A DNA stretch of 59,905 nucleotides from Gloeobacterales cyanobacterium ES-bin-313 (GTDB lineage: Bacteria > Cyanobacteriota > Cyanobacteriia > Gloeobacterales > Gloeobacteraceae), in assembly GCA_014379585.1 (NCBI GenBank), contig JACMLN010000037.1, positions 1 through 59,905 on the forward strand, written 5' to 3'. The position numbers were made by a program, and so were the translations under genes. Under the pieces are notes generated by a model. The model was not told the origin of the DNA and made no database searches. It worked only from the letters and a program-made list of their open reading frames with translations. This document shows, in pieces, positions 1-59,905 of this stretch; the stretch's first letter is position 1; the number at the start of each line of letters is the position of its first letter.

Positions 1-756
1 CGTCCATTGCCTGAAGGCTTTGAGGTTAAAACTGCCACGGTCAGCAAAAAAGCTGACGGCTGGTATATCACTTTCAGTATACTTGATGAATCTGTACCAG
101 TCATTAGCCAAGACATTAATATCGAAAAATCTACTGGTATCGACCTCGGTCTAAAAGACTTTCTAGTCACCGGCGATGGCCTACATGTTCCCATTCCCCA
201 ATATTACCGCAAAGCCCAAAAGCGATTGGCTAAGGAACAACGTAAGCTCGCTCATAAAAAGAATAATGCCAGTAAACGCAGGGCTAAACAGGTTCGCAAA
301 GTTGCTAAAATACACGCCAAGATTGCGAGACAGAGGAAAGAGTTTCATTACAAAACGGCGGTTTTACTGTTACGAAAATACGAGGTTATTGCTCATGAGA
401 ACTTAAATATTAAAGGTTTGGCAAGAACCCATCTTGCTAAATCGGTGCATGATGCTGGATGGGGTCAATTCATTACAATCTTAGCAAACAAGGCTGAAAG
501 AGCTGGGTGCTTAACGATTGGAGTGAATCCATCTGGTACAACACAAATGTGTTCCGATTGCGATGCTGATGTTCCCAAAACTCTGAGCGATAGATGGCAT
601 TCTTGCCCTCACTGTGGCTTGGAGTTGGATAGAGACGAGAACTCAGGGCGGAATATGTGGAAAAGGGCGGAGGGTCATCCCGTTCTTAAAGCTCGTGGAG
701 TCCGAAGCGATGGCTGGACTATGAAGCGAGAAGCCCGGACTCAATCCGCAGGATGA
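1..756 (+). CDS. tnpB: TnpB-family RNA-guided nuclease / IS200-IS605 OrfB, 5'-truncated by window edge
   Basis: The reading frame is open to base 1, so the real start lies upstream and the N-terminal part is missing. Counting from codon 7, a RuvC-like core is visible: GIDLG with Asp46, HENLN with Glu131, and LDRDEN with Asp208/Asp210. A zinc-finger pair CSDC (182/185) and CPHC (200/203) sits between the last two. This is the TnpB/OrfB layout of IS200/IS605-type elements, which are RNA-guided nucleases that favour transposon retention. A basic Lys/Arg-rich stretch (residues 70-115) fits nucleic-acid binding. The last RuvC motif reads DRDENSGRN rather than the more usual DRDxNAAxN, but the acidic residues are kept. 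No TnpA is visible. The element's right end and guide RNA would lie around 700-800 but cannot be delimited here. Confidence 0.9.
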   Translation, partial: RPLPEGFEVKTATVSKKADGWYITFSILDESVPVISQDINIEKSTGIDLGLKDFLVTGDGLHVPIPQYYRKAQKRLAKEQRKLAHKKNNASKRRAKQVRKVAKIHAKIARQRKEFHYKTAVLLLRKYEVIAHENLNIKGLARTHLAKSVHDAGWGQFITILANKAERAGCLTIGVNPSGTTQMCSDCDADVPKTLSDRWHSCPHCGLELDRDENSGRNMWKRAEGHPVLKARGVRSDGWTMKREARTQSAG

Positions 757-802
757 GTGTCGGGAGTATGTCACACTAGCAGCGAAGACAGGTGAGCAAA
801 TT

Positions 803-1234
803 ATGCAAGTGACGTTGCGGGAAGTGAGTTGGAGCGATCTTTGGATCTGGTTCGAGTTTGAAGAATCCCCGACGGAGAAGCAGCGCCTCTACTTAGAGCA
901 AGTTCTAGATGCTTGGTATTCTTTAGGGCTACTCGGCGGTTTCAACGCTTCGAGACTGTTGCTCAACGACACAGACGAGATGGGAATTTCCTACTCTTCC
1001 TACAATCTTGAAGACACAAACCCCATGCCTTCGCTCATCCACAACATGGGCACCACCGAATTTGAAGGTTCTACAGCGAAGTGCTGGTTCGATCTTGGCA
1101 CTGCCGATGCCCTTTCTTTGGACATCTTGATCAACGCCCTCGAAACCCTCAGCAATGAATACATGCCCATCGTCCGCCTCACCATCGGCGGATCCGAGGA
1201 ATCTCCTCCATGGTTCATGGAAGACGACAATTAG
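803..1234 (+). CDS. DUF3531 family protein (cyanobacteria/plastid lineage)
   Basis: A 143-residue soluble acidic protein matching from memory the DUF3531 family of cyanobacteria and plants. Diagnostic segments are the start LREVSWSDLWIWFEFE, LGGFNASRL, LIHNMGTTEFEG, CWFDLGTADALSLDILINAL and IGGSEE near the end. No signal peptide or membrane segment is seen. The biochemical function is not known. It starts 46 bases after the tnpB stop and is followed directly by an inverted repeat whose first bases overlap its stop codon. It is likely transcribed alone. Confidence is high for family and low for role. Confidence 0.85.
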   Translation: MQVTLREVSWSDLWIWFEFEESPTEKQRLYLEQVLDAWYSLGLLGGFNASRLLLNDTDEMGISYSSYNLEDTNPMPSLIHNMGTTEFEGSTAKCWFDLGTADALSLDILINALETLSNEYMPIVRLTIGGSEESPPWFMEDDN

Positions 1235-1257
1235 GGCCCGCAGCACGCTGCGCCCTA
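1232..1257. repeat. Palindromic intergenic repeat, copy 1
   Basis: TAGGGC..GCAGCACGCTGCGCCCTA is an imperfect inverted repeat abutting the stop of the DUF3531 gene. Near-identical elements lie at 10864-10887 and 37964-37987 (core GGGCGCAGCATGCTGCGCCC). It could form a stable hairpin in RNA and act as a terminator or mRNA end. There is no T-run, so classical intrinsic termination is not shown. Confidence 0.75.
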
Positions 1258-1323
1258 CCCAAGAAAACCACAAAGTAGCGACCCCATAGTGCCAGCTTCC
1301 ATTGGTTTCCCAGAGATAGACTC

Positions 1324-1397
1324 CATTGGCACCCAGACCTTCTCCTATCCCCCTCCAATTCCGCAACACCACGCGTAGCGCCCAATGCAATTCCAAG
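1324..1397 (-). repeat. Dispersed intergenic repeat, copy A
   Basis: Read on the minus strand this begins CTTGGAAT and contains CGCGTGGTG, then GCGGAATTGGAG and GGTCTGGGTGCCAATGG. The same order of words is found at 23977-24080 (copy B) and 40298-40427 (copy C), both on the plus strand. Copy A ends earlier than the other two. No intact gene is encoded. Nature unknown: decayed mobile DNA or a MITE-like intergenic repeat. Confidence 0.65.
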
Positions 1398-1501
1398 CAT
1401 CAAGCCGTAAAAGAGAATTGACCCAGGCTCAGTCACACTCAGTAACAAACAGGTACAATCATGTTTACGAACCGGACGCGCCTGTTAAGGAGAATCGAAT
1501 C

Positions 1502-1612
1502 ATGACCCCGACTTTGAGTAATTTTTTGTGGAGCCTCTTCTGGGGCGGAGCATTTTTGGCCCTCGGTGCTGGTGCACTGACGGTGATCTCCCGCATCGAC
1601 CGCATCCGCTAA
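1502..1612 (+). CDS. psbX: Photosystem II reaction centre protein PsbX
   Basis: A 36-residue single-span membrane protein starting MTPTLSNFLWSL, with a hydrophobic helix over about residues 7-29 and a basic end RIDRIR. It matches PsbX, a small subunit near cytochrome b559 and the QB side of photosystem II. The usual cyanobacterial protein is about 39 residues, so this one is slightly short. An AAGGAG ribosome site at 1487-1492 lies 9 bases before the ATG, and a TACAAT box lies at 1454-1459. The stop codon overlaps the oppositely directed gpmA stop within the bases CTAA. The gene marks the host as an oxygenic phototroph. Confidence 0.9.
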   Translation: MTPTLSNFLWSLFWGGAFLALGAGALTVISRIDRIR

Positions 1613-2277
1613 ACTGTCTCAGCCATTGCCGATCTTTTCAGTGCTTGGGCTTGACTAACGATCTCGCAGTTTGGTAGCAGAACTTGGGCAAATTTGCCAT
1701 CTTCGTAGGCAAAGGTCATCGGTACACAGTACTCAATTTCCACTTGCTCCACTTGTTGTGGGCTGAGATGATCAAGCTCCATCAACAATGCCCGCAGTGT
1801 ATTTCCGTGGGCACTGACGATCACATTTTTCCCTGCCTCCAATTCCGGCAGAATGTGGCTGTAAAAGTATTTTAAAGATCTTTCAGCCGTATCCTTGAGG
1901 CTTTCACCGTTGGGTGGACGACCTTCAAAACTCCGCCGCCAGCTATGGACAACTTCTGCACCGAACTTGACAGCAGTTTCAGCTTTGTTGAGACCTTGGA
2001 GATCCCCATAGTTGCGCTCATTGAGGGCGGCATCTTCAACGATTGGCGGCGATTGCCCTGCGGATTCAAGGATGATTTTGAGCGTTTCTTGGGCGCGGAT
2101 CAGCTTTGAAGTAAAGGCAATATCGAAAGGAACGCAGTGGATTTGGGCACCACACTCGCGGGCTTCTTGGCGGCCTGTTTCTGTGAGGGGCACGTCCGTC
2201 CAACCTGTGAAGCGATTTTCAAGATTCCAGATCGACTGGCCGTGGCGGAGCATGACAAGGAGACTCACGGGGTACAC
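1609..2277 (-). CDS. gpmA: 2,3-bisphosphoglycerate-dependent phosphoglycerate mutase
   Basis: Interconverts 3- and 2-phosphoglycerate in glycolysis and gluconeogenesis in the cytoplasm. The 222-residue protein has the phosphoglycerate mutase signature: RHG at 11-13 (phospho-acceptor His12), NRFTGWTD at 21-28, ALNERNYG with Glu87, and the second catalytic His157 in SAHGNT. The length is a little under the usual 230-250 residues because the C-terminal tail is short. The start MYPVSLLVMLRHG leaves a natural first beta strand. It converges on psbX with overlapping stops and diverges from the DUF58 gene with about 46 bases between starts. Confidence 0.93.
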   Translation of the reverse strand: MYPVSLLVMLRHGQSIWNLENRFTGWTDVPLTETGRQEARECGAQIHCVPFDIAFTSKLIRAQETLKIILESAGQSPPIVEDAALNERNYGDLQGLNKAETAVKFGAEVVHSWRRSFEGRPPNGESLKDTAERSLKYFYSHILPELEAGKNVIVSAHGNTLRALLMELDHLSPQQVEQVEIEYCVPMTFAYEDGKFAQVLLPNCEIVSQAQALKRSAMAETV

Positions 2278-2323
2278 TCTGCTTGGGTCTGCACACCCTG
2301 TTTACCAGGATTTGGGGTCGCTT

Positions 2324-3439
2324 TTGACGAAACTTAAGCAAAAAACGCAAAACCGATGGCCGCGTCCAAGCTTTGGCGCTGTGATTCTCCTCGGATTAAG
2401 CCTATTTTTCTTTCTATCTGCGACCAATACCCTCTCCGGTTGGCTCTACGTACTCAGTGCCATGCTTTTAGGGGTGCTTGTCATCGGTTTTGGGCTACCA
2501 CTGCTTCAAGTTTCTGGCCTACGAGCTGAACGCCCTCGCCAGGAGTCCGGCCAAGCAGGGCAAGCCCTCAATCTTTCACTCACCCTCCACAACCCCACCA
2601 AACGTCCCCGCCAACTTTTAATTGCCCAGGATCAGCGGCCAGAAGCCTTAGGGGGAAGCGTTTCTCAAGTGATCGAGGTGATCGAGGTAGAAAGCAGCTT
2701 TCGTTGGCAGACCGAAATCGAGAGCCCACGGCGCGGTGTCTACGCTTGGTCTTCTCTAAGTGTTCGCAGTGCTGCACCCTTGGGACTTTTTTGGCAGCTC
2801 CGCCCTCTGGAAGCCCCCACCGAAATCACGATCTATCCACGCATCTGGCCTCTATCGCGCTGTTCCTGGCTGGAACAACAGCAGGATGCAGGCGAAGCAA
2901 GTCTAGGCCGGAACCGTAGCCGCGCCGCCCAAGAGATCACCCGTTCGGTGCGCCCTTACCGATTTGGCGATGCCCGTCGCCTGATTCACTGGCGCACCAC
3001 CGCCCGCCGGGGGGAATTGCAGGTGCGCGAACTGGAACAGCAAACAACTAGTAGCCGGATCATCCTTGCCCTCGACCATCGACCTGGGATCTGGTCAGCA
3101 GAACGCTTTGAACTGGCTGTGGAAGCGATCGCTTCGCTATTTATGCTCGGTCAAAAATTAGAGCAAGCCGTCAGTCTTTGGACAGGGACAGGGGTGATCG
3201 ACAATCGTCAAGCAGTTCTCGATTATCTGGCGCGCATCCGCTTAGAAGATACTGCGGGTCTCCCTCCGGGGGATCAAGATCTACTCTGGTTCACAGCAGA
3301 TCGTTCCGGACTAATCGAAAATCCTCAGGCGCGCTACCTCGACTTTGGTGGTTATCGCAAAGGTTTTAGCCGTACTGCCAGCATCGATGCCACATTGCCC
3401 CTAGGGCCACAGCTAGAGATGCTACCCTTGGTGCCATGA
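2324..3439 (+). CDS. DUF58 domain membrane protein
   Basis: Two N-terminal membrane spans (roughly the first 60 residues, FFFLSATNTLSGWLYVLSA and following) precede a beta-rich region and the diagnostic DUF58 segment SVRPYRFGDARRLIHWRTTA, then RGELQVRELEQ. DUF58 proteins often sit with MoxR ATPases and VWA proteins. Here the gene heads a cell-surface run. No ATG is available near the membrane start. TTG 2324 is chosen because it precedes the basic segment TKLKQK and lies just downstream of gpmA's start; TTG 2312 and GTG 2381 are alternatives. The long open frame upstream of 2324 is only the shadow of gpmA. The last four bases (ATGA) overlap the next gene, implying translational coupling. Confidence 0.85.
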   Translation: MTKLKQKTQNRWPRPSFGAVILLGLSLFFFLSATNTLSGWLYVLSAMLLGVLVIGFGLPLLQVSGLRAERPRQESGQAGQALNLSLTLHNPTKRPRQLLIAQDQRPEALGGSVSQVIEVIEVESSFRWQTEIESPRRGVYAWSSLSVRSAAPLGLFWQLRPLEAPTEITIYPRIWPLSRCSWLEQQQDAGEASLGRNRSRAAQEITRSVRPYRFGDARRLIHWRTTARRGELQVRELEQQTTSSRIILALDHRPGIWSAERFELAVEAIASLFMLGQKLEQAVSLWTGTGVIDNRQAVLDYLARIRLEDTAGLPPGDQDLLWFTADRSGLIENPQARYLDFGGYRKGFSRTASIDATLPLGPQLEMLPLVP

Positions 3440-3735
3440 ATGCACTGTCTTGGCCCACCTGGATTATCCATATCGCCAGCGTCCTCGAATGGATAGTAGC
3501 GATTGCCCTGATCTGGCGCTACGGCGAACTGACCAAAGATCGCTCTTGGTATGGTCTTGCCTTTGGGATGCTTCCAGCCCTTGTTGGAGCCATGGCTGTC
3601 CTGGTGTGGCACTACTTCGACAACGCTCCTCAACTGGACTTTTTGGGAAGCATTCAAGCCGTGATGACCCTGGTGGGCAATACGACGCTAGCGGTTGCTG
3701 CTTATAAGATTTATCGCCCGACGGTGGAGTCATGA
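3436..3735 (+). CDS. Ycf49-like protein (DUF2499)
   Basis: A 99-residue membrane protein with three predicted spans (about 8-28, 42-62, 72-92). The segments SWPTWIIHIASVLEW, LIWRYGE, PALVGAMAVLVWHYFDN and GSIQAVMTLVGNTTLA match the Ycf49/DUF2499 family of cyanobacteria and algal plastids. Function is unknown. It overlaps the DUF58 stop by 4 bases and itself overlaps the next gene by 4 bases, so all three are probably one translationally coupled unit. Confidence 0.85.
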   Translation: MNALSWPTWIIHIASVLEWIVAIALIWRYGELTKDRSWYGLAFGMLPALVGAMAVLVWHYFDNAPQLDFLGSIQAVMTLVGNTTLAVAAYKIYRPTVES

Positions 3736-4124
3736 CGATCCTGACTGGTTTAGGTATCGCCCTTCTTGGAGCAATCGCGATTGCTTGTGGTGTGCTTGGG
3801 CTTTCTAATCTATACGTTGGTCAATGGGCTGTTGCTTTTGGCTTACTTGGCTCCGGCTTGGGGGTCGGCCTGCTCTTCGCTTGGGGCTGGGGTATTTTTC
3901 TAGATAAAATCGGCGCAGTCGAGACAGAGGTTGCCGGAGATAGTGCAGTGGCGGCTCCCCGTGCTCCTGCTCTGCTTGCTAGTTTTTGGCTGCTCGTTCT
4001 CGCTGGAGTGCTCACCTACGGTGCCTTCAGTGTCGAGGGCAGTTCACGCTGGCTGAGTGCGGGTACGGCCTTTTGCCTGCTCGTGGTCGGTACGACCATC
4101 GCTTTTTTGCGCGCAAAAAATTAG
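3732..4124 (+). CDS. Four-span membrane protein of unknown function
   Basis: A 130-residue protein of low complexity rich in Gly, Ala and Leu. Four hydrophobic segments are visible at about 4-24, 31-56, 79-98 and 108-126, with a short acidic loop (VETEVAGDS) between the second and third. I do not recognise the family. It overlaps the Ycf49-like gene by 4 bases (ATGA), so it is probably co-translated with it, and it ends about 150 bases before the exosortase start. Confidence 0.7.
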   Translation: MTILTGLGIALLGAIAIACGVLGLSNLYVGQWAVAFGLLGSGLGVGLLFAWGWGIFLDKIGAVETEVAGDSAVAAPRAPALLASFWLLVLAGVLTYGAFSVEGSSRWLSAGTAFCLLVVGTTIAFLRAKN

Positions 4125-4275
4125 CATTTTGAAAAGCTGATCTGCTACCATCCTCTGGTAACGACTCATTTACATCGTTGGCCAGTGTTCACTGACTAGC
4201 GTGCTACTTCGTAGCAAAAATACTTTTGTCCTGACATTATTCCTTACTTTCTCGACTGCTCCTCTCAATCCCCTT

Positions 4276-5184
4276 ATGGAAAGTGTTTCCTTGGACTTTT
4301 CTAAACGGTTGACCGATCAGCGCTTTTGGCTTGCTGCCTTGGGCGCTGCACTTGCGGGGTTTCACCTTCAAGCGCTCTGGACGGCAACCGATGGTAATTC
4401 TGAAGCGTTGGTTACCCAAGTCCTATTCTGGCTAGCCATCGGCTCCTTGCTCTGGAGCCGTAAAGAGACCCTGCGACTTGAAAGCCAACCGCTCCCAAGT
4501 GCTATTGGCCTAGTTTTGATCGGCCTTGTTCTGCTGAAGGGTGGTGGCACTTTTTTAAATCCCTTCGCCCAGTTTGCCCCTTTTGTTTCCGCGTTAGCTT
4601 TAGCACTGCTCGCCAGCGGATTGGGTGGGCTGAAGCAATACGTAAAAGAATTGGCTCTCGCAGCAACTTTGGTTTCCACAGTGCTTTGGGAGAATGCGCT
4701 TTCTCTCAAAGCGATTGCCCAGGTAACAGCCAAGCTTGCCTACGCCTTCTTGTGGTACACAGGTTTTGATGTTCACATCAGTGGCACAAATATCATGCTG
4801 CCAACGGGAGCCGTTGACGTTTACGAAGGCTGTTCTGGCTTTCACGGGATGGCTCAGTTATTTAAGTTGTCGATATTGTTCCTCCTTACTTTTGAAACAA
4901 AAGGCTGGATACGCAAGGTGATCACTCCTCTGATTGCCGTCGCTATCGCCTTTTTCACCAACGCTATTCGGGTGGCGCTCATGGCCATTTTGGTGGCAGG
5001 CGGAGATAAAAATGCTTTCTTTTACTGGCATGAGGGGGAAGGTTCCAATATCTTCTCGCTGGTGAGCATGTTGCTTTTTGGCCTTTTCTGCTACACCCAG
5101 ATGGCTTCAGAAGATGAGCCAGACGAGCCAGATGAACCGGGCACACCCGCAGAACTCCCCGTTCAGGAGTCCCAAAGCGTATGA
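4276..5184 (+). CDS. Cyanoexosortase A (membrane transpeptidase/protease)
   Basis: Exosortases cut PEP-CTERM sorting tails from exported proteins and probably hand them on for anchoring or release. Counting from the ATG at 4276, the multi-span protein carries the three exosortase active-site residues: Cys186 in VYEGCSGFHG, Arg232 in FTNAIRVALM, and His252 in FFYWHEGEGSN. About eight hydrophobic helices are visible. The tail after the last span is acidic (repeats of DEPDEP). The frame is also open from a GTG at 4201, but ATG 4276 gives the usual short cytoplasmic start before the first helix; neither has a strong ribosome site. The next two genes are its known partner types. The 4-base overlap with the following gene supports coupling. 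Confidence 0.88.
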   Translation: MESVSLDFSKRLTDQRFWLAALGAALAGFHLQALWTATDGNSEALVTQVLFWLAIGSLLWSRKETLRLESQPLPSAIGLVLIGLVLLKGGGTFLNPFAQFAPFVSALALALLASGLGGLKQYVKELALAATLVSTVLWENALSLKAIAQVTAKLAYAFLWYTGFDVHISGTNIMLPTGAVDVYEGCSGFHGMAQLFKLSILFLLTFETKGWIRKVITPLIAVAIAFFTNAIRVALMAILVAGGDKNAFFYWHEGEGSNIFSLVSMLLFGLFCYTQMASEDEPDEPDEPGTPAELPVQESQSV

Positions 5185-5849
5185 GCATTTGGAAGAAGTG
5201 GCTACGCACTGGACTGCTTGCCGTCACCACCCTCGCAGTAGCAGCCATGGCAGCTTACTCTGCGATCACCCCAAAGGTTTTAGGAACTGTCTACCAACCT
5301 TACAGCTTTGCTGATCAGACCAAGCTTTCAGGCTGGACTGCCTTACCCAGTGAAAAGATCGCCATCACTCGTCCGATCCCTGCCTACCATCAACTGATCG
5401 CTTCAAAGCTCTACCACTTCCAAGCATCGGGGCGAAAACTCGATATTCAATCGATGTATCTTGTCGATACTGATGGCAATATCCAAAATTTCGCCCAAGA
5501 CTTTACCCCCACCCACTTTTCAGAAAAGCCCACAGAGCGCCATCGTTCTGGGCTCGGTTTCTACCAGCTTTCGACCCAAGGTACACGCAGTATTTTGCGT
5601 GCCTGTATCAATCCACGGGGCGAAAGTACTGTTACTGTGGCCCAATTCGAACAGAATCGCCGCAGTTTAGATCGCCAAGTGGATCGTTGGTTGCCGTGGC
5701 TCTTTAATCAGGTTTATCTTGTAGACCGCCGCTGTATTTGGACAGAGATGTCCCTGACGGCTACGGATCTGTCTTCTGAGCAACGCATCTCCCTCTTGGA
5801 GCAGTCCTGGTTTGCTTGGCTGCCCCAGCAAACATTCCCCAACCCCTAA
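5181..5849 (+). CDS. Cyanoexosortase A system-associated protein
   Basis: A 222-residue protein with one N-terminal membrane anchor (about 8-27), then a periplasmic domain. The sequence and position match from memory the EpsI-like partner that always follows cyanoexosortase A. Recognisable parts are YSFADQTKLSGWTALPSE, LYHFQASGRKLDIQSMYLVDTDG and a late CIWTEMSL. It overlaps the exosortase stop by 4 bases. Its two Cys residues (in RACINPRG and RRCIWTEM) could pair outside the cell. The precise biochemical role is not known. Confidence 0.82.
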   Translation: MSIWKKWLRTGLLAVTTLAVAAMAAYSAITPKVLGTVYQPYSFADQTKLSGWTALPSEKIAITRPIPAYHQLIASKLYHFQASGRKLDIQSMYLVDTDGNIQNFAQDFTPTHFSEKPTERHRSGLGFYQLSTQGTRSILRACINPRGESTVTVAQFEQNRRSLDRQVDRWLPWLFNQVYLVDRRCIWTEMSLTATDLSSEQRISLLEQSWFAWLPQQTFPNP

Positions 5850-5865
5850 CGGAGTGACACGTATC

Positions 5866-6597
5866 ATGACTCAAGCTCAACTGCCTCAAAAGACCGTCGC
5901 CAAAAGTAGCGATACTCCCTCGACTGCGGCGCTCATGCGGCTGACAGGGTACGGATTGCTGCTTCTTGGCCTCTTCGATGTGGTCGCTGCTTTTATTCCT
6001 GTAAACTTTACAAATCCCATCTGGGAATTTCAGTTCCTCGGCGAACTCGTTGAACGCAGTATTGTCCCGCTGATGGGTCTTGCCCTCGCTTTCTATGGCG
6101 AACGTGAAGGACGCTTAAAATTTGAACGTCCGCTTTTGCCACTGTTGTCCTGGCTTTCTTTATTGGCTGGCATCGCTTACTTCGCTCTGATTCCGCTTGG
6201 GATCACCGACGCTTGGAAGATCAACCAGATCAACAACCAGCAAGTCAGCGCCCAAGTCTCCCAAAAGATGGAAAATATCAATAAGGCAAAGGATTCTCTA
6301 ACAAAAGCGAGTCCGGCTGACCTTGATGCGGCCTTTGCCGCCCTCAAGAAGCGTGGAATGCCGAAGGATATCAAGAGTCCCCAGGTGATGAAGGCGAAGA
6401 TGTCCGAAAACTTTGCTACCGTCGAAAAGAAACTCAACGACGATTCTGAAAAGGCTGCTTCGAATTTGCGGACAGCGCTGCTTAAGAATTCCACCAAGTG
6501 GAACCTCGGTGCTTTGCTCTCGGGGATATTGTTCGTCATGGTCTGGCGGATTACCCGTTGGTCTCGCCGTCGGGTTCCAACAGCAACCCCTCAGTAG
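5866..6597 (+). CDS. HpsJ-like membrane protein, cyanoexosortase-associated
   Basis: The 243-residue protein from ATG 5866 has membrane spans near residues 25-45, 60-82 and 95-115. A long charged coiled-coil-like loop follows (QINNQQVSAQVSQKMENINK onward) and then a last span before a basic RRR end. This layout matches HpsJ-like proteins, related to hormogonium polysaccharide loci and linked to cyanoexosortases. The start follows GGAG at 5851-5854. The frame is open further upstream (5812) but that part overlaps the preceding gene. It ends the cassette, 16 bases after the previous stop. A role in export of a surface polysaccharide or protein is inference from neighbours. Confidence 0.75.
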   Translation: MTQAQLPQKTVAKSSDTPSTAALMRLTGYGLLLLGLFDVVAAFIPVNFTNPIWEFQFLGELVERSIVPLMGLALAFYGEREGRLKFERPLLPLLSWLSLLAGIAYFALIPLGITDAWKINQINNQQVSAQVSQKMENINKAKDSLTKASPADLDAAFAALKKRGMPKDIKSPQVMKAKMSENFATVEKKLNDDSEKAASNLRTALLKNSTKWNLGALLSGILFVMVWRITRWSRRRVPTATPQ

Positions 6598-6616
6598 CGA
6601 AAGAACGGCTTGGGGG

Positions 6617-7138
6617 TCAGGGCGCATCGAGATGGCGATGGAGCAGGAGGGCATCCTCGTAGCGCCCATCGTCCAAGGCAACAGCTTGAGGAATGCGGCC
6701 AATAATCGTAAATCCAAGGGAAAGCCAGAGCTTCAACGAAGGGAGATTACTGGCAAAGACGAGGTTGAACTGAAGGGCTTGGAAGCGAAGTTTAGCAGCA
6801 ATTTCTAAAGCTGCTTCACCCATCAACCGACCCAGACCTTGGCCGCGCCAGTCTGGATGAACGATAAACCCACCATTGGCAATGTGACTGCATCGCCCTG
6901 GATGATTGGGTCGTAGAAAAAAAGCACCAACAAGGCGATCGTGAACCCAGACGCAGTAGGCACGATCGCTTAACCAATAGCGTCGGAAGCCTTCAATATC
7001 GAGGGGATCGCGCTGAGGGTAAGTATTGCCTTCTTGGATAATCACGTTCAGGAGGGCAAGAACGGATGCATCGTCATCATGATCTTTTAGGATTGCCTGT
7101 GCACCATCCTTAAGTGAAATCGATTTGTAGCCTGTCAT
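6617..7138 (-). CDS. GNAT family N-acetyltransferase
   Basis: A 173-residue GNAT-fold enzyme. The acetyl-CoA binding motif is clear in FIVHPDWRGQGLGRLMGEAA, followed by motif B NLVFASNLPSLKLWLSLGF, in which the Asn and Ser/Leu pattern is typical. The substrate is unknown. ATG 7138 is preferred because AGGA lies about 5 bases upstream; the frame is open from 7189. It is convergent with the HpsJ-like gene (19 bases between stops). Confidence 0.85.
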   Translation of the reverse strand: MTGYKSISLKDGAQAILKDHDDDASVLALLNVIIQEGNTYPQRDPLDIEGFRRYWLSDRAYCVWVHDRLVGAFFLRPNHPGRCSHIANGGFIVHPDWRGQGLGRLMGEAALEIAAKLRFQALQFNLVFASNLPSLKLWLSLGFTIIGRIPQAVALDDGRYEDALLLHRHLDAP

Positions 7139-7270
7139 GATTTTCCTAGACGACTGCGTGTTCAAATTTGCCGTACGTCCGGCAGCCATTTTCGATCAGA
7201 TTTTAAACCAAAATTCGCGAGCGTTGCTGGAAGCTTTGTAGGCTTTCTGAGTTGTCGCACCGAGTTCACA

Positions 7271-8662
7271 ATGGCTGATCCAAAGACACCCCAGGCACAG
7301 GGCACTGCTCCCCTGATTCAACGCATTTTGAATATGACAGGTTATTTCGAGAACAGTGTGTATATACCCCAAAGCTTTTCAGGAATTAGCAATAACTTTG
7401 ATGGCCAGGGGATTAGCGTCGGTGTTCTTCAGCAAAATATTGGCAGAGGCAGTCTGCAACCCATGCTGAAAAAGCTGGATACAGAACATCCTGAAGTGCT
7501 CAAATCGGTTTTTGGGAAAGACTATTCTAGTCTTCATCGCATGTTGAAAATGCCCCAGGATAGCCAATTAGAGTGGGCAAAACAGATCCAAACACCCGGT
7601 AAGGATGGCGTCAATCCCTGGCCAAGGTGGAAGAAAGAATTTAAGGCCCTTGGCCAAACCTCTGAATACCAGCAGATTCAAATTGGGGCGGCTGAGGCGG
7701 TTTATCAGAAATCTCTGAAGCTCTGCAAGCAGTTTGGTCTGCGCTCAGAACGTGGCGTTGCTTTTATGTTTGATGTTGTTACCCAAAATGGCGGGATCGA
7801 AAAAAAAGGGTTGCACATCGGCCAGGATATCCAACGAGATATCGACGTACTCAAAAAAACAGGCAAAGATTCAGAAGAAGCAAGGATGGCAGCGATTGCG
7901 AGGCGTCGAACTGCTGCATGCAATCCAAGGTGGCGCGCGGATGCCCTCAATCGCAAAATGACGATTGCGACGGGCAATGGGGTCGTCCATGGAAGTACGA
8001 TTGATCTCGACAAGCAATTTCACATCACCCTTGATCCTGCCCAGGATCTTGCTGCTGAAAAAACACCGATCACTGGAACGCAAACTGCTACAGCACAAGC
8101 ACAAACCGCATCTATAAATCCAGAGTTGCGTCCAGAGTTACAAGCTGTCACGAATACAATCGAAGTGCGAGCCGCTGCTAACTCAATTCTTGAAAAACGC
8201 GGCTCCCTTGAAAAAGGTATCGCTTCTTACAAAGGCAAAACTTACGGTTTGCAGGCGGATCAAGAAGGATTGACGATTACCCGCAACGACGAGGTGATCT
8301 ATCAAAAAACTGGCGAACAAGAAGTCAATCACCTTCAGATCCAAGATGTAAAAGCACTTACAGAAGCTGCAAAACAAGTGCAACAGGAGCCTGCCGCCGC
8401 TGAGACCTATGCAAAGCTGACCGAGAGTATTGTGCAGAAAGCAGGTCAACCGGAGCGCGATACCGTCGTTTATCGGGGCAAGGGCTATGAATTTATGCGC
8501 AGCGATGAGGGACTGCGGGTACGTAGGGATGGCTCTGCGATCTTTGCCCAGAACACCCAAGGTGAAACAACTCTCAACAAGCTCACAGATCTCGATGCGC
8601 TCGTCTTCAAGCAGATTGACCAGCGCGTTAGCCCACAGCCCACCGTCCTCGCCGAACGTTGA
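7271..8662 (+). CDS. Chitosanase/lysozyme-like protein with duplicated C-terminal domain
   Basis: Residues about 10-180 resemble the all-alpha chitosanase (GH46)/lysozyme superfamily. IQRILNMTGYFENS carries a candidate catalytic Glu, NNFDGQGISVGVLQQNIG matches the region with the second acid, and VAFMFDVVTQNGGI fits a later core helix. No signal peptide is seen. After an Ala/Thr/Gln linker (about 255-290) come two similar units of roughly 70 residues. Unit 1 has YKGKTYGLQADQEGLTITRNDEVIYQKTGEQEVN (shown in pieces: YKGKTYGLQ, GLTITRNDEVIY). Unit 2 has YRGKGYEFMRSDEGLRVRRDG. Leaderless muramidases of this sort occur in phage tails and as cargo. The nearby injection-system genes make cargo possible but unproven. 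Confidence 0.65.
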   Translation: MADPKTPQAQGTAPLIQRILNMTGYFENSVYIPQSFSGISNNFDGQGISVGVLQQNIGRGSLQPMLKKLDTEHPEVLKSVFGKDYSSLHRMLKMPQDSQLEWAKQIQTPGKDGVNPWPRWKKEFKALGQTSEYQQIQIGAAEAVYQKSLKLCKQFGLRSERGVAFMFDVVTQNGGIEKKGLHIGQDIQRDIDVLKKTGKDSEEARMAAIARRRTAACNPRWRADALNRKMTIATGNGVVHGSTIDLDKQFHITLDPAQDLAAEKTPITGTQTATAQAQTASINPELRPELQAVTNTIEVRAAANSILEKRGSLEKGIASYKGKTYGLQADQEGLTITRNDEVIYQKTGEQEVNHLQIQDVKALTEAAKQVQQEPAAAETYAKLTESIVQKAGQPERDTVVYRGKGYEFMRSDEGLRVRRDGSAIFAQNTQGETTLNKLTDLDALVFKQIDQRVSPQPTVLAER

Positions 8663-8698
8663 GACGTACACTGGTCTTGACGGGTTAGTGGACGTACC

Positions 8699-8914
8699 AT
8701 GGGCGAAAGTAAAAAGCGCAGACAGGATCTAGGGGAAGTCTACGGAAACCCCGACAAAGAACGCTACTTTGAATCGATTCCATTCACCAAGGAACAGGGA
8801 CGCTTCTGGTACAAGTTCACCGTGACAGGCACTTGGATCTGCATTGGCACCATCGCTGCTGCTTGGATCATTGTTCGGCTTGGGGTGGCAATGAAATGGT
8901 GGGGACTGTCCTAG
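8699..8914 (+). CDS. DUF2839 family small membrane protein
   Basis: A 71-residue protein starting MGESKKRRQDLGEVYGNP, then FTKEQGRFWYKFTVTGTW and one hydrophobic helix (about 45-63) ending KWWGLS. This is the cyanobacterial DUF2839 pattern: a basic soluble start, a KEQ block and a single membrane span. Function unknown. Its last codons overlap the start of rlmD by 19 bases, so the two are likely one transcript. Confidence 0.8.
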   Translation: MGESKKRRQDLGEVYGNPDKERYFESIPFTKEQGRFWYKFTVTGTWICIGTIAAAWIIVRLGVAMKWWGLS

Positions 8915-10263
8915 TGCAGCAGGGACAACTTGCCGAACTCCAGATCACGGCACTGGCGGCTGGGGGCGATGGGGTCGGTCGTTTGGACAATGGCTGTGTA
9001 GTCTTTGTGAGCGATGCTGTGCCCGGTGACCAGCTTGAAGTTCGCCTGGTTCGGGTCAAAAAAGGTCATGCCTTCGGCAAGATTTCTCGCCTACTAGAAC
9101 CATCCCCCCAGCGTGTTCGCCCATCCTGTATCGTCGCGGATCGCTGTGGCAGTTGCCAGTGGCAAGCTGTCGATTACCAAAGTCAGCTCGTCGCAAAACA
9201 TACCCAAGTGATCGATGCCCTTACCCATCTCGGTGGCTTTCTAGATCCCCCTGTTGCAGCCGTACTACCTCAGATTCACCCGTTGGGCTATCGCAACAAA
9301 TCGACTTTTCCGGTGGGTCGCAACAGCCTCGGTGAATTGGTGATCGGCTACTACCGCAAGGATTCGCACCGCATCGTCAATCTCAACGCCTGCCCGGTTC
9401 AAGATGATCGACTCAATCCCCTCCTCGCCGCTGCCAAACACCAGATGCGCACAAAAGGCTGGATTCCCTACGACGAAACAACACACCGAGGCACCCTGCG
9501 CCACTTGTCCCTGCGGATTGGGGAGCGCACAGGGGAAATGCTGCTTACTTTCATCGTTCGCGATCGACAATTGCCCGGACTAGAGGACGTTGCCCAAGCC
9601 CTTCAAGAAGATTTTCCAGCTCTCGTCGGAATCTGCATCAACGAAAATTCCCTAAGAGGCAATGCCATCTTTGGTGAAAAGACCGAGTGTATTGCAGGCC
9701 GTCCTTATCTTGAAGACAAGCTCGATGACCTCACGTTTGCGATTGAGCCGACTACTTTTTTCCAGATTTGCACGGCGCAAGCAGAAGTGATTGCACGCCT
9801 AGTGGTCGCTGCGGCGCAAGCACAGCCGGAAGATACGCTGATCGATGCCTACTGCGGGATCGGTACTTTGACGTTGCCCCTCGCCCGCGCAGCCGGACGG
9901 TTGATCGGGATCGAAAATCATCCGCGCTCCATCGAACAGGCAAAGCGCAATGCCCAAAATAATCACTTCCAAAACTGCCATTTTGTACTTGGAACAGTCG
10001 AAGCAGAACTAGAACATTTTCCAGCCAATATCATCACCCTCGATCCACCACGTCGGGGCTGTGAACCGCAAGTACTAGAAGCCATTCTCAAAAACCGCCC
10101 GCGCCGGATTATCTATGTCAGCTGCAACCCAGCTACCCTGGCACGGGATCTGAAAATCTTGGTAGCCGGTGGCTATACGCTCGCCCAAGTGCAGCCAGTG
10201 GATCTGTTCGCCCAAACTCACCACGTCGAGTCAATTGCCACCCTCAATTGGCAGAACCGTTGA
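8896..10263 (+). CDS. rlmD: 23S rRNA (uracil-C5)-methyltransferase, RlmD/RumA type
   Basis: A TRAM domain (about residues 5-65, ITALAAGGDGVGR) is followed by iron-sulfur cysteines Cys78, Cys84, Cys87 (CIVADRCGSC) and Cys166. A methyltransferase core then shows YCGIGT (319-324), DPPRRGC (383-389) and the catalytic nucleophile Cys410 in VSCNPATLARD. This is the RumA/RlmD layout that methylates uracil C5 in 23S rRNA; which uracil is modified cannot be read from sequence. ATG 8896 follows GGGGTGG. A GTG at 8914, overlapping the upstream stop as TAGTG, is an equally plausible start. Its 3' end overlaps a convergent acetyltransferase gene by 20 bases. Confidence 0.9.
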   Translation: MVGTVLVQQGQLAELQITALAAGGDGVGRLDNGCVVFVSDAVPGDQLEVRLVRVKKGHAFGKISRLLEPSPQRVRPSCIVADRCGSCQWQAVDYQSQLVAKHTQVIDALTHLGGFLDPPVAAVLPQIHPLGYRNKSTFPVGRNSLGELVIGYYRKDSHRIVNLNACPVQDDRLNPLLAAAKHQMRTKGWIPYDETTHRGTLRHLSLRIGERTGEMLLTFIVRDRQLPGLEDVAQALQEDFPALVGICINENSLRGNAIFGEKTECIAGRPYLEDKLDDLTFAIEPTTFFQICTAQAEVIARLVVAAAQAQPEDTLIDAYCGIGTLTLPLARAAGRLIGIENHPRSIEQAKRNAQNNHFQNCHFVLGTVEAELEHFPANIITLDPPRRGCEPQVLEAILKNRPRRIIYVSCNPATLARDLKILVAGGYTLAQVQPVDLFAQTHHVESIATLNWQNR

Positions 10264-10774
10264 GGGCAAGCTGCACTTCGTAGAATCCATCCGCATAAGA
10301 AACCTCAAAACCAAGGCGGCGGCAGAGTTTGAGCATCGGTTGATTGCTGCTGAGAACGTAACCTTCCAAGCTTTGCAAACCTTGAAATCGCGCCACCTCG
10401 ATGGCTTTTTCCAAAAGTTTGCGGCCTAGCCCTTGACGATGCCAGGGATCTGCAACAATCAGAGCAAATTCAGCGCTTCCACCACCGAGATGGGCAAGAC
10501 GTACAACCCCTAACTCTTCAACTTGGCTTGGATATTGCACAGCAGTGATGGCGAGTTCACGACTGCGATCAAAATTTGTAAAGCGCTCAACATCGGCATC
10601 GGTAATCTTCTGGCAGTCGGGCAATTGAAAGAAGCGCTGAAAAAGCGATTGGCGAGAGCAACGATAAAATAACCCCCAGTGCAGCGCCAGATCCGTCGAT
10701 TGTAGAGGGCGCAAATACACATTCAACCCACTACGCAACTGCCAAGTTTCCTCAGGGACATCCAGGATTTTCAT
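10244..10774 (-). CDS. GNAT family N-acetyltransferase (Pat-like domain)
   Basis: A 176-residue single-domain GNAT. The acetyl-CoA loop is ALIVADPWHRQGLGRKLLEK, followed by YVLSSNQPMLKLCRRLGF. The N-terminal block LRPLQSTDLALHWGLFYRCSRQS resembles the acetyltransferase domain attached to acyl-CoA-synthetase-like Pat proteins (protein lysine acetyltransferases), but the large upstream domains are absent. The substrate could therefore be a protein lysine, but this is inference. Overlaps the rlmD 3' end convergently. Confidence 0.82.
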   Translation of the reverse strand: MKILDVPEETWQLRSGLNVYLRPLQSTDLALHWGLFYRCSRQSLFQRFFQLPDCQKITDADVERFTNFDRSRELAITAVQYPSQVEELGVVRLAHLGGGSAEFALIVADPWHRQGLGRKLLEKAIEVARFQGLQSLEGYVLSSNQPMLKLCRRLGFEVSYADGFYEVQLALNGSAN

Positions 10775-10863
10775 AAGCTGTCCAAATCCATGCCCATCTT
10801 AGCGCTCATGCGCAAAGCCTCACGTTTTGCGTGAAGCCTACCGCACGAACCAAAATCAGGCAC

Positions 10864-10887
10864 GTAGGGGCGCAGCATACTGCGCCC
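10864..10887. repeat. Palindromic intergenic repeat, copy 2
   Basis: GTAGGGGCGCAGCATACTGCGCCC lies between the dapL stop and the start of the upstream-facing acetyltransferase gene, both on minus. It differs by one base in the core from copy 3 (37964). Could form a hairpin in RNA; no T-run follows. Confidence 0.75.
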
Positions 10888-10908
10888 AGACATCGATCAC
10901 ACTACCTG

Positions 10909-12087
10909 TCAAGCATCGAAACGGAACCCTGCTTTATCCATCCGATCGATCGCTTCGCGCATCCGATCGTCAGGGACGGTCAGGGCGATCCGAAAGTAAC
11001 CTTCGCCGTAGGCACCGTAGCCATTTCCCGGTGGAACGATGATGCCGCACTTGTCGAGGAGGGTACTGATGAACTCTAGCGAAGTCTTGAAAGATTTCGG
11101 AATCGGTGCCCAGACATAGAGCGTTGCCTTAGGTGCAGTCAACGGCCAGCCCAAAGAGCAAAGTCCATCGACGAGAATATTGCGGCGGTTTTGATAGACA
11201 GACATCAATTCGTGCAGGCGCTCATCGCTCATGCCAAAAGCAGCAATGGCTGCCTCTTGAATGGCTTTGAAGGCTCCAGAGTCAATGTTTGTTTTCACTT
11301 GGCCGAGACCACCGATGCCCATGGCGTTGCCGATCACAAAGCCGATGCGCCAACCAGTCATGTTGTAGGCTTTCGAGCAAGAGAGATACTCAAGGGCAAC
11401 GTCTTTTGCCCCAGGCACCTGAAAGATGCTAGGAGGCTTATAGCCGTCGTAAGCCATTTCGCTGTAGGCATTGTCGTGGCAGATGAGAACATCGTGCTTT
11501 TTCGCAAAGTGGACGAGCTTCTCGAAGAACTCTAGAGTTGCCAGTGCACCAGTCGGGTTGTTGGGATAGTTGATCCAGAGCAGTTTGGCTTTGCGGGCGA
11601 CTTCGTCGGGAATGGCATCGAGATCTGGCAAATAATCTCTTTCCGGCAACAGGGGCATGGTGTAGTATTCGCCCCCGGCAAAGATCGTCGAGGTGCGATA
11701 GACCGGATAGGCTGGGTCAGGAATCAAGGTGAAATCGCCGGGATCGACAAAAGCCAGAAAAGTATTATGAATTGCTTCTTTGGATCCGATAGACGAAATC
11801 ACTTCCGTATCAGGATTCCAACCACCGACACCGAAACGCCGCTCGAACCAAGCTGCCGCTGCTTCGCGATAGGCTTTGGTGCCTTTGTAGGGGGGGTAGT
11901 TGTGGGTGGAAGGATCATCGATCGCCCGATGCATAGCCTGCAAGACAATATCAGGCGTGGGCTTGTCGGGATCGCCGATCCCCATATTGATAATGTCAAC
12001 GCCACGGGCGACAGCTTCGTCGCGGCGACGGTCAATTTCGGCAAACAAGTACGGTGGGATGCGATCCAAACGGCTGGCAGTCTTCAT
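10909..12087 (-). CDS. dapL: LL-diaminopimelate aminotransferase (class I/II PLP enzyme)
   Basis: A 392-residue fold-type I aminotransferase. The PLP-binding lysine is Lys239 in SCSKAYNMTGWRIGF. YPNNPTG (174-180), Asp205 and Tyr208 supply cofactor contacts. N-terminal SRLDRIPPYLFAEID and the block HNYPPYKGTKAYREA match DapL-type enzymes, which convert tetrahydrodipicolinate directly to LL-diaminopimelate for lysine and peptidoglycan in cyanobacteria. A related aromatic or general aminotransferase role cannot be excluded from sequence alone. It is transcribed alone; its upstream region carries twin hairpin repeats. Confidence 0.85.
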   Translation of the reverse strand: MKTASRLDRIPPYLFAEIDRRRDEAVARGVDIINMGIGDPDKPTPDIVLQAMHRAIDDPSTHNYPPYKGTKAYREAAAAWFERRFGVGGWNPDTEVISSIGSKEAIHNTFLAFVDPGDFTLIPDPAYPVYRTSTIFAGGEYYTMPLLPERDYLPDLDAIPDEVARKAKLLWINYPNNPTGALATLEFFEKLVHFAKKHDVLICHDNAYSEMAYDGYKPPSIFQVPGAKDVALEYLSCSKAYNMTGWRIGFVIGNAMGIGGLGQVKTNIDSGAFKAIQEAAIAAFGMSDERLHELMSVYQNRRNILVDGLCSLGWPLTAPKATLYVWAPIPKSFKTSLEFISTLLDKCGIIVPPGNGYGAYGEGYFRIALTVPDDRMREAIDRMDKAGFRFDA

Positions 12088-12134
12088 AAAAAATGTAGAA
12101 TTTCGAACCGCAACATTCTACTGTGCCCTAAGCT

Positions 12135-12199
12135 ACTTCTGAAAATCTCTTTTCAGAAAACCGCTGATTTCCATGGGACTTCTGAAAATCTCTTTTCAG
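12135..12199. repeat. Twin direct repeats, each a hairpin, upstream of dapL
   Basis: A 22-base word starting ACTTCTGAAAATC and ending TTTTCAG occurs identically at 12135-12156 and 12178-12199 (period 43). Within each, CTGAAAA-TCTC-TTTTCAG is a perfect 7-base stem with a 4-base loop. They lie 48-112 bases upstream of the dapL start, on the leader side. They could be operators or RNA hairpins. Two units are too few for a CRISPR call. Confidence 0.7.
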
Positions 12200-12373
12200 T
12201 AAACCCGTGAGATTGATAAAGCAGCCCTCGCACCGGAAATCTCGTGGCTCGACGCGAAGTGCCCCGAAGGAAACCCCCTTGGGGGGCTAGCGCCCTGAAA
12301 GAAGCACTCTTGGGGTGTCCCCTGGGATTGTGCCGAAGGTTATTGACCACCAACGCTCCGATTGCCATGAATT

Positions 12374-13246
12374 TCAAGCAAAAGGCCGAAGTGCCGCGAT
12401 CATCGCCTGGGTATCTTTAGGTCGCGCGAGAGGATCGAAAGCACTTGCAGCACTCAGCACCCGAATTAAAGGTCTCGGTAAGAAGTCAAAAGAATCGAGG
12501 ATAAATCGGCGCTCCCGTGGCTCATAGTATTTGCCTGGATACTGGCGCGTGAGCAAGTACATCAAGGTGGTCGCCACCCCAAAAATATCTGACTGGAGGC
12601 AGGGCCGGCCCTGACTTTGCTCCGGAGCACCGTAGCCAGGCGTGGCAATACGAGTTCCCTGGCGATTGCTGGCTTCTTTGACTGCTCCAAAATCGATCAA
12701 AGTAATCTTACTGGGGTTAAATCGGAAAATTAAATTTGCAGGCTTAATATCGCGATGAATAATCGGTGGATTGTGACCGTGCATATAACTGAGTACTTCA
12801 CAGGTCTCAATCATCCAACCGACGGCTTGGGCAATCGATGCTGGCAGGGCATGTTCTAGGGTAGAACCATGCACCATCTCCATGACCAAATAGTAGCTAT
12901 TATCAGTGGTGAAATAATCGTAAAACTTAGGGATGCCAGGGTGATTTAGCGCCGCTAAGGTATTTGCTTCTCTTAGGAACAATTCCCGCGCTTTGGCTTT
13001 GCGAGAGAGGTCGGCATCAATTTCTTTCAGTACTGCAAGGCGGTCTGTTTGACAGTTATATACCAAGTAAGTTGTGCTCATTCCGCCTTGGGCGAGGGGG
13101 CCGATCACTTCGTAGCGGTTGTTATTATCCGGATTTTCAAGAAACCCCTGACGCACAATCAGATAGCCACAAGTACGGCAGAAACGCCCATTTTTCGGGT
13201 TTTGGTCGCAACAGGCAGATCGCACCATGCTTCTGGTACTTGTCAT
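12374..13246 (-). CDS. Serine/threonine protein kinase with N-terminal 4-Cys motif
   Basis: A 290-residue soluble Hanks-type kinase. The N-terminus carries Cys12/13 and Cys23/26 (FCRTCG), the 4-Cys prefix seen in many cyanobacterial kinases. Kinase motifs are complete: glycine loop GPLAQGGMSTTY, Lys74 in AVLKEID, HRDIKPAN (Asp166, Asn171), DFG at 185-187 and APEQ in the activation region. No membrane segment or sensor domain follows, so it ends with the catalytic domain. GAGGA seven bases upstream supports this ATG. It lies 118 bases downstream of the last injection-system gene on the same strand, so co-transcription is possible. Confidence 0.88.
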   Translation of the reverse strand: MTSTRSMVRSACCDQNPKNGRFCRTCGYLIVRQGFLENPDNNNRYEVIGPLAQGGMSTTYLVYNCQTDRLAVLKEIDADLSRKAKARELFLREANTLAALNHPGIPKFYDYFTTDNSYYLVMEMVHGSTLEHALPASIAQAVGWMIETCEVLSYMHGHNPPIIHRDIKPANLIFRFNPSKITLIDFGAVKEASNRQGTRIATPGYGAPEQSQGRPCLQSDIFGVATTLMYLLTRQYPGKYYEPRERRFILDSFDFLPRPLIRVLSAASAFDPLARPKDTQAMIAALRPFA

Positions 13247-13363
13247 CGCATTTCCTCACTGAGGTAAACAGTAAATAGACGACTCCCAAAGTGCCTTTGG
13301 AAATCGGCCGAGCAGATCTGTGTCCAGAATAACCGTCTGTAGAGACACTCTCCAGCAAACTGC

Positions 13364-13582
13364 TTATTGGTTGAGTAAGGCTCGCCACCAATCATCCTCA
13401 TCGGCCACTTGCTTCTGGGCAACCTGGGGCTGCTGCGTTTTTTTGTTCATCTTACCGATCTCATCGACCCAGCGCTGGCGACTGCTGTGCTCTAAGTCCA
13501 AAATTTCAGCCGAAGCCCAATGAAAGTGATAGGCGATGTAGGCTACCTCCTCGAACAGGCGGTCGGAGGGGTAGCCTACAAT
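13364..13582 (-). CDS. DUF6760-like small protein of contractile injection systems
   Basis: A short frame missed by standard start rules. From ATT at 13582 it reads (I/M)VGYPSDRLFEEVAYIAYH, then FHWASAEILDLEHSSRQRW and VDEIGKMNKK, ending DDWWRALLNQ (72 residues). The GYPSDRLFEEVAYIAYHFHW block matches from memory the small DUF6760 protein found after gp41-like proteins in contractile injection loci. There is no ATG, GTG or TTG in frame between the upstream stop and the conserved start, so ATT (AUU) is the likely initiation codon; a GGGGGA run lies directly before it. It overlaps the preceding gene by 7 bases. Role in assembly unknown. Confidence 0.75.
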   Translation of the reverse strand: MVGYPSDRLFEEVAYIAYHFHWASAEILDLEHSSRQRWVDEIGKMNKKTQQPQVAQKQVADEDDWWRALLNQ

Positions 13583-13956
13583 TCCCCCGCGAGGGCAAGC
13601 TCCACCGCAAACTGGCTATTGCATTGAGGGCACTCAGCCGGAATATGCACATTGCCCTGCTGATTGAGTCGGTTATACAACTCCCGCAAGTAAGCAATAT
13701 CCCGTGTAAACAGCCCTTCAAGCAGCTTCGGGCTGACAGAATTTAAGCTGCCCAAACGGAGAATCACCCGCGAAAGCATCACCAAGGTTCCATAGGGTGG
13801 ATGTTCTTGGGCAGTGCGATCCCGTTGCACAGCCATTTCATCTCTGGCTGTGGCCAAGCGCATGATGCCTTTACGGTGAACATGCCCCTGTGCATCGATC
13901 AAGCCACGGGGCAGGGTAAATTCAAATTCGGTCTGAAAATTTTCTTTGCGAACCAT
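13576..13956 (-). CDS. Phage tail assembly (gp41-like) protein, copy 2 with CxxC tail
   Basis: The 126-residue protein contains FQTEFEFTLPRGLIDAQGHV, HRKGIMRLATARDEM and VILRLGSLNSV, the conserved layout of the tail assembly/gp41-like family in contractile injection loci. It is clearly paralogous to the next gene upstream (13993-14316). Unlike that copy it has a C-terminal CPQCNSQF, half of a zinc-ribbon-like motif. Probably a chaperone or adaptor between tube and baseplate; the exact role is not established. Overlaps the DUF6760-like gene by 7 bases. Confidence 0.8.
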   Translation of the reverse strand: MVRKENFQTEFEFTLPRGLIDAQGHVHRKGIMRLATARDEMAVQRDRTAQEHPPYGTLVMLSRVILRLGSLNSVSPKLLEGLFTRDIAYLRELYNRLNQQGNVHIPAECPQCNSQFAVELALAGEL

Positions 13957-13992
13957 AGCAACAACGAGAGCGATAAGAACAAAATAGCCCCT

Positions 13993-14316
13993 TCATGCTT
14001 GGGGTGTTTTGGCCGATTTTTCTTCGGGGATCAAATCATTGATTTTGCGGTAAAAATTTTGGAGATAGTTCAAATCTGCAGAAAAGAAGCCCTCGACGAC
14101 ACCTGTGGTGACTTCTTGAAGGGCACCCAAGCGCAGAATCACCCGTGCCAGGATAATCACAGTCGCATAAGCAGGATTGGCTTTGACGCGGGGATCCCGC
14201 AGTGGTGTAATCTCGTCGATGGCCGTTGCCAGTCGCATCACTCCCTTGCGGTGGAGGTTGCCTTCAGGATCGAGATAACCCTTCGGCAAAGTGAATTCGA
14301 ATTCCGTTTGAAACAT
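13993..14316 (-). CDS. Phage tail assembly (gp41-like) protein, copy 1
   Basis: A 107-residue protein beginning MFQTEFEFTLPKGYLDPEG with HRKGVMRLATAIDEI, YATVIILARVILRLGAL and FFSADLNYLQNFYRKIN. It aligns along its whole length with the following gene (13576-13956), so the pair is a tandem duplication. This copy lacks the CxxC tail and ends in a Lys/Ala-rich stretch. Located between the third tube-like gene (24 bases) and the second copy (36 bases), on one transcript. Confidence 0.8.
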   Translation of the reverse strand: MFQTEFEFTLPKGYLDPEGNLHRKGVMRLATAIDEITPLRDPRVKANPAYATVIILARVILRLGALQEVTTGVVEGFFSADLNYLQNFYRKINDLIPEEKSAKTPQA

Positions 14317-14340
14317 GGTCGTTCGGCCTACAATCCCTTA

Positions 14341-14928
14341 TCAAATTGAGAAGCTAGCGCCAGCAGAGGCGGAAGCGGAAACCCCCATGCTCATGGATGC
14401 GGAAGCACTAAAGCTGGCAGTTGCAGAAGCAGAGTAGGAAAGGGAAGTTGTTTTCTGCAATCTGATCAAGTCTTCGACGGCCAATTTGAGTTCTTCGATG
14501 ACAAAATCTGTGCTTTTCGCACTCGCATCTGTGATCGAAAACTCTGTGGGCCAAGCCCTTTGGAAGTAGAAAACGGCTTGGGGCTGACCGTCTTGATTCA
14601 TGATTTTTAGGTAGCCATCGCGACGATTATTGCGCCACCGCCAGTCTTGGGTGGACTGAAACCATTCAGCAAAGGCATCGCTTGCGCTAATACAACGCCG
14701 CAGAACAATATCGCTGACATTCAAGTTGCCAGGAATCTTCGTTTCCTCGACGCGCCCGTAAGGAGCAGATCCCCAACGATCCCCACAGACTTCTGTCACT
14801 TTGATAGCGGGTTGGGCGATCTTAATCCCCTTGCACTCCAAAAAAGTGGCATCCGTGCTTTCGCTGCTGCCGACAAGTTTGAGGTCAACATAGAAACGGC
14901 AGGCGACTAACTTTTCAAGCTGTTCCAC
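14341..14928 (-). CDS. Tail tube-like protein (gp19 family) with Ser/Ala-rich tail
   Basis: A 195-residue protein with the tube/gp19-like fold region CRFYVDLKLVGSSESTDATF, ECKGIKIAQPAIKV, then KIPGNLNVSDIVLRR, WFQSTQDW and RDGYLKIMNQDG. It resembles the second type of inner tube or tube-initiator protein in injection systems rather than the two preceding paralogs. The last ~30 residues are almost only Ser, Ala and Met/Phe (SYSASATASFSASASMSM), which is unusual. Start is GTG, supported by GGAGG six to seven bases upstream. Distance to the preceding gene is 35 bases. Confidence 0.8.
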   Translation of the reverse strand: MEQLEKLVACRFYVDLKLVGSSESTDATFLECKGIKIAQPAIKVTEVCGDRWGSAPYGRVEETKIPGNLNVSDIVLRRCISASDAFAEWFQSTQDWRWRNNRRDGYLKIMNQDGQPQAVFYFQRAWPTEFSITDASAKSTDFVIEELKLAVEDLIRLQKTTSLSYSASATASFSASASMSMGVSASASAGASFSI

Positions 14929-14963
14929 CCGATGACCTCCAGTACTGCAGAAGCAAAATTAAA

Positions 14964-15491
14964 CTAATCGTTGCCATTTTGGAAAACACTTGAACCTTGA
15001 GGCCCCGATTGCTGACTGGTAATCCGGCGCATAAACTCGTAGCCAAACTTAACTTTTTCCATGGCCATTTGACTGGCTGTTGCATCGAACATGGGTGGTG
15101 AGTAAGAGACAAGATAGGAATTAACGAACTCCCATCGGATCACTTCTTCAGCACTCTGATTGTAGGAAACAATCCAGGAAAGACGACGACCCCCTTCAGG
15201 TTTTGCCCATTTGGTCGCGCCTTTAATCACGTGGTTCGCTGCTGAATACCATTTGTAAAGGGCGTCATCCTGGGAAGCCACGAGGGTCATTTCTAGCTGT
15301 GGAAACTTTTCAAAGGTTGGGGTAATTTGACGAATTTGGTCTCCATTTTTGCGCACACCGACGAGACTCTCGTTGCCGGCCACAGGAGAGTTCACATTCA
15401 CTTGTGAACATTTCAGAATAATTTTGTCGGTAATCCCACCCTCGGCGTTGTAGTAAAACTTGGCGCCAATTAAGAACTCATTCAGTCCCAT
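14964..15491 (-). CDS. Contractile injection system tail tube protein, second
   Basis: A 175-residue tube-type protein starting MGLNEFLIGAKFYYNAEGG and ITDKIILKCSQV. Its N-terminus, ITPTFEKFPQLEMTLVASQDD, KWYSAANHV and YLVSYSPPMFDATASQMAME align with the first tube protein (15561-16019). Such proteins stack as hexamers inside the sheath. It is preceded by an intrinsic terminator, so it is probably made at a lower level than the first tube protein. GGAG lies about 9 bases before the ATG. Confidence 0.85.
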   Translation of the reverse strand: MGLNEFLIGAKFYYNAEGGITDKIILKCSQVNVNSPVAGNESLVGVRKNGDQIRQITPTFEKFPQLEMTLVASQDDALYKWYSAANHVIKGATKWAKPEGGRRLSWIVSYNQSAEEVIRWEFVNSYLVSYSPPMFDATASQMAMEKVKFGYEFMRRITSQQSGPQGSSVFQNGND

Positions 15492-15513
15492 GATCTAAAA
15501 CTCCGTAAAGTTT

Positions 15514-15548
15514 GATAAAAAGCAGGACAAGTGGCTTGCTTGTCCTGC
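15514..15548 (-). terminator. Intra-operon intrinsic terminator between tube genes
   Basis: On the minus strand: GCAGGACAAG, 7-base loop, CTTGTCCTGC, then TTTTTATC. The 10-base stem is perfect and G+C-rich and the T-run follows at once, a textbook rho-independent terminator. It sits between the first tube gene (stop at 15561) and the second (start at 15491). It would limit read-through so that cap, sheath and tube are produced in excess over the downstream parts. Confidence 0.88.
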
Positions 15549-15560
15549 GCTAGAAAGGGT

Positions 15561-16019
15561 TTACATGATCCGCTTAATGCCTTCGTGAACCAGTTCAAGA
15601 GATTCATTGGCCATATTCGGCGAAGCGGCGGAAAACGTGGGGCCGGTGTACTTGCAGGGATAGCAGTTCTGCACTTCCCAGCGAGCTTGCATCGTTCCGG
15701 ATTGATCGTAGGCAGTCACCGAAGCTGACTTGCGGTTGGAACGCCATGCGCTTGCGCCTGCGTCGGTTTTGTTGCAGTTCTCGTACCAGGTGTAGAGATC
15801 GCGCTCATTGGTCGCTACTAGTTTCACATTGACGTGGGTAAATTTCTCCACGGTAGGTGTCGCTTGGCGGGTCTTGTTTCCACCTTTGCCGGAACCTTGG
15901 ACATTCTCGCCGCCGCCAACGGGGTTGCTGCAGGACAGTCCGCTGATTTCGATCAGCAACTTGTCCGACAGGCCATCAGCCTCGAAGTAGAATTTACACG
16001 CTGTTAAAAATTCAGCCAT
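15561..16019 (-). CDS. Contractile injection system tail tube protein, first (major)
   Basis: A 152-residue protein: MAEFLTACKFYFEADGLSDK, LLIEISGLSCSNPV, ATPTVEKFTHVNVKLVATNE, WYENCNKTD, SVTAYDQSGTMQARWEVQNC and LELVHEGIKRIM. This matches the major inner tube (Hcp/gp19-like) proteins of extracellular contractile systems. Its position immediately after the sheath and ahead of the terminator suggests it is the major, highly expressed tube. GGAG lies eight to eleven bases upstream of the ATG. Confidence 0.88.
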   Translation of the reverse strand: MAEFLTACKFYFEADGLSDKLLIEISGLSCSNPVGGGENVQGSGKGGNKTRQATPTVEKFTHVNVKLVATNERDLYTWYENCNKTDAGASAWRSNRKSASVTAYDQSGTMQARWEVQNCYPCKYTGPTFSAASPNMANESLELVHEGIKRIM

Positions 16020-16055
16020 CTTCTCGCTCCAAATTGAATGACGGATTCCTGGACG

Positions 16056-16100
16056 AATCTCCGGCCACCATCAGCATTTAGGGATGGGTAGCCGGAGATT
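16056..16100 (-). promoter_or_regulatory. mRNA hairpin between sheath and tube genes
   Basis: On minus, AATCTCCGGC and GCCGGAGATT form a perfect 10-base stem around a 25-base loop that can itself pair (CCATC with GATGG). No T-run follows, so it is more likely an mRNA stabilising or processing element than a terminator. It lies in the 89 bases between the sheath stop and the major tube start. Confidence 0.6.
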
Positions 16101-16108
16101 TAAGCACA

Positions 16109-17782
16109 CTAAGCTTCTTCGTCAGCACCGCCATTCCATTGGCTGATGCGGAAGATCACAAACTCAGCCGGACGGACTGGGCAGATGCCAATCTCGACGT
16201 ACAACCGACCCAAAACCATGGTTTCGGGGGTGTTCAGTTCTTCGTCGCACTTGACGTAGAACGCCTGATCCGGAGTCGCACCGAACAGCGCACCCTCGCG
16301 CCAGATCCGCTCTAGGAAGTTGTTGATCGTGCGCTTGACCCGCATCCAGAGATCTTGGTCGTTGGGTTCGAAGACGGCCCATTGGGTGCCAAGTTCAATG
16401 GATTTTTCGATGTAGCTGATCAGACGACGGACGCTGATGTAGCGCCATTCGGTCTTGTCAGGCTCAACCAGGGTACGCGCGCCCCAGATCCGGATGCCGC
16501 GATTGGGGAAAGTGCGGATGCAGTTGATCCCAATTGGGTTAAGTAGTTCTTGCTCGCGGAAGTTGGTGTCGTAGCCGAGGCCGATGACGCCACGGGGAAC
16601 TTCGTTCGCCGGTGCTTTGTAGACACCACGGGTTTCGTCGGTACGTGCCCAAACGCCCATCATGTGGCCAGAAGGAGGTACCAGAATCGGACGACCACCG
16701 TTGCGGGGGTTAGCCACTTTGATCCAGGGGTAGTAGATGGCGGCAAACATCGAGCGACGGTTGAAATCCGCAAGCCATTGCACCACGTCTTGGGGTTTGA
16801 CTTTATCGGGAGGGGGATCCAGGATCACCATACGGTTGGGGGGGTTGGGGATGTCGCCGTTGGCCGCCCCTTCACAGAGACTGATCATCATCTCCATGAT
16901 TCCGTGAACCTGTTCGAGGTCCAAGAGATTGGCTTCGTAGGCGCGCATGATATCTGGGCAGGCGAGCATGGTGATTTCGTCGATTTCGAAGATACCGCGT
17001 ACGCCCGTACGGTCATCGCGGATCCCTTCAACATCGCGGGCAAAGCGGTCTGCCGAAGGCACGACCAAGGGAGGAGACAATTCGTAGGGGCCATTGCCGG
17101 GGCGTTTGGCGAGGGGGCGACCCGTCGTAGCCAAATCTTCAGCGATGAGAAACGCCGAAGTTTGAAGGGCTGTGACGACGTAGGTGGCAACTTGGGTGGC
17201 AGTGCCAGCATCCATGGTCAGATGTTCGAAGCGTTCGAGAATCTGATCGCCGCGCCGCACGGACACGGTGAAATATTCGCCGGTATCGCGAGGGGCTTCG
17301 CCTTCGGTGCCTTCGGGCAAAGGCCGTGGGGTACCATCGGAAACCTGCACGGTTACAGGGCCACTGGCGGCTTGTTCGGCTTTGAGGGAAAGACGCAAAG
17401 CTGGGCGGTTGCCGCGACTTTGGATCATCAATCCTGTTTCCGTGGTGGGCTGAAGCGCACCGACATTGGGTGCCCCAGGCAAAGAGGTTCCGATGCTTGT
17501 GATCCAGCAGCGTCCGCCGCCGTTCATAAACCAGCCGTACACAGCAAAAGGCAAGTAGGCATTGAAGTCGGTGAAACCATCGGAGCCAGGACGGCCAAAG
17601 TATTGAATGAACTGAGACCAGTTGGTGACCAGCATGGGCTTGAAAGGTTCAGCCCCGCCGCGTACGTCTTCCGTAAATCCGACGAAGCCGGCAATGGAAG
17701 TGGCGACACCTTCGATCGGGCGACTGCCGCGATCTATTTCTTCGATGTATACGCCAGGTGCAAAATAATCGAGTCTTGGCAT
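16109..17782 (-). CDS. Contractile tail sheath protein
   Basis: The 557-residue protein begins MPRLDYFAPGVYIEEIDRGS, RPIEGVATSIAGFVGFTE, the universal sheath N-terminus that makes the handshake between subunits. The C-terminal domain is also typical: GINCIRTFPNRGIRIWGART, YISVRRLISYIEKSIE, NNFLERIWREGAL and GRLYVEIGICPVRPAEFVIF. A variable insertion (about 110-260) is present, as in many non-phage sheaths. ATG 17782 has AGGAAG upstream; the frame is open to 17818 but without need. This is the outer contracting cylinder of the machine. Confidence 0.95.
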   Translation of the reverse strand: MPRLDYFAPGVYIEEIDRGSRPIEGVATSIAGFVGFTEDVRGGAEPFKPMLVTNWSQFIQYFGRPGSDGFTDFNAYLPFAVYGWFMNGGGRCWITSIGTSLPGAPNVGALQPTTETGLMIQSRGNRPALRLSLKAEQAASGPVTVQVSDGTPRPLPEGTEGEAPRDTGEYFTVSVRRGDQILERFEHLTMDAGTATQVATYVVTALQTSAFLIAEDLATTGRPLAKRPGNGPYELSPPLVVPSADRFARDVEGIRDDRTGVRGIFEIDEITMLACPDIMRAYEANLLDLEQVHGIMEMMISLCEGAANGDIPNPPNRMVILDPPPDKVKPQDVVQWLADFNRRSMFAAIYYPWIKVANPRNGGRPILVPPSGHMMGVWARTDETRGVYKAPANEVPRGVIGLGYDTNFREQELLNPIGINCIRTFPNRGIRIWGARTLVEPDKTEWRYISVRRLISYIEKSIELGTQWAVFEPNDQDLWMRVKRTINNFLERIWREGALFGATPDQAFYVKCDEELNTPETMVLGRLYVEIGICPVRPAEFVIFRISQWNGGADEEA

Positions 17783-17826
17783 AGGGGTCTTCCTGTAGAT
17801 GAGGTGGAACAGCAGCAAGGGAGAAC

Positions 17827-18672
17827 TTACCTGGGATTCAAGAGGATCTCCTTGAAGGTGTAGTTTTGGGAGTCAACCAAAACATTGCACTTTTGCGACG
17901 TGTAACCAGGGCATTGCAACTCCAGAACATAGTGTCCAAGAGAGAGGTTGTCGAAGTAGAACAGACCTTCCTGATTACTTGTGGCTGCTTTCTCTGTCCC
18001 TGCGATGGCCACACGAGCGGCGGCAAGGGGCAAAGTTGTGGATGCGCTCTTGATGATCCCAGCGACAGAAACCCGACGATTGCGCGTCGCTTCGATGGGA
18101 CCATCTTCGAGTTCGGCGTTGCGCATACGGGTAATGCGCTCCCAGACCAGCGGAACAGGCGCTGCTGCCTGTGGCACAATCGGCGCTGTGATCGTGACCA
18201 GGATCGAGGGGCGCAGGGGAGTGCCAAGCGCAAGCCAAAGCGCACCAACATCGATATGCCGCACAGCGCAGACGGTCATATTGAGATTGCCGAAGCCTCT
18301 CAATGCGGGAGCGAGGAGATCCTCGCGCAACTGCCGATGGCGCAACAAGAGTGCCAATGCTTCTGTAAAGAGGTGATGCTCACCCAAGGTTGTGCGATCC
18401 CATGCACTGATCACAAAAGAAGCATCGAACCACATTGGCAGATTGCCAACGAACGCGGATGGCCGCCCCTCCGTGAGACGATGCTCAACTTGGCGACCTG
18501 AGTGCTGCACTTGAGTGCTTTCCCGCAAGTCGTAAAAGTAGACATTTAGCCCTGAACCACCGTTGATGAGCCGACGCTCGCCGGGGTGAGCAAAGTCAAT
18601 TTGCTCTGTACTCGTCAACGAAGTGCCCCCAGCCAGAATATCCGCCAGGGTCTGGGACAAGGCTGTGATCAT
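17827..18672 (-). CDS. Injection-system cap/terminator protein (DUF4255, Pvc16-like) with Ig-like C-terminal domain
   Basis: Residues about 1-185 match DUF4255: LSQTLADILAGG, LNVYFYDLRES, FDASFVISAWDRTTLGEHHL and PSILVTITAPIV. This family caps the distal end of the sheath-tube. The C-terminal ~80 residues (VSVAGIIKSASTTLPLAAARV, LFYFDNLSLGHYVLELQCPG) resemble a carboxypeptidase-regulatory/peptidase-associated beta sandwich. It is the first gene of the cluster, 44 bases before the sheath start, and its upstream region is divergent to a two-component system. No clear ribosome site precedes the ATG. Confidence 0.85.
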   Translation of the reverse strand: MITALSQTLADILAGGTSLTSTEQIDFAHPGERRLINGGSGLNVYFYDLRESTQVQHSGRQVEHRLTEGRPSAFVGNLPMWFDASFVISAWDRTTLGEHHLFTEALALLLRHRQLREDLLAPALRGFGNLNMTVCAVRHIDVGALWLALGTPLRPSILVTITAPIVPQAAAPVPLVWERITRMRNAELEDGPIEATRNRRVSVAGIIKSASTTLPLAAARVAIAGTEKAATSNQEGLFYFDNLSLGHYVLELQCPGYTSQKCNVLVDSQNYTFKEILLNPR

Positions 18673-18905
18673 AAAGGAGCGCGATAGTCGTCCATTCAGT
18701 CACAGATTAGGGAGGGAGGGTCTGTTCTGGTTATTAGACTTTGGTCGGAGATTTTTTGCGCCTATCAATAAAGATGACGTAGTTCTATCCCTAGGGGGTT
18801 TGGCCGCTATACTCATGGCAAGGTTCTTGTCCATGTGTGCGTTGTATATTTGTTTGTTTCCCTTACCAGATAGTCGTAACATTCCGTGGAGTGACAACCG
18901 CAGCA

Positions 18906-20045
18906 ATGAGTTTGCAGACAACCACCTCCGCAACTTCCGTCCAGAGCATGCCCTCACGTGTTAAGCCTGGGATCACAGGTTCTACACAGTTGCACAGCCT
19001 CTGCCAACTGCAAATTGAGCAACTTCTGGGAATGTTTCCCCTCACCTGTGTGCAGGTCACTTACTACGATCCACACATCGGTGCGCAGCAGCACTTGATC
19101 CGCTATTGCGATGGCCAACCTCAGTTTGATCGAAAAATCCTCGATTACCTCTTAGAGGAAGCATGGCTGTCGGATGCGCTATCCGTATTGACTCTTGTGC
19201 ACCTAGACTCCAAAGTTTTACCAGAATTTGCCTACGCTTGTCCACTTGCGCAACGGGATCTCCATCCTGAATACTTCATCCTCTTCACTTGCGAACCCCT
19301 GACCCAGGCCCAAGAGCAAACGATCCAAAAATATGCCGCTTGCCTCGCACAGCATCTCGAACTCTACCAAAACAACTGGCGGCAAAAGTCCGAAATTGAA
19401 CTTTTAGAGCAAGTGGTTCAGCGGGCAGGTCACCAATTGCGCAATCCGCTGGCCTTGATTGCCCTCTACGCAGAAAATCTTTGCTTAGGTCTCCCAGAGG
19501 GCAAAGCTCACGAACAAGCGACCATTATCCGAGAGACGGTCGCTGATTTAAACGCTAATTTGACAGAGTTAATCTACTGCGGTCAAGCAGAACGCTTGCG
19601 TTACTCAGCCCAGGATTTGCGTTTGCTCGTCACAGAAGTGATTTCAGGATTGCAGCCTTGGCTTGACAAGAAACATATTTGTATCGCCCTGCCAGATCAC
19701 TCGTTGACCCTCATGTTTGATCGCCTTCAAATGAAGCAAGTTTTCGATAATCTCTTGAATAATGCCGTCTATTTTTCGCCTGAAGGATCAACGATCCGCT
19801 GTCGGTGGCGCTCTTTTCAGACAGAAGTTTTGATCGAAGTGGCGGATCAAGGGCCAGGCATGTCTCAGCAAGACTTGGAAAATTTATTTACACCCTTTTA
19901 CTCGCAGCGGCCTGGCGGAACAGGTTTAGGTTTAGCGATTGCCAAAAAAATCATCTTGGATCACCAAGGCAGTCTTTGGGCACAGAATCTCCCGATTGGT
20001 GGGGCACAGTTCTCGATGAGCCTGCCACGCTCCCTCAATTCTTAG
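18906..20045 (+). CDS. Sensor histidine kinase
   Basis: Soluble 379-residue kinase. The N-terminal ~165 residues form a GAF-like input region with no membrane span. The H-box is RAGHQLRNPLALI with His176, and the ATPase part shows MKQVFDNLLNNAVYFSPEG, DQGPGMS and GGTGLGLAIAKKI. An upstream GTG (18891) is an alternative start. It overlaps nothing and is followed after 2 bases by its response regulator, so the two form one unit. It diverges from the injection-system cap gene with roughly 220-230 bases of shared upstream DNA. Confidence 0.88.
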   Translation: MSLQTTTSATSVQSMPSRVKPGITGSTQLHSLCQLQIEQLLGMFPLTCVQVTYYDPHIGAQQHLIRYCDGQPQFDRKILDYLLEEAWLSDALSVLTLVHLDSKVLPEFAYACPLAQRDLHPEYFILFTCEPLTQAQEQTIQKYAACLAQHLELYQNNWRQKSEIELLEQVVQRAGHQLRNPLALIALYAENLCLGLPEGKAHEQATIIRETVADLNANLTELIYCGQAERLRYSAQDLRLLVTEVISGLQPWLDKKHICIALPDHSLTLMFDRLQMKQVFDNLLNNAVYFSPEGSTIRCRWRSFQTEVLIEVADQGPGMSQQDLENLFTPFYSQRPGGTGLGLAIAKKIILDHQGSLWAQNLPIGGAQFSMSLPRSLNS

Positions 20046-20047
20046 CC

Positions 20048-20719
20048 ATGGCGATCCAAACCCTCTCGATTTTGTTGGTGGATGACGAACAACGCTTTCG
20101 TCAGGGTTTGCGCACCCTCTTGAATTTTTACAGCAGCCCGACCCTGCATTACGAAGTAGTCGGTGAGGCCGCCTCCATCGATCAGGCTTTGGCGCTTGCG
20201 GCTGAACAACGCCCCGGCTTGATCCTGCTTGATCTTGAACTGGCGCGGGGGGATGGGGTGATGCTGCTTACCCAATTGCGCGAAGCCAGTTTTGCTGGGA
20301 AAGTACTCGTCTTGTCCGCCCACCAAGAGGACGACTGGGTATTTAGGGCAATGCAGGCGGGAGCAAGTGGCTACGTATTTAAAACCCATCTTGCCCAGCA
20401 ACTGAGCGAAGCGATTGCCACCGTGATCAAGGATGAAGTCTATTTGCCTGCCGAGGTTGCTACTCAGTTTTTCCGCCTTTTTCACTATTATTCAGGGCGT
20501 TCTCTGCAAGCCCGCCAAGCTATTCACCTGACAGATCGCGAACAAGAGGTGCTGCACTGGCTCGTCCGTGGTGCATCCAACGAAGAGATCGCCAAGCATC
20601 TTTACATCACGATTGCAACGGTCAAGGCACACTTAACTGCTATTTTTGAAAAACTACAGGTAAGTAGCCGCACCCAAGCGATCGTTGCAGCCCTCAAGCT
20701 CGGTCTTGTGCAAGCGTAA
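20048..20719 (+). CDS. NarL/FixJ-type response regulator
   Basis: A 223-residue regulator. The receiver domain has acidic pair Asp12/Asp13 (LLVDDEQRF), phospho-acceptor Asp62 in ILLDLELARGDG, and Lys in GYVFKTHLA. The C-terminal LuxR-type helix-turn-helix is LTDREQEVLHWLVRGASNEE, IAKHLYITIATVKAHLT. It follows the kinase gene by 2 bases and is presumably its partner. Targets unknown; the divergent injection-system operon is a candidate by position only. Confidence 0.92.
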   Translation: MAIQTLSILLVDDEQRFRQGLRTLLNFYSSPTLHYEVVGEAASIDQALALAAEQRPGLILLDLELARGDGVMLLTQLREASFAGKVLVLSAHQEDDWVFRAMQAGASGYVFKTHLAQQLSEAIATVIKDEVYLPAEVATQFFRLFHYYSGRSLQARQAIHLTDREQEVLHWLVRGASNEEIAKHLYITIATVKAHLTAIFEKLQVSSRTQAIVAALKLGLVQA

Positions 20720-20722
20720 GCC

Positions 20723-21889
20723 TTACCCTTGATCGGCGCTTTCCCCAAGGGTGACTTTGACGGCGAACTGCTGACTACCTCGCACAATATTCAGGCTCAC
20801 TTGATCGCCGATTTTGTGCTTTTGGACTTCGCTGATTAAGCTTTGGGCATCGGCAACGGCGACACCATCGATGGCCGTGACGACATCGCCACCGACGCGC
20901 AGGCGCAAATTCCCAGCGACAACTTCTTGATTTCCGGGCTGCAAACCTGCCGCCGCTGCACCGCTGCCGGGAACGACTTGCTCGATCAGTACACCTTGTT
21001 GGACAGGCAGGTTGAGGGCTTCTGCTACTGTCGGTGGAAGGGTTTGGATGACGACCCCTAAAGAAGCATGCTGGACGATCTTGCCTTTGCCTGCCAGAAG
21101 GTCGGGCAGAATTTCGCGGACTGTTTCGACGGGAACAGCAAAGCCAATGCCAGCACTCGACCCGCTGGTACTAAAAATCGCTGTATTCACTCCGATCAGT
21201 TGACCTTGGCTATCAAGTAATGGGCCACCGGAGTTGCCGGGATTAATCGCAGCATCGGTTTGAATGAGATTGCGCAGAGTTCGACCTGCTCGCTCAGATT
21301 GCAGGTCGCGACCCAAAGCACTGATGACCCCTGTGGTCAAGGTGCGGTCGAGTCCAAAAGGATTGCCAATCGCCAACACTTTGCGCCCAACTTTCAAACT
21401 TGCGGAATTGCCAAGGGTAATGGTCGTCAGATCTTTTGGAGGATCGACGAGTTGAATCACCGCCAAGTCATGGTTTGGATCTGCCCCCAGCATGCGCGCT
21501 GTGTAGCGCTTGCCACTCGCGAGGGTCACTTCGAGTCGCCGTGACCCTTTAACGACGTGGTAGTTGGTCAGAATCCGCCCTTCTGCATCGAGGATACTGC
21601 CTGAGCCTGTGCCCTGTTGAGGTACTGCCTGAAGAAAGTTATCGAAACTAAGTACTGTGGATGTAATATTGACAACTGTCGGGCTAACTTTTTCATAAAC
21701 AGTCACATTGTCCTGCTCATCACCAATCAGAGGCACTGTAGAAATAGTCGTAGTCGTGGCAGAAGATGAGCTGATGATTGGTGGTGCTACTGCGACTGTC
21801 TTTCCCAGTGCCAGATAGCTCCCTGCAGCACCACCTGCCGCAGCCAACAATGCAATCACTAAAACATCAAATGGTCGAAATGTCTTCAT
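20723..21889 (-). CDS. HtrA/Deg-type serine protease with one PDZ domain
   Basis: A 388-residue periplasmic or membrane-anchored protease for damaged proteins. An N-terminal hydrophobic segment (8-29) is followed by a Ser/Thr-rich linker. The catalytic triad is His111 (LTNYHVV), Asp141 (NHDLAVI) and Ser220 (NPGNSGGP). One PDZ domain occupies about 280-380 (GVLIEQVVPGSGAAAAGLQ). This is the HhoA/HhoB/HtrA group in cyanobacteria; which paralog cannot be decided. Its start overlaps the hyuA stop by 23 bases, so the two may share a transcript. Stop is four bases from the response-regulator stop (convergent). Confidence 0.93.
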   Translation of the reverse strand: MKTFRPFDVLVIALLAAAGGAAGSYLALGKTVAVAPPIISSSSATTTTISTVPLIGDEQDNVTVYEKVSPTVVNITSTVLSFDNFLQAVPQQGTGSGSILDAEGRILTNYHVVKGSRRLEVTLASGKRYTARMLGADPNHDLAVIQLVDPPKDLTTITLGNSASLKVGRKVLAIGNPFGLDRTLTTGVISALGRDLQSERAGRTLRNLIQTDAAINPGNSGGPLLDSQGQLIGVNTAIFSTSGSSAGIGFAVPVETVREILPDLLAGKGKIVQHASLGVVIQTLPPTVAEALNLPVQQGVLIEQVVPGSGAAAAGLQPGNQEVVAGNLRLRVGGDVVTAIDGVAVADAQSLISEVQKHKIGDQVSLNIVRGSQQFAVKVTLGESADQG

Positions 21890-23873
21890 GGTTCCTACTC
21901 ATCTTGATTACTAGCGTACCGCAAAGATCCACTGTGCTGTGCCATCCGGGAGGAATAATCACTGTCGCTTCAGGAAGCTCAATGAGCGCAGGACCATCGA
22001 TGCAATCGCCTTCACCAAGTGCTAATCCCTGCCATACCTGAATGGACTGAAACTGAGCATCGAACCAAGCGAGACGAGGCATTGAAACCCTTTGCTTCGT
22101 TGGTTTTGAGACGGTCAAGTTTGGAAGTTCTAACGGTTCGGTGGCTGCAAGACGCAATTGCACCACTTCAATAGTCTGGCTGGGATCTGACCAGCCGTAA
22201 CGCTGATTGTGAAGGGAGTGAAAGGCATCTGCAAGGGTGCTGTAGGGCATCTCCTTTGTTACAGGCACAGCCAGTTCGAAGGATTGCCCCCGATAGCGCA
22301 GATCCGCACTGAAGCTATGGATCGCCAAAGCGTGTGAGGCTCTAACCGCTAGGTTTTCACACAGAGAGACCCAAACCTCCCCTACTTCTGGCAAAGTTTT
22401 CAACACCGAGCAGGAATAATCTTCGCGCAGAGGCGAAACCGCAAGTCCTAACGCCGAGAGCACTCCGCCTGCACGAGGTACCAGAACAGTTCGGATCCCT
22501 AAAGCAGTGGCAAGGTCGCACGCGTGCATGGGGCCAGCCCCGCCAAAGGCGAGCAGTGCGAGGCGACGAGGATCGATGCCACGCTCGATGGACATCACCC
22601 GCAGGGCTGCGCACATATGGGCATTGGCAATGGCGCGCATGCCGATGGCAATCCGTTCGGCGCTTAAGCCTAAGGATTCACCAAGTTTTTCAAGAGCGGC
22701 AGCAGCAGCACTGCGATCAATGCGTACACTTCCCCCCAACATTGCCCCATCTTCCAGATAGCCAAGAAAGACATTGGCATCGGTGATCGTCGGTTGTTTC
22801 CCGCCCCGACCGTAGGCGACTGGGCCTGGTAGGGATCCCGCCGACTGTGGGCCAACTTTGAGTGCGCCGCCAGGATCGATCCAGGCAATTGAGCCACCGC
22901 CAGCACTCACTGTATGAATGTCGATCTGGGGCAGCCGCACGGGATAACCCGCGACGAGGGCTTCAGTGCTGGCTTGGGGTTGACCCTCTAAAATTAGCGA
23001 AACATCCGTACTCGTTCCGCCCATATCGAAAGTGAGTACGTGAGCAAAACCGGACTGCTGGGCAACAAAATGCGCGCCATTCACGCCACCCGCTGGTCCT
23101 GAAAGTAGGGCTAAAGCTCCATGTTGACTGGCCTGTTCAATCGTTGTCACTCCACCACTGGACTGCATAATTTTCGGTATCGGCAGACCAGAAGTTCTAC
23201 ACCCCTCCGCAAGGAGACCGAGATAGCGGGCGAGACCGGGGCTAAGATAAGCATCAACTACAGTTGTACTAAAACGCTCGTACTCCCGAAATTCAGGGGT
23301 GATGTCCGAAGAAAGCGAGAGATGCAGATTTGGAAACGCTTTACGTAGAGCTTTTGCAACTTGTTGTTCATGCTGAGGGAAACGAAAAGAGAATAAAAAT
23401 CCGACTGCAATGGATTCAATTTCTTCTTGTGTGATCCACTCTTGAAGCGTTGCAATCAAGGCTTCAAGGCTTTCACTGTGCAAGAGACGCAGCACTCCCT
23501 CCGACCCCATACGTTCATCGAGGGTCAAGCAGTGATCGCGTTGAACGAGGGGCTTCGGCTTTTGTAAGCGCAAGTCGTAGAGGTGGGGACGATTCTGTCT
23601 ACCGATCAACAAGATGTCGCGAAATCCGGCGGTCGTGATGAAAGCGGTCTTCGCCCCTTTGCCTTCGAGCAGAGCATTGGTGGCCACCGTCATCCCGTGG
23701 GTAAAGACAGCAATGGTTTCAGGATCTAATTCTGTCCGGGCAAATGCCTGGAAGACTCCCTCGGATTGGATCTGAGTCGAAGGTACTTTCGCGGTCAGAA
23801 CCTGGCCGTCAACAATGGCAACCAAATCGGTGAAAGTACCACCGACATCCACACCAAGACGAATATTTTTCAA
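21867..23873 (-). CDS. Hydantoinase/5-oxoprolinase A-type subunit (HyuA-like)
   Basis: A 668-residue protein of the hydantoinase/oxoprolinase superfamily. GVDVGGTFTDLV at residues 7-18 is the ATP-binding phosphate 1 motif. The central block has FTHGMTVATNALLEGKGA, SGPAGGVNGAHFVA, DMGGTSTDVSLI and FGGAGPMHACDLA. These enzymes open 5-membered cyclic amides with ATP, usually together with a B subunit. No HyuB gene lies next to it here, so the B subunit is elsewhere or the enzyme works alone. Substrate (hydantoin, oxoproline or acetone-like) is not determined. Confidence 0.85.
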   Translation of the reverse strand: MKNIRLGVDVGGTFTDLVAIVDGQVLTAKVPSTQIQSEGVFQAFARTELDPETIAVFTHGMTVATNALLEGKGAKTAFITTAGFRDILLIGRQNRPHLYDLRLQKPKPLVQRDHCLTLDERMGSEGVLRLLHSESLEALIATLQEWITQEEIESIAVGFLFSFRFPQHEQQVAKALRKAFPNLHLSLSSDITPEFREYERFSTTVVDAYLSPGLARYLGLLAEGCRTSGLPIPKIMQSSGGVTTIEQASQHGALALLSGPAGGVNGAHFVAQQSGFAHVLTFDMGGTSTDVSLILEGQPQASTEALVAGYPVRLPQIDIHTVSAGGGSIAWIDPGGALKVGPQSAGSLPGPVAYGRGGKQPTITDANVFLGYLEDGAMLGGSVRIDRSAAAAALEKLGESLGLSAERIAIGMRAIANAHMCAALRVMSIERGIDPRRLALLAFGGAGPMHACDLATALGIRTVLVPRAGGVLSALGLAVSPLREDYSCSVLKTLPEVGEVWVSLCENLAVRASHALAIHSFSADLRYRGQSFELAVPVTKEMPYSTLADAFHSLHNQRYGWSDPSQTIEVVQLRLAATEPLELPNLTVSKPTKQRVSMPRLAWFDAQFQSIQVWQGLALGEGDCIDGPALIELPEATVIIPPGWHSTVDLCGTLVIKMSRNHEDISTI

Positions 23874-23976
23874 TGCGCTTTAAAAACCACGCCACCAAAC
23901 GATCTTAAGCGCTTAATGACCCAGTTTTCTGTTCTAGGTGTTCGATTACCTCTCTGGTATGGTCTTCACAACTCCT

Positions 23977-24080
23977 TGTGGTGATGCGGAATTGGAGAGG
24001 GATTGGGAGATGTTTGGGTTAGCGATGGGAGGCGCATTGGGTTTGGATGCCTCAGCTACTCATTCCGATGACGAATCGAT
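23977..24080 (+). repeat. Dispersed intergenic repeat, copy B
   Basis: Contains GTGGTGATGCGGAATTGGAG, then GATTGGGAGA, GCGCATTGGGTTTGGATGCC and CATTCCGATGACGAATCGAT in the same order as copy C at 40298-40427. Lies in the 292 bases between the hyuA start and the ABC ATPase stop. The last part can pair as CATTCC/GGAATG-like arms only weakly. No intact gene. Confidence 0.65.
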
Positions 24081-24165
24081 ATGAGCGTGTAGCCGATTTT
24101 TTGACTGCCAAAGGCATCGCAGCCCCACCAATTTCCTGGTCAATCTGTTGGGTGGATGCAAAAGA

Positions 24166-25140
24166 TTATGTATCCAGGACTCGACCTTGGTGTTCGTTGA
24201 CTTTGGCACGGAAGAAGTCTTCGAGGGAGCGGCGTTCAAGTTTTAGTGCTAGCAGCTTTGCTCCCGCTGGCAGGTTGTCGATAAAGGCTTGGGGATCGTT
24301 GAGTAGGCGACCCACAACCCGACCACCGCGCTGCTCGATATTTTCGAGTTGGCCTTTCAACTCCGCTGGCTCGACATCCATGAGTTCGGCTCGGTAGCTC
24401 TCTTCCGTGCCCAACAGTTCTTCGAGGGTGCCGCAACTGACGAGATCACCTTGCACCAATAGACCGATGCGGTCACAGAGGACTTCGACATCGGAAAGAA
24501 TGTGGCTGTTGAAAAAGACGGTTTTGCCCTTCGCTTTCAGTTGCAGAATAATTTCGCGGATCTGGGCACGACCTGTGGGATCGAGGCCGGACATTGGCTC
24601 ATCTAAGAAGACCAATTCTGGATCGTTGATCAGGGCTTGGGCGAGGCCGATGCGTTGGAGCATGCCTTTGGAGTACTTGCGGAGTGGGCGCTTGCTGGCT
24701 GCTTGGGACAGACCAACGAGGTCAACGAGTTCGGGGATGCGCTTTTTGAGAACACTCCCTGGTACTTGAAAAATTTGACCGACGAAAGTGAGGATTTCAA
24801 CTCCGGTCAAGTAGTCGTAGAAGTAAGGATTTTCGGGCAGATAGCCGATCCGTGCTTTTACTTCTTGATCCCCAAGCGGTGAACCGAGCAAGGTTGCCGT
24901 TCCCGATGTGGGACGCATGATGCCAAGCAAAGACTTGAGTAGCGTCGTCTTCCCTGCCCCGTTCGGCCCTAATAAACCAAACGTTTCGCCCTTAAAAACT
25001 CGCAATGAGCAGTCCTTGAGAGGAGAGACGACTTTGTTCATCCAAAAACCAGAACGAAAAGTCTTCCCCAAGCCAATCACCTCGATGGCGATCGCGCGGG
25101 TTTGGGAGGCTGAATTCGGTGCAATAACGCCAGGCTGCAT
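24166..25140 (-). CDS. ABC transporter ATP-binding protein (NatA/Ccm-type exporter)
   Basis: A 324-residue ATPase subunit. Walker A GPNGAGKT at 58-65, signature YSKGMLQRIG from 156, Walker B LVFLDEP at 176-182 and switch His214 (FFNSHILSD) are all intact. The C-terminal ~90 residues (RAELMDVEPAELKGQ to LEDFFRAKV) are the extension usual in NatA-type exporters. The permease that should accompany it is not adjacent, so its substrate is unknown. Confidence 0.9.
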   Translation of the reverse strand: MQPGVIAPNSASQTRAIAIEVIGLGKTFRSGFWMNKVVSPLKDCSLRVFKGETFGLLGPNGAGKTTLLKSLLGIMRPTSGTATLLGSPLGDQEVKARIGYLPENPYFYDYLTGVEILTFVGQIFQVPGSVLKKRIPELVDLVGLSQAASKRPLRKYSKGMLQRIGLAQALINDPELVFLDEPMSGLDPTGRAQIREIILQLKAKGKTVFFNSHILSDVEVLCDRIGLLVQGDLVSCGTLEELLGTEESYRAELMDVEPAELKGQLENIEQRGGRVVGRLLNDPQAFIDNLPAGAKLLALKLERRSLEDFFRAKVNEHQGRVLDT

Positions 25141-25190
25141 AGATCCGCAAAGCGAAGAACTTCTCTTAGGATGCCCAGAGGTTGCTTAGA

Positions 25191-26087
25191 TCATAGCCGC
25201 GTCGCTGGACTAAGCGGTGATGGGACACCAACTGGACGATGCAGACGAAGAACGCGGCTGAGGGTTGGGCGCAATTGCTCCCGCTCGACGATCCGATCCA
25301 CAAAACCGTGCTTCAACAAAAACTCACTGGTCTGAAAGCCTTCAGGCAGTTTTTGGCGTAGGGTTTGCTCAATGACTCGCCGCCCAGCAAAAGCGATGGT
25401 TGCCTTGGGTTCGGCAAAAATCAAATCCCCGAGCATGGCAAAGCTTGCCGTCACTCCCCCGGTTGTTGGGTTGCTCAGGACTGAAATAAACAGTTGATGG
25501 GCTTCACGGTGATACTGCAAAGCGGCGGAGGTGCGTGCCATCTGCATCAACGAGAGCATGCCCTCCTGCATCCGAGCACCCCCTGAGGCACAGACCAGAA
25601 TAACCGGACGACGTTCGGCGGTGGCTCGCTCGACGAGGCGGGTGATCCGCTCGCCGACAACCGAGCCCATACTGCCACCGAGAAACCGGAAATCCATGAC
25701 GCCTAAAGCGAGTGGTTGACCTTCGAGGGTGCCTAGTCCCGTCAAAATCGCGTCGTTCATGCCAGTTTTGGCCCGTGCTTGGCTAAGGCGATCCTTGTAG
25801 CTCTTCACATCGACAAAGCTGAGGGGGTCATTGGCCAAAAGATGATCGTCGGTGGGGATCCAACTGTCAGGATCGACGAGTTGGGCAATGCGTTCAGGGG
25901 CACTGACTTTTTCGTGAAAACTGCAAGCCGGACAGACGAGCAAGTAGCGTTGAAAATCTTTGGTGTAGTGCAATGCACCGCACTCGGCACACTTCGTCCA
26001 GAGTCCGTCAGCGATCTCTCGGTGCCGCTGCTCCTTGGACATCGAAGCATTCTTGCGGCGGTCTTTAAACCATTCCAGCAGGGTCAT
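25191..26087 (-). CDS. accD: Acetyl-CoA carboxylase carboxyltransferase beta subunit
   Basis: The 299-residue protein starts [13 protein letters not shown] and has the bacterial AccD zinc ribbon with Cys33, Cys36, Cys52 and Cys55, followed by the carboxyltransferase domain ([47 protein letters not shown]). It transfers carboxyl from carboxybiotin to acetyl-CoA to make malonyl-CoA with AccA. The frame is open a little farther upstream, but GGGGACG before ATG 26087 decides the start. It is followed by an unrelated ABC ATPase and preceded by a LOG-family gene. Confidence 0.95.
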
Positions 26088-26118
26088 TGTACGTCCCCAC
26101 GACAGATTGACTAGGTTA

Positions 26119-27171
26119 TTATACCTGCTCTTCAGCGACACCTGCTCGTGTAGCCTCAGGGAGGTAGTCGTTGATGGCGTCGATCAGTTGCCGAAGGCGG
26201 CCATGACTGCTGCGGTTGAACTTGAGGGTGAGCCGTGGCAGTTGGGCTGTCTCGTCAAGATCTTCTTCGGGAAGGAATGCACTTTTCTGGATCTCGCCAC
26301 TCACAAGAATATCCGCAAACTTGATATTTAAAAAGGCTACGTACGGATCGGATAAAGTCACTTGTAAGCGCAGTATTAACAAATCATCGACGTATCGACT
26401 CGAATGATAAATGTGATAGAAATGCTGAATATATTTTGCCGCTGCCTCGACATCGTCTGTATACCAGTACAGTTCAAGATCATCGGGCGAAATCAATCGA
26501 TTTCCCAATAACTGGTCGCGCATATAAGCATCCCAGTTTTTCCAGTAGTTGCTCCCTGGGGGATCGACGAGGACAAGTGGCATCGGAGACGTTCTTCCCG
26601 TCTGCAGAAGGGTTAACAGCTCAAAACACTCGTCCTGAGTTCCCATTCCTCCAGGGAAAATTGCAAACCCATCACTTTCGCGGATAAAGAAAAGTTTGCG
26701 GGTAAAAAAGTAGCGAAAATCAATCAGTTTGCCGTTGCGATCAATATAGGGATTTGCATCCTGTTCAAAGGGTAAATCAATATTTAATCCGAAAGAATTG
26801 GCTTTTCCAGCGCCACGATTTCCAGCTTCCATCACGCCACCACCGGCTCCCGTCAGCACCATAAAGCCAAGTTCTTGAATCCGTTCTGAAAAGCGCAAAG
26901 CTTCTTGATAAATGGCTGTAGATGCACTGGTGCGGGCTGATCCAAATACCGCGACTTTGCGACGATGCTGGTAGGGTGCAAAGGCTGAAATGGCCGTTCC
27001 CATATCCCGCATGGTCGAGCGAATAATTTTCCAATCGAGGCGTGTGTGTCCTGGCTCTGCAGCAATTGCAAATAACTGGCGTAGGGTTTTGGCGATCAGA
27101 TCCCCCTGAGGGTGGGGTTTGAGGGATTCGGCAAAAGCGTGCAATTCTTCGAGGCTAGGGATGGTATCCAT
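26119..27171 (-). CDS. LOG-family Rossmann-fold protein (TIGR00730-like)
   Basis: A 350-residue protein. A central Rossmann domain shows [30 protein letters not shown] and the signature PGGMGTQDE at 173-181. Proteins with this motif include cytokinin-activating phosphoribohydrolases (LOG) and related nucleotide-binding proteins. The extra N- and C-terminal regions place this one in the longer cyanobacterial group, for which LOG activity is uncertain. ATG 27171 is used; a GTG lies two codons upstream. It is 16 bases downstream of the methyltransferase gene. Confidence 0.82.
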
Positions 27172-27187
27172 AAACACAGTCTAACGC

Positions 27188-28054
27188 TTAGCTTTTGTCA
27201 GATGCAGTACCAGTACCAATCGCCCAACGCTTCCGCCAGTGCGAACTCGGTTCAAGGGTAGAAAGTCTTTGTTCGTCGATGCGTCTGCGGTGCAAAGTTT
27301 CGACATCGCTCTCCAGGGTGGGATCGCGGAAAGGAACGGCTGCAGTGGTTTGGAGATGTTCGCTTTCTTGGCGAGAAAGGGGTGGCAACCCACCTTGCCA
27401 GTTGGCGATGGTACCGGGGGTGCGGCGACCAACAGGAGGGGTTGGCCCCACTACAAGACCAGCAAGTTTCAGGGCAGTGCGGACAGCAGCACTAGCAGCA
27501 TAGGTGACGATCGTGCCTGTTGGTTTCAAGCATTGGGCAACCAGGGCCAGAAATTCCACAGACCAGAGCATCGGACAGCACTCCGGCGAAAACGGATCGA
27601 GAAAGATGCCATCTGCCCATTGGCGTGGAACGCCCAAAATTGTTTTGCGAGCATCCCCGATCATCAGTTGGGCATGAAGGCGATCTGTTTTGACTTCACA
27701 ATTGCTGGCGAGACGACCGAGAACCGATTCAGCGAGTGGCCAGTGCTTCAATCCACCGAGTTGGTGGGCAGATTGTGGCACCTCCAATTCCAATTCGAGG
27801 GCAATTAGATCGACTTTGCTTTCAGGACGCTCTCTCCAAAGGGTATCGAGAAGTGCGGCACTGTTGTAGCCAAGGCCATAACAAATATCGAGCACATGCA
27901 GAGGGCTAGGGGCTTCCAAAAGGCCACTAGGAGCGACAAATTTTTGTTCTGCTTCTTGCCAAGCCCCAGAGACACTATGAAATGTCGATTGAAATGCAGA
28001 GGAATAAAAAGTAAACGAACCATCCCCGGTTGGGAAGGCAGACCACGGCTCCAT
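27188..28054 (-). CDS. MnmD-like SAM-dependent methyltransferase
   Basis: A 288-residue methyltransferase of the MnmC/MnmD type, which methylates the amino group of 5-aminomethyl-2-thiouridine in tRNA wobble positions. The SAM site is LDICYGLGYNSAALL, and the catalytic DPFSPECCPMLW block matches the family's conserved D-x-FSP. GDARKTI precedes it. The FAD-dependent oxidase half of MnmC is absent, as in other MnmD proteins. The ATG overlaps the upstream stop by one base (TAATG), so translation is probably coupled. Confidence 0.82.
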   Translation of the reverse strand: MEPWSAFPTGDGSFTFYSSAFQSTFHSVSGAWQEAEQKFVAPSGLLEAPSPLHVLDICYGLGYNSAALLDTLWRERPESKVDLIALELELEVPQSAHQLGGLKHWPLAESVLGRLASNCEVKTDRLHAQLMIGDARKTILGVPRQWADGIFLDPFSPECCPMLWSVEFLALVAQCLKPTGTIVTYAASAAVRTALKLAGLVVGPTPPVGRRTPGTIANWQGGLPPLSRQESEHLQTTAAVPFRDPTLESDVETLHRRRIDEQRLSTLEPSSHWRKRWAIGTGTASDKS

Positions 28055-29634
28055 TAGGTGCGAGCAATCGTAACGCTAAAGCCTTTGGCTTTAAATTCCT
28101 GCATGGCTGCGGTTGCCTTGGCAAGCGTGTCGTAGGCACCAACTTGAATCCAGGACTGGCCTTGCAATGAACGGTAATAGCTACCAGGCTCAAAACGCTT
28201 TGCAGAAAGAAGATTTTTCTTTTGCGGATCTGCAACCAAAACAGCAAAGAATCGAGGTGGACGGTTCCGTGGAGCATCGTCGAGCAGGGGCAGTTGGCCA
28301 TTCAAAGCGATGACGGGTTTTGGGGCAGGTACTGGGGGCTTTGTACTCGGCAAAACTGCCACTTTGGGAACTGGTTTCGGCGCTGGCTTTGCACTTGGAA
28401 CAACTGTGGTTGCTACTGGCTTTGCACTTGGAATAGCATTCGTTACCGTTGGCTTCGTACTTGATCCTGTTGCGTCGTTGGCTACTGAATTTGTCTTTGG
28501 AATGACTGTGCTTGCAGTCGGCGTTTTACTTGGAGCTTCCGCCACTGGCAATGATTTCGCACTCGGAGCAACTGTTTTATCCGTTGCTGCTAAATCTGGC
28601 TTCGGACTCGAAGTAGCGGCTGTACCTGGCGTTGATGAATTTGGTTGCGCACCCGGAATGGTTGTTGTTGCACTGACAGTTTCAGTCGTGCTCGTGATTG
28701 CTTTTTGCACACTGGGAACAGATGTCGCCGGAATCGAAATGGCGGATGAAGTCGGAGAAAGGGTTGGTTGTTGTGGAGCAGTGACAAGTGCGAATAAAGC
28801 GGCCACCCCCCCACCTATGAGCATTAGACCTAAAAACAGGGAGCCAAGGGAATTTTTTGAAGACTTGCCATTTGGTTTGATATCATTCTTTCTCGACGCT
28901 GTTGCAATCGGTGGTGTCGCACCATCGTCTTGGACTCCATGCCAACGTTCAAAGCTTTGGATTTCGGCTTGAACATTGATACCCAAACTCGAAAGCAGTC
29001 GGATTGGGCTTTCGACATCCAAGGGATCGCCAAAATATAAGCGTCGAACATCGACAGGAATACGATCCACAAAGAAGCGATGGGATTCATTGCGTAACTG
29101 TTCTACTTCAATGACCGATAGGGGCATCTGCCTGAGATGAAAGAACTGCGAAATTTCGTTGTCTGTACTTTTGGTAATCTCACTCATGACTGCGGTGATC
29201 CGCAGAGGAATCGGCATCATCTCTAATGATTGGTGCAGATACCAGGCAAGGGGAATGGGCAGTGCGCCCATCACGGGAGGTTCTTCGCGATGAATCAGTG
29301 AGAGCGCAACGATCCGGCCTAACCAGCCTGCAACTGGGATCACTTTTTTCTGGCTATCGGTCAAGGTACGAAAAGCGGAAAACCAGATCCAGCGGTTCAA
29401 ATTCTCAGACTTGCCTTCAGAAGCAAGCAGCGATCGCACCAGACCCGCGTGCAGATGGTAGAACGCAATCAGATAGAGTGCATTGCCAGGATCGCTGCGC
29501 AAGAGATCGATCAGTTGGGCATCGCTGAGGTTGCCAAGAGCGATGACTTCGGGCACCTGGGAACAGTCGAGTAGTTTCACTTCAGGATCTGGGGTGTGTT
29601 CAGCATGTTTTTCGATGACCTGCATGACTTCCAT
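28054..29634 (-). CDS. Membrane protein with Thr/Pro/Lys-rich linker and SPOR-like C-terminus
   Basis: The 526-residue protein from ATG 29634 (GGAG six bases upstream) has a cytoplasmic N-terminal ~250 residues, one membrane span (about 266-289, LFLGLMLIGGGVAALFALV), a long low-complexity linker with IPSAKP/VPSAKP-type repeats, and a final ~70 residues (RFFAVLVADPQKKN, SWIQVGAYDTLAKATAAMQE, FKAKGFSVTIA). This end looks like a SPOR peptidoglycan-binding domain. A role in cell-wall localisation or division is possible but inferred. It overlaps the MnmD-like gene by one base. Confidence 0.7.
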   Translation of the reverse strand: MEVMQVIEKHAEHTPDPEVKLLDCSQVPEVIALGNLSDAQLIDLLRSDPGNALYLIAFYHLHAGLVRSLLASEGKSENLNRWIWFSAFRTLTDSQKKVIPVAGWLGRIVALSLIHREEPPVMGALPIPLAWYLHQSLEMMPIPLRITAVMSEITKSTDNEISQFFHLRQMPLSVIEVEQLRNESHRFFVDRIPVDVRRLYFGDPLDVESPIRLLSSLGINVQAEIQSFERWHGVQDDGATPPIATASRKNDIKPNGKSSKNSLGSLFLGLMLIGGGVAALFALVTAPQQPTLSPTSSAISIPATSVPSVQKAITSTTETVSATTTIPGAQPNSSTPGTAATSSPKPDLAATDKTVAPSAKSLPVAEAPSKTPTASTVIPKTNSVANDATGSSTKPTVTNAIPSAKPVATTVVPSAKPAPKPVPKVAVLPSTKPPVPAPKPVIALNGQLPLLDDAPRNRPPRFFAVLVADPQKKNLLSAKRFEPGSYYRSLQGQSWIQVGAYDTLAKATAAMQEFKAKGFSVTIART

Positions 29635-29678
29635 TGCGCGCTCCATCGGAATTTCATTGCAGCAGGTGTGCTGACATC

Positions 29679-31718
<2,040 letters not shown>

Positions 31719-31777
31719 CTAAGCCGAAATCTCGAATATTTGTGTTCTTTTGACCATATTCGTTTTCCCCTCGCATC

Positions 31778-31815
31778 ATGGGCGGATCCGGAATTTTTAC
31801 TAATGGGTGGATCCG
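31778..31815. promoter_or_regulatory. Tandem direct repeat upstream of the RHH-hybrid kinase
   Basis: ATGGGCGGATCCG (31778-31790) and ATGGGTGGATCCG (31803-31815) differ by one base and are 25 bases apart. They lie in the ~210-base divergent intergenic region between ligA and the hybrid kinase. A regulator binding site is plausible, and the kinase itself carries a ribbon-helix-helix domain that could bind it. No direct evidence. Confidence 0.45.
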
Positions 31816-31901
31816 CAGGGAAAAGCAATGCTTTAGCCTTGTCAAAACTACCGATTCCACGGGAAGCATAGTCCCTAATACATATTGCCCTCAGTAGAAT
31901 C

Positions 31902-34835
31902 ATGCAACGGACAATAGCGGGAGAATGTGTGTCCCATAAAGCCAGAAAGCGGATCAGTCTCACGCTAAGTCAAGAGGCACTTGATGCTCTCGATGTTCAA
32001 GCCCAAGCCAGCGGACTTTCCCGTGGGCAGCTCATTGAGCGTTTAAGCTTGCCGCCAACCCAAAAAGCTGAGGGAATGCTTTCCGGACTAATAGAACGCT
32101 TGCCGGTGCCACTTTCCATTACCAATAAGCATCATCAGATCGTGGTGATCAATCAAGCTTGGGAAGCTCTGTTTGGCCTACAAAGCATTGATGTACTCGG
32201 TAAGTCTTCGGCTGAGTTATTTCCCGCTCAGGTTGCCGAGAAGGTTTGCGCGATGAATCAGCAGGTTCTTCAAACTCAGCAGTCCGTTGTCTTTGAAGAG
32301 TGGTTTCAGCAGGCAAAAGGGCAGTGTTGTTGCCGAATTATCAAATTCCCACTTTTTGATGCTGTTGGAAATCTAGAAGGGATCGGCGGACTACTTGTTG
32401 ATATCACGGAGAGCAAAGAGGCGATGGCTGCGCTTACCCGCACCGAGGAGCGCTTTCGACAGATCGTCGAGACCGCGAATGAAGGCATTTGGATGATCGA
32501 TGCGAATGACCAGACCACTTACCTCAATCAGCGGATGGCCGAAATGCTTGGCTGTTCGATTGAAGAGGCCTATGGACGTCCTTCCCTTGAATTTACCTTG
32601 CCAGAAGATTTTGAGATGATTCAGCAGCGCTTAGAGCGCCGAAAACAAGGAAAGGTCGAAAACACGGATCTTCGATTGAAGCGTTATGACGGCTCTACGC
32701 TGTGGATCAATTCGTCCAGCAGTCCAATTTATGGGCCACACCAAGAGTACTTGGGCGCTCTGGCGATGATTACCGATATTTCTGAACGCAAGAAGGCTGA
32801 GGATAATCTCAAAGAAAGCCAGAGTAAACTTGCTGCGTTGATCGATTCGCTTCCAGGCATGGCATTCACGGGAGAATGTTTTTACCCATGGAACATGAGT
32901 TACGTCAGTGAGGGGTGCCTCGAATTGACTGGGTATACCAGTGGTGAATTGACCGATGGCTCGATTTCATTTACCTTACTGGTTTTGTATGAAGATCTGC
33001 AACGCGTCAGTCAAGTAATTAACTTGGCTATTGAATGCGGTGAAGCCTACGTGATCGAATATCGGATTCGCACAAAAACAGGGCAGGTGCGTTGGCTTTG
33101 GGAAAAGGCACGGGCGGTCACTGACGCTGAGGACAATCCACTCTTTATTGAAGGATTCATCACGGACATTACTGCGCTGAAGCACGTTGAGTCCGAATTG
33201 ATCGATGCACGCAATACTGCTTTAGAAGCCAACAAGCTCAAATCGCAATTCTTAGCGAATATGAGTCACGAAATTCGCACACCGATGAATGGTGTCATCG
33301 GCATGACTGGTCTGTTGCTCGAAACAGCACTCAATCCCGAACAGCGTGAGTATGCCCAGACTGTGCGCGTCTCAGGCCAGTCTTTACTCTGCTTGGTCAA
33401 CGATATTCTGGATTTCTCAAAAATTGAGGCGGGCAGGCTTGAATTCGCAACGGTAGTTTTTGAGGTACGGCAAGTCGTCGAAGAGATCGTTGAACTGCTT
33501 GCTGCCCAAGCCGAGGCCAAAAAAATTATTTTGGTGTGCTTGGTGGAAGCCAACGTCCCTCTACGCGTCAGTGGCGATCCAGGCAGGCTGCGCCAAATTC
33601 TGATCAACTTGATCGGAAATGCGGTTAAGTTCACGACCCACGGGGAAGTTTTGGTTCAAGTACAGACGGTTTTCCAGGACAAAGATCAAGTTTCCCTACG
33701 TTTCGAAGTGAAAGATAGTGGCATTGGAATCGGTGAGGAAGATTGTAAAAGCCTATTTCATCCTTTCTTTCAAGCCGATAGCTCCAGTACTCGCCGCCAT
33801 GGTGGAACGGGCTTAGGTCTAGCGATCTCTCAGCAGTTGACCGAACTGATGGGCGGCCAGATTACCCTCAAGAGTACGCTTGGTGTCGGTTCTACTTTTG
33901 AATTCACCTTAGCTTTTGGCACAGTACTCCAACCGGAAGCACTGATTTTGCCCGTATTGCACGTCCTCGTTGCCTGCGAGCACAGTGCTAACCGCCTCTC
34001 GCTGCAAGGCGCACTGAAGGCATTTGGTATGCAGGTGCAACTCGTAAGTAATGGCATCGAAGTTCAGCAATTTCTTACTGCGCAAACCTTCGACCTCCTA
34101 TTCGTTGAAGATACTTTTGGTCATCCAGAGGGTTTCACTTGGCTCAAGCAGCTCAAAGCCCGATCACCTGCACTTGCCAATCTGCGTTTGGTGGTGATTC
34201 ACCCCTTCGGTAGTCGCGTTCATGGGCAATCATGGATGGACGTAGGGGTAGTTGCTAGTCTGAGCAAGCCCCTTGTTCGCCATTCGCAATTAGTCGAGTG
34301 CCTCCATCGCGCTTTGGGAACTGTCGAAGTTGCTGGCCCTGTTTCATCGGCTCATTCGAACACCAAATCCTCAGGCCTTTATCGCATCTTGGTGGTGGAG
34401 GACAACGCTGTTAATCAGCGAGTTGCACTCCGGCAGTTAGAAAAGCTCGGCTACCGCGCTGACCTTGCCGCCAATGGCTTAGAAGCTTTGGCGGCTTGTG
34501 AACGCAGCCACTACGATTTGATCTTCATGGACTGCCAGATGCCTGAAATGGACGGTTATGAGGCCACTGCTGAGATCCGGCGGCGAGAAGGAGCAACACA
34601 GCATATTCCAATCGTGGCAATGACTGCCCATGCGATGAAGGGGGATCGCGAACACTGTCTTGCTGTTGGCATGGACGATTATTTGGCGAAGCCCGTGAAA
34701 AGCGAAGCACTGCGGGCAGTTCTCAAGCACTGGCTCACCGAAAGCACTGACTTAAAAAGGTCTGAACGGCAGGCATCACTGGCAAAAATAGCCAGTGTCA
34801 GCGACGATAAAGCGAAATCGATCGAAAAGCGATGA
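31902..34835 (+). CDS. Hybrid sensor histidine kinase with N-terminal ribbon-helix-helix and PAS domains
   Basis: A 977-residue soluble hybrid kinase. Residues about 12-50 (KRISLTLSQEALDALDVQAQ, SGLSRGQLIERL) form a CopG/RHH-like DNA-binding fold, an unusual start. Three PAS/PAC units follow (about 58-172, 178-300, 308-432). Next come HisKA with MSHEIRTPMNGVIGM, HATPase (INLIGNAVKFT, GGTGLGLAISQQL), a degenerate receiver (about 685-805, no clear phospho-acceptor context) and an intact receiver (RILVVEDNAVNQR, LIFMDCQMPEMDG). A GTG at 31929 with GGGAG five bases upstream is a good alternative start that keeps the RHH. Its ATGA overlaps the MoxR gene. Confidence 0.88.
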   Translation: MQRTIAGECVSHKARKRISLTLSQEALDALDVQAQASGLSRGQLIERLSLPPTQKAEGMLSGLIERLPVPLSITNKHHQIVVINQAWEALFGLQSIDVLGKSSAELFPAQVAEKVCAMNQQVLQTQQSVVFEEWFQQAKGQCCCRIIKFPLFDAVGNLEGIGGLLVDITESKEAMAALTRTEERFRQIVETANEGIWMIDANDQTTYLNQRMAEMLGCSIEEAYGRPSLEFTLPEDFEMIQQRLERRKQGKVENTDLRLKRYDGSTLWINSSSSPIYGPHQEYLGALAMITDISERKKAEDNLKESQSKLAALIDSLPGMAFTGECFYPWNMSYVSEGCLELTGYTSGELTDGSISFTLLVLYEDLQRVSQVINLAIECGEAYVIEYRIRTKTGQVRWLWEKARAVTDAEDNPLFIEGFITDITALKHVESELIDARNTALEANKLKSQFLANMSHEIRTPMNGVIGMTGLLLETALNPEQREYAQTVRVSGQSLLCLVNDILDFSKIEAGRLEFATVVFEVRQVVEEIVELLAAQAEAKKIILVCLVEANVPLRVSGDPGRLRQILINLIGNAVKFTTHGEVLVQVQTVFQDKDQVSLRFEVKDSGIGIGEEDCKSLFHPFFQADSSSTRRHGGTGLGLAISQQLTELMGGQITLKSTLGVGSTFEFTLAFGTVLQPEALILPVLHVLVACEHSANRLSLQGALKAFGMQVQLVSNGIEVQQFLTAQTFDLLFVEDTFGHPEGFTWLKQLKARSPALANLRLVVIHPFGSRVHGQSWMDVGVVASLSKPLVRHSQLVECLHRALGTVEVAGPVSSAHSNTKSSGLYRILVVEDNAVNQRVALRQLEKLGYRADLAANGLEALAACERSHYDLIFMDCQMPEMDGYEATAEIRRREGATQHIPIVAMTAHAMKGDREHCLAVGMDDYLAKPVKSEALRAVLKHWLTESTDLKRSERQASLAKIASVSDDKAKSIEKR

Positions 34836-35836
34836 CTCCTGCCCACCTAAAAGCGTACTTAAACGCGCTTGTCGTTCATCATTTACAAATCAGCACGATG
34901 CTCTGGGGACTACCAGGGATCGGCAAATCGAGTATCGTTGCCCAAATTGCTCAAGATCAAGATTTAGACCTCGTGGATCTGCGCCTCAGTCAACTCGCAC
35001 CCACGGATTTGCGCGGTTTACCCGTTGCCGAAGCGGGCATCTCCCGCTGGTACCCCCCAGAATTCTTGCCCCAAACCGGTCGGGGCATTCTTTTCTTGGA
35101 TGAATTGAATATGGCACCCCCTGCTCTGCAAGGTGTCGCTCAGCAATTGATCCTCGACCGCAAAGTCGGTTCCTACAGCCTTCCTGAAGGTTGGTTTGTC
35201 TGGGCTGCCGGAAATCGCAAAGAGGATCGTTCCGCCGTCTTCGATATGCCAACGCCACTCGCCAATCGTTTTTTGCACTTACAAGTAGAACCGGACTTTG
35301 AGAGCTTCAAAAGTTACGCCATCGCCGAGGAAATCCACGAACAGATCGTTGCTTTTCTTGCCTACCGTCCTGGGCTACTTCACAAGATCGATCCCCAGCA
35401 ACCGGCTTGGCCATCTCCACGATCTTGGGAAATGGCGAGCACGTTGCACCGCGTCGGACTCGATATTGCTCCTGCTGTTGGCGCTGGGGCTGCGGCTGAG
35501 TTTACGGCTTTCTTATCGTTGTACGAAAGCCTCGTTGATCTCTCGCCGATCTTGTCGGGTCATGGCCAAGGCATCGGGTTTCCCAAAGAGCCTTCGACGC
35601 GCTATGCAACTACCATCGGTTTGGCACTGCGTGCCCAGGACGCGGTGGAAGCCTACAATGCCTACACTTGGATGGTGAGCGTTGCCGGGACTGAGTGGGT
35701 ACATCTATTTATCCAAGATCTTTTCCAACAGATGCGGATCAAGGGAAAAATCGGCCAACTTGCCGTGCTTGTGCGCAAAGATCCAAAACTTGAGCAGTTT
35801 ATGGAAGGATTTCTGGATCTGGCAGGTTCGACGTGA
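34832..35836 (+). CDS. MoxR-family AAA+ ATPase
   Basis: A 334-residue AAA+ ATPase. Walker A GLPGIGKS at 26-33, Walker B GILFLDELN with Asp90/Glu91, sensor region WAAGNRKEDRSAV and arginine-finger side PTPLANRFLHL are clear. MoxR proteins work as chaperones that insert cofactors or activate a VWA-domain partner, and exactly such a partner is the next gene. Both junctions (ATGA upstream, GTGA downstream) overlap by 4 bases, which implies stoichiometric, coupled translation with the kinase and the VWA protein. Confidence 0.9.
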   Translation: MTPAHLKAYLNALVVHHLQISTMLWGLPGIGKSSIVAQIAQDQDLDLVDLRLSQLAPTDLRGLPVAEAGISRWYPPEFLPQTGRGILFLDELNMAPPALQGVAQQLILDRKVGSYSLPEGWFVWAAGNRKEDRSAVFDMPTPLANRFLHLQVEPDFESFKSYAIAEEIHEQIVAFLAYRPGLLHKIDPQQPAWPSPRSWEMASTLHRVGLDIAPAVGAGAAAEFTAFLSLYESLVDLSPILSGHGQGIGFPKEPSTRYATTIGLALRAQDAVEAYNAYTWMVSVAGTEWVHLFIQDLFQQMRIKGKIGQLAVLVRKDPKLEQFMEGFLDLAGST

Positions 35837-36987
35837 AAGCAGAAGCACGCATTCACGCTTCAGTCATTCATCTGCGCACCCATTCCCCTTTTTTTGCCAC
35901 CCTCGCCCTCTATGCTCGCTTTGAAGCAGCCACGGATCAGATTGCAACTGCGGCAACCAATGGTCAGGACATTTTTTATAATTCCAGCTTTATTGAGGGA
36001 TTGAATACTGCCCAGGTACATGGACTGCTCCTCCACGAAGTCCTGCACGCGGCGCTTCTTCACGTTTCACGCCGCAAAGAACGCGATCCCCTACTTTGGA
36101 ATGTCGCCGCCGATATCGTCGTCAACGGCATCATTGTCCAATTCAACGACAATCTTCTGGCTGCGTACCGGGGCAATGTACCACCGACCCCGTTTGCTCT
36201 GCCCCCCGGAGCACTGCGCGAACCGGAAATCGAGTATCTAGGCGTTGAAGAGATCTACGAACTGCTACTCAAAGATGCCGAACCCTACCAAGATTTTGCA
36301 GCATTCGACTTAATGGCTGACAACGAGGCAATCAGCGAAGCACGGCGAAGAACCCTAGAAACCCACTGGCAAGAAGCGCAGCAGCGGGCGGTCGCTGTGC
36401 AACGCACCAGTGATCGCGGTGGACTCCCCCTCGGCCTCGAACGAGAGTTTGAATGCCTTCATGCCGCCCAGTTCGACTGGCGCAGTTATCTTTGGCGTTA
36501 TTTCGTCCAAACACCGACGGATTTCGTTGGATTTGATCGCCGCTTCGTGGGTCGTGGTCTCTATTTGGAAAGTCTCGAAGGGGAATCGGTAGAGATTTAC
36601 ATCGCCATCGATACAAGTGGCTCGATTCAGCCCGAACATCTCCAGGTTTTTCTAAGTGAAGTACAGGGGATTCTCAGTGCCTATCCCCACCTCCATTGCC
36701 AGTTGTTTTATGCCGATGCGGAAGTCTATGGGCCGTTCGATATTGAAAGTGACCGTCCCCTTCCCCAGCCGATTGGAGGGGGTGGTACCTCCTTCGTGCC
36801 CTTCTTTGCCAAGATTGATGCGCTCCACGATCGGTTTCGGACGGGTGTCTGTGTCTATCTCACCGATGGGTTCGGCCAATTTCCAACAGAAATCCCTGCC
36901 CTGAATGTGCTTTGGGTCTCTCCACCAGGAGGACTCGCCTTAGATCGTTTTCCCTTTGGCGAAGCCGTTCGACTCCTACAAAGTTAA
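35833..36987 (+). CDS. VWA-like protein with HExxH motif (DUF2201 family)
   Basis: A 384-residue protein. The N-terminal half is a putative metallopeptidase with HEVLH at 68-72 and a further His77 (LLHEVLHAALLH). The C-terminal half is a VWA-like metal-binding domain with DTSGS at 260-264 and GGGGTSF further on, where a second MIDAS residue is expected. This is the DUF2201 arrangement, typically paired with a MoxR ATPase. Starts with GTG overlapping the MoxR stop. Whether the peptidase is active is unproven. Confidence 0.85.
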   Translation: MKAEARIHASVIHLRTHSPFFATLALYARFEAATDQIATAATNGQDIFYNSSFIEGLNTAQVHGLLLHEVLHAALLHVSRRKERDPLLWNVAADIVVNGIIVQFNDNLLAAYRGNVPPTPFALPPGALREPEIEYLGVEEIYELLLKDAEPYQDFAAFDLMADNEAISEARRRTLETHWQEAQQRAVAVQRTSDRGGLPLGLEREFECLHAAQFDWRSYLWRYFVQTPTDFVGFDRRFVGRGLYLESLEGESVEIYIAIDTSGSIQPEHLQVFLSEVQGILSAYPHLHCQLFYADAEVYGPFDIESDRPLPQPIGGGGTSFVPFFAKIDALHDRFRTGVCVYLTDGFGQFPTEIPALNVLWVSPPGGLALDRFPFGEAVRLLQS

Positions 36988-37010
36988 GATCTAGGAACTA
37001 CGCCTCACTG

Positions 37011-37913
37011 ATGGCCATGACCACCGATTCCCTCGCTGTTCGTCTTGTCAATCACTTCCTATCCGTCAAACCCTTAGCAAATCTGGCGCGGCAACAGGCT
37101 CGGAAGATGATGATTCAGCGAGCTGAGTCTGTGGGTGTGCAGTGGACAAAACAGGTGGAAATCCTGCGGCAACGAGCTTGGAAGATAGAACTTGCCCTCG
37201 TCGAAAATGCTCATCTCGATTACCCTGAGTACTACCTGAAGCCTTTTCATGCCTACACGCAAGGGAACCTCTGTTGGGATGCGGCTCTAGAAGTTGAAGT
37301 GGCTGCCCATGCTGCCCATGCCCGGATTTGGCCTCAAGCAGGTGCTCAAGGCGATGCTAAGTTGCGAGCCAGCTATCACGCAGCCCTCGAAGCCCAGTTG
37401 CCTGCTGTACCCCACTGCATCCTTGATATCGGTTGTAGTGTTGGAATGAGTACAATGGCGCTCCAATCAGCCTTTCCCTCTGCGGCTGTGACTGGGCTAG
37501 ACCTCTCCCCTTATTTTTTAGCGGTAGCAGCCTATCGCGCCAAAGATCTGCCGATTCGTTGGCTTCATCGACCCGCCGAATCCACCGACCTTCCTCCAGA
37601 AAGTTTTGACCTCGTCAATGCTTGTTTGCTCTTTCACGAATTGCCAAAAGCAGCATCGCGCCAAATTCTGCAAGAAAGCTATCGCCTTCTCCAACCAGGT
37701 GGCTATCTCGCCATCATGGACATGAATCCACATTCAGACATTTATAAAAAAATGCCTGCCTATATCCTGACGTTATTGAAAAGTACTGAGCCTTATTTAG
37801 ACGAGTATTTTTCGTTGGATCTCGAAGATGCTATGGTCGATGCAGGCTTTACAAAACCTTCTATGACCTGCAACACGCCTCGGCACCGGATCTTGATCGC
37901 CCGCCGCAATTAG
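37011..37913 (+). CDS. Class I SAM-dependent methyltransferase
   Basis: The 300-residue protein begins MAMTTDSLAVRLVNHFLSVK. The SAM motif is ILDIGCSVGMSTMALQ with LDLSPYFLAVA and FDLVNACLLFHELP. An N-terminal ~120 residues precede the core. The Cys-Ser-Val-Gly variant of the glycine motif is a little unusual. Substrate unknown. The ATG lies 24 bases after the VWA gene stop; the frame is open upstream but only as overlap. It could be the fourth member of the kinase-MoxR-VWA transcript. Confidence 0.82.
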   Translation: MAMTTDSLAVRLVNHFLSVKPLANLARQQARKMMIQRAESVGVQWTKQVEILRQRAWKIELALVENAHLDYPEYYLKPFHAYTQGNLCWDAALEVEVAAHAAHARIWPQAGAQGDAKLRASYHAALEAQLPAVPHCILDIGCSVGMSTMALQSAFPSAAVTGLDLSPYFLAVAAYRAKDLPIRWLHRPAESTDLPPESFDLVNACLLFHELPKAASRQILQESYRLLQPGGYLAIMDMNPHSDIYKKMPAYILTLLKSTEPYLDEYFSLDLEDAMVDAGFTKPSMTCNTPRHRILIARRN

Positions 37914-37963
37914 AAATTAGACCAATTTGTTGGAAGGTTTGGTTTCCACTGTGCCTGGTGGAT

Positions 37964-37987
37964 GGGCGCAGCATGCTGCGCCCCTAC
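37964..37987. repeat. Palindromic intergenic repeat, copy 3
   Basis: GGGCGCAGCATGCTGCGCCC followed by CTAC is a perfect 20-base palindrome. It lies between two convergent genes (methyltransferase and hpnH), a position expected for a bidirectional transcript end. Copies 1 and 2 are at 1232 and 10864. Confidence 0.8.
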
Positions 37988-38012
37988 ATGGTCTTTTTGG
38001 GGCTAAACGGGA

Positions 38013-39029
38013 TTAAACGCCAACCACACTTGACAGGGCACGGAGCATATTTTGTGGTTCGAGGGCATCGAGAGCCGCTGTCGGTTCGTAACCACAATGC
38101 ACCATACAATCCTTACATTCGGGGTTGCCGCTGTTCTGACCGTAGTGATCCCACTCGGTTTCCTCTAGCAGTTCCTTGAACGTTTCGTAGTGACCTTCGT
38201 TCAGCAAATAACAAGGCTTCTGCCAACCGAGCACGCTGTAACTAGGACTGCCCCAAGGGGTGCATTCGTACTCTTTGAGACCGTCAAGAAAGTCCAAAAA
38301 CAGCGGATTGTGGTTAAAGTTCCAACGCTTATCTCCAGAACGAAGTGGAGCGAGGATTTCTTTAAAGAGGGCACGGGTCTGATCGCGCTTCAAGAAGTGT
38401 TCTTGATCCGGTGCCCACTCGTAGCTGTAGCCCGGTGAGATCATCATGCCGTCAAGTTTGAGGGAGTCCAAGAAGTCGAAAAAGGACTGCACTTCCTGCG
38501 GATCTGATCCAGCAAAGATCGTCGTGTTGGTGGTGACGCGAAAACCCTTGGCCTTCGCGGCTTTGATCGCCTGCACAGCCACATCGAAAACGCCTTTACG
38601 ATCTACGGCTTTGTCGTGGGTTTCCCGCAGGCCATCGAGGTGGACACTAAACGTCAAATATTCTGAAGGCTCAAACTTATGCAAATTCTTTTCGAGCAGA
38701 ATGCCATTAGTGCACAGATAGACAAAGCGGCGGCGCTCCACTAAGCCACGGACAATTTCGTCGATCTGTGGATGGAGCAGTGGTTCTCCACCGGGAATAG
38801 AAACAACGGGTGCGCCACACTCTTCGACAGCGGCGAAGCATTGTTCGGGGCTGAGATTCTGGCGCAGGATCTCGTTGGGGTGCTGAATCTTGCCGCAGCC
38901 GGGACAGGCGAGATTGCAGCGAAACAGCGGTTCGAGCATCAACACTAGCGGAAAGCGCTTGCGGCCCAGTACTTTTTGGGTGATCAAGTATTGACCGACT
39001 TCGACTGCCTGTTTAAGACTAACTGCCAT
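38013..39029 (-). CDS. hpnH: Adenosyl-hopene transferase HpnH (radical SAM)
   Basis: The 338-residue radical-SAM enzyme adds a 5'-deoxyadenosyl group to diploptene in the first step of extended hopanoid synthesis. The cluster-binding cysteines are Cys38, Cys42 and Cys45 in [12 protein letters not shown]. The SAM region [10 protein letters not shown] follows, and a C-terminal Cys pair CKDCMVHCG is present as in HpnH. The start overlaps the hpnA stop by 11 bases, so both are on one transcript. Other hopanoid genes are not in the window. Confidence 0.92.
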
Positions 39030-40014
39030 GACTGCCTCGAACGTAACCGTTGATTCTGAACCAGCTTATCGCTTCTTTGAGAGCAATCGAAAGGGAAGTC
39101 TGCGGCAATCCCAATTCGCGGATTGCTTTTGCAGGACTGTAGTACATCGGTTCAGCAGCCATCCGTACCCCATCTAACGGGATTTCCGGCTGTTTGCCAA
39201 AGGCACCTAGCACCTGTTCATCGAACCAGGCAACGCCGAGGGGCAACCAGGCGGGAACGGCAAAGCTGGGCGCTTCAAGACCCGTCAACTCGGCCAAGAG
39301 CCCTAAAAAGTCTTTGAGGCTGAGGTTTTGATGGCCGAGAATGTACCGTTCACCGGACTTTCCTTTTTCGAGCGCAAGCAGATGGCCATGCACCACGTCG
39401 CCAACATCGACAAAGTTCAACCCGGCTGTGTCGATGTAGGCGGGCATCTGGCGACGCAAAAAACGCAAAATAATCTCCCCTGTCGGTGTGGGCTTAATAT
39501 CGTACGGCCCCACAGGGGTTGTCGGATTCACAATCACCACGTCTTGTCCCGCTTTGACCGCTTGATTGGCTTCCTGTTCGGCGTAGTATTTCGACTGTTT
39601 GTATGCTCCAATCAATTTATCTGGGGGACTTTGGTAGGTTTCATCGGCCACTCCCTCTGCCACCCCAATTGCTGCCACTGAAGACGTATAGACCGTCCGC
39701 TCGATCCCTGCTTTTTGGGCACAGGCCAAGATATTTCGAGTGCCTAGCACATTGGAGCGATAGAGCAGGTCACGGTCGGCCTGCCAAAGACTGTAGTGGG
39801 CTGCTGCATGAAAGAGCACCTGACAACCCCGCATCTTTTCGACCAAACCTGGATCTGTAAGATCCGCCTCGACAATTTCTACTGCCAAACCCTCTAGGTT
39901 CTTCGCCTTTGCCTTCGAGCGCGCTAGGGCAACTACCTCGTAATTTTCAGCGAGGAGCAACCTGACCAAGTTCGCCCCTACAAATCCAGTTCCACCCGTT
40001 ACAAAGGCTCGCAT
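39019..40014 (-). CDS. hpnA: Hopanoid-associated sugar epimerase HpnA
   Basis: A 331-residue NAD-dependent epimerase/dehydratase of the extended SDR type. The NAD site is [16 protein letters not shown]. The active-site region has YTSSVAAIG and [12 protein letters not shown] with the Tyr-xxx-Lys pair. [17 protein letters not shown] is characteristic of the hopanoid-associated HpnA group. ATG 40014 with AGGAAAG upstream is used; a TTG one codon earlier also exists. It overlaps hpnH by 11 bases, in the order hpnA-hpnH. Confidence 0.88.
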
Positions 40015-40204
40015 CAATCTTTCCTCGCTCTATCTACAGGCAAATGTCGCATAACTTCAGCTTTTGCGTTGGATCGTGCTTGATCCTCACAAGGTATGTA
40101 GGGGTAAACCATAGCTTTGCCCTTCCCTTGGATCATGAGGATACCGATCAAACCACGCATTATTTCTATTTGGTGAGTGAGATAAATATAGCGAACTGCA
40201 CCAA

Positions 40205-40269
40205 AGGGCAGGGGCAAGCCCCGCCCTCTGGACTCCCGCCCCGTGGGGGACAGACTGCCTGTCCCCCAC
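40205..40269. repeat. Two G+C-rich hairpins in the intergenic region
   Basis: Hairpin 1 spans 40205-40227 (AGGGCAGGGGC-AA-GCCCCGCCCT). Hairpin 2 spans 40243-40269, GTGGGGGACAG with loop ACTGC and CTGTCCCCCAC, a perfect 11-base stem. They lie in the 436-base gap between hpnA and the nuclease remnant, just before repeat copy C. No T-run follows. Function unknown. Confidence 0.7.
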
Positions 40270-40297
40270 ACCCCCTTGGCAACTTTTACGTCTCGGC

Positions 40298-40427
40298 ACT
40301 TGGAATAATATATTGCGCTCCGCGTGGTGATGTGGAATTGGAGACGGATCGGGAGAGGTCCGAGTGCCGATGGGAGACGCATTGGGTTTTGATGCCTCAG
40401 CCAGTCATTCCAATGACGAATCGGTAT
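40298..40427 (+). repeat. Dispersed intergenic repeat, copy C (longest)
   Basis: Runs from ACTTGGAATAATAT through GCGTGGTGATGTGGAATTGG, GGTCCGAGTGCCGATGGGAG and CGCATTGGGTTTTGATGCC to CATTCCAATGACGAATCGGT. Its first part matches copy A (1324-1397, minus) and its last part copy B (23977-24080). GTCATT-CC-AATGAC near the end is an inverted repeat. It ends about 20 bases before the nuclease remnant. Confidence 0.68.
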
Positions 40428-40450
40428 TACATAGTGCAATTCCTCGATAG

Positions 40451-40792
40451 ATAAAAGATAGTCGAATTCTGCTACAAAGTAGTTCAGCTCAATCGTCTCA
40501 ACAAACAGAGCAGTTCCAGGAATTGATTGCTAAACTACCGCCAAAGGAGAGGGAGCAAGTGGTACTAACGACAACCAGTTGGAAAGAAGAAGGACGTGCA
40601 GAAGGACGGCAAGAGGGGGCGCTTGCGATCTGCCTTCTTCTTTTAGAAAGCTGCTTCCCATCATTAGATGCTGAAATTGTTGAACGTCTGCGCACACTCA
40701 CTGTGCAACAACTAGAAGAATTAGCTGTTGCCACCCTACAGTTCTCTACCACGCAGAACCTAACGGATTGGCTGGATACTCGTAGCCTGTAG
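40451..40792 (+). pseudogene. C-terminal remnant of an Rpn-family nuclease/DUF4351 protein
   Basis: After a stop at 40448-40450 the frame reads DSRILLQSSSAQSSQQTEQF, QELIAKLPPKEREQVVLTTT, SWKEEGRAEGRQEGALAICL, then a DUF4351-like end ERLRTLTVQQLEELAVATL. This is the tail of the PD-(D/E)XK 'recombination-promoting nuclease/putative transposase' proteins of cyanobacteria. The nuclease domain is missing, so it is a broken gene. Only a TTG (40523) could start what remains. It sits right after repeat copy C. Confidence 0.7.
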
Positions 40793-40850
40793 ATGTTGCA
40801 ATAAATCAAGCTCCAAAAGGATTTGACGAACTCAGTGAGAAATTCATTTT

Positions 40851-41072
40851 GTGAAAAACATGGAAAGCATCGCTAAACGGGCTACCCAAAAAGAAGACGA
40901 GCGCATTGCACTGCTGGCACTTGCACCCACTGAAGCCCAACAGCTCTGCAACTTGACCTTGCACGCCTCGCTCTGGTCATTGGCACCGTTGCCAGAAGAT
41001 TGGGCGGAGTACACTCCAGGGATGAGTTTTGAGACAGCACAGGAAGATGATGATTTCATCGAACTGGGTTAG
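40851..41072 (+). CDS. Small acidic protein, possible antitoxin partner
   Basis: A 73-residue protein from GTG 40851 (ATG 40860 possible). It is helix-rich at first (IAKRATQKEDERIALLALAP), then has a Trp-containing middle (LWSLAPLPEDWAEYTPGMSF) and an acidic end EDDDFIELG. I do not recognise it. It overlaps the nucleotidyltransferase-like gene by 26 bases, a common arrangement for antitoxin-toxin pairs, but this is inference from layout only. Confidence 0.6.
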   Translation: MKNMESIAKRATQKEDERIALLALAPTEAQQLCNLTLHASLWSLAPLPEDWAEYTPGMSFETAQEDDDFIELG

Positions 41073-41868
41073 CCCCTACGATTTGGCAGACATTTTCCGC
41101 CTTCTCCACAGCCAAGGAGTGAACCCGATCATCGTCGGTGGTCAAGCAGTCAATCTTTGGGGACTCGCCTACCATCGCCCAGGTGAGCCAGCTTGGGACG
41201 CATTGTTGCCCTACGCATCCATGGATCTCGATTACTTTGGCTCAAAAGTAGAAGTCTTTTTATGCGAGCAGGCGCTGCGCACGTTCGGAGCAGTAGCAGT
41301 ATTGAGCGAACCTTTCTCCAACTCTCCACAATCAGGGGTTGTGACCCTCCAATTACCAAATCCAAGTCGAAGCTTCCGTATCGACATCCTCGGATCAGTC
41401 TTTGGACTTTCGGACGGGGAAGTTGCTTCGACTGCCCTTGTCTGGAACGGCATTGGACCCCTCGCTGGCGTAGATCTAAAAGTATTACATCCTCTACTTT
41501 GTCTAGAAGGCAAGCTCCGCAACCTCTACACCCTGCCTCAAGAAAAGCGTCAAGATCTCAAACACCTGCGTATCTCTTGTCTATGTGTAAATGCCTGGAT
41601 GGAGCAGACATTGCTTCAAGAAGGGGAACAGGCCGCCCGCCCTCTACTTCGCGCTGCCGCCCGCCTCATGGATCTGGCCGAACGGGATGCAGGACTATCT
41701 GCGTGGTACTTTCACGGAGTAATCATCGAACAAGCCATTGCCATCGATGCCTTTACCCAGAATGAAAATCCAAAACTTGCCCAATTCCTCAAACTAAACT
41801 GGCCACAGCTAATTGCAAGGCTAAACCAGCGGCGAGAAATCTATACGAAGTTACAGGAACGCTCCTAA
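41047..41868 (+). CDS. Nucleotidyltransferase-fold protein (AbiEii-like)
   Basis: The 273-residue protein shows VNPIIVGGQAVNLWGLAY with Gly31-Gly32, and SMDLDYFG with Asp60 and Asp62. This gives the GG...DxD core of the nucleotidyltransferase superfamily that includes AbiEii/MenT-type toxins. The gap between motifs is longer than usual, so activity is uncertain. The rest is helical (LCLEGKLRNLYTLPQEKRQD, LKHLRISCLCVNAW). ATG 41047 sits directly after AGGAAG; ATG 41050 is equally possible. It overlaps the small upstream gene and converges on ppsA. Confidence 0.68.
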   Translation: MMISSNWVSPYDLADIFRLLHSQGVNPIIVGGQAVNLWGLAYHRPGEPAWDALLPYASMDLDYFGSKVEVFLCEQALRTFGAVAVLSEPFSNSPQSGVVTLQLPNPSRSFRIDILGSVFGLSDGEVASTALVWNGIGPLAGVDLKVLHPLLCLEGKLRNLYTLPQEKRQDLKHLRISCLCVNAWMEQTLLQEGEQAARPLLRAAARLMDLAERDAGLSAWYFHGVIIEQAIAIDAFTQNENPKLAQFLKLNWPQLIARLNQRREIYTKLQERS

Positions 41869-41904
41869 TCCGCTACAGAATAAGTCTGACAAGTCACAGC
41901 CGAT

Positions 41905-44391
41905 CTAGAGATTCCCTACGAAGTCGTCAAGACCTACGCCAAGTTTGCCCGCCGCTCCTTGCGCACTTAATGCTTCGAGAGCAGCAATGTCCACCAAGGT
42001 TTTCAACAGGACATCGGGATTCAAGGAGATGGAATCGATGCCTTGATCGACTAAGAAGGCGGCCACTTCGGGGTAATCGCTGGGGGCTTGACCGCAGATC
42101 CCAATTTTGCGGCCTTTCGCTTTAGCGGTCTGAATGGCGTGGGTAAGCATACGCTGCACCGCTTCGTCCCGCTCATCGAAAAGCATGGCGACAGCGGCGG
42201 AGTCTCGATCCACACCGAGGGTCAGTTGGGTGAGGTCGTTGGAACCTATGGAGAAACCATCGAAGATTTCAGCGAAGCGATCCGCCAGGATGACGTTGCT
42301 GGGCAGTTCGCACATCACGTAGACTTGCAGGCCGTTTTCACCGCGTACAAGGCCGTTACTGGCCATTTCTTCGAGAACGCGCTTACCTTCGGCGGGGGTA
42401 CGGCAGAAGGGGATCATGATAATCACATTCGTCAGACCCATGTCTTCCCGTACTTTTTTGAGGGCTGCGCATTCGAGGGCGAAACCTTCTTGGTAGCGCG
42501 GATCGTAGTAGCGAGAAGCGCCCCGCCAGCCGATCATCGGGTTTTCTTCTTTCGGCTCAAAGTATTCGCCGCCGAGCAAACTGGCATATTCGTTGCTCTT
42601 GAAGTCCGAGAGGCGAACGACGACGGGCCGTGGGTAGAATGCAGCGGCAATACTCCCCACCCCTTGGGACAGTTTTTCGACAAAATAGTCGGTTTTTTGA
42701 GAGTAATGCTTGGTGAGTGCTGAAATCGTTTTTCTGGCTCTGCCTTCAGGAAGGCGTTCAAAGTGAACGAGGGCAAGGGGATGTACCTGGATCTGATTGG
42801 CAATGATAAATTCAAGGCGGGCGAGGCCGACTCCGTCGCTGGGCAAAGCGGCCAGCTGAAAGGCTTCCGAGGGATTACCAACGTTGAGCAAGACCTGGGT
42901 GCGCGTCCGAGGAATCGTTTCCAGTTGCACTTCGTCAATTTTGAAAGATAACAAGCCGTTGTAAATATGCCCTTCTTCCCCTTCCGCACAGGAAACGGTC
43001 ACAGGCTGTCCCGTCGTCAGCACTTCTGTTCCTCGCTCACAACCGACGATGGCTGGAATCCCTAATTCGCGAGCAATAATTGCCGCGTGGCAGGTGCGTC
43101 CACCCTGGTTTGTGACGATTGCACTTGCTTTTTTCATGATCGGTTCCCAGTCGGGATCGGTGCGCTCGGTGACGAGGACTTCTCCTGCTTGAAACTGCTC
43201 AAGATCTGCGGCACTTTTGAGCACATGCACTTTGCCTTGGCCGATGGCAGAACCGATACTGCGTCCAGTCAGCAAAATTTCTCCCTGTTCCTGAAGATGA
43301 AAACTGCGGAGTTGATTTTTGGACTTTCGAGCTTCGACCGTTTCTGGGCGAGCCTGGACAATAAAGAGTTGGCCAGTCAGTCCATCTTTTGCCCACTCAA
43401 TATCCATGGGCGTTTCAACACCGCGTAGATCTGAGTAATGTTTTTCGATTGTGCAACCCCAACGGGCTAGTTGCAAAACCTCGGCATCGCTCAGCGCAAA
43501 CTGTTGCTGATCATCGAGGGAAACAGGGGAATTGCGCAGACCATCGCCGGTATCCAAATCGTAGACAAGCCGTTGGGCTTTTGTGCCTAAACGACGATTA
43601 ATAATCGGCGAAAATCCAGCCTGTAATGTTGGCTTGAAGACCACATATTCGTCGGGATTCACGGTGCCTTGAACGACATTTTCTCCAAGGCCGTAGGCAG
43701 CACTAATCAAAGCTGCATCGCGAAAACCTGATTCTGGATCGAGGGTAAACATCACCCCAGAAGTGGCCAAATCTGAGCGCACCATCTTTTGCACACCCAA
43801 AGAAATCGCAACGCTAAAATGATCGAAGCCTTTTAGTTGGCGATAGGCAATTGCTCGATCTGTGAACAGAGACGCAAAGCAGCGCCTTGCCGAAACGATC
43901 AGATCTTGCTCCCCACAAACATTGAGAAAGGTTTCCTGTTGACCAGCAAAACTTGCATCAGGCAAGTCTTCAGCAGTGGCACTAGAACGAACAGCGACAT
44001 CGGTATTGTGGCCATAAAGACGGCTAAGTTCTCGATAAGCACCGACGATGGCAGCTTGGAGTTGTGGTGGCAAAGGCGTACTTAAAACCATCGACCGCGC
44101 CTGTAAACCGTGGTAACGCAAATTCGCAATGTCTTCTACATCAAGATCGGCAAATAAAGCCCGTAGCCGATCATCGAGTCCAGCATCCTGCATAAAAGTA
44201 CGATAGGCATAGGCAGTCGTTGCAAATCCCATGGGGACTTGAATTCCTTGCTGGCTAAGATGTTGAATCATTTCACCGAGGGACGCATTTTTGCCGCCGA
44301 CTTGATCAAGATCTTCGATACCTACTTCGTCGAGCCAAAGGACAAGCGCTTGATCGTTTTTGCGCCCTAGTTGGCGATCCAATTGCAACAT
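41905..44391 (-). CDS. ppsA: Phosphoenolpyruvate synthase
   Basis: The 828-residue PpsA makes phosphoenolpyruvate from pyruvate and ATP via a phospho-histidine. The ATP-grasp-like N-terminal domain has DQVGGKNASLGEMI and VAVRSSATAEDLPDASFAGQ. The swivelling phosphohistidine site is GGRTCHAAIIARELGIP (His near residue 435). The C-terminal PEP-binding barrel has FSIGSNDLTQLTLGVDRDS and GICGQAPSDYPE. Complete and of standard length. It is alone on the minus strand and convergent with the nucleotidyltransferase gene. Confidence 0.95.
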   Translation of the reverse strand: MLQLDRQLGRKNDQALVLWLDEVGIEDLDQVGGKNASLGEMIQHLSQQGIQVPMGFATTAYAYRTFMQDAGLDDRLRALFADLDVEDIANLRYHGLQARSMVLSTPLPPQLQAAIVGAYRELSRLYGHNTDVAVRSSATAEDLPDASFAGQQETFLNVCGEQDLIVSARRCFASLFTDRAIAYRQLKGFDHFSVAISLGVQKMVRSDLATSGVMFTLDPESGFRDAALISAAYGLGENVVQGTVNPDEYVVFKPTLQAGFSPIINRRLGTKAQRLVYDLDTGDGLRNSPVSLDDQQQFALSDAEVLQLARWGCTIEKHYSDLRGVETPMDIEWAKDGLTGQLFIVQARPETVEARKSKNQLRSFHLQEQGEILLTGRSIGSAIGQGKVHVLKSAADLEQFQAGEVLVTERTDPDWEPIMKKASAIVTNQGGRTCHAAIIARELGIPAIVGCERGTEVLTTGQPVTVSCAEGEEGHIYNGLLSFKIDEVQLETIPRTRTQVLLNVGNPSEAFQLAALPSDGVGLARLEFIIANQIQVHPLALVHFERLPEGRARKTISALTKHYSQKTDYFVEKLSQGVGSIAAAFYPRPVVVRLSDFKSNEYASLLGGEYFEPKEENPMIGWRGASRYYDPRYQEGFALECAALKKVREDMGLTNVIIMIPFCRTPAEGKRVLEEMASNGLVRGENGLQVYVMCELPSNVILADRFAEIFDGFSIGSNDLTQLTLGVDRDSAAVAMLFDERDEAVQRMLTHAIQTAKAKGRKIGICGQAPSDYPEVAAFLVDQGIDSISLNPDVLLKTLVDIAALEALSAQGAAGKLGVGLDDFVGNL

Positions 44392-44681
44392 GATCTGATC
44401 CTCCTAAAGGACATCCACCACAAAGTTTCCTTGCAGTTAACGAATATCCATTGCATTCATTTTGGTAAGAACAAATTCCCAGAAAATAAGACTGGAAGAC
44501 GTTTCTCGAGTTGCCCTTGTTCAGAGCGTAGCCCCTCGATCCCAGTATAGTTCGCTACAAGATTGCGTCAAGAGGGCGGGGATCGCTCATCCTGAGCGGA
44601 CTTCAGCCCCAGGATATATGTACAATCCGTCACCGATAGGCTGCGTACAGTACACTGATGGCCGAAGCAGGAGAATTGCTC

Positions 44682-45725
44682 ATGACACGGGTTGGAATTA
44701 TTGGAGCGACGGGATACGGTGGTGTCCAACTCGTCCGTATGCTCCTGGATCATCCTCAAGTAGAGATCGCCTACTTGGGAGCCAATCAAAATGCTGGCAC
44801 TCGGTTTGCCGATATTTACCCCCACTTAGGCCATCGGGTGCGCCTCACCTGCGAGGCCGTCGACCCTGTCGCCATTGCCAAGCGCTGCGACGTTGTTTTT
44901 CTGGGTACCCCGAATGGTATTGCCCATCGCCTCGCACCAGCACTTCTTGAAGGGGGCTGCAAAGTTTTCGATCTCTCGGCGGATTACCGATTTACTGATT
45001 TGGCGGTCTATCAACAGTGGTACGGCCAAGAGCGCACGGATCAAGCCACTTCGTCCACGGCTATCTATGGGCTACCAGAGCTTTTCCGCGAGCCCTTGCG
45101 CCATGCCAACCTAGTCGGCTGTCCTGGCTGCTATCCAACTGCTTCGCTCTTGGCGGTTGCTCCGCTTTTGAAACAGGGCTTAATCGACCCCCAAAGCATC
45201 ATCATCGACGCGAAGTCTGGGGTCTCTGGCGCGGGCAGAGAAGCCAAAATTGGTTCGTTGTTTGCCGAAGTAGAGAGCAGTGTTGCTGCCTACAACATTG
45301 CCCGCCACCGCCATACCCCTGAGATCGAACAGATCTGTACGCAACTGGCTGGCAACCCTGTGCAGTTGCAATTCACGCCCCACTTGATCCCGATGGCGCG
45401 GGGAATGCTGATCACCCTTTACGCCCAACTGCGCGACCCTGGTTTGATCGGTGAAGACCTGCTCACTGTGTACGAGGCGTTCTATCGCCAATCCCCTGCT
45501 GTGCGGGTTCTGCCCAGTGGCATCTACCCGCAAACCAAGTGGGCGAGCGGCACCAACACCTGTTTTATTGGTATGGAAGTAGATCCGCGCACAAACCGGG
45601 TGATCGTGGTTTCGGCCATCGATAATCTGATCAAAGGTCAGTCGGGGCAAGCCATTCAGTGCATGAATCTTAGTCTTGGCTACGAAGAAATGCTTGGTCT
45701 GCCCACTGTCGGCTTCTATCCATAG
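44682..45725 (+). CDS. argC: N-acetyl-gamma-glutamyl-phosphate reductase
   Basis: The 347-residue ArgC reduces N-acetylglutamyl phosphate to the semialdehyde in arginine synthesis. The NADP site is [18 protein letters not shown], and the catalytic nucleophile is Cys150 in [22 protein letters not shown] and [11 protein letters not shown] complete the active site. ATG 44682 has AGGAG eight bases upstream; the frame is open eight codons earlier without better support. The 290 bases upstream show only a small hairpin and a TACAAT-like box near 44620. Confidence 0.95.
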
Positions 45726-45732
45726 GTGCTCC

Positions 45733-45963
45733 ATGCCTTGGCCCAAACCCAATGCCAAATCCCGCCCTAAACTCCGTCTTCCCCTCGTCCTGAACCGTCG
45801 AGAGAGTGAGGCGCTCGATAAGGCACTCCAAACGGCCATCGACGAAGCCGTTCCAGGCAGTGACCATCTCGCTTTCTTGTATACTCTTCTAAGAAAGAAC
45901 GAGCGCATTTTGCGGAAGTTGCAGGACAGCGATGGCGAAGATCTCGAGACGTTTGACGATTAA
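45733..45963 (+). CDS. Small basic-acidic protein of unknown function
   Basis: A 76-residue protein, MPWPKPNAKSRPKLRLPLVL then NRRESEALDKALQTAIDEAV, ending in an acidic tail DSDGEDLETFDD. The basic start and acidic end suggest a soluble helical protein. No family recognised. It lies 7 bases after argC and overlaps the MltA gene by 32 bases, so the three are probably co-transcribed. Confidence 0.6.
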   Translation: MPWPKPNAKSRPKLRLPLVLNRRESEALDKALQTAIDEAVPGSDHLAFLYTLLRKNERILRKLQDSDGEDLETFDD

Positions 45964-47053
45964 GAGTGGGGTGTCAGCCCTGTGTGCCCTCGGCATGACT
46001 GGACTACCCGCAAAGGCAGGCATGTCGCCACCACCGATCTCGGAAGCAGACTTAGCGGCTGGCTTTGCTGACCGCTGGAACTTGATCAAGAGCATCGACT
46101 TGAGTCTGAAGTATCTGGGAAGCGCTGCGGCCCAACAGACCTATCCGCGTTTGGGAATCAGCCTCGACCTGATGACCCGCAGCCTGAGGCGCTTTCGCGA
46201 AATCACCAAGTTCGCCATCAATGCCCAGACCTTTGCCCGCCAAGTCAACCTCGAATTTGCCCTTTACCAAGTCGATCCGCGCCCCGACACCGATACTGTG
46301 CTGATTACGGGCTACTACCATCCGATTTTCAAGGCGAGTCTGACCCGCAACGATGTCTACCGCTATCCGCTTTACGTCAAACCTAGAGACTTGGTTCTTG
46401 ACCGCAACAAGCAACCCCTCGGCCAGCAGACGGCCAATGGCCTGAAGCCCTACCCAACCCGTGGCGAAATCGAGCGCCAAAATTTGCTCACCGGACAGGA
46501 ACTGGCCTATCTCAGTGATCCGCTCGAACGCTTCTTGGTACACATCGAAGGATCTGCGCAGTTGCAACTTACCAATGGGACAACGCGCCAAGTCGGGTTT
46601 GTCGCCAAAAGTGGTAGGCAGTACAGCAGTGTCGGCAAAGCCTTGATCGCCGACGGCAAAGTCCCCGCAGACCGCATGAGTCTCGATGGCATGAAGCGAT
46701 TCTTCCGCGAGAATCCTGACCAGATTGAAACCTATCTCTACAAGAACGAAGCCTACGTTTTCTTCGATTGGGCAGATGCAGGCGGCCCTTATGGTTGTCT
46801 GGGATTGCCCGTCACCGCCATGCACTCAGCGGCGATGGACAAAGATATTTTTCCACCCGGTGGACTGGTCTTTATCCAAGCCGATTTGGCCGACGGACCT
46901 CTACGCCAGTTCGTTCTAGATCAAGATTCGGGTTCGGCGATCAAGGGGCGTGGACGCTTGGATCTCTACGTCGGGGCTGGCCTCCAAGCCGAAAAAATAG
47001 CAGGTAACATCAAAACCCCCGCCAGTCTGTACTATCTACTTTTGAAAGCTTGA
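45932..47053 (+). CDS. mltA: Membrane-bound lytic murein transglycosylase A (MltA-type)
   Basis: A 373-residue exported peptidoglycan-cleaving enzyme. A signal peptide with a basic start (MAKISRRLTIKSG) and hydrophobic core ends near AKAG. The MltA domain has LITGYYHPIF, YPTRGEIE, YLSDPLERFLVHIEGSAQL and FVAKSGRQYSSVGKALI. The C-terminal 3D domain shows DQDSGSAIKGRGRLDLYVGAG with the catalytic Asp. No lipobox Cys is visible near the cleavage site, so anchoring may be by an uncleaved signal. AGGA precedes the ATG, which lies inside the small upstream gene. Confidence 0.88.
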   Translation: MAKISRRLTIKSGVSALCALGMTGLPAKAGMSPPPISEADLAAGFADRWNLIKSIDLSLKYLGSAAAQQTYPRLGISLDLMTRSLRRFREITKFAINAQTFARQVNLEFALYQVDPRPDTDTVLITGYYHPIFKASLTRNDVYRYPLYVKPRDLVLDRNKQPLGQQTANGLKPYPTRGEIERQNLLTGQELAYLSDPLERFLVHIEGSAQLQLTNGTTRQVGFVAKSGRQYSSVGKALIADGKVPADRMSLDGMKRFFRENPDQIETYLYKNEAYVFFDWADAGGPYGCLGLPVTAMHSAAMDKDIFPPGGLVFIQADLADGPLRQFVLDQDSGSAIKGRGRLDLYVGAGLQAEKIAGNIKTPASLYYLLLKA

Positions 47054-47178
47054 GACCCTGTTTGTTCTTCAAAACTGGTAACGAGCTGTGTCTTCTAACG
47101 AAAGGCTGGTGAGTTTTAGGGCGTTTGCTATAAGCTAGTGAGGTTGTTTGCAGCTACAGAGCAGGACTGGAGTTTTCT

Positions 47179-47685
47179 TTGACCCGTGCCACCGAGCTTC
47201 CCCCGACCCTGGATACGTTCTTGCAAGAACTGATCACGATCCAGCAGACGGCTTCCAAACAGATAGCCATACTTGGCTCCCGTCATTTGCCCCTTGGCCA
47301 CCAGCAGTTGATCGAGATGATGAGCTATGCCCTCGCCTTGACGGGCAATAAGATTTTGACTAGTGGTGCCACTGGAACCAACCAAGCGGTGATTCGTGGG
47401 GCAATCCGCGCCGATGCCAGTGCGCTCACAGTGATTTTGCCCCAGAGTCTTGACCGCCAGCCACGGGAGTCCCGCGACCAACTCGAACAGCTGATGCACC
47501 TCGTCGAACACCCTGAAAATGACGACTTGCCCCTTTCAGAGGCGAGTATTGCCTGCAACCGCGAAATTATCGGCAAGTGCCAGCAGTTGATCTGCTTTGC
47601 ATTTCATGACTCGCGGGTTCTCCTCGATGCCTGCAACTACGCCGAAGAACTGCGCAAGGTCGTCACCTTGTTTTACTTCGACTAA
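47179..47685 (+). CDS. DprA-like DNA recombination-mediator protein (SLOG fold)
   Basis: A 168-residue protein with a single Rossmann/SLOG domain: IAILGSRHLPLGHQQLIEMM, KILTSGATGTNQAVIRGAI, VILPQSL and CNREIIGKCQQLICFAFHD. It resembles the nucleotide/ssDNA-binding core of DprA, but the SAM-like and winged-helix ends are missing, as in the short cyanobacterial group. Whether it loads RecA is not shown. Start is TTG, with GGAG seven bases upstream. A perfect 7-base hairpin (47695-47711) lies between its stop and the convergent next gene. Confidence 0.78.
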   Translation: MTRATELPPTLDTFLQELITIQQTASKQIAILGSRHLPLGHQQLIEMMSYALALTGNKILTSGATGTNQAVIRGAIRADASALTVILPQSLDRQPRESRDQLEQLMHLVEHPENDDLPLSEASIACNREIIGKCQQLICFAFHDSRVLLDACNYAEELRKVVTLFYFD

Positions 47686-47722
47686 TCTTTGTGCCCAGCT
47701 TTGTAAGCTGGATCATAGCGAT

Positions 47723-48151
47723 TTACTGTGCGCAAGTCGGATCGAGGGTACCTGTGAAGATAACTGGTACGATAGTGCCTGAAACATCGGTTAGAACCGT
47801 ACCACTTATGGTCGATGCCCCTGTACTCGGCCCAACGTAAGCAGCCCCAATATAGGTGCTTGTTGAGACAGGTGTAGTCGTAGTTCCTTGGAAGAAACTA
47901 GCTGTAATTCGACCAGCAGTTGGAATTAATTCCCAGGTTCCTGCGGTTGTAAGCGGAAAAAAAGTCGTCGTCGAAACCTCAAAATTAGATCCTTCTAAAA
48001 AGCGATAGCAGTAGACAGCGGTTGTTCCTGCTGCATTTTTTGTCGTTACTCGGTAGCTGCTTCCGGGCATTAAAGTCTGGGCATCTGCACTCGTTGTCAG
48101 ACAGAGTGCTACGGCTGAAGCAGCCAACAAAGTTCCAAGCCATCTTCCCAT
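47723..48151 (-). CDS. Small secreted Thr/Ser-rich protein
   Basis: The 142-residue protein from ATG 48151 starts MGRWLGTLLAASAVALCLTT with a likely signal cleavage after SADA. The mature part is rich in Thr, Ser and Gly (SFFQGTTTTPVSTSTYIGAA), typical of a beta-rich extracellular protein. Two late Cys (VYCYRF, PTCAQ) may pair. No family recognised. GGGGA lies seven bases before the ATG. Overlong upstream frame (to 48304) is not used. Confidence 0.65.
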   Translation of the reverse strand: MGRWLGTLLAASAVALCLTTSADAQTLMPGSSYRVTTKNAAGTTAVYCYRFLEGSNFEVSTTTFFPLTTAGTWELIPTAGRITASFFQGTTTTPVSTSTYIGAAYVGPSTGASTISGTVLTDVSGTIVPVIFTGTLDPTCAQ

Positions 48152-48365
48152 GAGCAAATCCCCAAAAAAGTTATAGGTACATGTCAAGCTTTGTACCAGA
48201 GCTGAGTATACCCAAGTAGGCACAGGATGTTCCCCACATTTGCTGAAATTCGGGAAAATTACGGAGAATTGCCTGGGCAGTTTACACTGACAAAATGGCC
48301 ACAATCTGAGTACCTGTCAGGGGGAAGTTTGCAGATTGTCCGTGGTCACAAGCGAGGAGAAGTTG

Positions 48366-48674
48366 ATGTCAGATTTGCAAGCGCAACTCGCGGAGATGGT
48401 TGGCGATATCGATTGGTCGGCGCTTGGCATTCATGCCCGTGCCGGACGTTTAGTCTTCGTCGATCCGGCCTTGGATTTGCTCGAAGTGGGCGCAGCTATG
48501 GCCGAGGACGATAAAGTGCGCTTTGGGCGCTGGCTGGAAGAAAGATTGGTCTATAAGCCTGAACCACCAGAAGTTGAGCAGCGCAACCTCAACCCTCGCC
48601 AGTACCGAGTCTTGATCGTGCAGCCTTTCGTGCTAGCCCAAGATCTGGCTGTTGCCGACCAGCAGACCGACTAG
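48366..48674 (+). CDS. DUF2288 family protein
   Basis: A 102-residue protein: LAEMVGDIDWSALGIHARAG, LVFVDPALDLLEVGAAMAED, DKVRFGRWLEERLV and VLIVQPFVLAQDLA. These blocks match DUF2288 from memory. Soluble, no membrane segment, function unknown. The start follows a strong GAGGAGAAG. It is 71 bases before mfd on the same strand and could be in its transcript. Confidence 0.78.
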   Translation: MSDLQAQLAEMVGDIDWSALGIHARAGRLVFVDPALDLLEVGAAMAEDDKVRFGRWLEERLVYKPEPPEVEQRNLNPRQYRVLIVQPFVLAQDLAVADQQTD

Positions 48675-48745
48675 ATCCCTGGGGCAGTGTTGGGGATTCT
48701 CGGTTCTAACCGTTAAGATAGATTACTTTGTTGCACGCTAAGACC

Positions 48746-51700
48746 ATGCCCCTCACAGCCCTTGTTCAAACCCTCAAGAGTTCTCCATTCATTGAAGAGA
48801 CTGCTCAACGTCTCCAAAAAAAGGCAACCGTTCGGCTCCAGGGGGCAAATCGAGTCGCCCGTGGCCTTGCAGCTTCAGCCGTCGCCAAAACGGCTGGCTC
48901 CCCCTTGCTCGTCGTCTGTGGCACCCTCGAAGAGGCCGCCCGCTGGAGTATGCAGCTTGAGGCCATGGGATGGGGAACTGTATTTCTCTATCCTTCTTCA
49001 GAAGCCACTCCCTACGAACCATTTGACCCCGAAGAAGAGATCACCTGGGGTCAGTTGCAGGTTCTCGCTGAATTGACCGAGCACGCTAGTGATGCCTGGG
49101 CAATCGTCTGTACCAACCGGGCGCTCCAGCCCCACCTGCCACCACCAGAATATTTAAGTGAGTACTGCCGCACCCTCGAAGTGGGTACGAGTCTCACGAT
49201 TGAACAACTAAGCAGCGAACTCGCCCGCCTCGGTTACAGTCGCTCGGCTCAGGTTGAAACAGAAGGGCAATTTTCTCGGCGCGGCGACATTCTTGATGTC
49301 TTTCCTGTCTCAGCGGAGTTACCTGTCCGCATCGAGTGGTTTGGGGACGAACTCGAAAAGATCCGTGAGTTTGATACGGCTTCTCAGCGCTCCCTCGATC
49401 CCTTAGCGCAAGTGGTGATTACTCCAGTCGGCTTTGGCCCTGTCGTGTTGCCGGAACTGCAACTGCGCCTCACCCCTGCTCGCCTCGCCGAGTTGCCGAG
49501 CGACTGGCAAGAAGTGCACTACCACGAGATTCGGGAGGGCAAAGCCCCAGAAGGTCTGCGCCGTTGGCTTGGGCTTGCTTTTGATCACCCAGCTTCTTTG
49601 CTCGATTACTTGCCCAGCAAAGTGACGATCTGCGTAGACGAACCGGAGATGAGCCGTGGCCACGCCCTACGCTGGCTCGAACAAGCGGAAGAACAGTGGC
49701 AGGATCGGCCCTTTGGCCCACGCCCTCTGCACGTCTCCTACGAGAGCATCGAAAGTCAGTTGCAGGCGCGGGGCACGCTTCAAACCTGCGAACTTTCTGC
49801 TGAGGGTACCAGCGGTAATCTTGGCGGACGTTCCCTGCCAAGTATTCCCCACCAATTTGGCAACTTGGCCGAACAACTGCGCAATTACCGCACTCAGGGC
49901 ATCCAGATCTGGATGCTCTCCGCCCAGCCTTCCCGCGCCGTTTCGTTACTCCAAGACCACGACTGTCCCGCCCAATTTATTCCCAACCCCCAAGACTTTT
50001 TGGCCATCGACAAGGCGCAAAGCACCCGTGTACCGATCGCCCTTAAGTATTCGGGGCTGGCGGAGATGGAGGGCTTTGTGCTCTCGACGCTGCGCATTGC
50101 CCTCGTCACTGACCGGGAGTTTTTTGGTCAGCGGGTGTTGGCAACTCCCAACTTTGTACGCAAGCGCCGCCGCGCCGCCTCTAGACAGATCGACCTCGAC
50201 AAACTCAACCCCGGCGATTTTGTCGTTCACCGCGCCCACGGCATCGGCAAATTCCAAAAGCTCGAACGCCTTGCCATCAGCGGCAATGCCCGCGAATATC
50301 TGGTGATCGAGTATTCCGATGGCATCCTGCGGGTAGCTGCGGATCAGATGAACTCCCTGTCGCGCTACCGAACGGCTTCGGCTACGGGGGTGCAACTCTC
50401 AAAAATGGGCGGCAAGACCTGGGAGAAGACCAAGCAAAAAGTGAAAAAGGCGGTTCAAAAAATTGCCTTCGACCTGCTCGAACTCTACGCCCGCCGCGCC
50501 CAACAGCACCGCCTCGCTTTCCCCCCGGATCAACCCTGGCAGCGGGAACTCGAAGACTCTTTTCCTTACCAACTCACTCCCGATCAGGCAAAGGCGATCC
50601 AAGATGTCAAAGAGGACATGGAGTCCCAGCGACCGATGGATCGGCTTGTCTGTGGAGATGTCGGCTTCGGGAAGACCGAAGTGGCGGTACGAGCAGCTTT
50701 CAAGGCGTTGACTTCCGGGGTGCAAGTCGCCATCTTGGTTCCGACGACTGTGCTTGCCCAACAGCACTACCACACCTTTAAAGAGCGCTTCGCCCCCTAC
50801 CCGATCTCCGTGGGATTGCTCAACCGCTTCCGCACTGCCACCGAGAAAAAAGATCTGGTCGCTCGCCTTAAGACTGGAGAACTCGATCTCGTCGTCGGTA
50901 CCCACCAACTTTTGGGGTCTGGCATCGACTTTCACAATTTAGGGCTTTTGATTATCGACGAAGAACAGCGCTTCGGGGTCGCCCAAAAAGAAAAGATCAA
51001 ATCCTTCAAAACCAAAGTCGATGTCTTAACCCTGACGGCAACCCCCATACCGCGCACCTTGTACATGTCCTTATCGGGGGTGCGGGAAATGAGCCTGATT
51101 ACTACGCCTCCACCGAGCCGCCGCCCAATCAAAACCCATCTTTCTGGTTACGACCCCGAACATGTACGTACTGCAATCATGCAGGAACTTGGGCGTGGGG
51201 GCCAAGTCTTCTACGTCTACAACCGAGTGGACGATATTACCGAAGTGGCGGCCAGATTGCAGGCGATGCTACCGACTGCCCGCATTGGCATTGGCCACGG
51301 CCAGATGGACGAAGGGGAACTCGAATCGACGATGCTCGCCTTTTCGGGAGGGGAATACGACATTCTCGTCTGCACGACGATCATTGAGTCAGGATTAGAC
51401 ATTCCCCGCGTCAATACGATTCTGGTCGAAAATGCCCACCAGTTCGGTCTGGCGCAGTTGTATCAATTGCGGGGACGGGTTGGGCGCTCTGGGGTGCAGG
51501 CTCACGCCTGGATGTTTTACAAAAGTGAAGATGCCCTTACCGATGAAGCCCGCAAACGCCTACGCGCTATTCAAGAATTTACGCAACTTGGCTCCGGCTA
51601 CCAGTTAGCGATGCGGGACATGGAAATTCGCGGGGTCGGCAACTTGCTTGGGGCGGAACAGTCCGGCCAAGTCAACCAGATCGGTTTCGACTTGTATATG

Positions 51701-52234
51701 GAACTCCTCGACGAAGCGATCCAGGAGATCCGAGGCCGCAAGATGCCCAAGGTCGAAGATACCCAGATCGATCTGGGCGTAACAGCGCTGATTCCAGCAG
51801 ATTACATTCCCGACCTCGAACAGAAGATGCGTGCCTATCGCCAAGTTGCTGTTGCCCAAAGCCGCACCGATCTTCAACAGATCGTCCTCGAATGGATCGA
51901 ACGCTACGGCCAGATTCCAGCCGCTACCCAGCAATTGTTGCGGGTGATGGAACTCAAACAACTGGCTCGTGGCCTTGGCTTCTCGCGGATCAAACCGGAA
52001 GGGGTGAATATCGTCCTCGAAACGGCCATGGAACTGCCTGCTTGGGAACAAGTCTTCCAACTCCTCCCCCCAGATGCTAAAGGCCGTTTCTTCTTCCAGC
52101 CGGGTCGCGTGAGTGTACGCGGGCTAGGCAACCTCACCAGTGCCCAGCAATTGGAGCAGTTGGTGCAGTGGTTCGACAAAGTTCAACTCCCCACACTGGA
52201 AACAGTCAGTGTTTCACAGTCAGTGCTTGGGTGA
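48746..52234 (+). CDS. mfd: Transcription-repair coupling factor Mfd
   Basis: The 1162-residue Mfd displaces stalled RNA polymerase and recruits UvrA. The UvrB-like N-terminal part (about 15-340) contains [18 protein letters not shown] and [13 protein letters not shown]. The RNA-polymerase interaction domain (about 490-560) contains [20 protein letters not shown]. The RecG-like translocase has Walker [25 protein letters not shown] and [15 protein letters not shown], with [10 protein letters not shown] in motif VI. A TRCF domain ends the protein. ATG 48746 is chosen over an upstream TTG. Full length and intact. Confidence 0.97.
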
Positions 52235-52259
52235 AACGCCCAGACCATAGCGCAGCAAG

Positions 52260-52706
52260 CTATTCGCTTTTGCCTTGCTGAAGATGGCGGATGAGGGCAA
52301 GCAAACCTAGGCGGTAGCTCTCCGCCCCAAAGCCCGAGATCTGGCCAACAGCAATCGGGGCAATGTAGGAATGGTGACGAAAACTTTCGCGGGCATGGAC
52401 ATTGCTCAGGTGGACTTCGACGGTTGGGATGGCAACCCCAGAGATGGCATCGCGGAGCGCCACACTGGTATGGGTGAAACCACCTGGGTTGATTAGTAGG
52501 CCATCGCACTCGCCCATGGCGGCTTGGACTGCATCGATCAACGCCCCTTCGTGGTTGGACTGGAAACAACGAAGCTCGACACCTAGATTTTCGGCGTCGA
52601 GCTGAAGCGTATCGTTAATTTCTTGAAGGGTTTTTGAGCCGTAGATCCCAGGCTCGCGTTTGCCGAGCAAGTTCAAGTTTGGACCGTGGAGAACTAGGAT
52701 GCGCAG
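52260..52706 (-). CDS. aroQ: 3-Dehydroquinate dehydratase, type II
   Basis: Removes water from 3-dehydroquinate in the shikimate pathway. From CTG 52706 the protein reads (M)[19 protein letters not shown], with Arg17 and catalytic Tyr22 in the places expected of type II enzymes. [25 protein letters not shown] and [15 protein letters not shown] (catalytic His) follow. The first ATG, GTG or TTG in frame is a TTG at 52676, which would remove the first beta strand and HGPN, so CTG is the likely start. AGG lies about 8 bases upstream, within the stop region of the 40-codon gene that precedes it. 148 residues, normal for the family. Confidence 0.85.
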
Positions 52707-52715
52707 AACAAAAAC

Positions 52716-52838
52716 CTAACGGCGGGTATCGCGAACCCGGACTGGAATGCGCTGCAACTGTGGAGTGCGTTGCGTAAGACCTAAGGCTTCAGCCAGCCGT
52801 TCTAGAACTTCTTGAATTTTCTCGGCAACCTTCTCCAT
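52716..52838 (-). CDS. 40-residue conserved-looking small protein
   Basis: Reads MEKVAEKIQEVLERLAEALG followed by a basic tail LTQRTPQLQRIPVRVRDTRR. An amphipathic helix precedes a strongly basic end. It starts 26 bases downstream of the cinA stop with AGGGAC upstream, and its TAG is 9 bases before the aroQ CTG. It may be a real small protein or a leader that couples translation into aroQ. Family not recognised. Confidence 0.55.
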   Translation of the reverse strand: MEKVAEKIQEVLERLAEALGLTQRTPQLQRIPVRVRDTRR

Positions 52839-52864
52839 GAGGCAAGTCCCTTTTGATCTGAAAA

Positions 52865-54145
52865 TCACTGTTTCTCCATAATACCAAAGGATGCAGATCT
52901 GACCAGTGTTCTGCGCAAAAAATCGAGAGCCGATTGCGTACTGACCTGGCGGATCAACTCCCGTTCCCAACGGCTATTAAACCGATGCTGCTGGGACACT
53001 GCTCCCTGGGCACTGGCAAGCGCGATGTACACAAGACCAATTGGTTTTTGGGCTGTGCCGCCACTAGGGCCGGCGATGCCCGTAATCGCTAACCCCCAAT
53101 CGCTGCCGAACGCTTTACACACACCGATAGCCATTGCTTCTACGACGGGGGCACTGGCGACCCCATGGGCGATCATTAATTCGGTATCTACACCGAGTAA
53201 GTCGCTTTTGGCCATGTTTGCGTAGGCAACAATGCTTCCCAGGAAATACTGAGAAGCACCCGACAGGCTGGTGAGCTGCTCACTGAGCAACCCCCCTGTA
53301 CAGGATTCGGCAACAGCAACGGTTTCCCCTCGCTTGATCAGCAATTCGGCCACCACTGCGGCAAGACTGTCTTCATCGGCTCCAAAACAGTCGAGACCAG
53401 TAATCTCCCGCAGTTGCGCTTCAACCGGCGCGATTAATTGGCGGGCACTTTCTGGGTTAGGAGCGCGGGCGGTGATCCGCAACTTCGCTTCTCCAGCGTG
53501 GGCGTAGGGAGCAACGGTTGGGTTGGAGCCTTCTAAGAAGGGGCTGACACGCTCGGCAAGGGTCGATTCGGAAATGCCCCAATGGCGCAGCATCCGGCTA
53601 TAAAAAACTTCCTGACCCCAGCCTTGTGCCTGCAGATAGGGAACCGCTGTCTCTGCCCACATCCGCTTCATTTCTCTCGGTACCCCCGGAAATGTGAGCA
53701 CGGTAACATCCGATCGGGGCTGCCAGATCAATCCAGGTGCCGTACCAATCGGGTTGGGAAGCACCGCTGCCCCCAGCGGCAACATCGCTTGTTTGGCGTT
53801 GCTCGGTGCCATGACGCGCTGCCGTTCCTGGAACATAGCCTCAATGCGCTTGAGTTCTTCGTTCTGGAGCACCATCGGCACCCCAAAAAACTCCGCTAAG
53901 GTTTCGTGGGTAAGATCATCGACGGTTGGGCCTAAGCCACCCGTGGTAATGATCAACCCAGCGCGCTCACTAGCAAGGGCAAGGACTTCTTTGATCCGTG
54001 CGGGATTATCGCCAACCACTGTTTGATAATGGTGAGGGATCCCCAACCGCGCTAGTTCCGTGGCCAGATAATGGGCATTGGTGTTCACAATTTGACCGAG
54101 CAACAGCTCGCTGCCAATGCAGATAATTTCCGCACTTATGCCCAT
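52865..54145 (-). CDS. cinA: CinA family competence/damage-inducible protein (NMN deamidase domain)
   Basis: The 426-residue protein combines an N-terminal molybdopterin-binding-like (COG1058) domain (IICIGSELLLGQIVNTNAHY, IITTGGLGPTVDDLTHE, FPGVPREM) with a C-terminal nicotinamide-mononucleotide deamidase domain (VAVAESCTGGLLSEQLTSLS, TGIAGPSGGTAQKPIGLVYI). CinA recycles pyridine nucleotides and is linked to competence. Its first ~75 bases are antisense to an open frame on plus that I treat as non-coding upstream of 54206. Confidence 0.93.
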   Translation of the reverse strand: MGISAEIICIGSELLLGQIVNTNAHYLATELARLGIPHHYQTVVGDNPARIKEVLALASERAGLIITTGGLGPTVDDLTHETLAEFFGVPMVLQNEELKRIEAMFQERQRVMAPSNAKQAMLPLGAAVLPNPIGTAPGLIWQPRSDVTVLTFPGVPREMKRMWAETAVPYLQAQGWGQEVFYSRMLRHWGISESTLAERVSPFLEGSNPTVAPYAHAGEAKLRITARAPNPESARQLIAPVEAQLREITGLDCFGADEDSLAAVVAELLIKRGETVAVAESCTGGLLSEQLTSLSGASQYFLGSIVAYANMAKSDLLGVDTELMIAHGVASAPVVEAMAIGVCKAFGSDWGLAITGIAGPSGGTAQKPIGLVYIALASAQGAVSQQHRFNSRWERELIRQVSTQSALDFLRRTLVRSASFGIMEKQ

Positions 54146-54205
54146 TTTCTTTGGTATCTCACGGTAAAGGGAACATTTTGGCAGGGGAATGCCTTCAAAA
54201 CGACT

Positions 54206-54616
54206 ATGGCTTACAAACGCACGCTAATTTCGATTCTACTTTCGCTTATGCCGTTGGGGTTGGGTGCGGAGGAGATTCTACAATCCTCTCCACCAGCGGA
54301 TCAAGCGCTCAAAAATCCGATCAACATCACGATCACCCTGAAACTTGACGCTTCCTTGGACTGGCACCACCCCAAAATTGTGATCGATGGCAACGACCTC
54401 TCCAAACCACTGCGCCCGTTGATCGAAGGCGCTGTTGCTGTGGTGCTCTCTGATGGCCAAAGTGTGCTTGCCGAGCGGGATCTCAGCCCTGAGCAGATGG
54501 TGCTGCACCTCTATGGTTTTGAGGCTCCACTTGGTCCCCACCAAGTCTTCATTGAAATCCCGCGCAATGGGGGCGCACCATTGCGCTATCGGACACAATA
54601 TGCAGTCGCTCGTTAG
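54206..54616 (+). CDS. Secreted protein with Ig-like (copper-resistance CopC-like) domain
   Basis: The 136-residue protein from ATG 54206 has a signal peptide (MAYKRTLISILLSLMPLGLG) cleaved near GAEE. The mature part, EILQSSPPADQALKNPINIT, ITLKLDASLDW and YGFEAPLGPHQVFIEIPRNG, looks like a small beta sandwich. The phrase SSPPADQALKNP recalls the start of CopC/DUF-type domains, but metal ligands are not evident. It is the first of three co-directional genes (gap to GTPase 26 bases). The 135 bases upstream in frame overlap cinA and are excluded. Confidence 0.65.
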   Translation: MAYKRTLISILLSLMPLGLGAEEILQSSPPADQALKNPINITITLKLDASLDWHHPKIVIDGNDLSKPLRPLIEGAVAVVLSDGQSVLAERDLSPEQMVLHLYGFEAPLGPHQVFIEIPRNGGAPLRYRTQYAVAR

Positions 54617-54642
54617 CATATCTTTGGAGGCAGGGGAGAGAC

Positions 54643-55563
54643 GTGCATCCGCCGGGGCATACTAACCCAGAAGAACTCACTCAAGAGTTCCATGGGAGCT
54701 ACGACGTGCTCAAAAAACCCGCATTAAACCCTAGCGCGCAATCTGAAGGAATGGCCTCCAGAACTGGTGATACATTTACTTTTCAGCTGATCGGTCAACG
54801 CGGCGTCGGTAAGACTGTTTTTTTGGCGACGATGAGTTCCCAGTACGACGACCTTACAGAGTATGGCCTCTGTAGTGCGGATGTACAGACGGAGAATCAA
54901 GTCCAGCAAATCCTGACTTTCATGCGCAACAAGGGCAGCTACCCACCTGCCACAAACCGCAGTATTCCTTTTACATTCGACCTTTATCCAAAAGGCTCAT
55001 CATCGAGCCGCAAACCTCTGTGTACTTTTCGTTGGGAGGACATACCCGGTGAAATCTGCCAGCTATGGGATGAAGGCTTCAATCACAGCACAGCCAATTC
55101 CAGTGGTTGTTTAATCTTTGTCGATGCCAATGCCTTGATGACCAATCCCGGCTATATAGAGAATTTGGATCAACTCACGGATTTGGTTTTACCGCTTGTC
55201 AATATCGTTGCCCTCAATGGTATCACTTATCCTGTCGCTATCGTGCTCACGAAATGCGATATGCTCGGCACTTTGACCCCCCAATTATCGGGTATCCTTC
55301 AAGAGCGGCTGGAACCAATTATCCGTGGCTTAAAGCGTTTTAATATTGCCCACAAAGTTTTCCATTCTTCCCTAAGTTTGACCCGCCCAGGAAGCTCAGG
55401 CTCCTACACATTAACAGTTGGCAATACTGAATCTCCGCTGCTATGGCTGATTGAAGAGATTCAGCGAGTACGCAAAGTGCCCGTCTTGGTCAAAATTGCT
55501 AAATTGCTCGGATTGCGCCAAAAACGCAAAAACAAAGGCCCACGCATTTTCAACGCTTACTAA
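54643..55563 (+). CDS. P-loop GTPase of the double-GTPase/TRAFAC-like kind
   Basis: A 306-residue soluble protein. Walker A GQRGVGKT at 51-58 (FQLIGQRGVGKTVFL), a G3-like WEDIPGEICQLWDEGF and a G4-like VLTKCD (TKxD) are visible. The core lacks membrane spans, and a basic end (RQKRKNKGPRIF) closes it. Pattern and partner recall the DO-GTPase type of conflict-system GTPases; assignment is inference. GTG start with AGGGGAGAG upstream. It is followed after 14 bases by a small protein that fits a GTPase-associated partner. Confidence 0.72.
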   Translation: MHPPGHTNPEELTQEFHGSYDVLKKPALNPSAQSEGMASRTGDTFTFQLIGQRGVGKTVFLATMSSQYDDLTEYGLCSADVQTENQVQQILTFMRNKGSYPPATNRSIPFTFDLYPKGSSSSRKPLCTFRWEDIPGEICQLWDEGFNHSTANSSGCLIFVDANALMTNPGYIENLDQLTDLVLPLVNIVALNGITYPVAIVLTKCDMLGTLTPQLSGILQERLEPIIRGLKRFNIAHKVFHSSLSLTRPGSSGSYTLTVGNTESPLLWLIEEIQRVRKVPVLVKIAKLLGLRQKRKNKGPRIFNAY

Positions 55564-55577
55564 ATCAAGGAGAGATT

Positions 55578-56105
55578 ATGAAAGCCACTATTAATTCTCC
55601 TATTGCCGCTGAACTCTGCTTCGGCCAACTTCTCTACTCAAGTTTTTACAAGCAAGGTTTTAAACTGATCACCAGTCCGCTGCCCGCAATTCTGGGCAAA
55701 GTCTTTGTCGAACAAATTGTCAATCGGCACTGGAATCCTTACGATCCACCCAAACCAGAAGAACGTTTTGCCTATCTCTTGCAGCTCAACAAACACCACA
55801 CCCTTTTTGGCTGGTTGCTCAACGGTGGCGAAGATGAAATGAATAGGGGTCATGTTCCTTATTTCCTCAGTTATCACCTCCAAGGAAGCCTCAGCGTTGC
55901 CCGCTTAGATACCCTCTTCGCTTGCCTGCGCAAAGGCCCCATTGCCTTACCGGGACGGCGACTTCCGCAAACCTTACAAGCCCTCCCGATCAGCACATTT
56001 CGGGGCTACCGCCCTGCAGCGCCAGGGGTTGCTGTTTCCACACAGATGCAGTTACACGCCCAAGATCGTTTGCAGCGGGGGCGCGCTATCCACCTGTTTT
56101 ACTGA
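55578..56105 (+). CDS. GTPase-associated-like small protein (GAP1-N-like, tentative)
   Basis: A 175-residue soluble protein. The block FGQLLYSSFYKQGFKLITSP, LPAILGKVFVEQIVNRHWNP and PEERFAYLLQLNKHHTLFG resembles the N-terminal domain of GTPase-associated protein 1, which recurs beside GTPases in bacterial conflict systems. The rest of that large protein is missing here, so it is either a single-domain form or a truncation. Start follows AAGGAG. It is the last of the three-gene run and is convergent with the phoD-linked gene. Confidence 0.6.
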   Translation: MKATINSPIAAELCFGQLLYSSFYKQGFKLITSPLPAILGKVFVEQIVNRHWNPYDPPKPEERFAYLLQLNKHHTLFGWLLNGGEDEMNRGHVPYFLSYHLQGSLSVARLDTLFACLRKGPIALPGRRLPQTLQALPISTFRGYRPAAPGVAVSTQMQLHAQDRLQRGRAIHLFY

Positions 56106-56137
56106 GTCAGCTAACAAAATTGCCTGGTTCTTATATT

Positions 56138-56782
56138 TTATGTTGAAGGCGCTATTCGCATCAGCGTCTTGGAAAGTTCGACAATCCGAAAAGAGATCGT
56201 TTTTCCATCCGTTGTGATCCGAAGGAGGGTTTTATCCTTTCCATCAATTCTCCATTTTCCCGTTTTGAACTGATGGGCATCATCGGGAGATAGAGAATAC
56301 AATTCACAACTTCCGTTGCGAGCAAACTTGTAGGTCATTCTGAATCGGCTTGGGGGGAACGTCATTGATGCCGCTGGCCGGAAAATTTGCACTGTCCCCT
56401 CTGGTTTTTCCTCCTCTGTAGAGCGAACCCAATGCTGGAACAAGTGATTCATGTCGATCGCCAACGGTGTGTTACTTGCCTTACCGCCTGTTTCCTGTGC
56501 CAAGGCCGGAATGGCAGTCAGTTCTATGACCAGAACTGTACACACGCTGAGAATCATACATGAGCCACACAGAAAAGGCACTATCCTTGTCAAGGTTCCA
56601 CCGACGGCTACGACAGCATTGTAGCCAATTCGTTTGCCATAGATGGCTGCGTCAGGATGTTTTGCTTGCAGTCGCATAGCACCAGACAGGAGATCGTAGT
56701 CGCCTGTTTCAATATCGAAGGCGCTCTGTCTAGATGAATGGAGATAGTTGCAGAATGTAGAAAGTTTGTACTCAAGCGTCAT
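56138..56782 (-). CDS. Membrane/secreted protein with lipocalin-like C-terminal domain
   Basis: The 214-residue protein starts with ATG overlapping the phoD stop as ATGA. A ~65-residue cytoplasmic start is followed by a hydrophobic segment (about 70-92, CMILSVCTVLVIELTAIPAL, ending LAQ). The C-terminal domain HWVRSTEEEKPEGTVQIF, FPPSRFRMTYKFARNGSCEL and GKWRIDGKDKTLLRITTDG resembles small extracellular lipocalin-like domains. Translation coupling suggests a partner of PhoD, but the link is not established. An internal Met near residue 76 could give a normal signal peptide. Confidence 0.7.
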   Translation of the reverse strand: MTLEYKLSTFCNYLHSSRQSAFDIETGDYDLLSGAMRLQAKHPDAAIYGKRIGYNAVVAVGGTLTRIVPFLCGSCMILSVCTVLVIELTAIPALAQETGGKASNTPLAIDMNHLFQHWVRSTEEEKPEGTVQIFRPAASMTFPPSRFRMTYKFARNGSCELYSLSPDDAHQFKTGKWRIDGKDKTLLRITTDGKTISFRIVELSKTLMRIAPST

Positions 56783-58329
56783 GCCTGGATTGCCCCTGGT
56801 TTTCCCGCTTCGACGACGAAAGTAGCAAGGGTGCTCACGGTGCTGTTGGGAATCGTCGCGTCAGCCACAGCTCGATACTCACTTGTCCACTGCTTCGGTG
56901 TGATCGTACAGATGGTATAGCCCCGATGCTCTCCGTCAAAGAAACGGGTGTGTGGGTTCGTGGGCAGCGCCTGACGCAAAAGGCCAACGATGTTTTTCGA
57001 GAATTCTGAAGAGATCGAGGTGCCGACGAACTCGGTGCCGATGGTGGGTGAGTCTGGTTTCTCGAAGTCGCGTTTGAGGTCGAAAACCCAACTTGAATGC
57101 ACGTCGCCACTCAGGACGATTGGGTTGGCTGGTTTGCGCTCGGCAATTGCACCTAGCAGGCGGTTTCGGGCGGCCACATAGCCATCCCACTGATCCATGT
57201 TGAAGGCGGTGCTATTGGGTCTGGGATCGACATCGAAACGGGAGAACACGACTTGCTGGGCGAGAATATTCCAGCCAGCCGTCGAACGGGTAAGCCCTTC
57301 AAACAGCCATTGCTCCTGGGCTATGCCGGTCATTGTGGCTGTGGGCGAGAGCGTTTCAGGGCATAGCGGTTTGAGGTGGTCACCGCAGGGCTGATCGCTT
57401 CGGTACTGGCGCGTATCTAAGACGTGAAACTGAGCTAGTTGACCGAAACTTAGGCGACGATACAGTTGAAGGTTGGCTCCAACAGGCATCTGGCTGCGGC
57501 GCAGGGGCATGTTTTCGTAGTAAGCCTGGTAAGCGATGGCTCGCCGCTTTAAAAAATCAGCGGCATCAGTACTATTTTCTGGAATATCGCCTGCATAGTT
57601 GTTGCTGAATTCATGGTCATCCCAAGTAACGATCCAGGGGAAAGCCGCGTGGGCGGCTTGTAGATCGGGGTCGCTGCGGTAAAGGGCGTAGCGGTTGCGG
57701 TACTCGGTGAGTGTACGTATCTCTGAACCATCGTGGCGGCGGGGTTTGCCCACTGTCTGGCCGCTCTCGTAGATGTAGTCGCCGAGGTGAACAACGAAAT
57801 CGAGATCTTTTTGCGCCATGTCCCGATAGGCCGTGTAGTACCCAGCCTCGTAATGCTGACAGGAACAGAAGGCAAATTTTAACGCCTTGGGAAGCGCTCC
57901 AGGAGCAGGGGCGGTGCGGGTGCGTCCCACTGGACTGACTTCGCCGCCTGAGCGAAAGCAGTACCAGTAGATGCGCTCCGGCTCTAGACCACTTACTTCG
58001 ATGTGTACCGAATGTCCCCATTCTGGAAGTGCCATCGCCGTTCCGCGCTGTACCACTCGGCTCAACCCTTCGTCGGTTGCCACTTCCCAGGCTACTTCCA
58101 CAGGCTTGGGAGGCATCCCGCCTCCACCGAGGGGCAGCGGAGCCAGCCGTGTCCACAGCACAAATCCATCGCTCAACGGTTCGCCAGAGGCTACTCCAAG
58201 ACTGAAAAGACGACCATCAGCGGCAGTGGTGCGATCAATGGCCGCCCCTGCCAGCACCAACGCGCCACCAAGCAATAACTGCCGCCGGGTAACAGGGAGC
58301 CATAGATTTGTGTTTCGAGAAGGGAACAT
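56779..58329 (-). CDS. phoD: PhoD-type alkaline phosphatase (Tat-exported)
   Basis: A 516-residue PhoD phosphatase that frees phosphate from organic esters outside the membrane. The N-terminus has a twin-arginine signal with VTRRQLLLGGALVLAG. The metal centre is seen in FCSCQHYEAGYYTAYRDM, FVVHLGDYIYE (Asp, Tyr), IVTWDDHEFSNNYAG and LSGDVHSSWVFDL. These residues bind Ca2+/Fe3+ in the family. ATG 58329 is preferred over a GTG four codons upstream. No clear Pho box is recognised in the 58330-58430 upstream DNA. Confidence 0.92.
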   Translation of the reverse strand: MFPSRNTNLWLPVTRRQLLLGGALVLAGAAIDRTTAADGRLFSLGVASGEPLSDGFVLWTRLAPLPLGGGGMPPKPVEVAWEVATDEGLSRVVQRGTAMALPEWGHSVHIEVSGLEPERIYWYCFRSGGEVSPVGRTRTAPAPGALPKALKFAFCSCQHYEAGYYTAYRDMAQKDLDFVVHLGDYIYESGQTVGKPRRHDGSEIRTLTEYRNRYALYRSDPDLQAAHAAFPWIVTWDDHEFSNNYAGDIPENSTDAADFLKRRAIAYQAYYENMPLRRSQMPVGANLQLYRRLSFGQLAQFHVLDTRQYRSDQPCGDHLKPLCPETLSPTATMTGIAQEQWLFEGLTRSTAGWNILAQQVVFSRFDVDPRPNSTAFNMDQWDGYVAARNRLLGAIAERKPANPIVLSGDVHSSWVFDLKRDFEKPDSPTIGTEFVGTSISSEFSKNIVGLLRQALPTNPHTRFFDGEHRGYTICTITPKQWTSEYRAVADATIPNSTVSTLATFVVEAGKPGAIQA

Positions 58330-58625
58330 TTTGGTACCCACATCGCCAAAAACTATATATAAGTGTAAAGTTTCCGGGTCAGATAGAGCTGTCGTCCTCG
58401 CTACGTTGCCTCTTGCTCAATACAGAAAACGACTTTCGAGGAGTACCGAATAGCTTACCCATCTCAGTCATCGGAAGAGACATCTTGAGAGCTTGCTTGC
58501 CTGAACAGTATTTCAGCCAACTTTGCTTTGATGGCCCTCTATATCGAAAGAAAGAAACTGGCCTTGGCTCTAAGTAGGCATAGACCGCAGGTTGAGGGCA
58601 GAGGCAGCGACACAAGAATTATTAG

Positions 58626-59905
<1,280 letters not shown>

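Follow-up and report, generated by a model that had tools for sequence, protein, structure and literature searches.

A candidate leaky terminator between two tube genes of a Gloeobacterales contractile injection system

Why should a stop signal for transcription lie in the middle of a gene set that encodes the parts of one phage-tail-like machine? This question is raised by a 59,905-nt stretch of DNA from the Gloeobacterales cyanobacterium ES-bin-313 (contig JACMLN010000037.1, positions 1-59,905, assembly GCA_014379585.1), which is referred to as the window in the following. Here, a hairpin followed by a run of T separates the first two of three tube genes. These genes belong to a co-directional set on the minus strand, in the order cap-sheath-tube1-tube2-tube3-chap1-chap2:

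17827..18672, minus strand: cap-like gene (Pfam Pvc16_N and CarboxypepD_reg; PDB 9gts, Pvc16-domain protein)
16109..17818, minus strand: sheath gene (Pfam Phage_sheath_1/1C; PDB 8bky, E 5e-127)
15561..16019, minus strand: tube1, gp19 family (profile matches to Cis1-type tube chains)
14964..15491, minus strand: tube2, gp19 family (37% identity to tube1)
14341..14928, minus strand: tube3, gp19 family (profile matches to Cis1-type and to Afp5/Pvc5/All3323-type chains)
13993..14316, minus strand: chap1, tail-assembly-chaperone-like (phrog_508)
13576..13956, minus strand: chap2, tail-assembly-chaperone-like (phrog_508, weak Phage_TAC_7)

The set is part of a contractile injection system (CIS), as sheath, gp19-type tube and Pvc16-type cap genes stand together and baseplate genes are present in the genome. 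The latter (gp25, Baseplate_J and Tail_P2_I) form a separate locus on another contig, C29 (L154, 5164-1146), and a fourth gp19 tube gene is found on contig C140 (L143, 17764-18336), near the contig end and beside an FHA-domain gene. The injection system is hence spread over at least three contigs. Within the window, a Ser/Thr kinase gene comes after the cap-to-chap2 set, and two genes diverging from the cap gene (18837-20719, plus strand), which code for a histidine kinase and a response regulator of the LuxR type, are regarded as candidate regulators of the operon. The C-terminal tail of tube3 is Ser/Ala-rich (SYSASATASFSASASMSMGVSASASAGASFSI; 14341-14460, minus strand) and absent from the relatives' tube3 sequences that were displayed for comparison.

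To judge which gene encodes the bulk of the tube, profiles were compared with chains of known structures. The profile of the tube1 orthologs matches the Cis1-type tube chains All3324, Pvc1, Afp1, 7adz and 8bl4, and shows no match to Afp5, Pvc5 or All3323. The best matches of the tube3 profile are likewise Cis1-type chains, but it also matches Afp5, Pvc5 and All3323, which are of the tube-initiator type. Because of these matches, tube1 is likely the bulk (major) tube and tube3 possibly the tube initiator. Tube2 alone has no match in the PDB and groups with its counterparts from the same family.

A hairpin and T tract between tube1 and tube2

The gap between tube1 and tube2 measures 69 nt and contains the following elements:

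15522..15548, minus strand: terminator hairpin, a perfect 10-bp stem with G-C in 6 of 10 pairs and a 7-nt loop (read directly; terminator scan, folding, shuffles)
15514..15521, minus strand: U-tract TTTTTATC (read directly; terminator scan)
15501..15506, minus strand: Shine-Dalgarno-like site ACGGAG of tube2, 9 nt before the ATG

Read along the minus strand from 15548 to 15514, the stem opens 12 nt behind the tube1 stop codon (TAA, 15563-15561) and is formed by GCAGGACAAG and CTTGTCCTGC around the loop CAAGCCA (15548-15522). On the same strand, and with zero bases in between, it is followed by TTTTTATC, then by AAACTTT, the Shine-Dalgarno-like site (15506-15501) and, after 9 nt, the ATG of tube2 (15491). 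The minus-strand hairpin alone is stable, folding with -15.7 kcal/mol; for the 81-nt stretch folded as the plus strand, the z score is -3.6, with none of 200 shuffles being equally stable.

The element clearly stands out from its surroundings. In a scan of positions 5000-24999, it ranks at the top of 29 terminator-like sites; shuffles of the same region yield 24.0 such sites (sd 4.3), a number that 29 barely exceeds, so that most of the others are to be seen as chance. When the window was searched for stems of 10 bp with 6 G-C pairs and TTTTT behind them, this site was the single match; 300 dinucleotide-preserving shuffles of the window gave none, and even for the weaker class of 8 bp with 4 G-C pairs, just 0.03 sites are expected per window. 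For a genome-wide calibration, we used a 607-kb sample of the genome with crude, ORF-based gene calls. This sample holds 28 hairpin-plus-T sites with a T-tail score of at least 3, seven of which follow a gene end that faces a gene on the opposite strand, while five lie in tandem gaps (e.g. L131, with a gap of 43 nt) and 11 within called ORFs. By T-tail score, the tube1-tube2 site is the eighth among the hairpin-plus-T sites of the sample.

Several other identities were considered for the hairpin and rejected. It is not a repeat element or dispersed hairpin, as the stem has a single copy in the 4.26-Mb assembly, nor a bidirectional terminator, as no T run follows the stem on the plus strand. 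It does not mask a ribosome site either, since its stem does not include the Shine-Dalgarno-like site of tube2. No known RNA family was matched at the site in Rfam; the window has a single Rfam match, a TPP riboswitch located elsewhere (58661-58758, plus strand; RF00059, 66.7 bits).

The stop signal between tube1 and tube2 is thus a real, canonical element. The original prediction was a strong intrinsic terminator that separates the first two tube genes and is oriented with them; as a sequence element, it is confirmed by its anatomy, its absence from the 300 shuffles and the gp19-family membership of its two neighbours. Its description as a 'perfect 10-base G+C stem' is right about the ten perfect pairs and loose about their composition.

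Read-through and the distribution of similar elements

What does the element do? We consider it likely, with a probability of roughly 0.6, that it acts as a leaky intrinsic terminator inside the sheath-tube operon and reduces transcription of the four downstream genes. RNA polymerase would start in the promoter region ahead of the cap gene and produce a cap-sheath-tube1 RNA; a large fraction would release at the TTTTT after the hairpin, and the remainder would read through into tube2, tube3, chap1 and chap2, leaving the mRNA of tube1, sheath and cap above that of the genes downstream. A ribosome halting at the tube1 stop codon, so close to the stem, may help to keep termination incomplete. We infer that termination takes place in vivo, that it is partial and that the resulting ratio is of importance for assembly. 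In Synechococcus elongatus, RNA ends with a hairpin and U-tract indeed act as terminators, and longer U-tracts go along with less read-through (PMC13289151); that canonical terminators end only 22% of the transcription units in this organism (PMC13289151) was counted against our reading. A Rho_RNA_bind domain was not detected in the assembly, in a search whose control was positive in nine of 14 well-known genomes.

A higher level of tube1 RNA than of tube2 RNA would equally be expected if transcripts were cut and trimmed back to the hairpin, the stem mainly marking or protecting the RNA 3' end and shielding the tube1 mRNA from 3'-5' decay. Hairpins do stabilise RNA ends, and processing can look like termination (PMC13289151), but the five T directly behind the stem are unneeded for protection and are the signature of termination, which makes this explanation an unlikely one. 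Slightly less probable still is a near-complete terminator that closes a cap-sheath-tube1 unit, with tube2, tube3 and the chaperone-like genes transcribed from a separate promoter inside tube1. While the strong stem and T tract would suit such an arrangement, a scan of the 320 nt before tube2 for promoter-like sites returned only a lone TANNNT hexamer with a poor -35 (such a scan may overlook other kinds of promoter), and with only 7 nt separating TTTTTATC from the Shine-Dalgarno-like site, no room is left there for a promoter. Given this short spacing and the lack of a good promoter, tube2 and the genes after it probably owe their RNA to read-through.

The four nearest relatives, all of the same family, share the gene order, with sheath proteins 85% and tube1 proteins 70% identical to those of the window and with a tube2 counterpart at the same place in all of them. 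Their tube1-tube2 gaps of 32-36 nt carry the same kind of ribosome site and no hairpin or terminator. The identical order and short gaps favour a single transcription unit, which is a further argument against a separate promoter; they also imply that the machine works without the terminator, and a conserved regulatory element of the clade can be dismissed. Conservation at the same junction, which would have lent support to a partial terminator, is accordingly lacking, with the element absent in the four relatives and similar ones present in only three other lineages.

In a comparison of about 64 cyanobacterial loci, 4 of the 66 gaps scanned behind a bulk-type tube gene contain a strong hairpin-plus-T site, against about 0.1 expected. 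The four sites (those of the window, L087, L090 and L098) are mutually unrelated in sequence. In the same loci, such sites are also found in two of 62 sheath-tube gaps (0.25 expected), so that enrichment is not confined to the ends of tube genes; the cap-sheath, tube3-chap and chap-chap gaps have none (0/67). Taken together, the absence from the nearest relatives and the unrelated sites in other lineages point to a gain specific to this lineage, at a kind of boundary that has acquired such elements in others as well. It is conceivable that this gain was recent and nearly neutral, leaving downstream RNA somewhat lower to no benefit, as might be suspected from its absence in all four nearest relatives and in nearly all other cyanobacterial loci, and from the position of the cap gene, which does not follow copy number. 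With similar elements having arisen at the same boundary type in three other lineages, we hold this to be the least probable of the alternatives.

The terminator was originally proposed to set the stoichiometry of parts, with cap, sheath and major tube overproduced relative to the later parts because many copies of sheath and tube are needed. This proposal can be upheld in part. It agrees with the precedent of the phycocyanin operon, the co-directional gene set and the missing promoter-like site before tube2, and is weakened by the relatives without a terminator and by the cap gene. In the solved structure of the Anabaena CIS, 22 tube and 23 sheath rings compare to one hexamer per cap protein (PMC8894136). 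The cap is thus a low-copy part in this relative; since it sits upstream, lying ahead of the terminator is no sign of a high copy number. Sheath and tube1 are upstream as well, the latter being likely the major tube by its profile matches. The 'later parts' shrink to tube2, tube3 and the two chaperone-like genes, as the baseplate genes lie on C29.

A probable -1 frameshift in chap2

The last gene of the set is the site of a second finding: at G_GGG_GAA, ribosomes probably undergo a programmed -1 frameshift, by which chap2 would be extended into a DUF6760 domain:

13583..13588, minus strand: putative slip site GGGGGA at the end of chap2 (motif reading, locus comparison)
13541..13576, minus strand: hairpin, 6 nt behind the slip site (covariation across loci)
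13364..13588, minus strand: predicted -1-frame DUF6760 extension of chap2 (Pfam PF20546, E 2e-14)

The reading frame of chap2 ends with CTC GCG GGG GAA TTG TAG, whereas the -1 frame leads from GGG GGA into GGIVGYPSDRLFEEVAYIAYHFHW... and, in the window, contains no start codon of its own (ATG, GTG or TTG) in its open stretch before DUF6760. With a slip site, a downstream structure and a startless second domain in the -1 frame, chap2 resembles the lambda G/GT chaperone, the classic case of a frameshift in a tail assembly chaperone (PMC5009743).

Slip site and -1-frame DUF6760 are conserved among cyanobacteria and also occur in other phyla. The motif NNG GGG GAR is in the 0 frame at 32 loci, which were themselves collected by that motif; in the sheath and tube genes, GGG accounts for only 17% of glycine codons. 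When the motif was not used as a filter, GGGGGA or GGGGGG was found at most 30 nt upstream of 39 of 40 DUF6760 starts, and plasmid-borne loci of Streptomyces, Rhodococcus, Paraburkholderia, Rhizobium and Paenibacillus have one or the other at the same place. In the sole exception of the 40 (L108), GGGGGA is replaced by GCGGAAAAG, which is possibly slippery itself. In Streptomyces, a GTG that overlaps the stop codon offers an alternative start. In an archaeal injection-system-like locus on a plasmid of Haloferax larsenii (L177, 880-1149), DUF6760 has a gene and an ATG to itself, and no slip site is present.

The hairpin, GGCTACCCCTC...GAGGAGGTAGCC in the window, was compared in 28 related sequences. 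Two-sided changes occur at 4 of its 11 pairs, in a stretch that is also coding; 92.9% of the cells pair, as opposed to 89.4% in column shuffles and at most 59% when the pairing is slid, and the outermost pair is lost in some of the sequences. Terminator-like matches after chap2 in L061, L076, L077 and L094 turned out to be this hairpin and are not terminators.

If true, the frameshift would mean that injection machines kept the trick by which phages set the ratio of their tail assembly chaperones. We find it more interesting than the terminator, which is ordinary and lineage-specific. Our search of open-access papers returned no paper on DUF6760.

Comparison with known systems

A leaky terminator behind the gene of a high-copy structural protein, as proposed here, has a counterpart in phage T7, in which the terminator T-phi after capsid gene 10 is leaky; it differs in serving a phage RNA polymerase and in its unrelated sequence. 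If the two findings of this study are combined, CIS operons may tune the ratios of their parts twice after transcription start, by a partial post-tube terminator that was gained repeatedly in separate cyanobacterial lineages and by a programmed -1 frameshift in a Phage_TAC-like/DUF6760 chaperone, with a slip site that extends from cyanobacteria to actinobacteria, proteobacteria and Bacillota. We offer this generalization tentatively, as a possibility somewhat short of even odds.

In its anatomy, the element resembles the canonical intrinsic terminators of cyanobacteria (PMC13289151), in which a hairpin of less than -10 kcal/mol leads into a U-rich tract, but unlike them it is located between closely spaced co-directional genes and not at an evident unit end. 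Among open-access papers, we found no report on terminators in CIS operons. The Anabaena thylakoid-anchored CIS operon all3327-all3315 (PMC8894136) similarly contains sheath and gp19-type tube genes, and the PDB matches of the window genes include its sheath chain All3325 and its tube chain All3324. The sheath of the window, however, matches 8bky/8bl4 much more strongly than All3325, and its cluster differs from that of Anabaena by having three tube genes and baseplate genes elsewhere.

The closest parallel is the phycocyanin (cpc) operon of Synechococcus elongatus, in which a partial terminator between genes yields an mRNA ratio of 6:1 (PMC3219970). Both cases concern a multi-copy assembly of cyanobacteria with a terminator between the genes of one set, and in cpc, read-through sets the mRNA ratio of abundant to rarer parts. 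There, the ratio was measured and fits the structure; the present, predicted case concerns the parts of a phage-tail-like machine, with a low-copy cap upstream. As close relatives have the same genes without the terminator, a clean test is possible. Should the terminator prove as leaky as expected, it would make the CIS another cyanobacterial assembly, after the phycobilisome, with a partial terminator setting a ratio of parts, and provide a case from an injection machine in a lineage without detectable Rho. We see it as a plausible further example of the known partial terminators inside cyanobacterial operons.

Follow-up and report, generated by a model that had tools for sequence, protein, structure and literature searches.

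A probable two-gene regulatory module of a DO-GTPase2-like GTPase and a predicted longin-like partner in a Gloeobacterales cyanobacterium

Three consecutive genes of the Gloeobacterales cyanobacterium ES-bin-313 raise the question of whether they act as one unit, and of what a P-loop GTPase and the small protein encoded behind it do together. The genes occupy positions 54206-56105, all on the + strand, of the window, by which we mean the whole stretch of 59,905 nucleotides analysed, the same as contig C39 of the 4.26-Mb genome (Table 1). The original prediction described a compact unit of three genes, with a secreted protein in the lead and intergenic gaps of 26 and 14 bases. The frame coordinates bear out this spacing, the 26-base value depending on a GTG start for the GTPase gene; an in-frame ATG at 54751 is a possible alternative start and would give a gap of 134 bases.

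Table 1. Features of the locus, in window coordinates
Feature	Position	Strand	Basis or remark
Secreted-looking 136-aa protein gene	54206-54616	+	Open reading frame; neighbour, not a module component
GTPase, 306 aa, DO-GTPase2-like, predicted Ras/Rag-like fold	54643-55563	+	Pfam PF19993 below cut-off; model m13adaf7089ff
Walker A GQRGVGKT, residues 51-58	54793-54816	+	Alignments
Walker B / G3 DIPGE, residues 133-137	55039-55053	+	D133, P135, G136 and E137 invariant in 15 sequences
TKCD, residues 203-206, guanine-specificity motif of the TKxD type	55249-55260	+	T203 and D206 invariant in 15 sequences
Partner protein, 175 aa, single predicted longin-like domain, weakly GAP1-N2-like, without C-terminal extension	55578-56105	+	Homologues; model mfb38ea4bf975
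Predicted longin/roadblock-like core, b-b-a-b-b-b-a, residues 14-119	55617-55934	+	DSSP of the model
Conserved motif D-x(3)-R-x(3)-PYF, residues 86-96, before the fifth strand	55833-55865	+	18 sequences

The leading gene did not hold its place in the unit. Its secreted-looking protein belongs to a family without a match in a Pfam search; homologues at E < 1e-12 were found in six other genomes, every one from its own order, and as a query it matched 10/59 genomes, its own included, at E <= 0.1. The family and a divergent cinA (54206-54616 and 52865-54145 in the window) are kept side by side in all five same-family genomes, two loci of the comparison (L088 and L090) having a listed frame that was another frame of the same stretch, so that the secreted gene was placed there by homology search. 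Within about 1.5 kb of the secreted gene, neither the GTPase nor the partner was found in any of the five same-family genomes. Likewise, when the cinA/secreted-gene stretches of six relatives (~3.4 kb each) were searched with HMMs for the two families, GTPase and partner, none of them matched, and the window's own stretch did. We therefore rejected the secreted gene as a module component: it stays with cinA where the pair is absent, and is an unrelated cinA-linked neighbour of the pair. With the relatives' stretches lacking the pair, the three-gene unit dissolves, and the pair was either added at the window site or lost elsewhere. The scanned neighbours of the window pair encode CinA, a weakly lipocalin-like protein and PhoD.

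Judged from sequence, the frames of the GTPase and the partner are real and not chance frames; both have homologues at about 26-45% identity, and the frames are kept open in many cyanobacteria. The GTPase was said to have intact Walker A and TKxD motifs, and this was confirmed, with G51, R53-T58 and the Walker B and TKxD residues of Table 1 invariant across 15 aligned GTPases. This P-loop GTPase also has the conserved Walker B glutamate (E137) that PMC7159879 describes for DO-GTPases. Its match to Pfam DO-GTPase2 (PF19993) has an E value of 1e-5 and 25.8 bits, below the curated cut-off of 27; 8/15 aligned GTPases, the window one included, match this family at E <= 1e-3 (best 3.4e-7), and one relative matches IcmF-related_N (E 6e-4). 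TPR repeats occur in 6/15 GTPases, C-terminal to the GTPase domain in all three examined singly. The predicted structure (15 sequences; pLDDT 73.4, pTM 0.74; residues 1-40 of low confidence) matches Ras/Rag-type GTPases at Z scores of about 13-15, with Asgard RagO first (Z 15.0) and many others at 13-14, and MglA was second among its Foldseek matches.

Comparison of genomes shows that GTPase and small protein go together as a conserved pair. The window partner as query matched 11/59 genomes (own included), including 9/9 of those searched from its own order, and the partner family profile matched 11/244 cyanobacterial genomes, again with its own. The GTPase profile matched 13/244 genomes, eight of them closely (E < 1e-30), and all eight lie within the 11 partner-bearing genomes; the other five carry distant DO-GTPases (E 3e-17 to 9e-11) without the partner. 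The co-occurrence with GTPases that the original prediction expected was thus found, a close GTPase being present in 8/11 partner-bearing genomes (not in G043, G142 and G144) versus 0/233 others (Fisher P 6e-13, with kinship ignored and the threshold set afterwards). The threshold of 1e-30 was chosen post hoc in a gap between matches at 2e-39 and 3e-17, and excludes the five genomes with weaker DO-GTPases.

Gene order points the same way. We retrieved 18 genome-collection loci by short patterns, which biases them to close relatives; by title, 17 were cyanobacteria and one a Gracilibacteria bin. A GTPase lay within 4 kb of the partner in 15 of these loci (absent in L039, L041 and L042), directly upstream in 12 and directly downstream in one; among the 12, both frames are broken in L047 and the partner frame in L043. 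For the 19 loci L010-L028, with flanks of at most 1.5 kb, a GTPase was present in eight and none was seen within 1.5 kb in 11, and it was adjacent in six of the 11 non-own loci from the 244-genome partner profile search. The pairwise distances of GTPases and partners were correlated over 22 pairs (r 0.84; reached by 0/9999 permutations in a Mantel test ignoring kinship), and common descent alone also yields such a correlation. The alignments were built without duplicate loci or fragments shorter than about 120-140 columns.

The organism's own genome contains three copies of the partner domain and three GTPases (two paralogues besides the window one), arranged as two pairs (C39 and C68), a lone partner (C1) and a lone GTPase (C141). 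The lone GTPase paralogue (L009:7448-8227) is without the GE of DxPGE, and the 15-kb stretch that carries it has no copy of the partner; the solo partner on C1 may be the one it works with. A distant relative of the window GTPase was also seen on a plasmid of Calothrix sp. PCC 6303 (NC_019728.1, 103-5773), where two clear DO-GTPase2 genes and a weak third form an array; plasmids of Geminocystis and Anabaena carry relatives of the first. The array also encodes two unassigned proteins, P0001 and P0002, with a common YGRTYxVDFRF start; a link between them and the partner domain, guessed by eye, gained no support on comparison. Among the loci of the five partner-less genomes with distant DO-GTPases (L076-L080), L076 and L080 each have two GTPase genes in tandem.

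What kind of protein is the partner? It had no match in Pfam (E <= 10) or NCBIfam (E <= 1), and its residues D86, R90 and P94 are invariant, and Y95 nearly so, among 18 sequences. The model from these sequences (mean pLDDT 86.1, pTM 0.81) has, by DSSP, the strand and helix order b-b-a-b-b-b-a, which is the order of the longin core. Foldseek returned nothing below E 0.001 (best 0.14); among the 50 matches listed, GATOR1, FLCN-FNIP2, TagF and DENND10 were highest, at probabilities of 0.69-0.91, with fluorescent proteins next at 0.04-0.2. In VIA-align the partner matched TagF at Z 8.0 over 151 residues, followed by C9orf72-SMCR8 (6.9), the Lst4 longin (6.8), FLCN-FNIP2 (6.8) and TRAPP (6.6), with longin-holding entries spanning Z 5.6-6.9; the tool warns that a Z below 8 may reflect a common arrangement only. 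We take 21 of the first 22 rows, classed by entry title and general background and not by chain, to be TagF or longin/roadblock-type proteins or complexes; the remaining row is an unrelated de novo design (rmsd 10.7), and the 21 include one Rag-like GTPase of which the C-terminal part is what aligns. Given the modest Z scores, the fold call leans on the agreement among these rows, from which we infer a longin/roadblock-like fold for the partner domain. Sequence searches of solved structures with the partner and GTPase families and two GAP1-N2 queries gave nothing relevant and no GAP1-N entry.

No intact form shorter than the window pair was seen, its partner having 175 residues compared with 251-1045 in the other 21 pairs; other short partners, of 251-264 residues, are also without a recognised tail domain. 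Among 27 full partner proteins scanned, the tails carried WD40 repeats in ten, Robl_LC7 in four (at E <= 1e-3; three exceed the Pfam cut-off), PBP_like_2 in two, pentapeptide repeats in one and no recognised domain in ten, two of which gave weak Robl_LC7 matches when the tails were scanned alone (L041 2.8e-4, L035 1.2e-3). Robl_LC7 is confined to these C-terminal parts of some relatives; the conserved partner domain itself had no Robl_LC7 match in Pfam. Four Acaryochloris partners (L040, L044, L045 and L046) reach 1044-1052 residues, with WD40 repeats in L040 and L044 and a caspase domain (PF00656) in L044 and L045, the two proteins scanned in part (E 2e-14 and 1e-13); a PADLOC caspase model also matches the Acaryochloris caspase domain (E 4.5e-9). 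The caspase motifs SGHG and DCCY are present in three of the four, and L046 has SGYG, so that its caspase, having lost the motif histidine, may be inactive. A phosphate-binding-protein-like domain is recurrently linked to the partner domain, fused in L036 and L018 and, by eye, in an adjacent gene in L028 and L042. A simple hydropathy scan (19-residue mean > 1.9, a threshold of our choice) found hydrophobic segments C-terminal to the partner domain in 12/22 pairs and in the last 120 GTPase residues in 8/22, and neither in the window pair.

The likeness of the small protein to GAP1-N held only in part, though better than sequence databases would indicate: the GTPase co-occurrence and a weak hhalign link favour it, and against it stand the Pfam search, with a GAP1-N hit in 0/14 members, and HMMER, where the link fell among shuffles. 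GAP1-N2 (PF20013) was not matched by any of the 14 partner members or their consensus at an E limit of 10, although HMMER's filters drop most weak matches; nor was it found in the own genome at E <= 1, above the cut-off in any of the 244 cyanobacterial genomes (with the control detected), or on four large actinobacterial plasmids. GAP1-N1 was found in 0/59 genomes, a result of little weight since its controls were silent too. We therefore rejected a catalogued GAP1-N1 or GAP1-N2 identity for the partner.

For profile comparison the GAP1-N2 reference consisted of one bait sequence (178 bits to PF20013) and one natural sequence, a Rhodococcus plasmid gene found with it. The alignment of 45 partner domains against this two-sequence reference scored 29.1 in hhalign (probability 30%, over 40 N-terminal residues), and none of 150 column shuffles reached that score (mean 12.6, maximum 22.3). 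Against the bait alone the probability was 39% over 30 N-terminal residues; against the Rhodococcus sequence alone the score was 21.9 (shuffle maximum 19.2) and the probability 4.7% over 11 residues. With the partner family profile in HMMER, the bait came third of 476 listed, below two shuffles, and the Rhodococcus sequence took place 58. We regard the link between the partner and GAP1-N2 as a weak lead, its support being mixed and coming mainly from the bait.

Taken together, we favour a two-gene regulatory module, made of a GTPase switch and a longin-like partner, at a probability of roughly 0.6; in the best reading, a longin-like regulator reads the GTPase switch, and the pair is a cyanobacterial variant of DO-GTPase/GAP1-type systems. 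The DO-GTPase2-like GTPase, with its intact nucleotide-binding motifs, would be the switch. Many proteins that regulate Ras, Rab and Rag GTPases have folds of the longin/roadblock class, and the most likely role of the modelled partner domain is thus to bind the GTPase and to control or sense its nucleotide state. To judge from the relatives, this domain would be the constant element that binds the switch, and the interchangeable C-terminal regions (WD40 propeller, Roadblock, periplasmic-binding-protein-like, pentapeptide, and caspase with WD40) may be sensors or outputs; the hydrophobic segments predicted in many relatives suggest membrane tethering. As a minimal form without an output module, the window copy probably acts through other proteins, perhaps the longer paralogues of its own genome.

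The resemblance of the GTPase to DO-GTPase2 and, weakly, of the partner to GAP1-N2 could also mean a conflict module of the DO-GTPase/GAP1 type, for anti-phage defence or cell suicide, in which the GTPase would be switched once an invader is sensed, and the partner would free an effector; the class was proposed as conflict systems in PMC7159879. The caspase domains fused to Acaryochloris partners fit such a role, as do the variable C-terminal modules and the patchy presence of the partner over the 244 genomes, but it is present in every own-order genome searched, a more even distribution than a defence gene with fast turnover would be expected to show. Moreover, most of the fused modules are non-enzymatic, one of the four caspase domains is without its motif histidine, and the window copy has no such module. 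PADLOC models did not match either window protein, and searches of plasmid, phage and viral collections did not find the partner domain. The viral contig scans, based on short patterns that detect close relatives, gave no relatives of either the partner family or GAP1-N2. We consider a conflict module unlikely.

A polarity or trafficking switch like MglA-MglB, in which the GTPase and a Roadblock/longin partner would position machinery at the membrane, draws on the Ras/Rag-like GTPase model with MglA among its nearest matches, on the Roadblock domains fused to several partners and on the strong hydrophobic segments of the relatives. Yet Pfam places the GTPase nearest DO-GTPase2, Roadblock is found in a minority of the partners and the window pair is without a hydrophobic segment, and this reading seems to us improbable as well. 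The short partner could instead be a truncated remnant that lost its output module, the pair now decaying. Both window frames are open with their motifs conserved, however, partners of 251-264 residues without a recognised tail domain exist too, and only about 30 bases lie between the window partner and the next gene, so that no trace of a longer gene is visible; we give decay very little credence.

A wider and still doubtful proposal is that GAP1-N2 and the cyanobacterial partner domain are bacterial longin domains, and that DO-GTPase/IcmF-type GTPases with longin-like partners (GAP1, the window family and perhaps TagF with TssM) belong to a single, ancient type of bacterial switch that parallels eukaryotic Rag-GATOR/FLCN and Rab-TRAPP and has interchangeable outputs, caspases among them. 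Longin and roadblock folds serve as small-GTPase platforms in eukaryotes, and predictions place both in Asgard archaea as well. According to the introduction of PMC10933270, these families are thought to be archaeal in origin, with roadblock sporadic in bacteria. Longin, roadblock and TagF are not mentioned in the main text of Kaur et al. 2020 (PMC7159879), and our literature search, with most subscription papers outside its scope, found no paper on the cyanobacterial pair. A cyanobacterial GTPase with a longin-like partner, weakly tied to GAP1-N2, could supply GAP1-N with a fold and a testable role, and would exemplify a bacterial switch that exchanges its outputs among scaffolds, receptors and caspases.

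Three known systems invite comparison. TssM of type VI secretion belongs to the IcmF family and has a P-loop. TagF (TagF_N, PF09867) is the best structural match of the partner, and the IcmF-related_N match of one GTPase relative is a further likeness; tagF lies directly 3' of tssM, overlapping or within 32 bases, in eight of ten loci fetched out of 141 plasmid records with a TagF match, 40 of which were listed, the other two being L101, without an annotated tssM beside tagF, and L103, which is unannotated. On the other hand, TagF has no sequence or profile similarity to the partner (no Pfam hit; hhalign score 12.5, reached by 52/150 shuffles), and no type VI gene was recognised beside the window pair. 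A likeness seen by eye around 'D..GR.FPL' was rejected as a sign of sequence homology, being unsupported by hhalign or HMMER, and the hhalign -glob alignment with TagF was an end-overlap artefact.

With MglA-MglB and the eukaryotic Rag/Rab GTPases with longin/roadblock regulators, the window pair shares a Ras/Rag-like GTPase model and a longin/roadblock-like partner model, and some partner relatives carry Robl_LC7 as a further likeness to MglA-MglB. It differs in that the GTPase sequence is nearest another family (DO-GTPase2), and the partner domain, known here from sequence and models, is not Pfam Roadblock or Longin. The DO-GTPase/GAP1 systems differ in other respects: GAP1 has three domains (GAP1-N, -M and -C), whereas the single-domain window partner is too short for GAP1-M and GAP1-C; their units often have two GTPases, compared with one here; and the window pair stays under the Pfam cut-offs, its GTPase lacks the N-terminal zinc ribbon (the first 40 residues are without cysteine) and no GASH or FNIII protein was recognised among its scanned neighbours. 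What the window pair and its relatives share with these systems is the DxPGE glutamate of the GTPase (PMC7159879), a partner gene usually just 3' of the GTPase gene, the weak hhalign link to GAP1-N2, and a constant partner domain followed by variable extensions.
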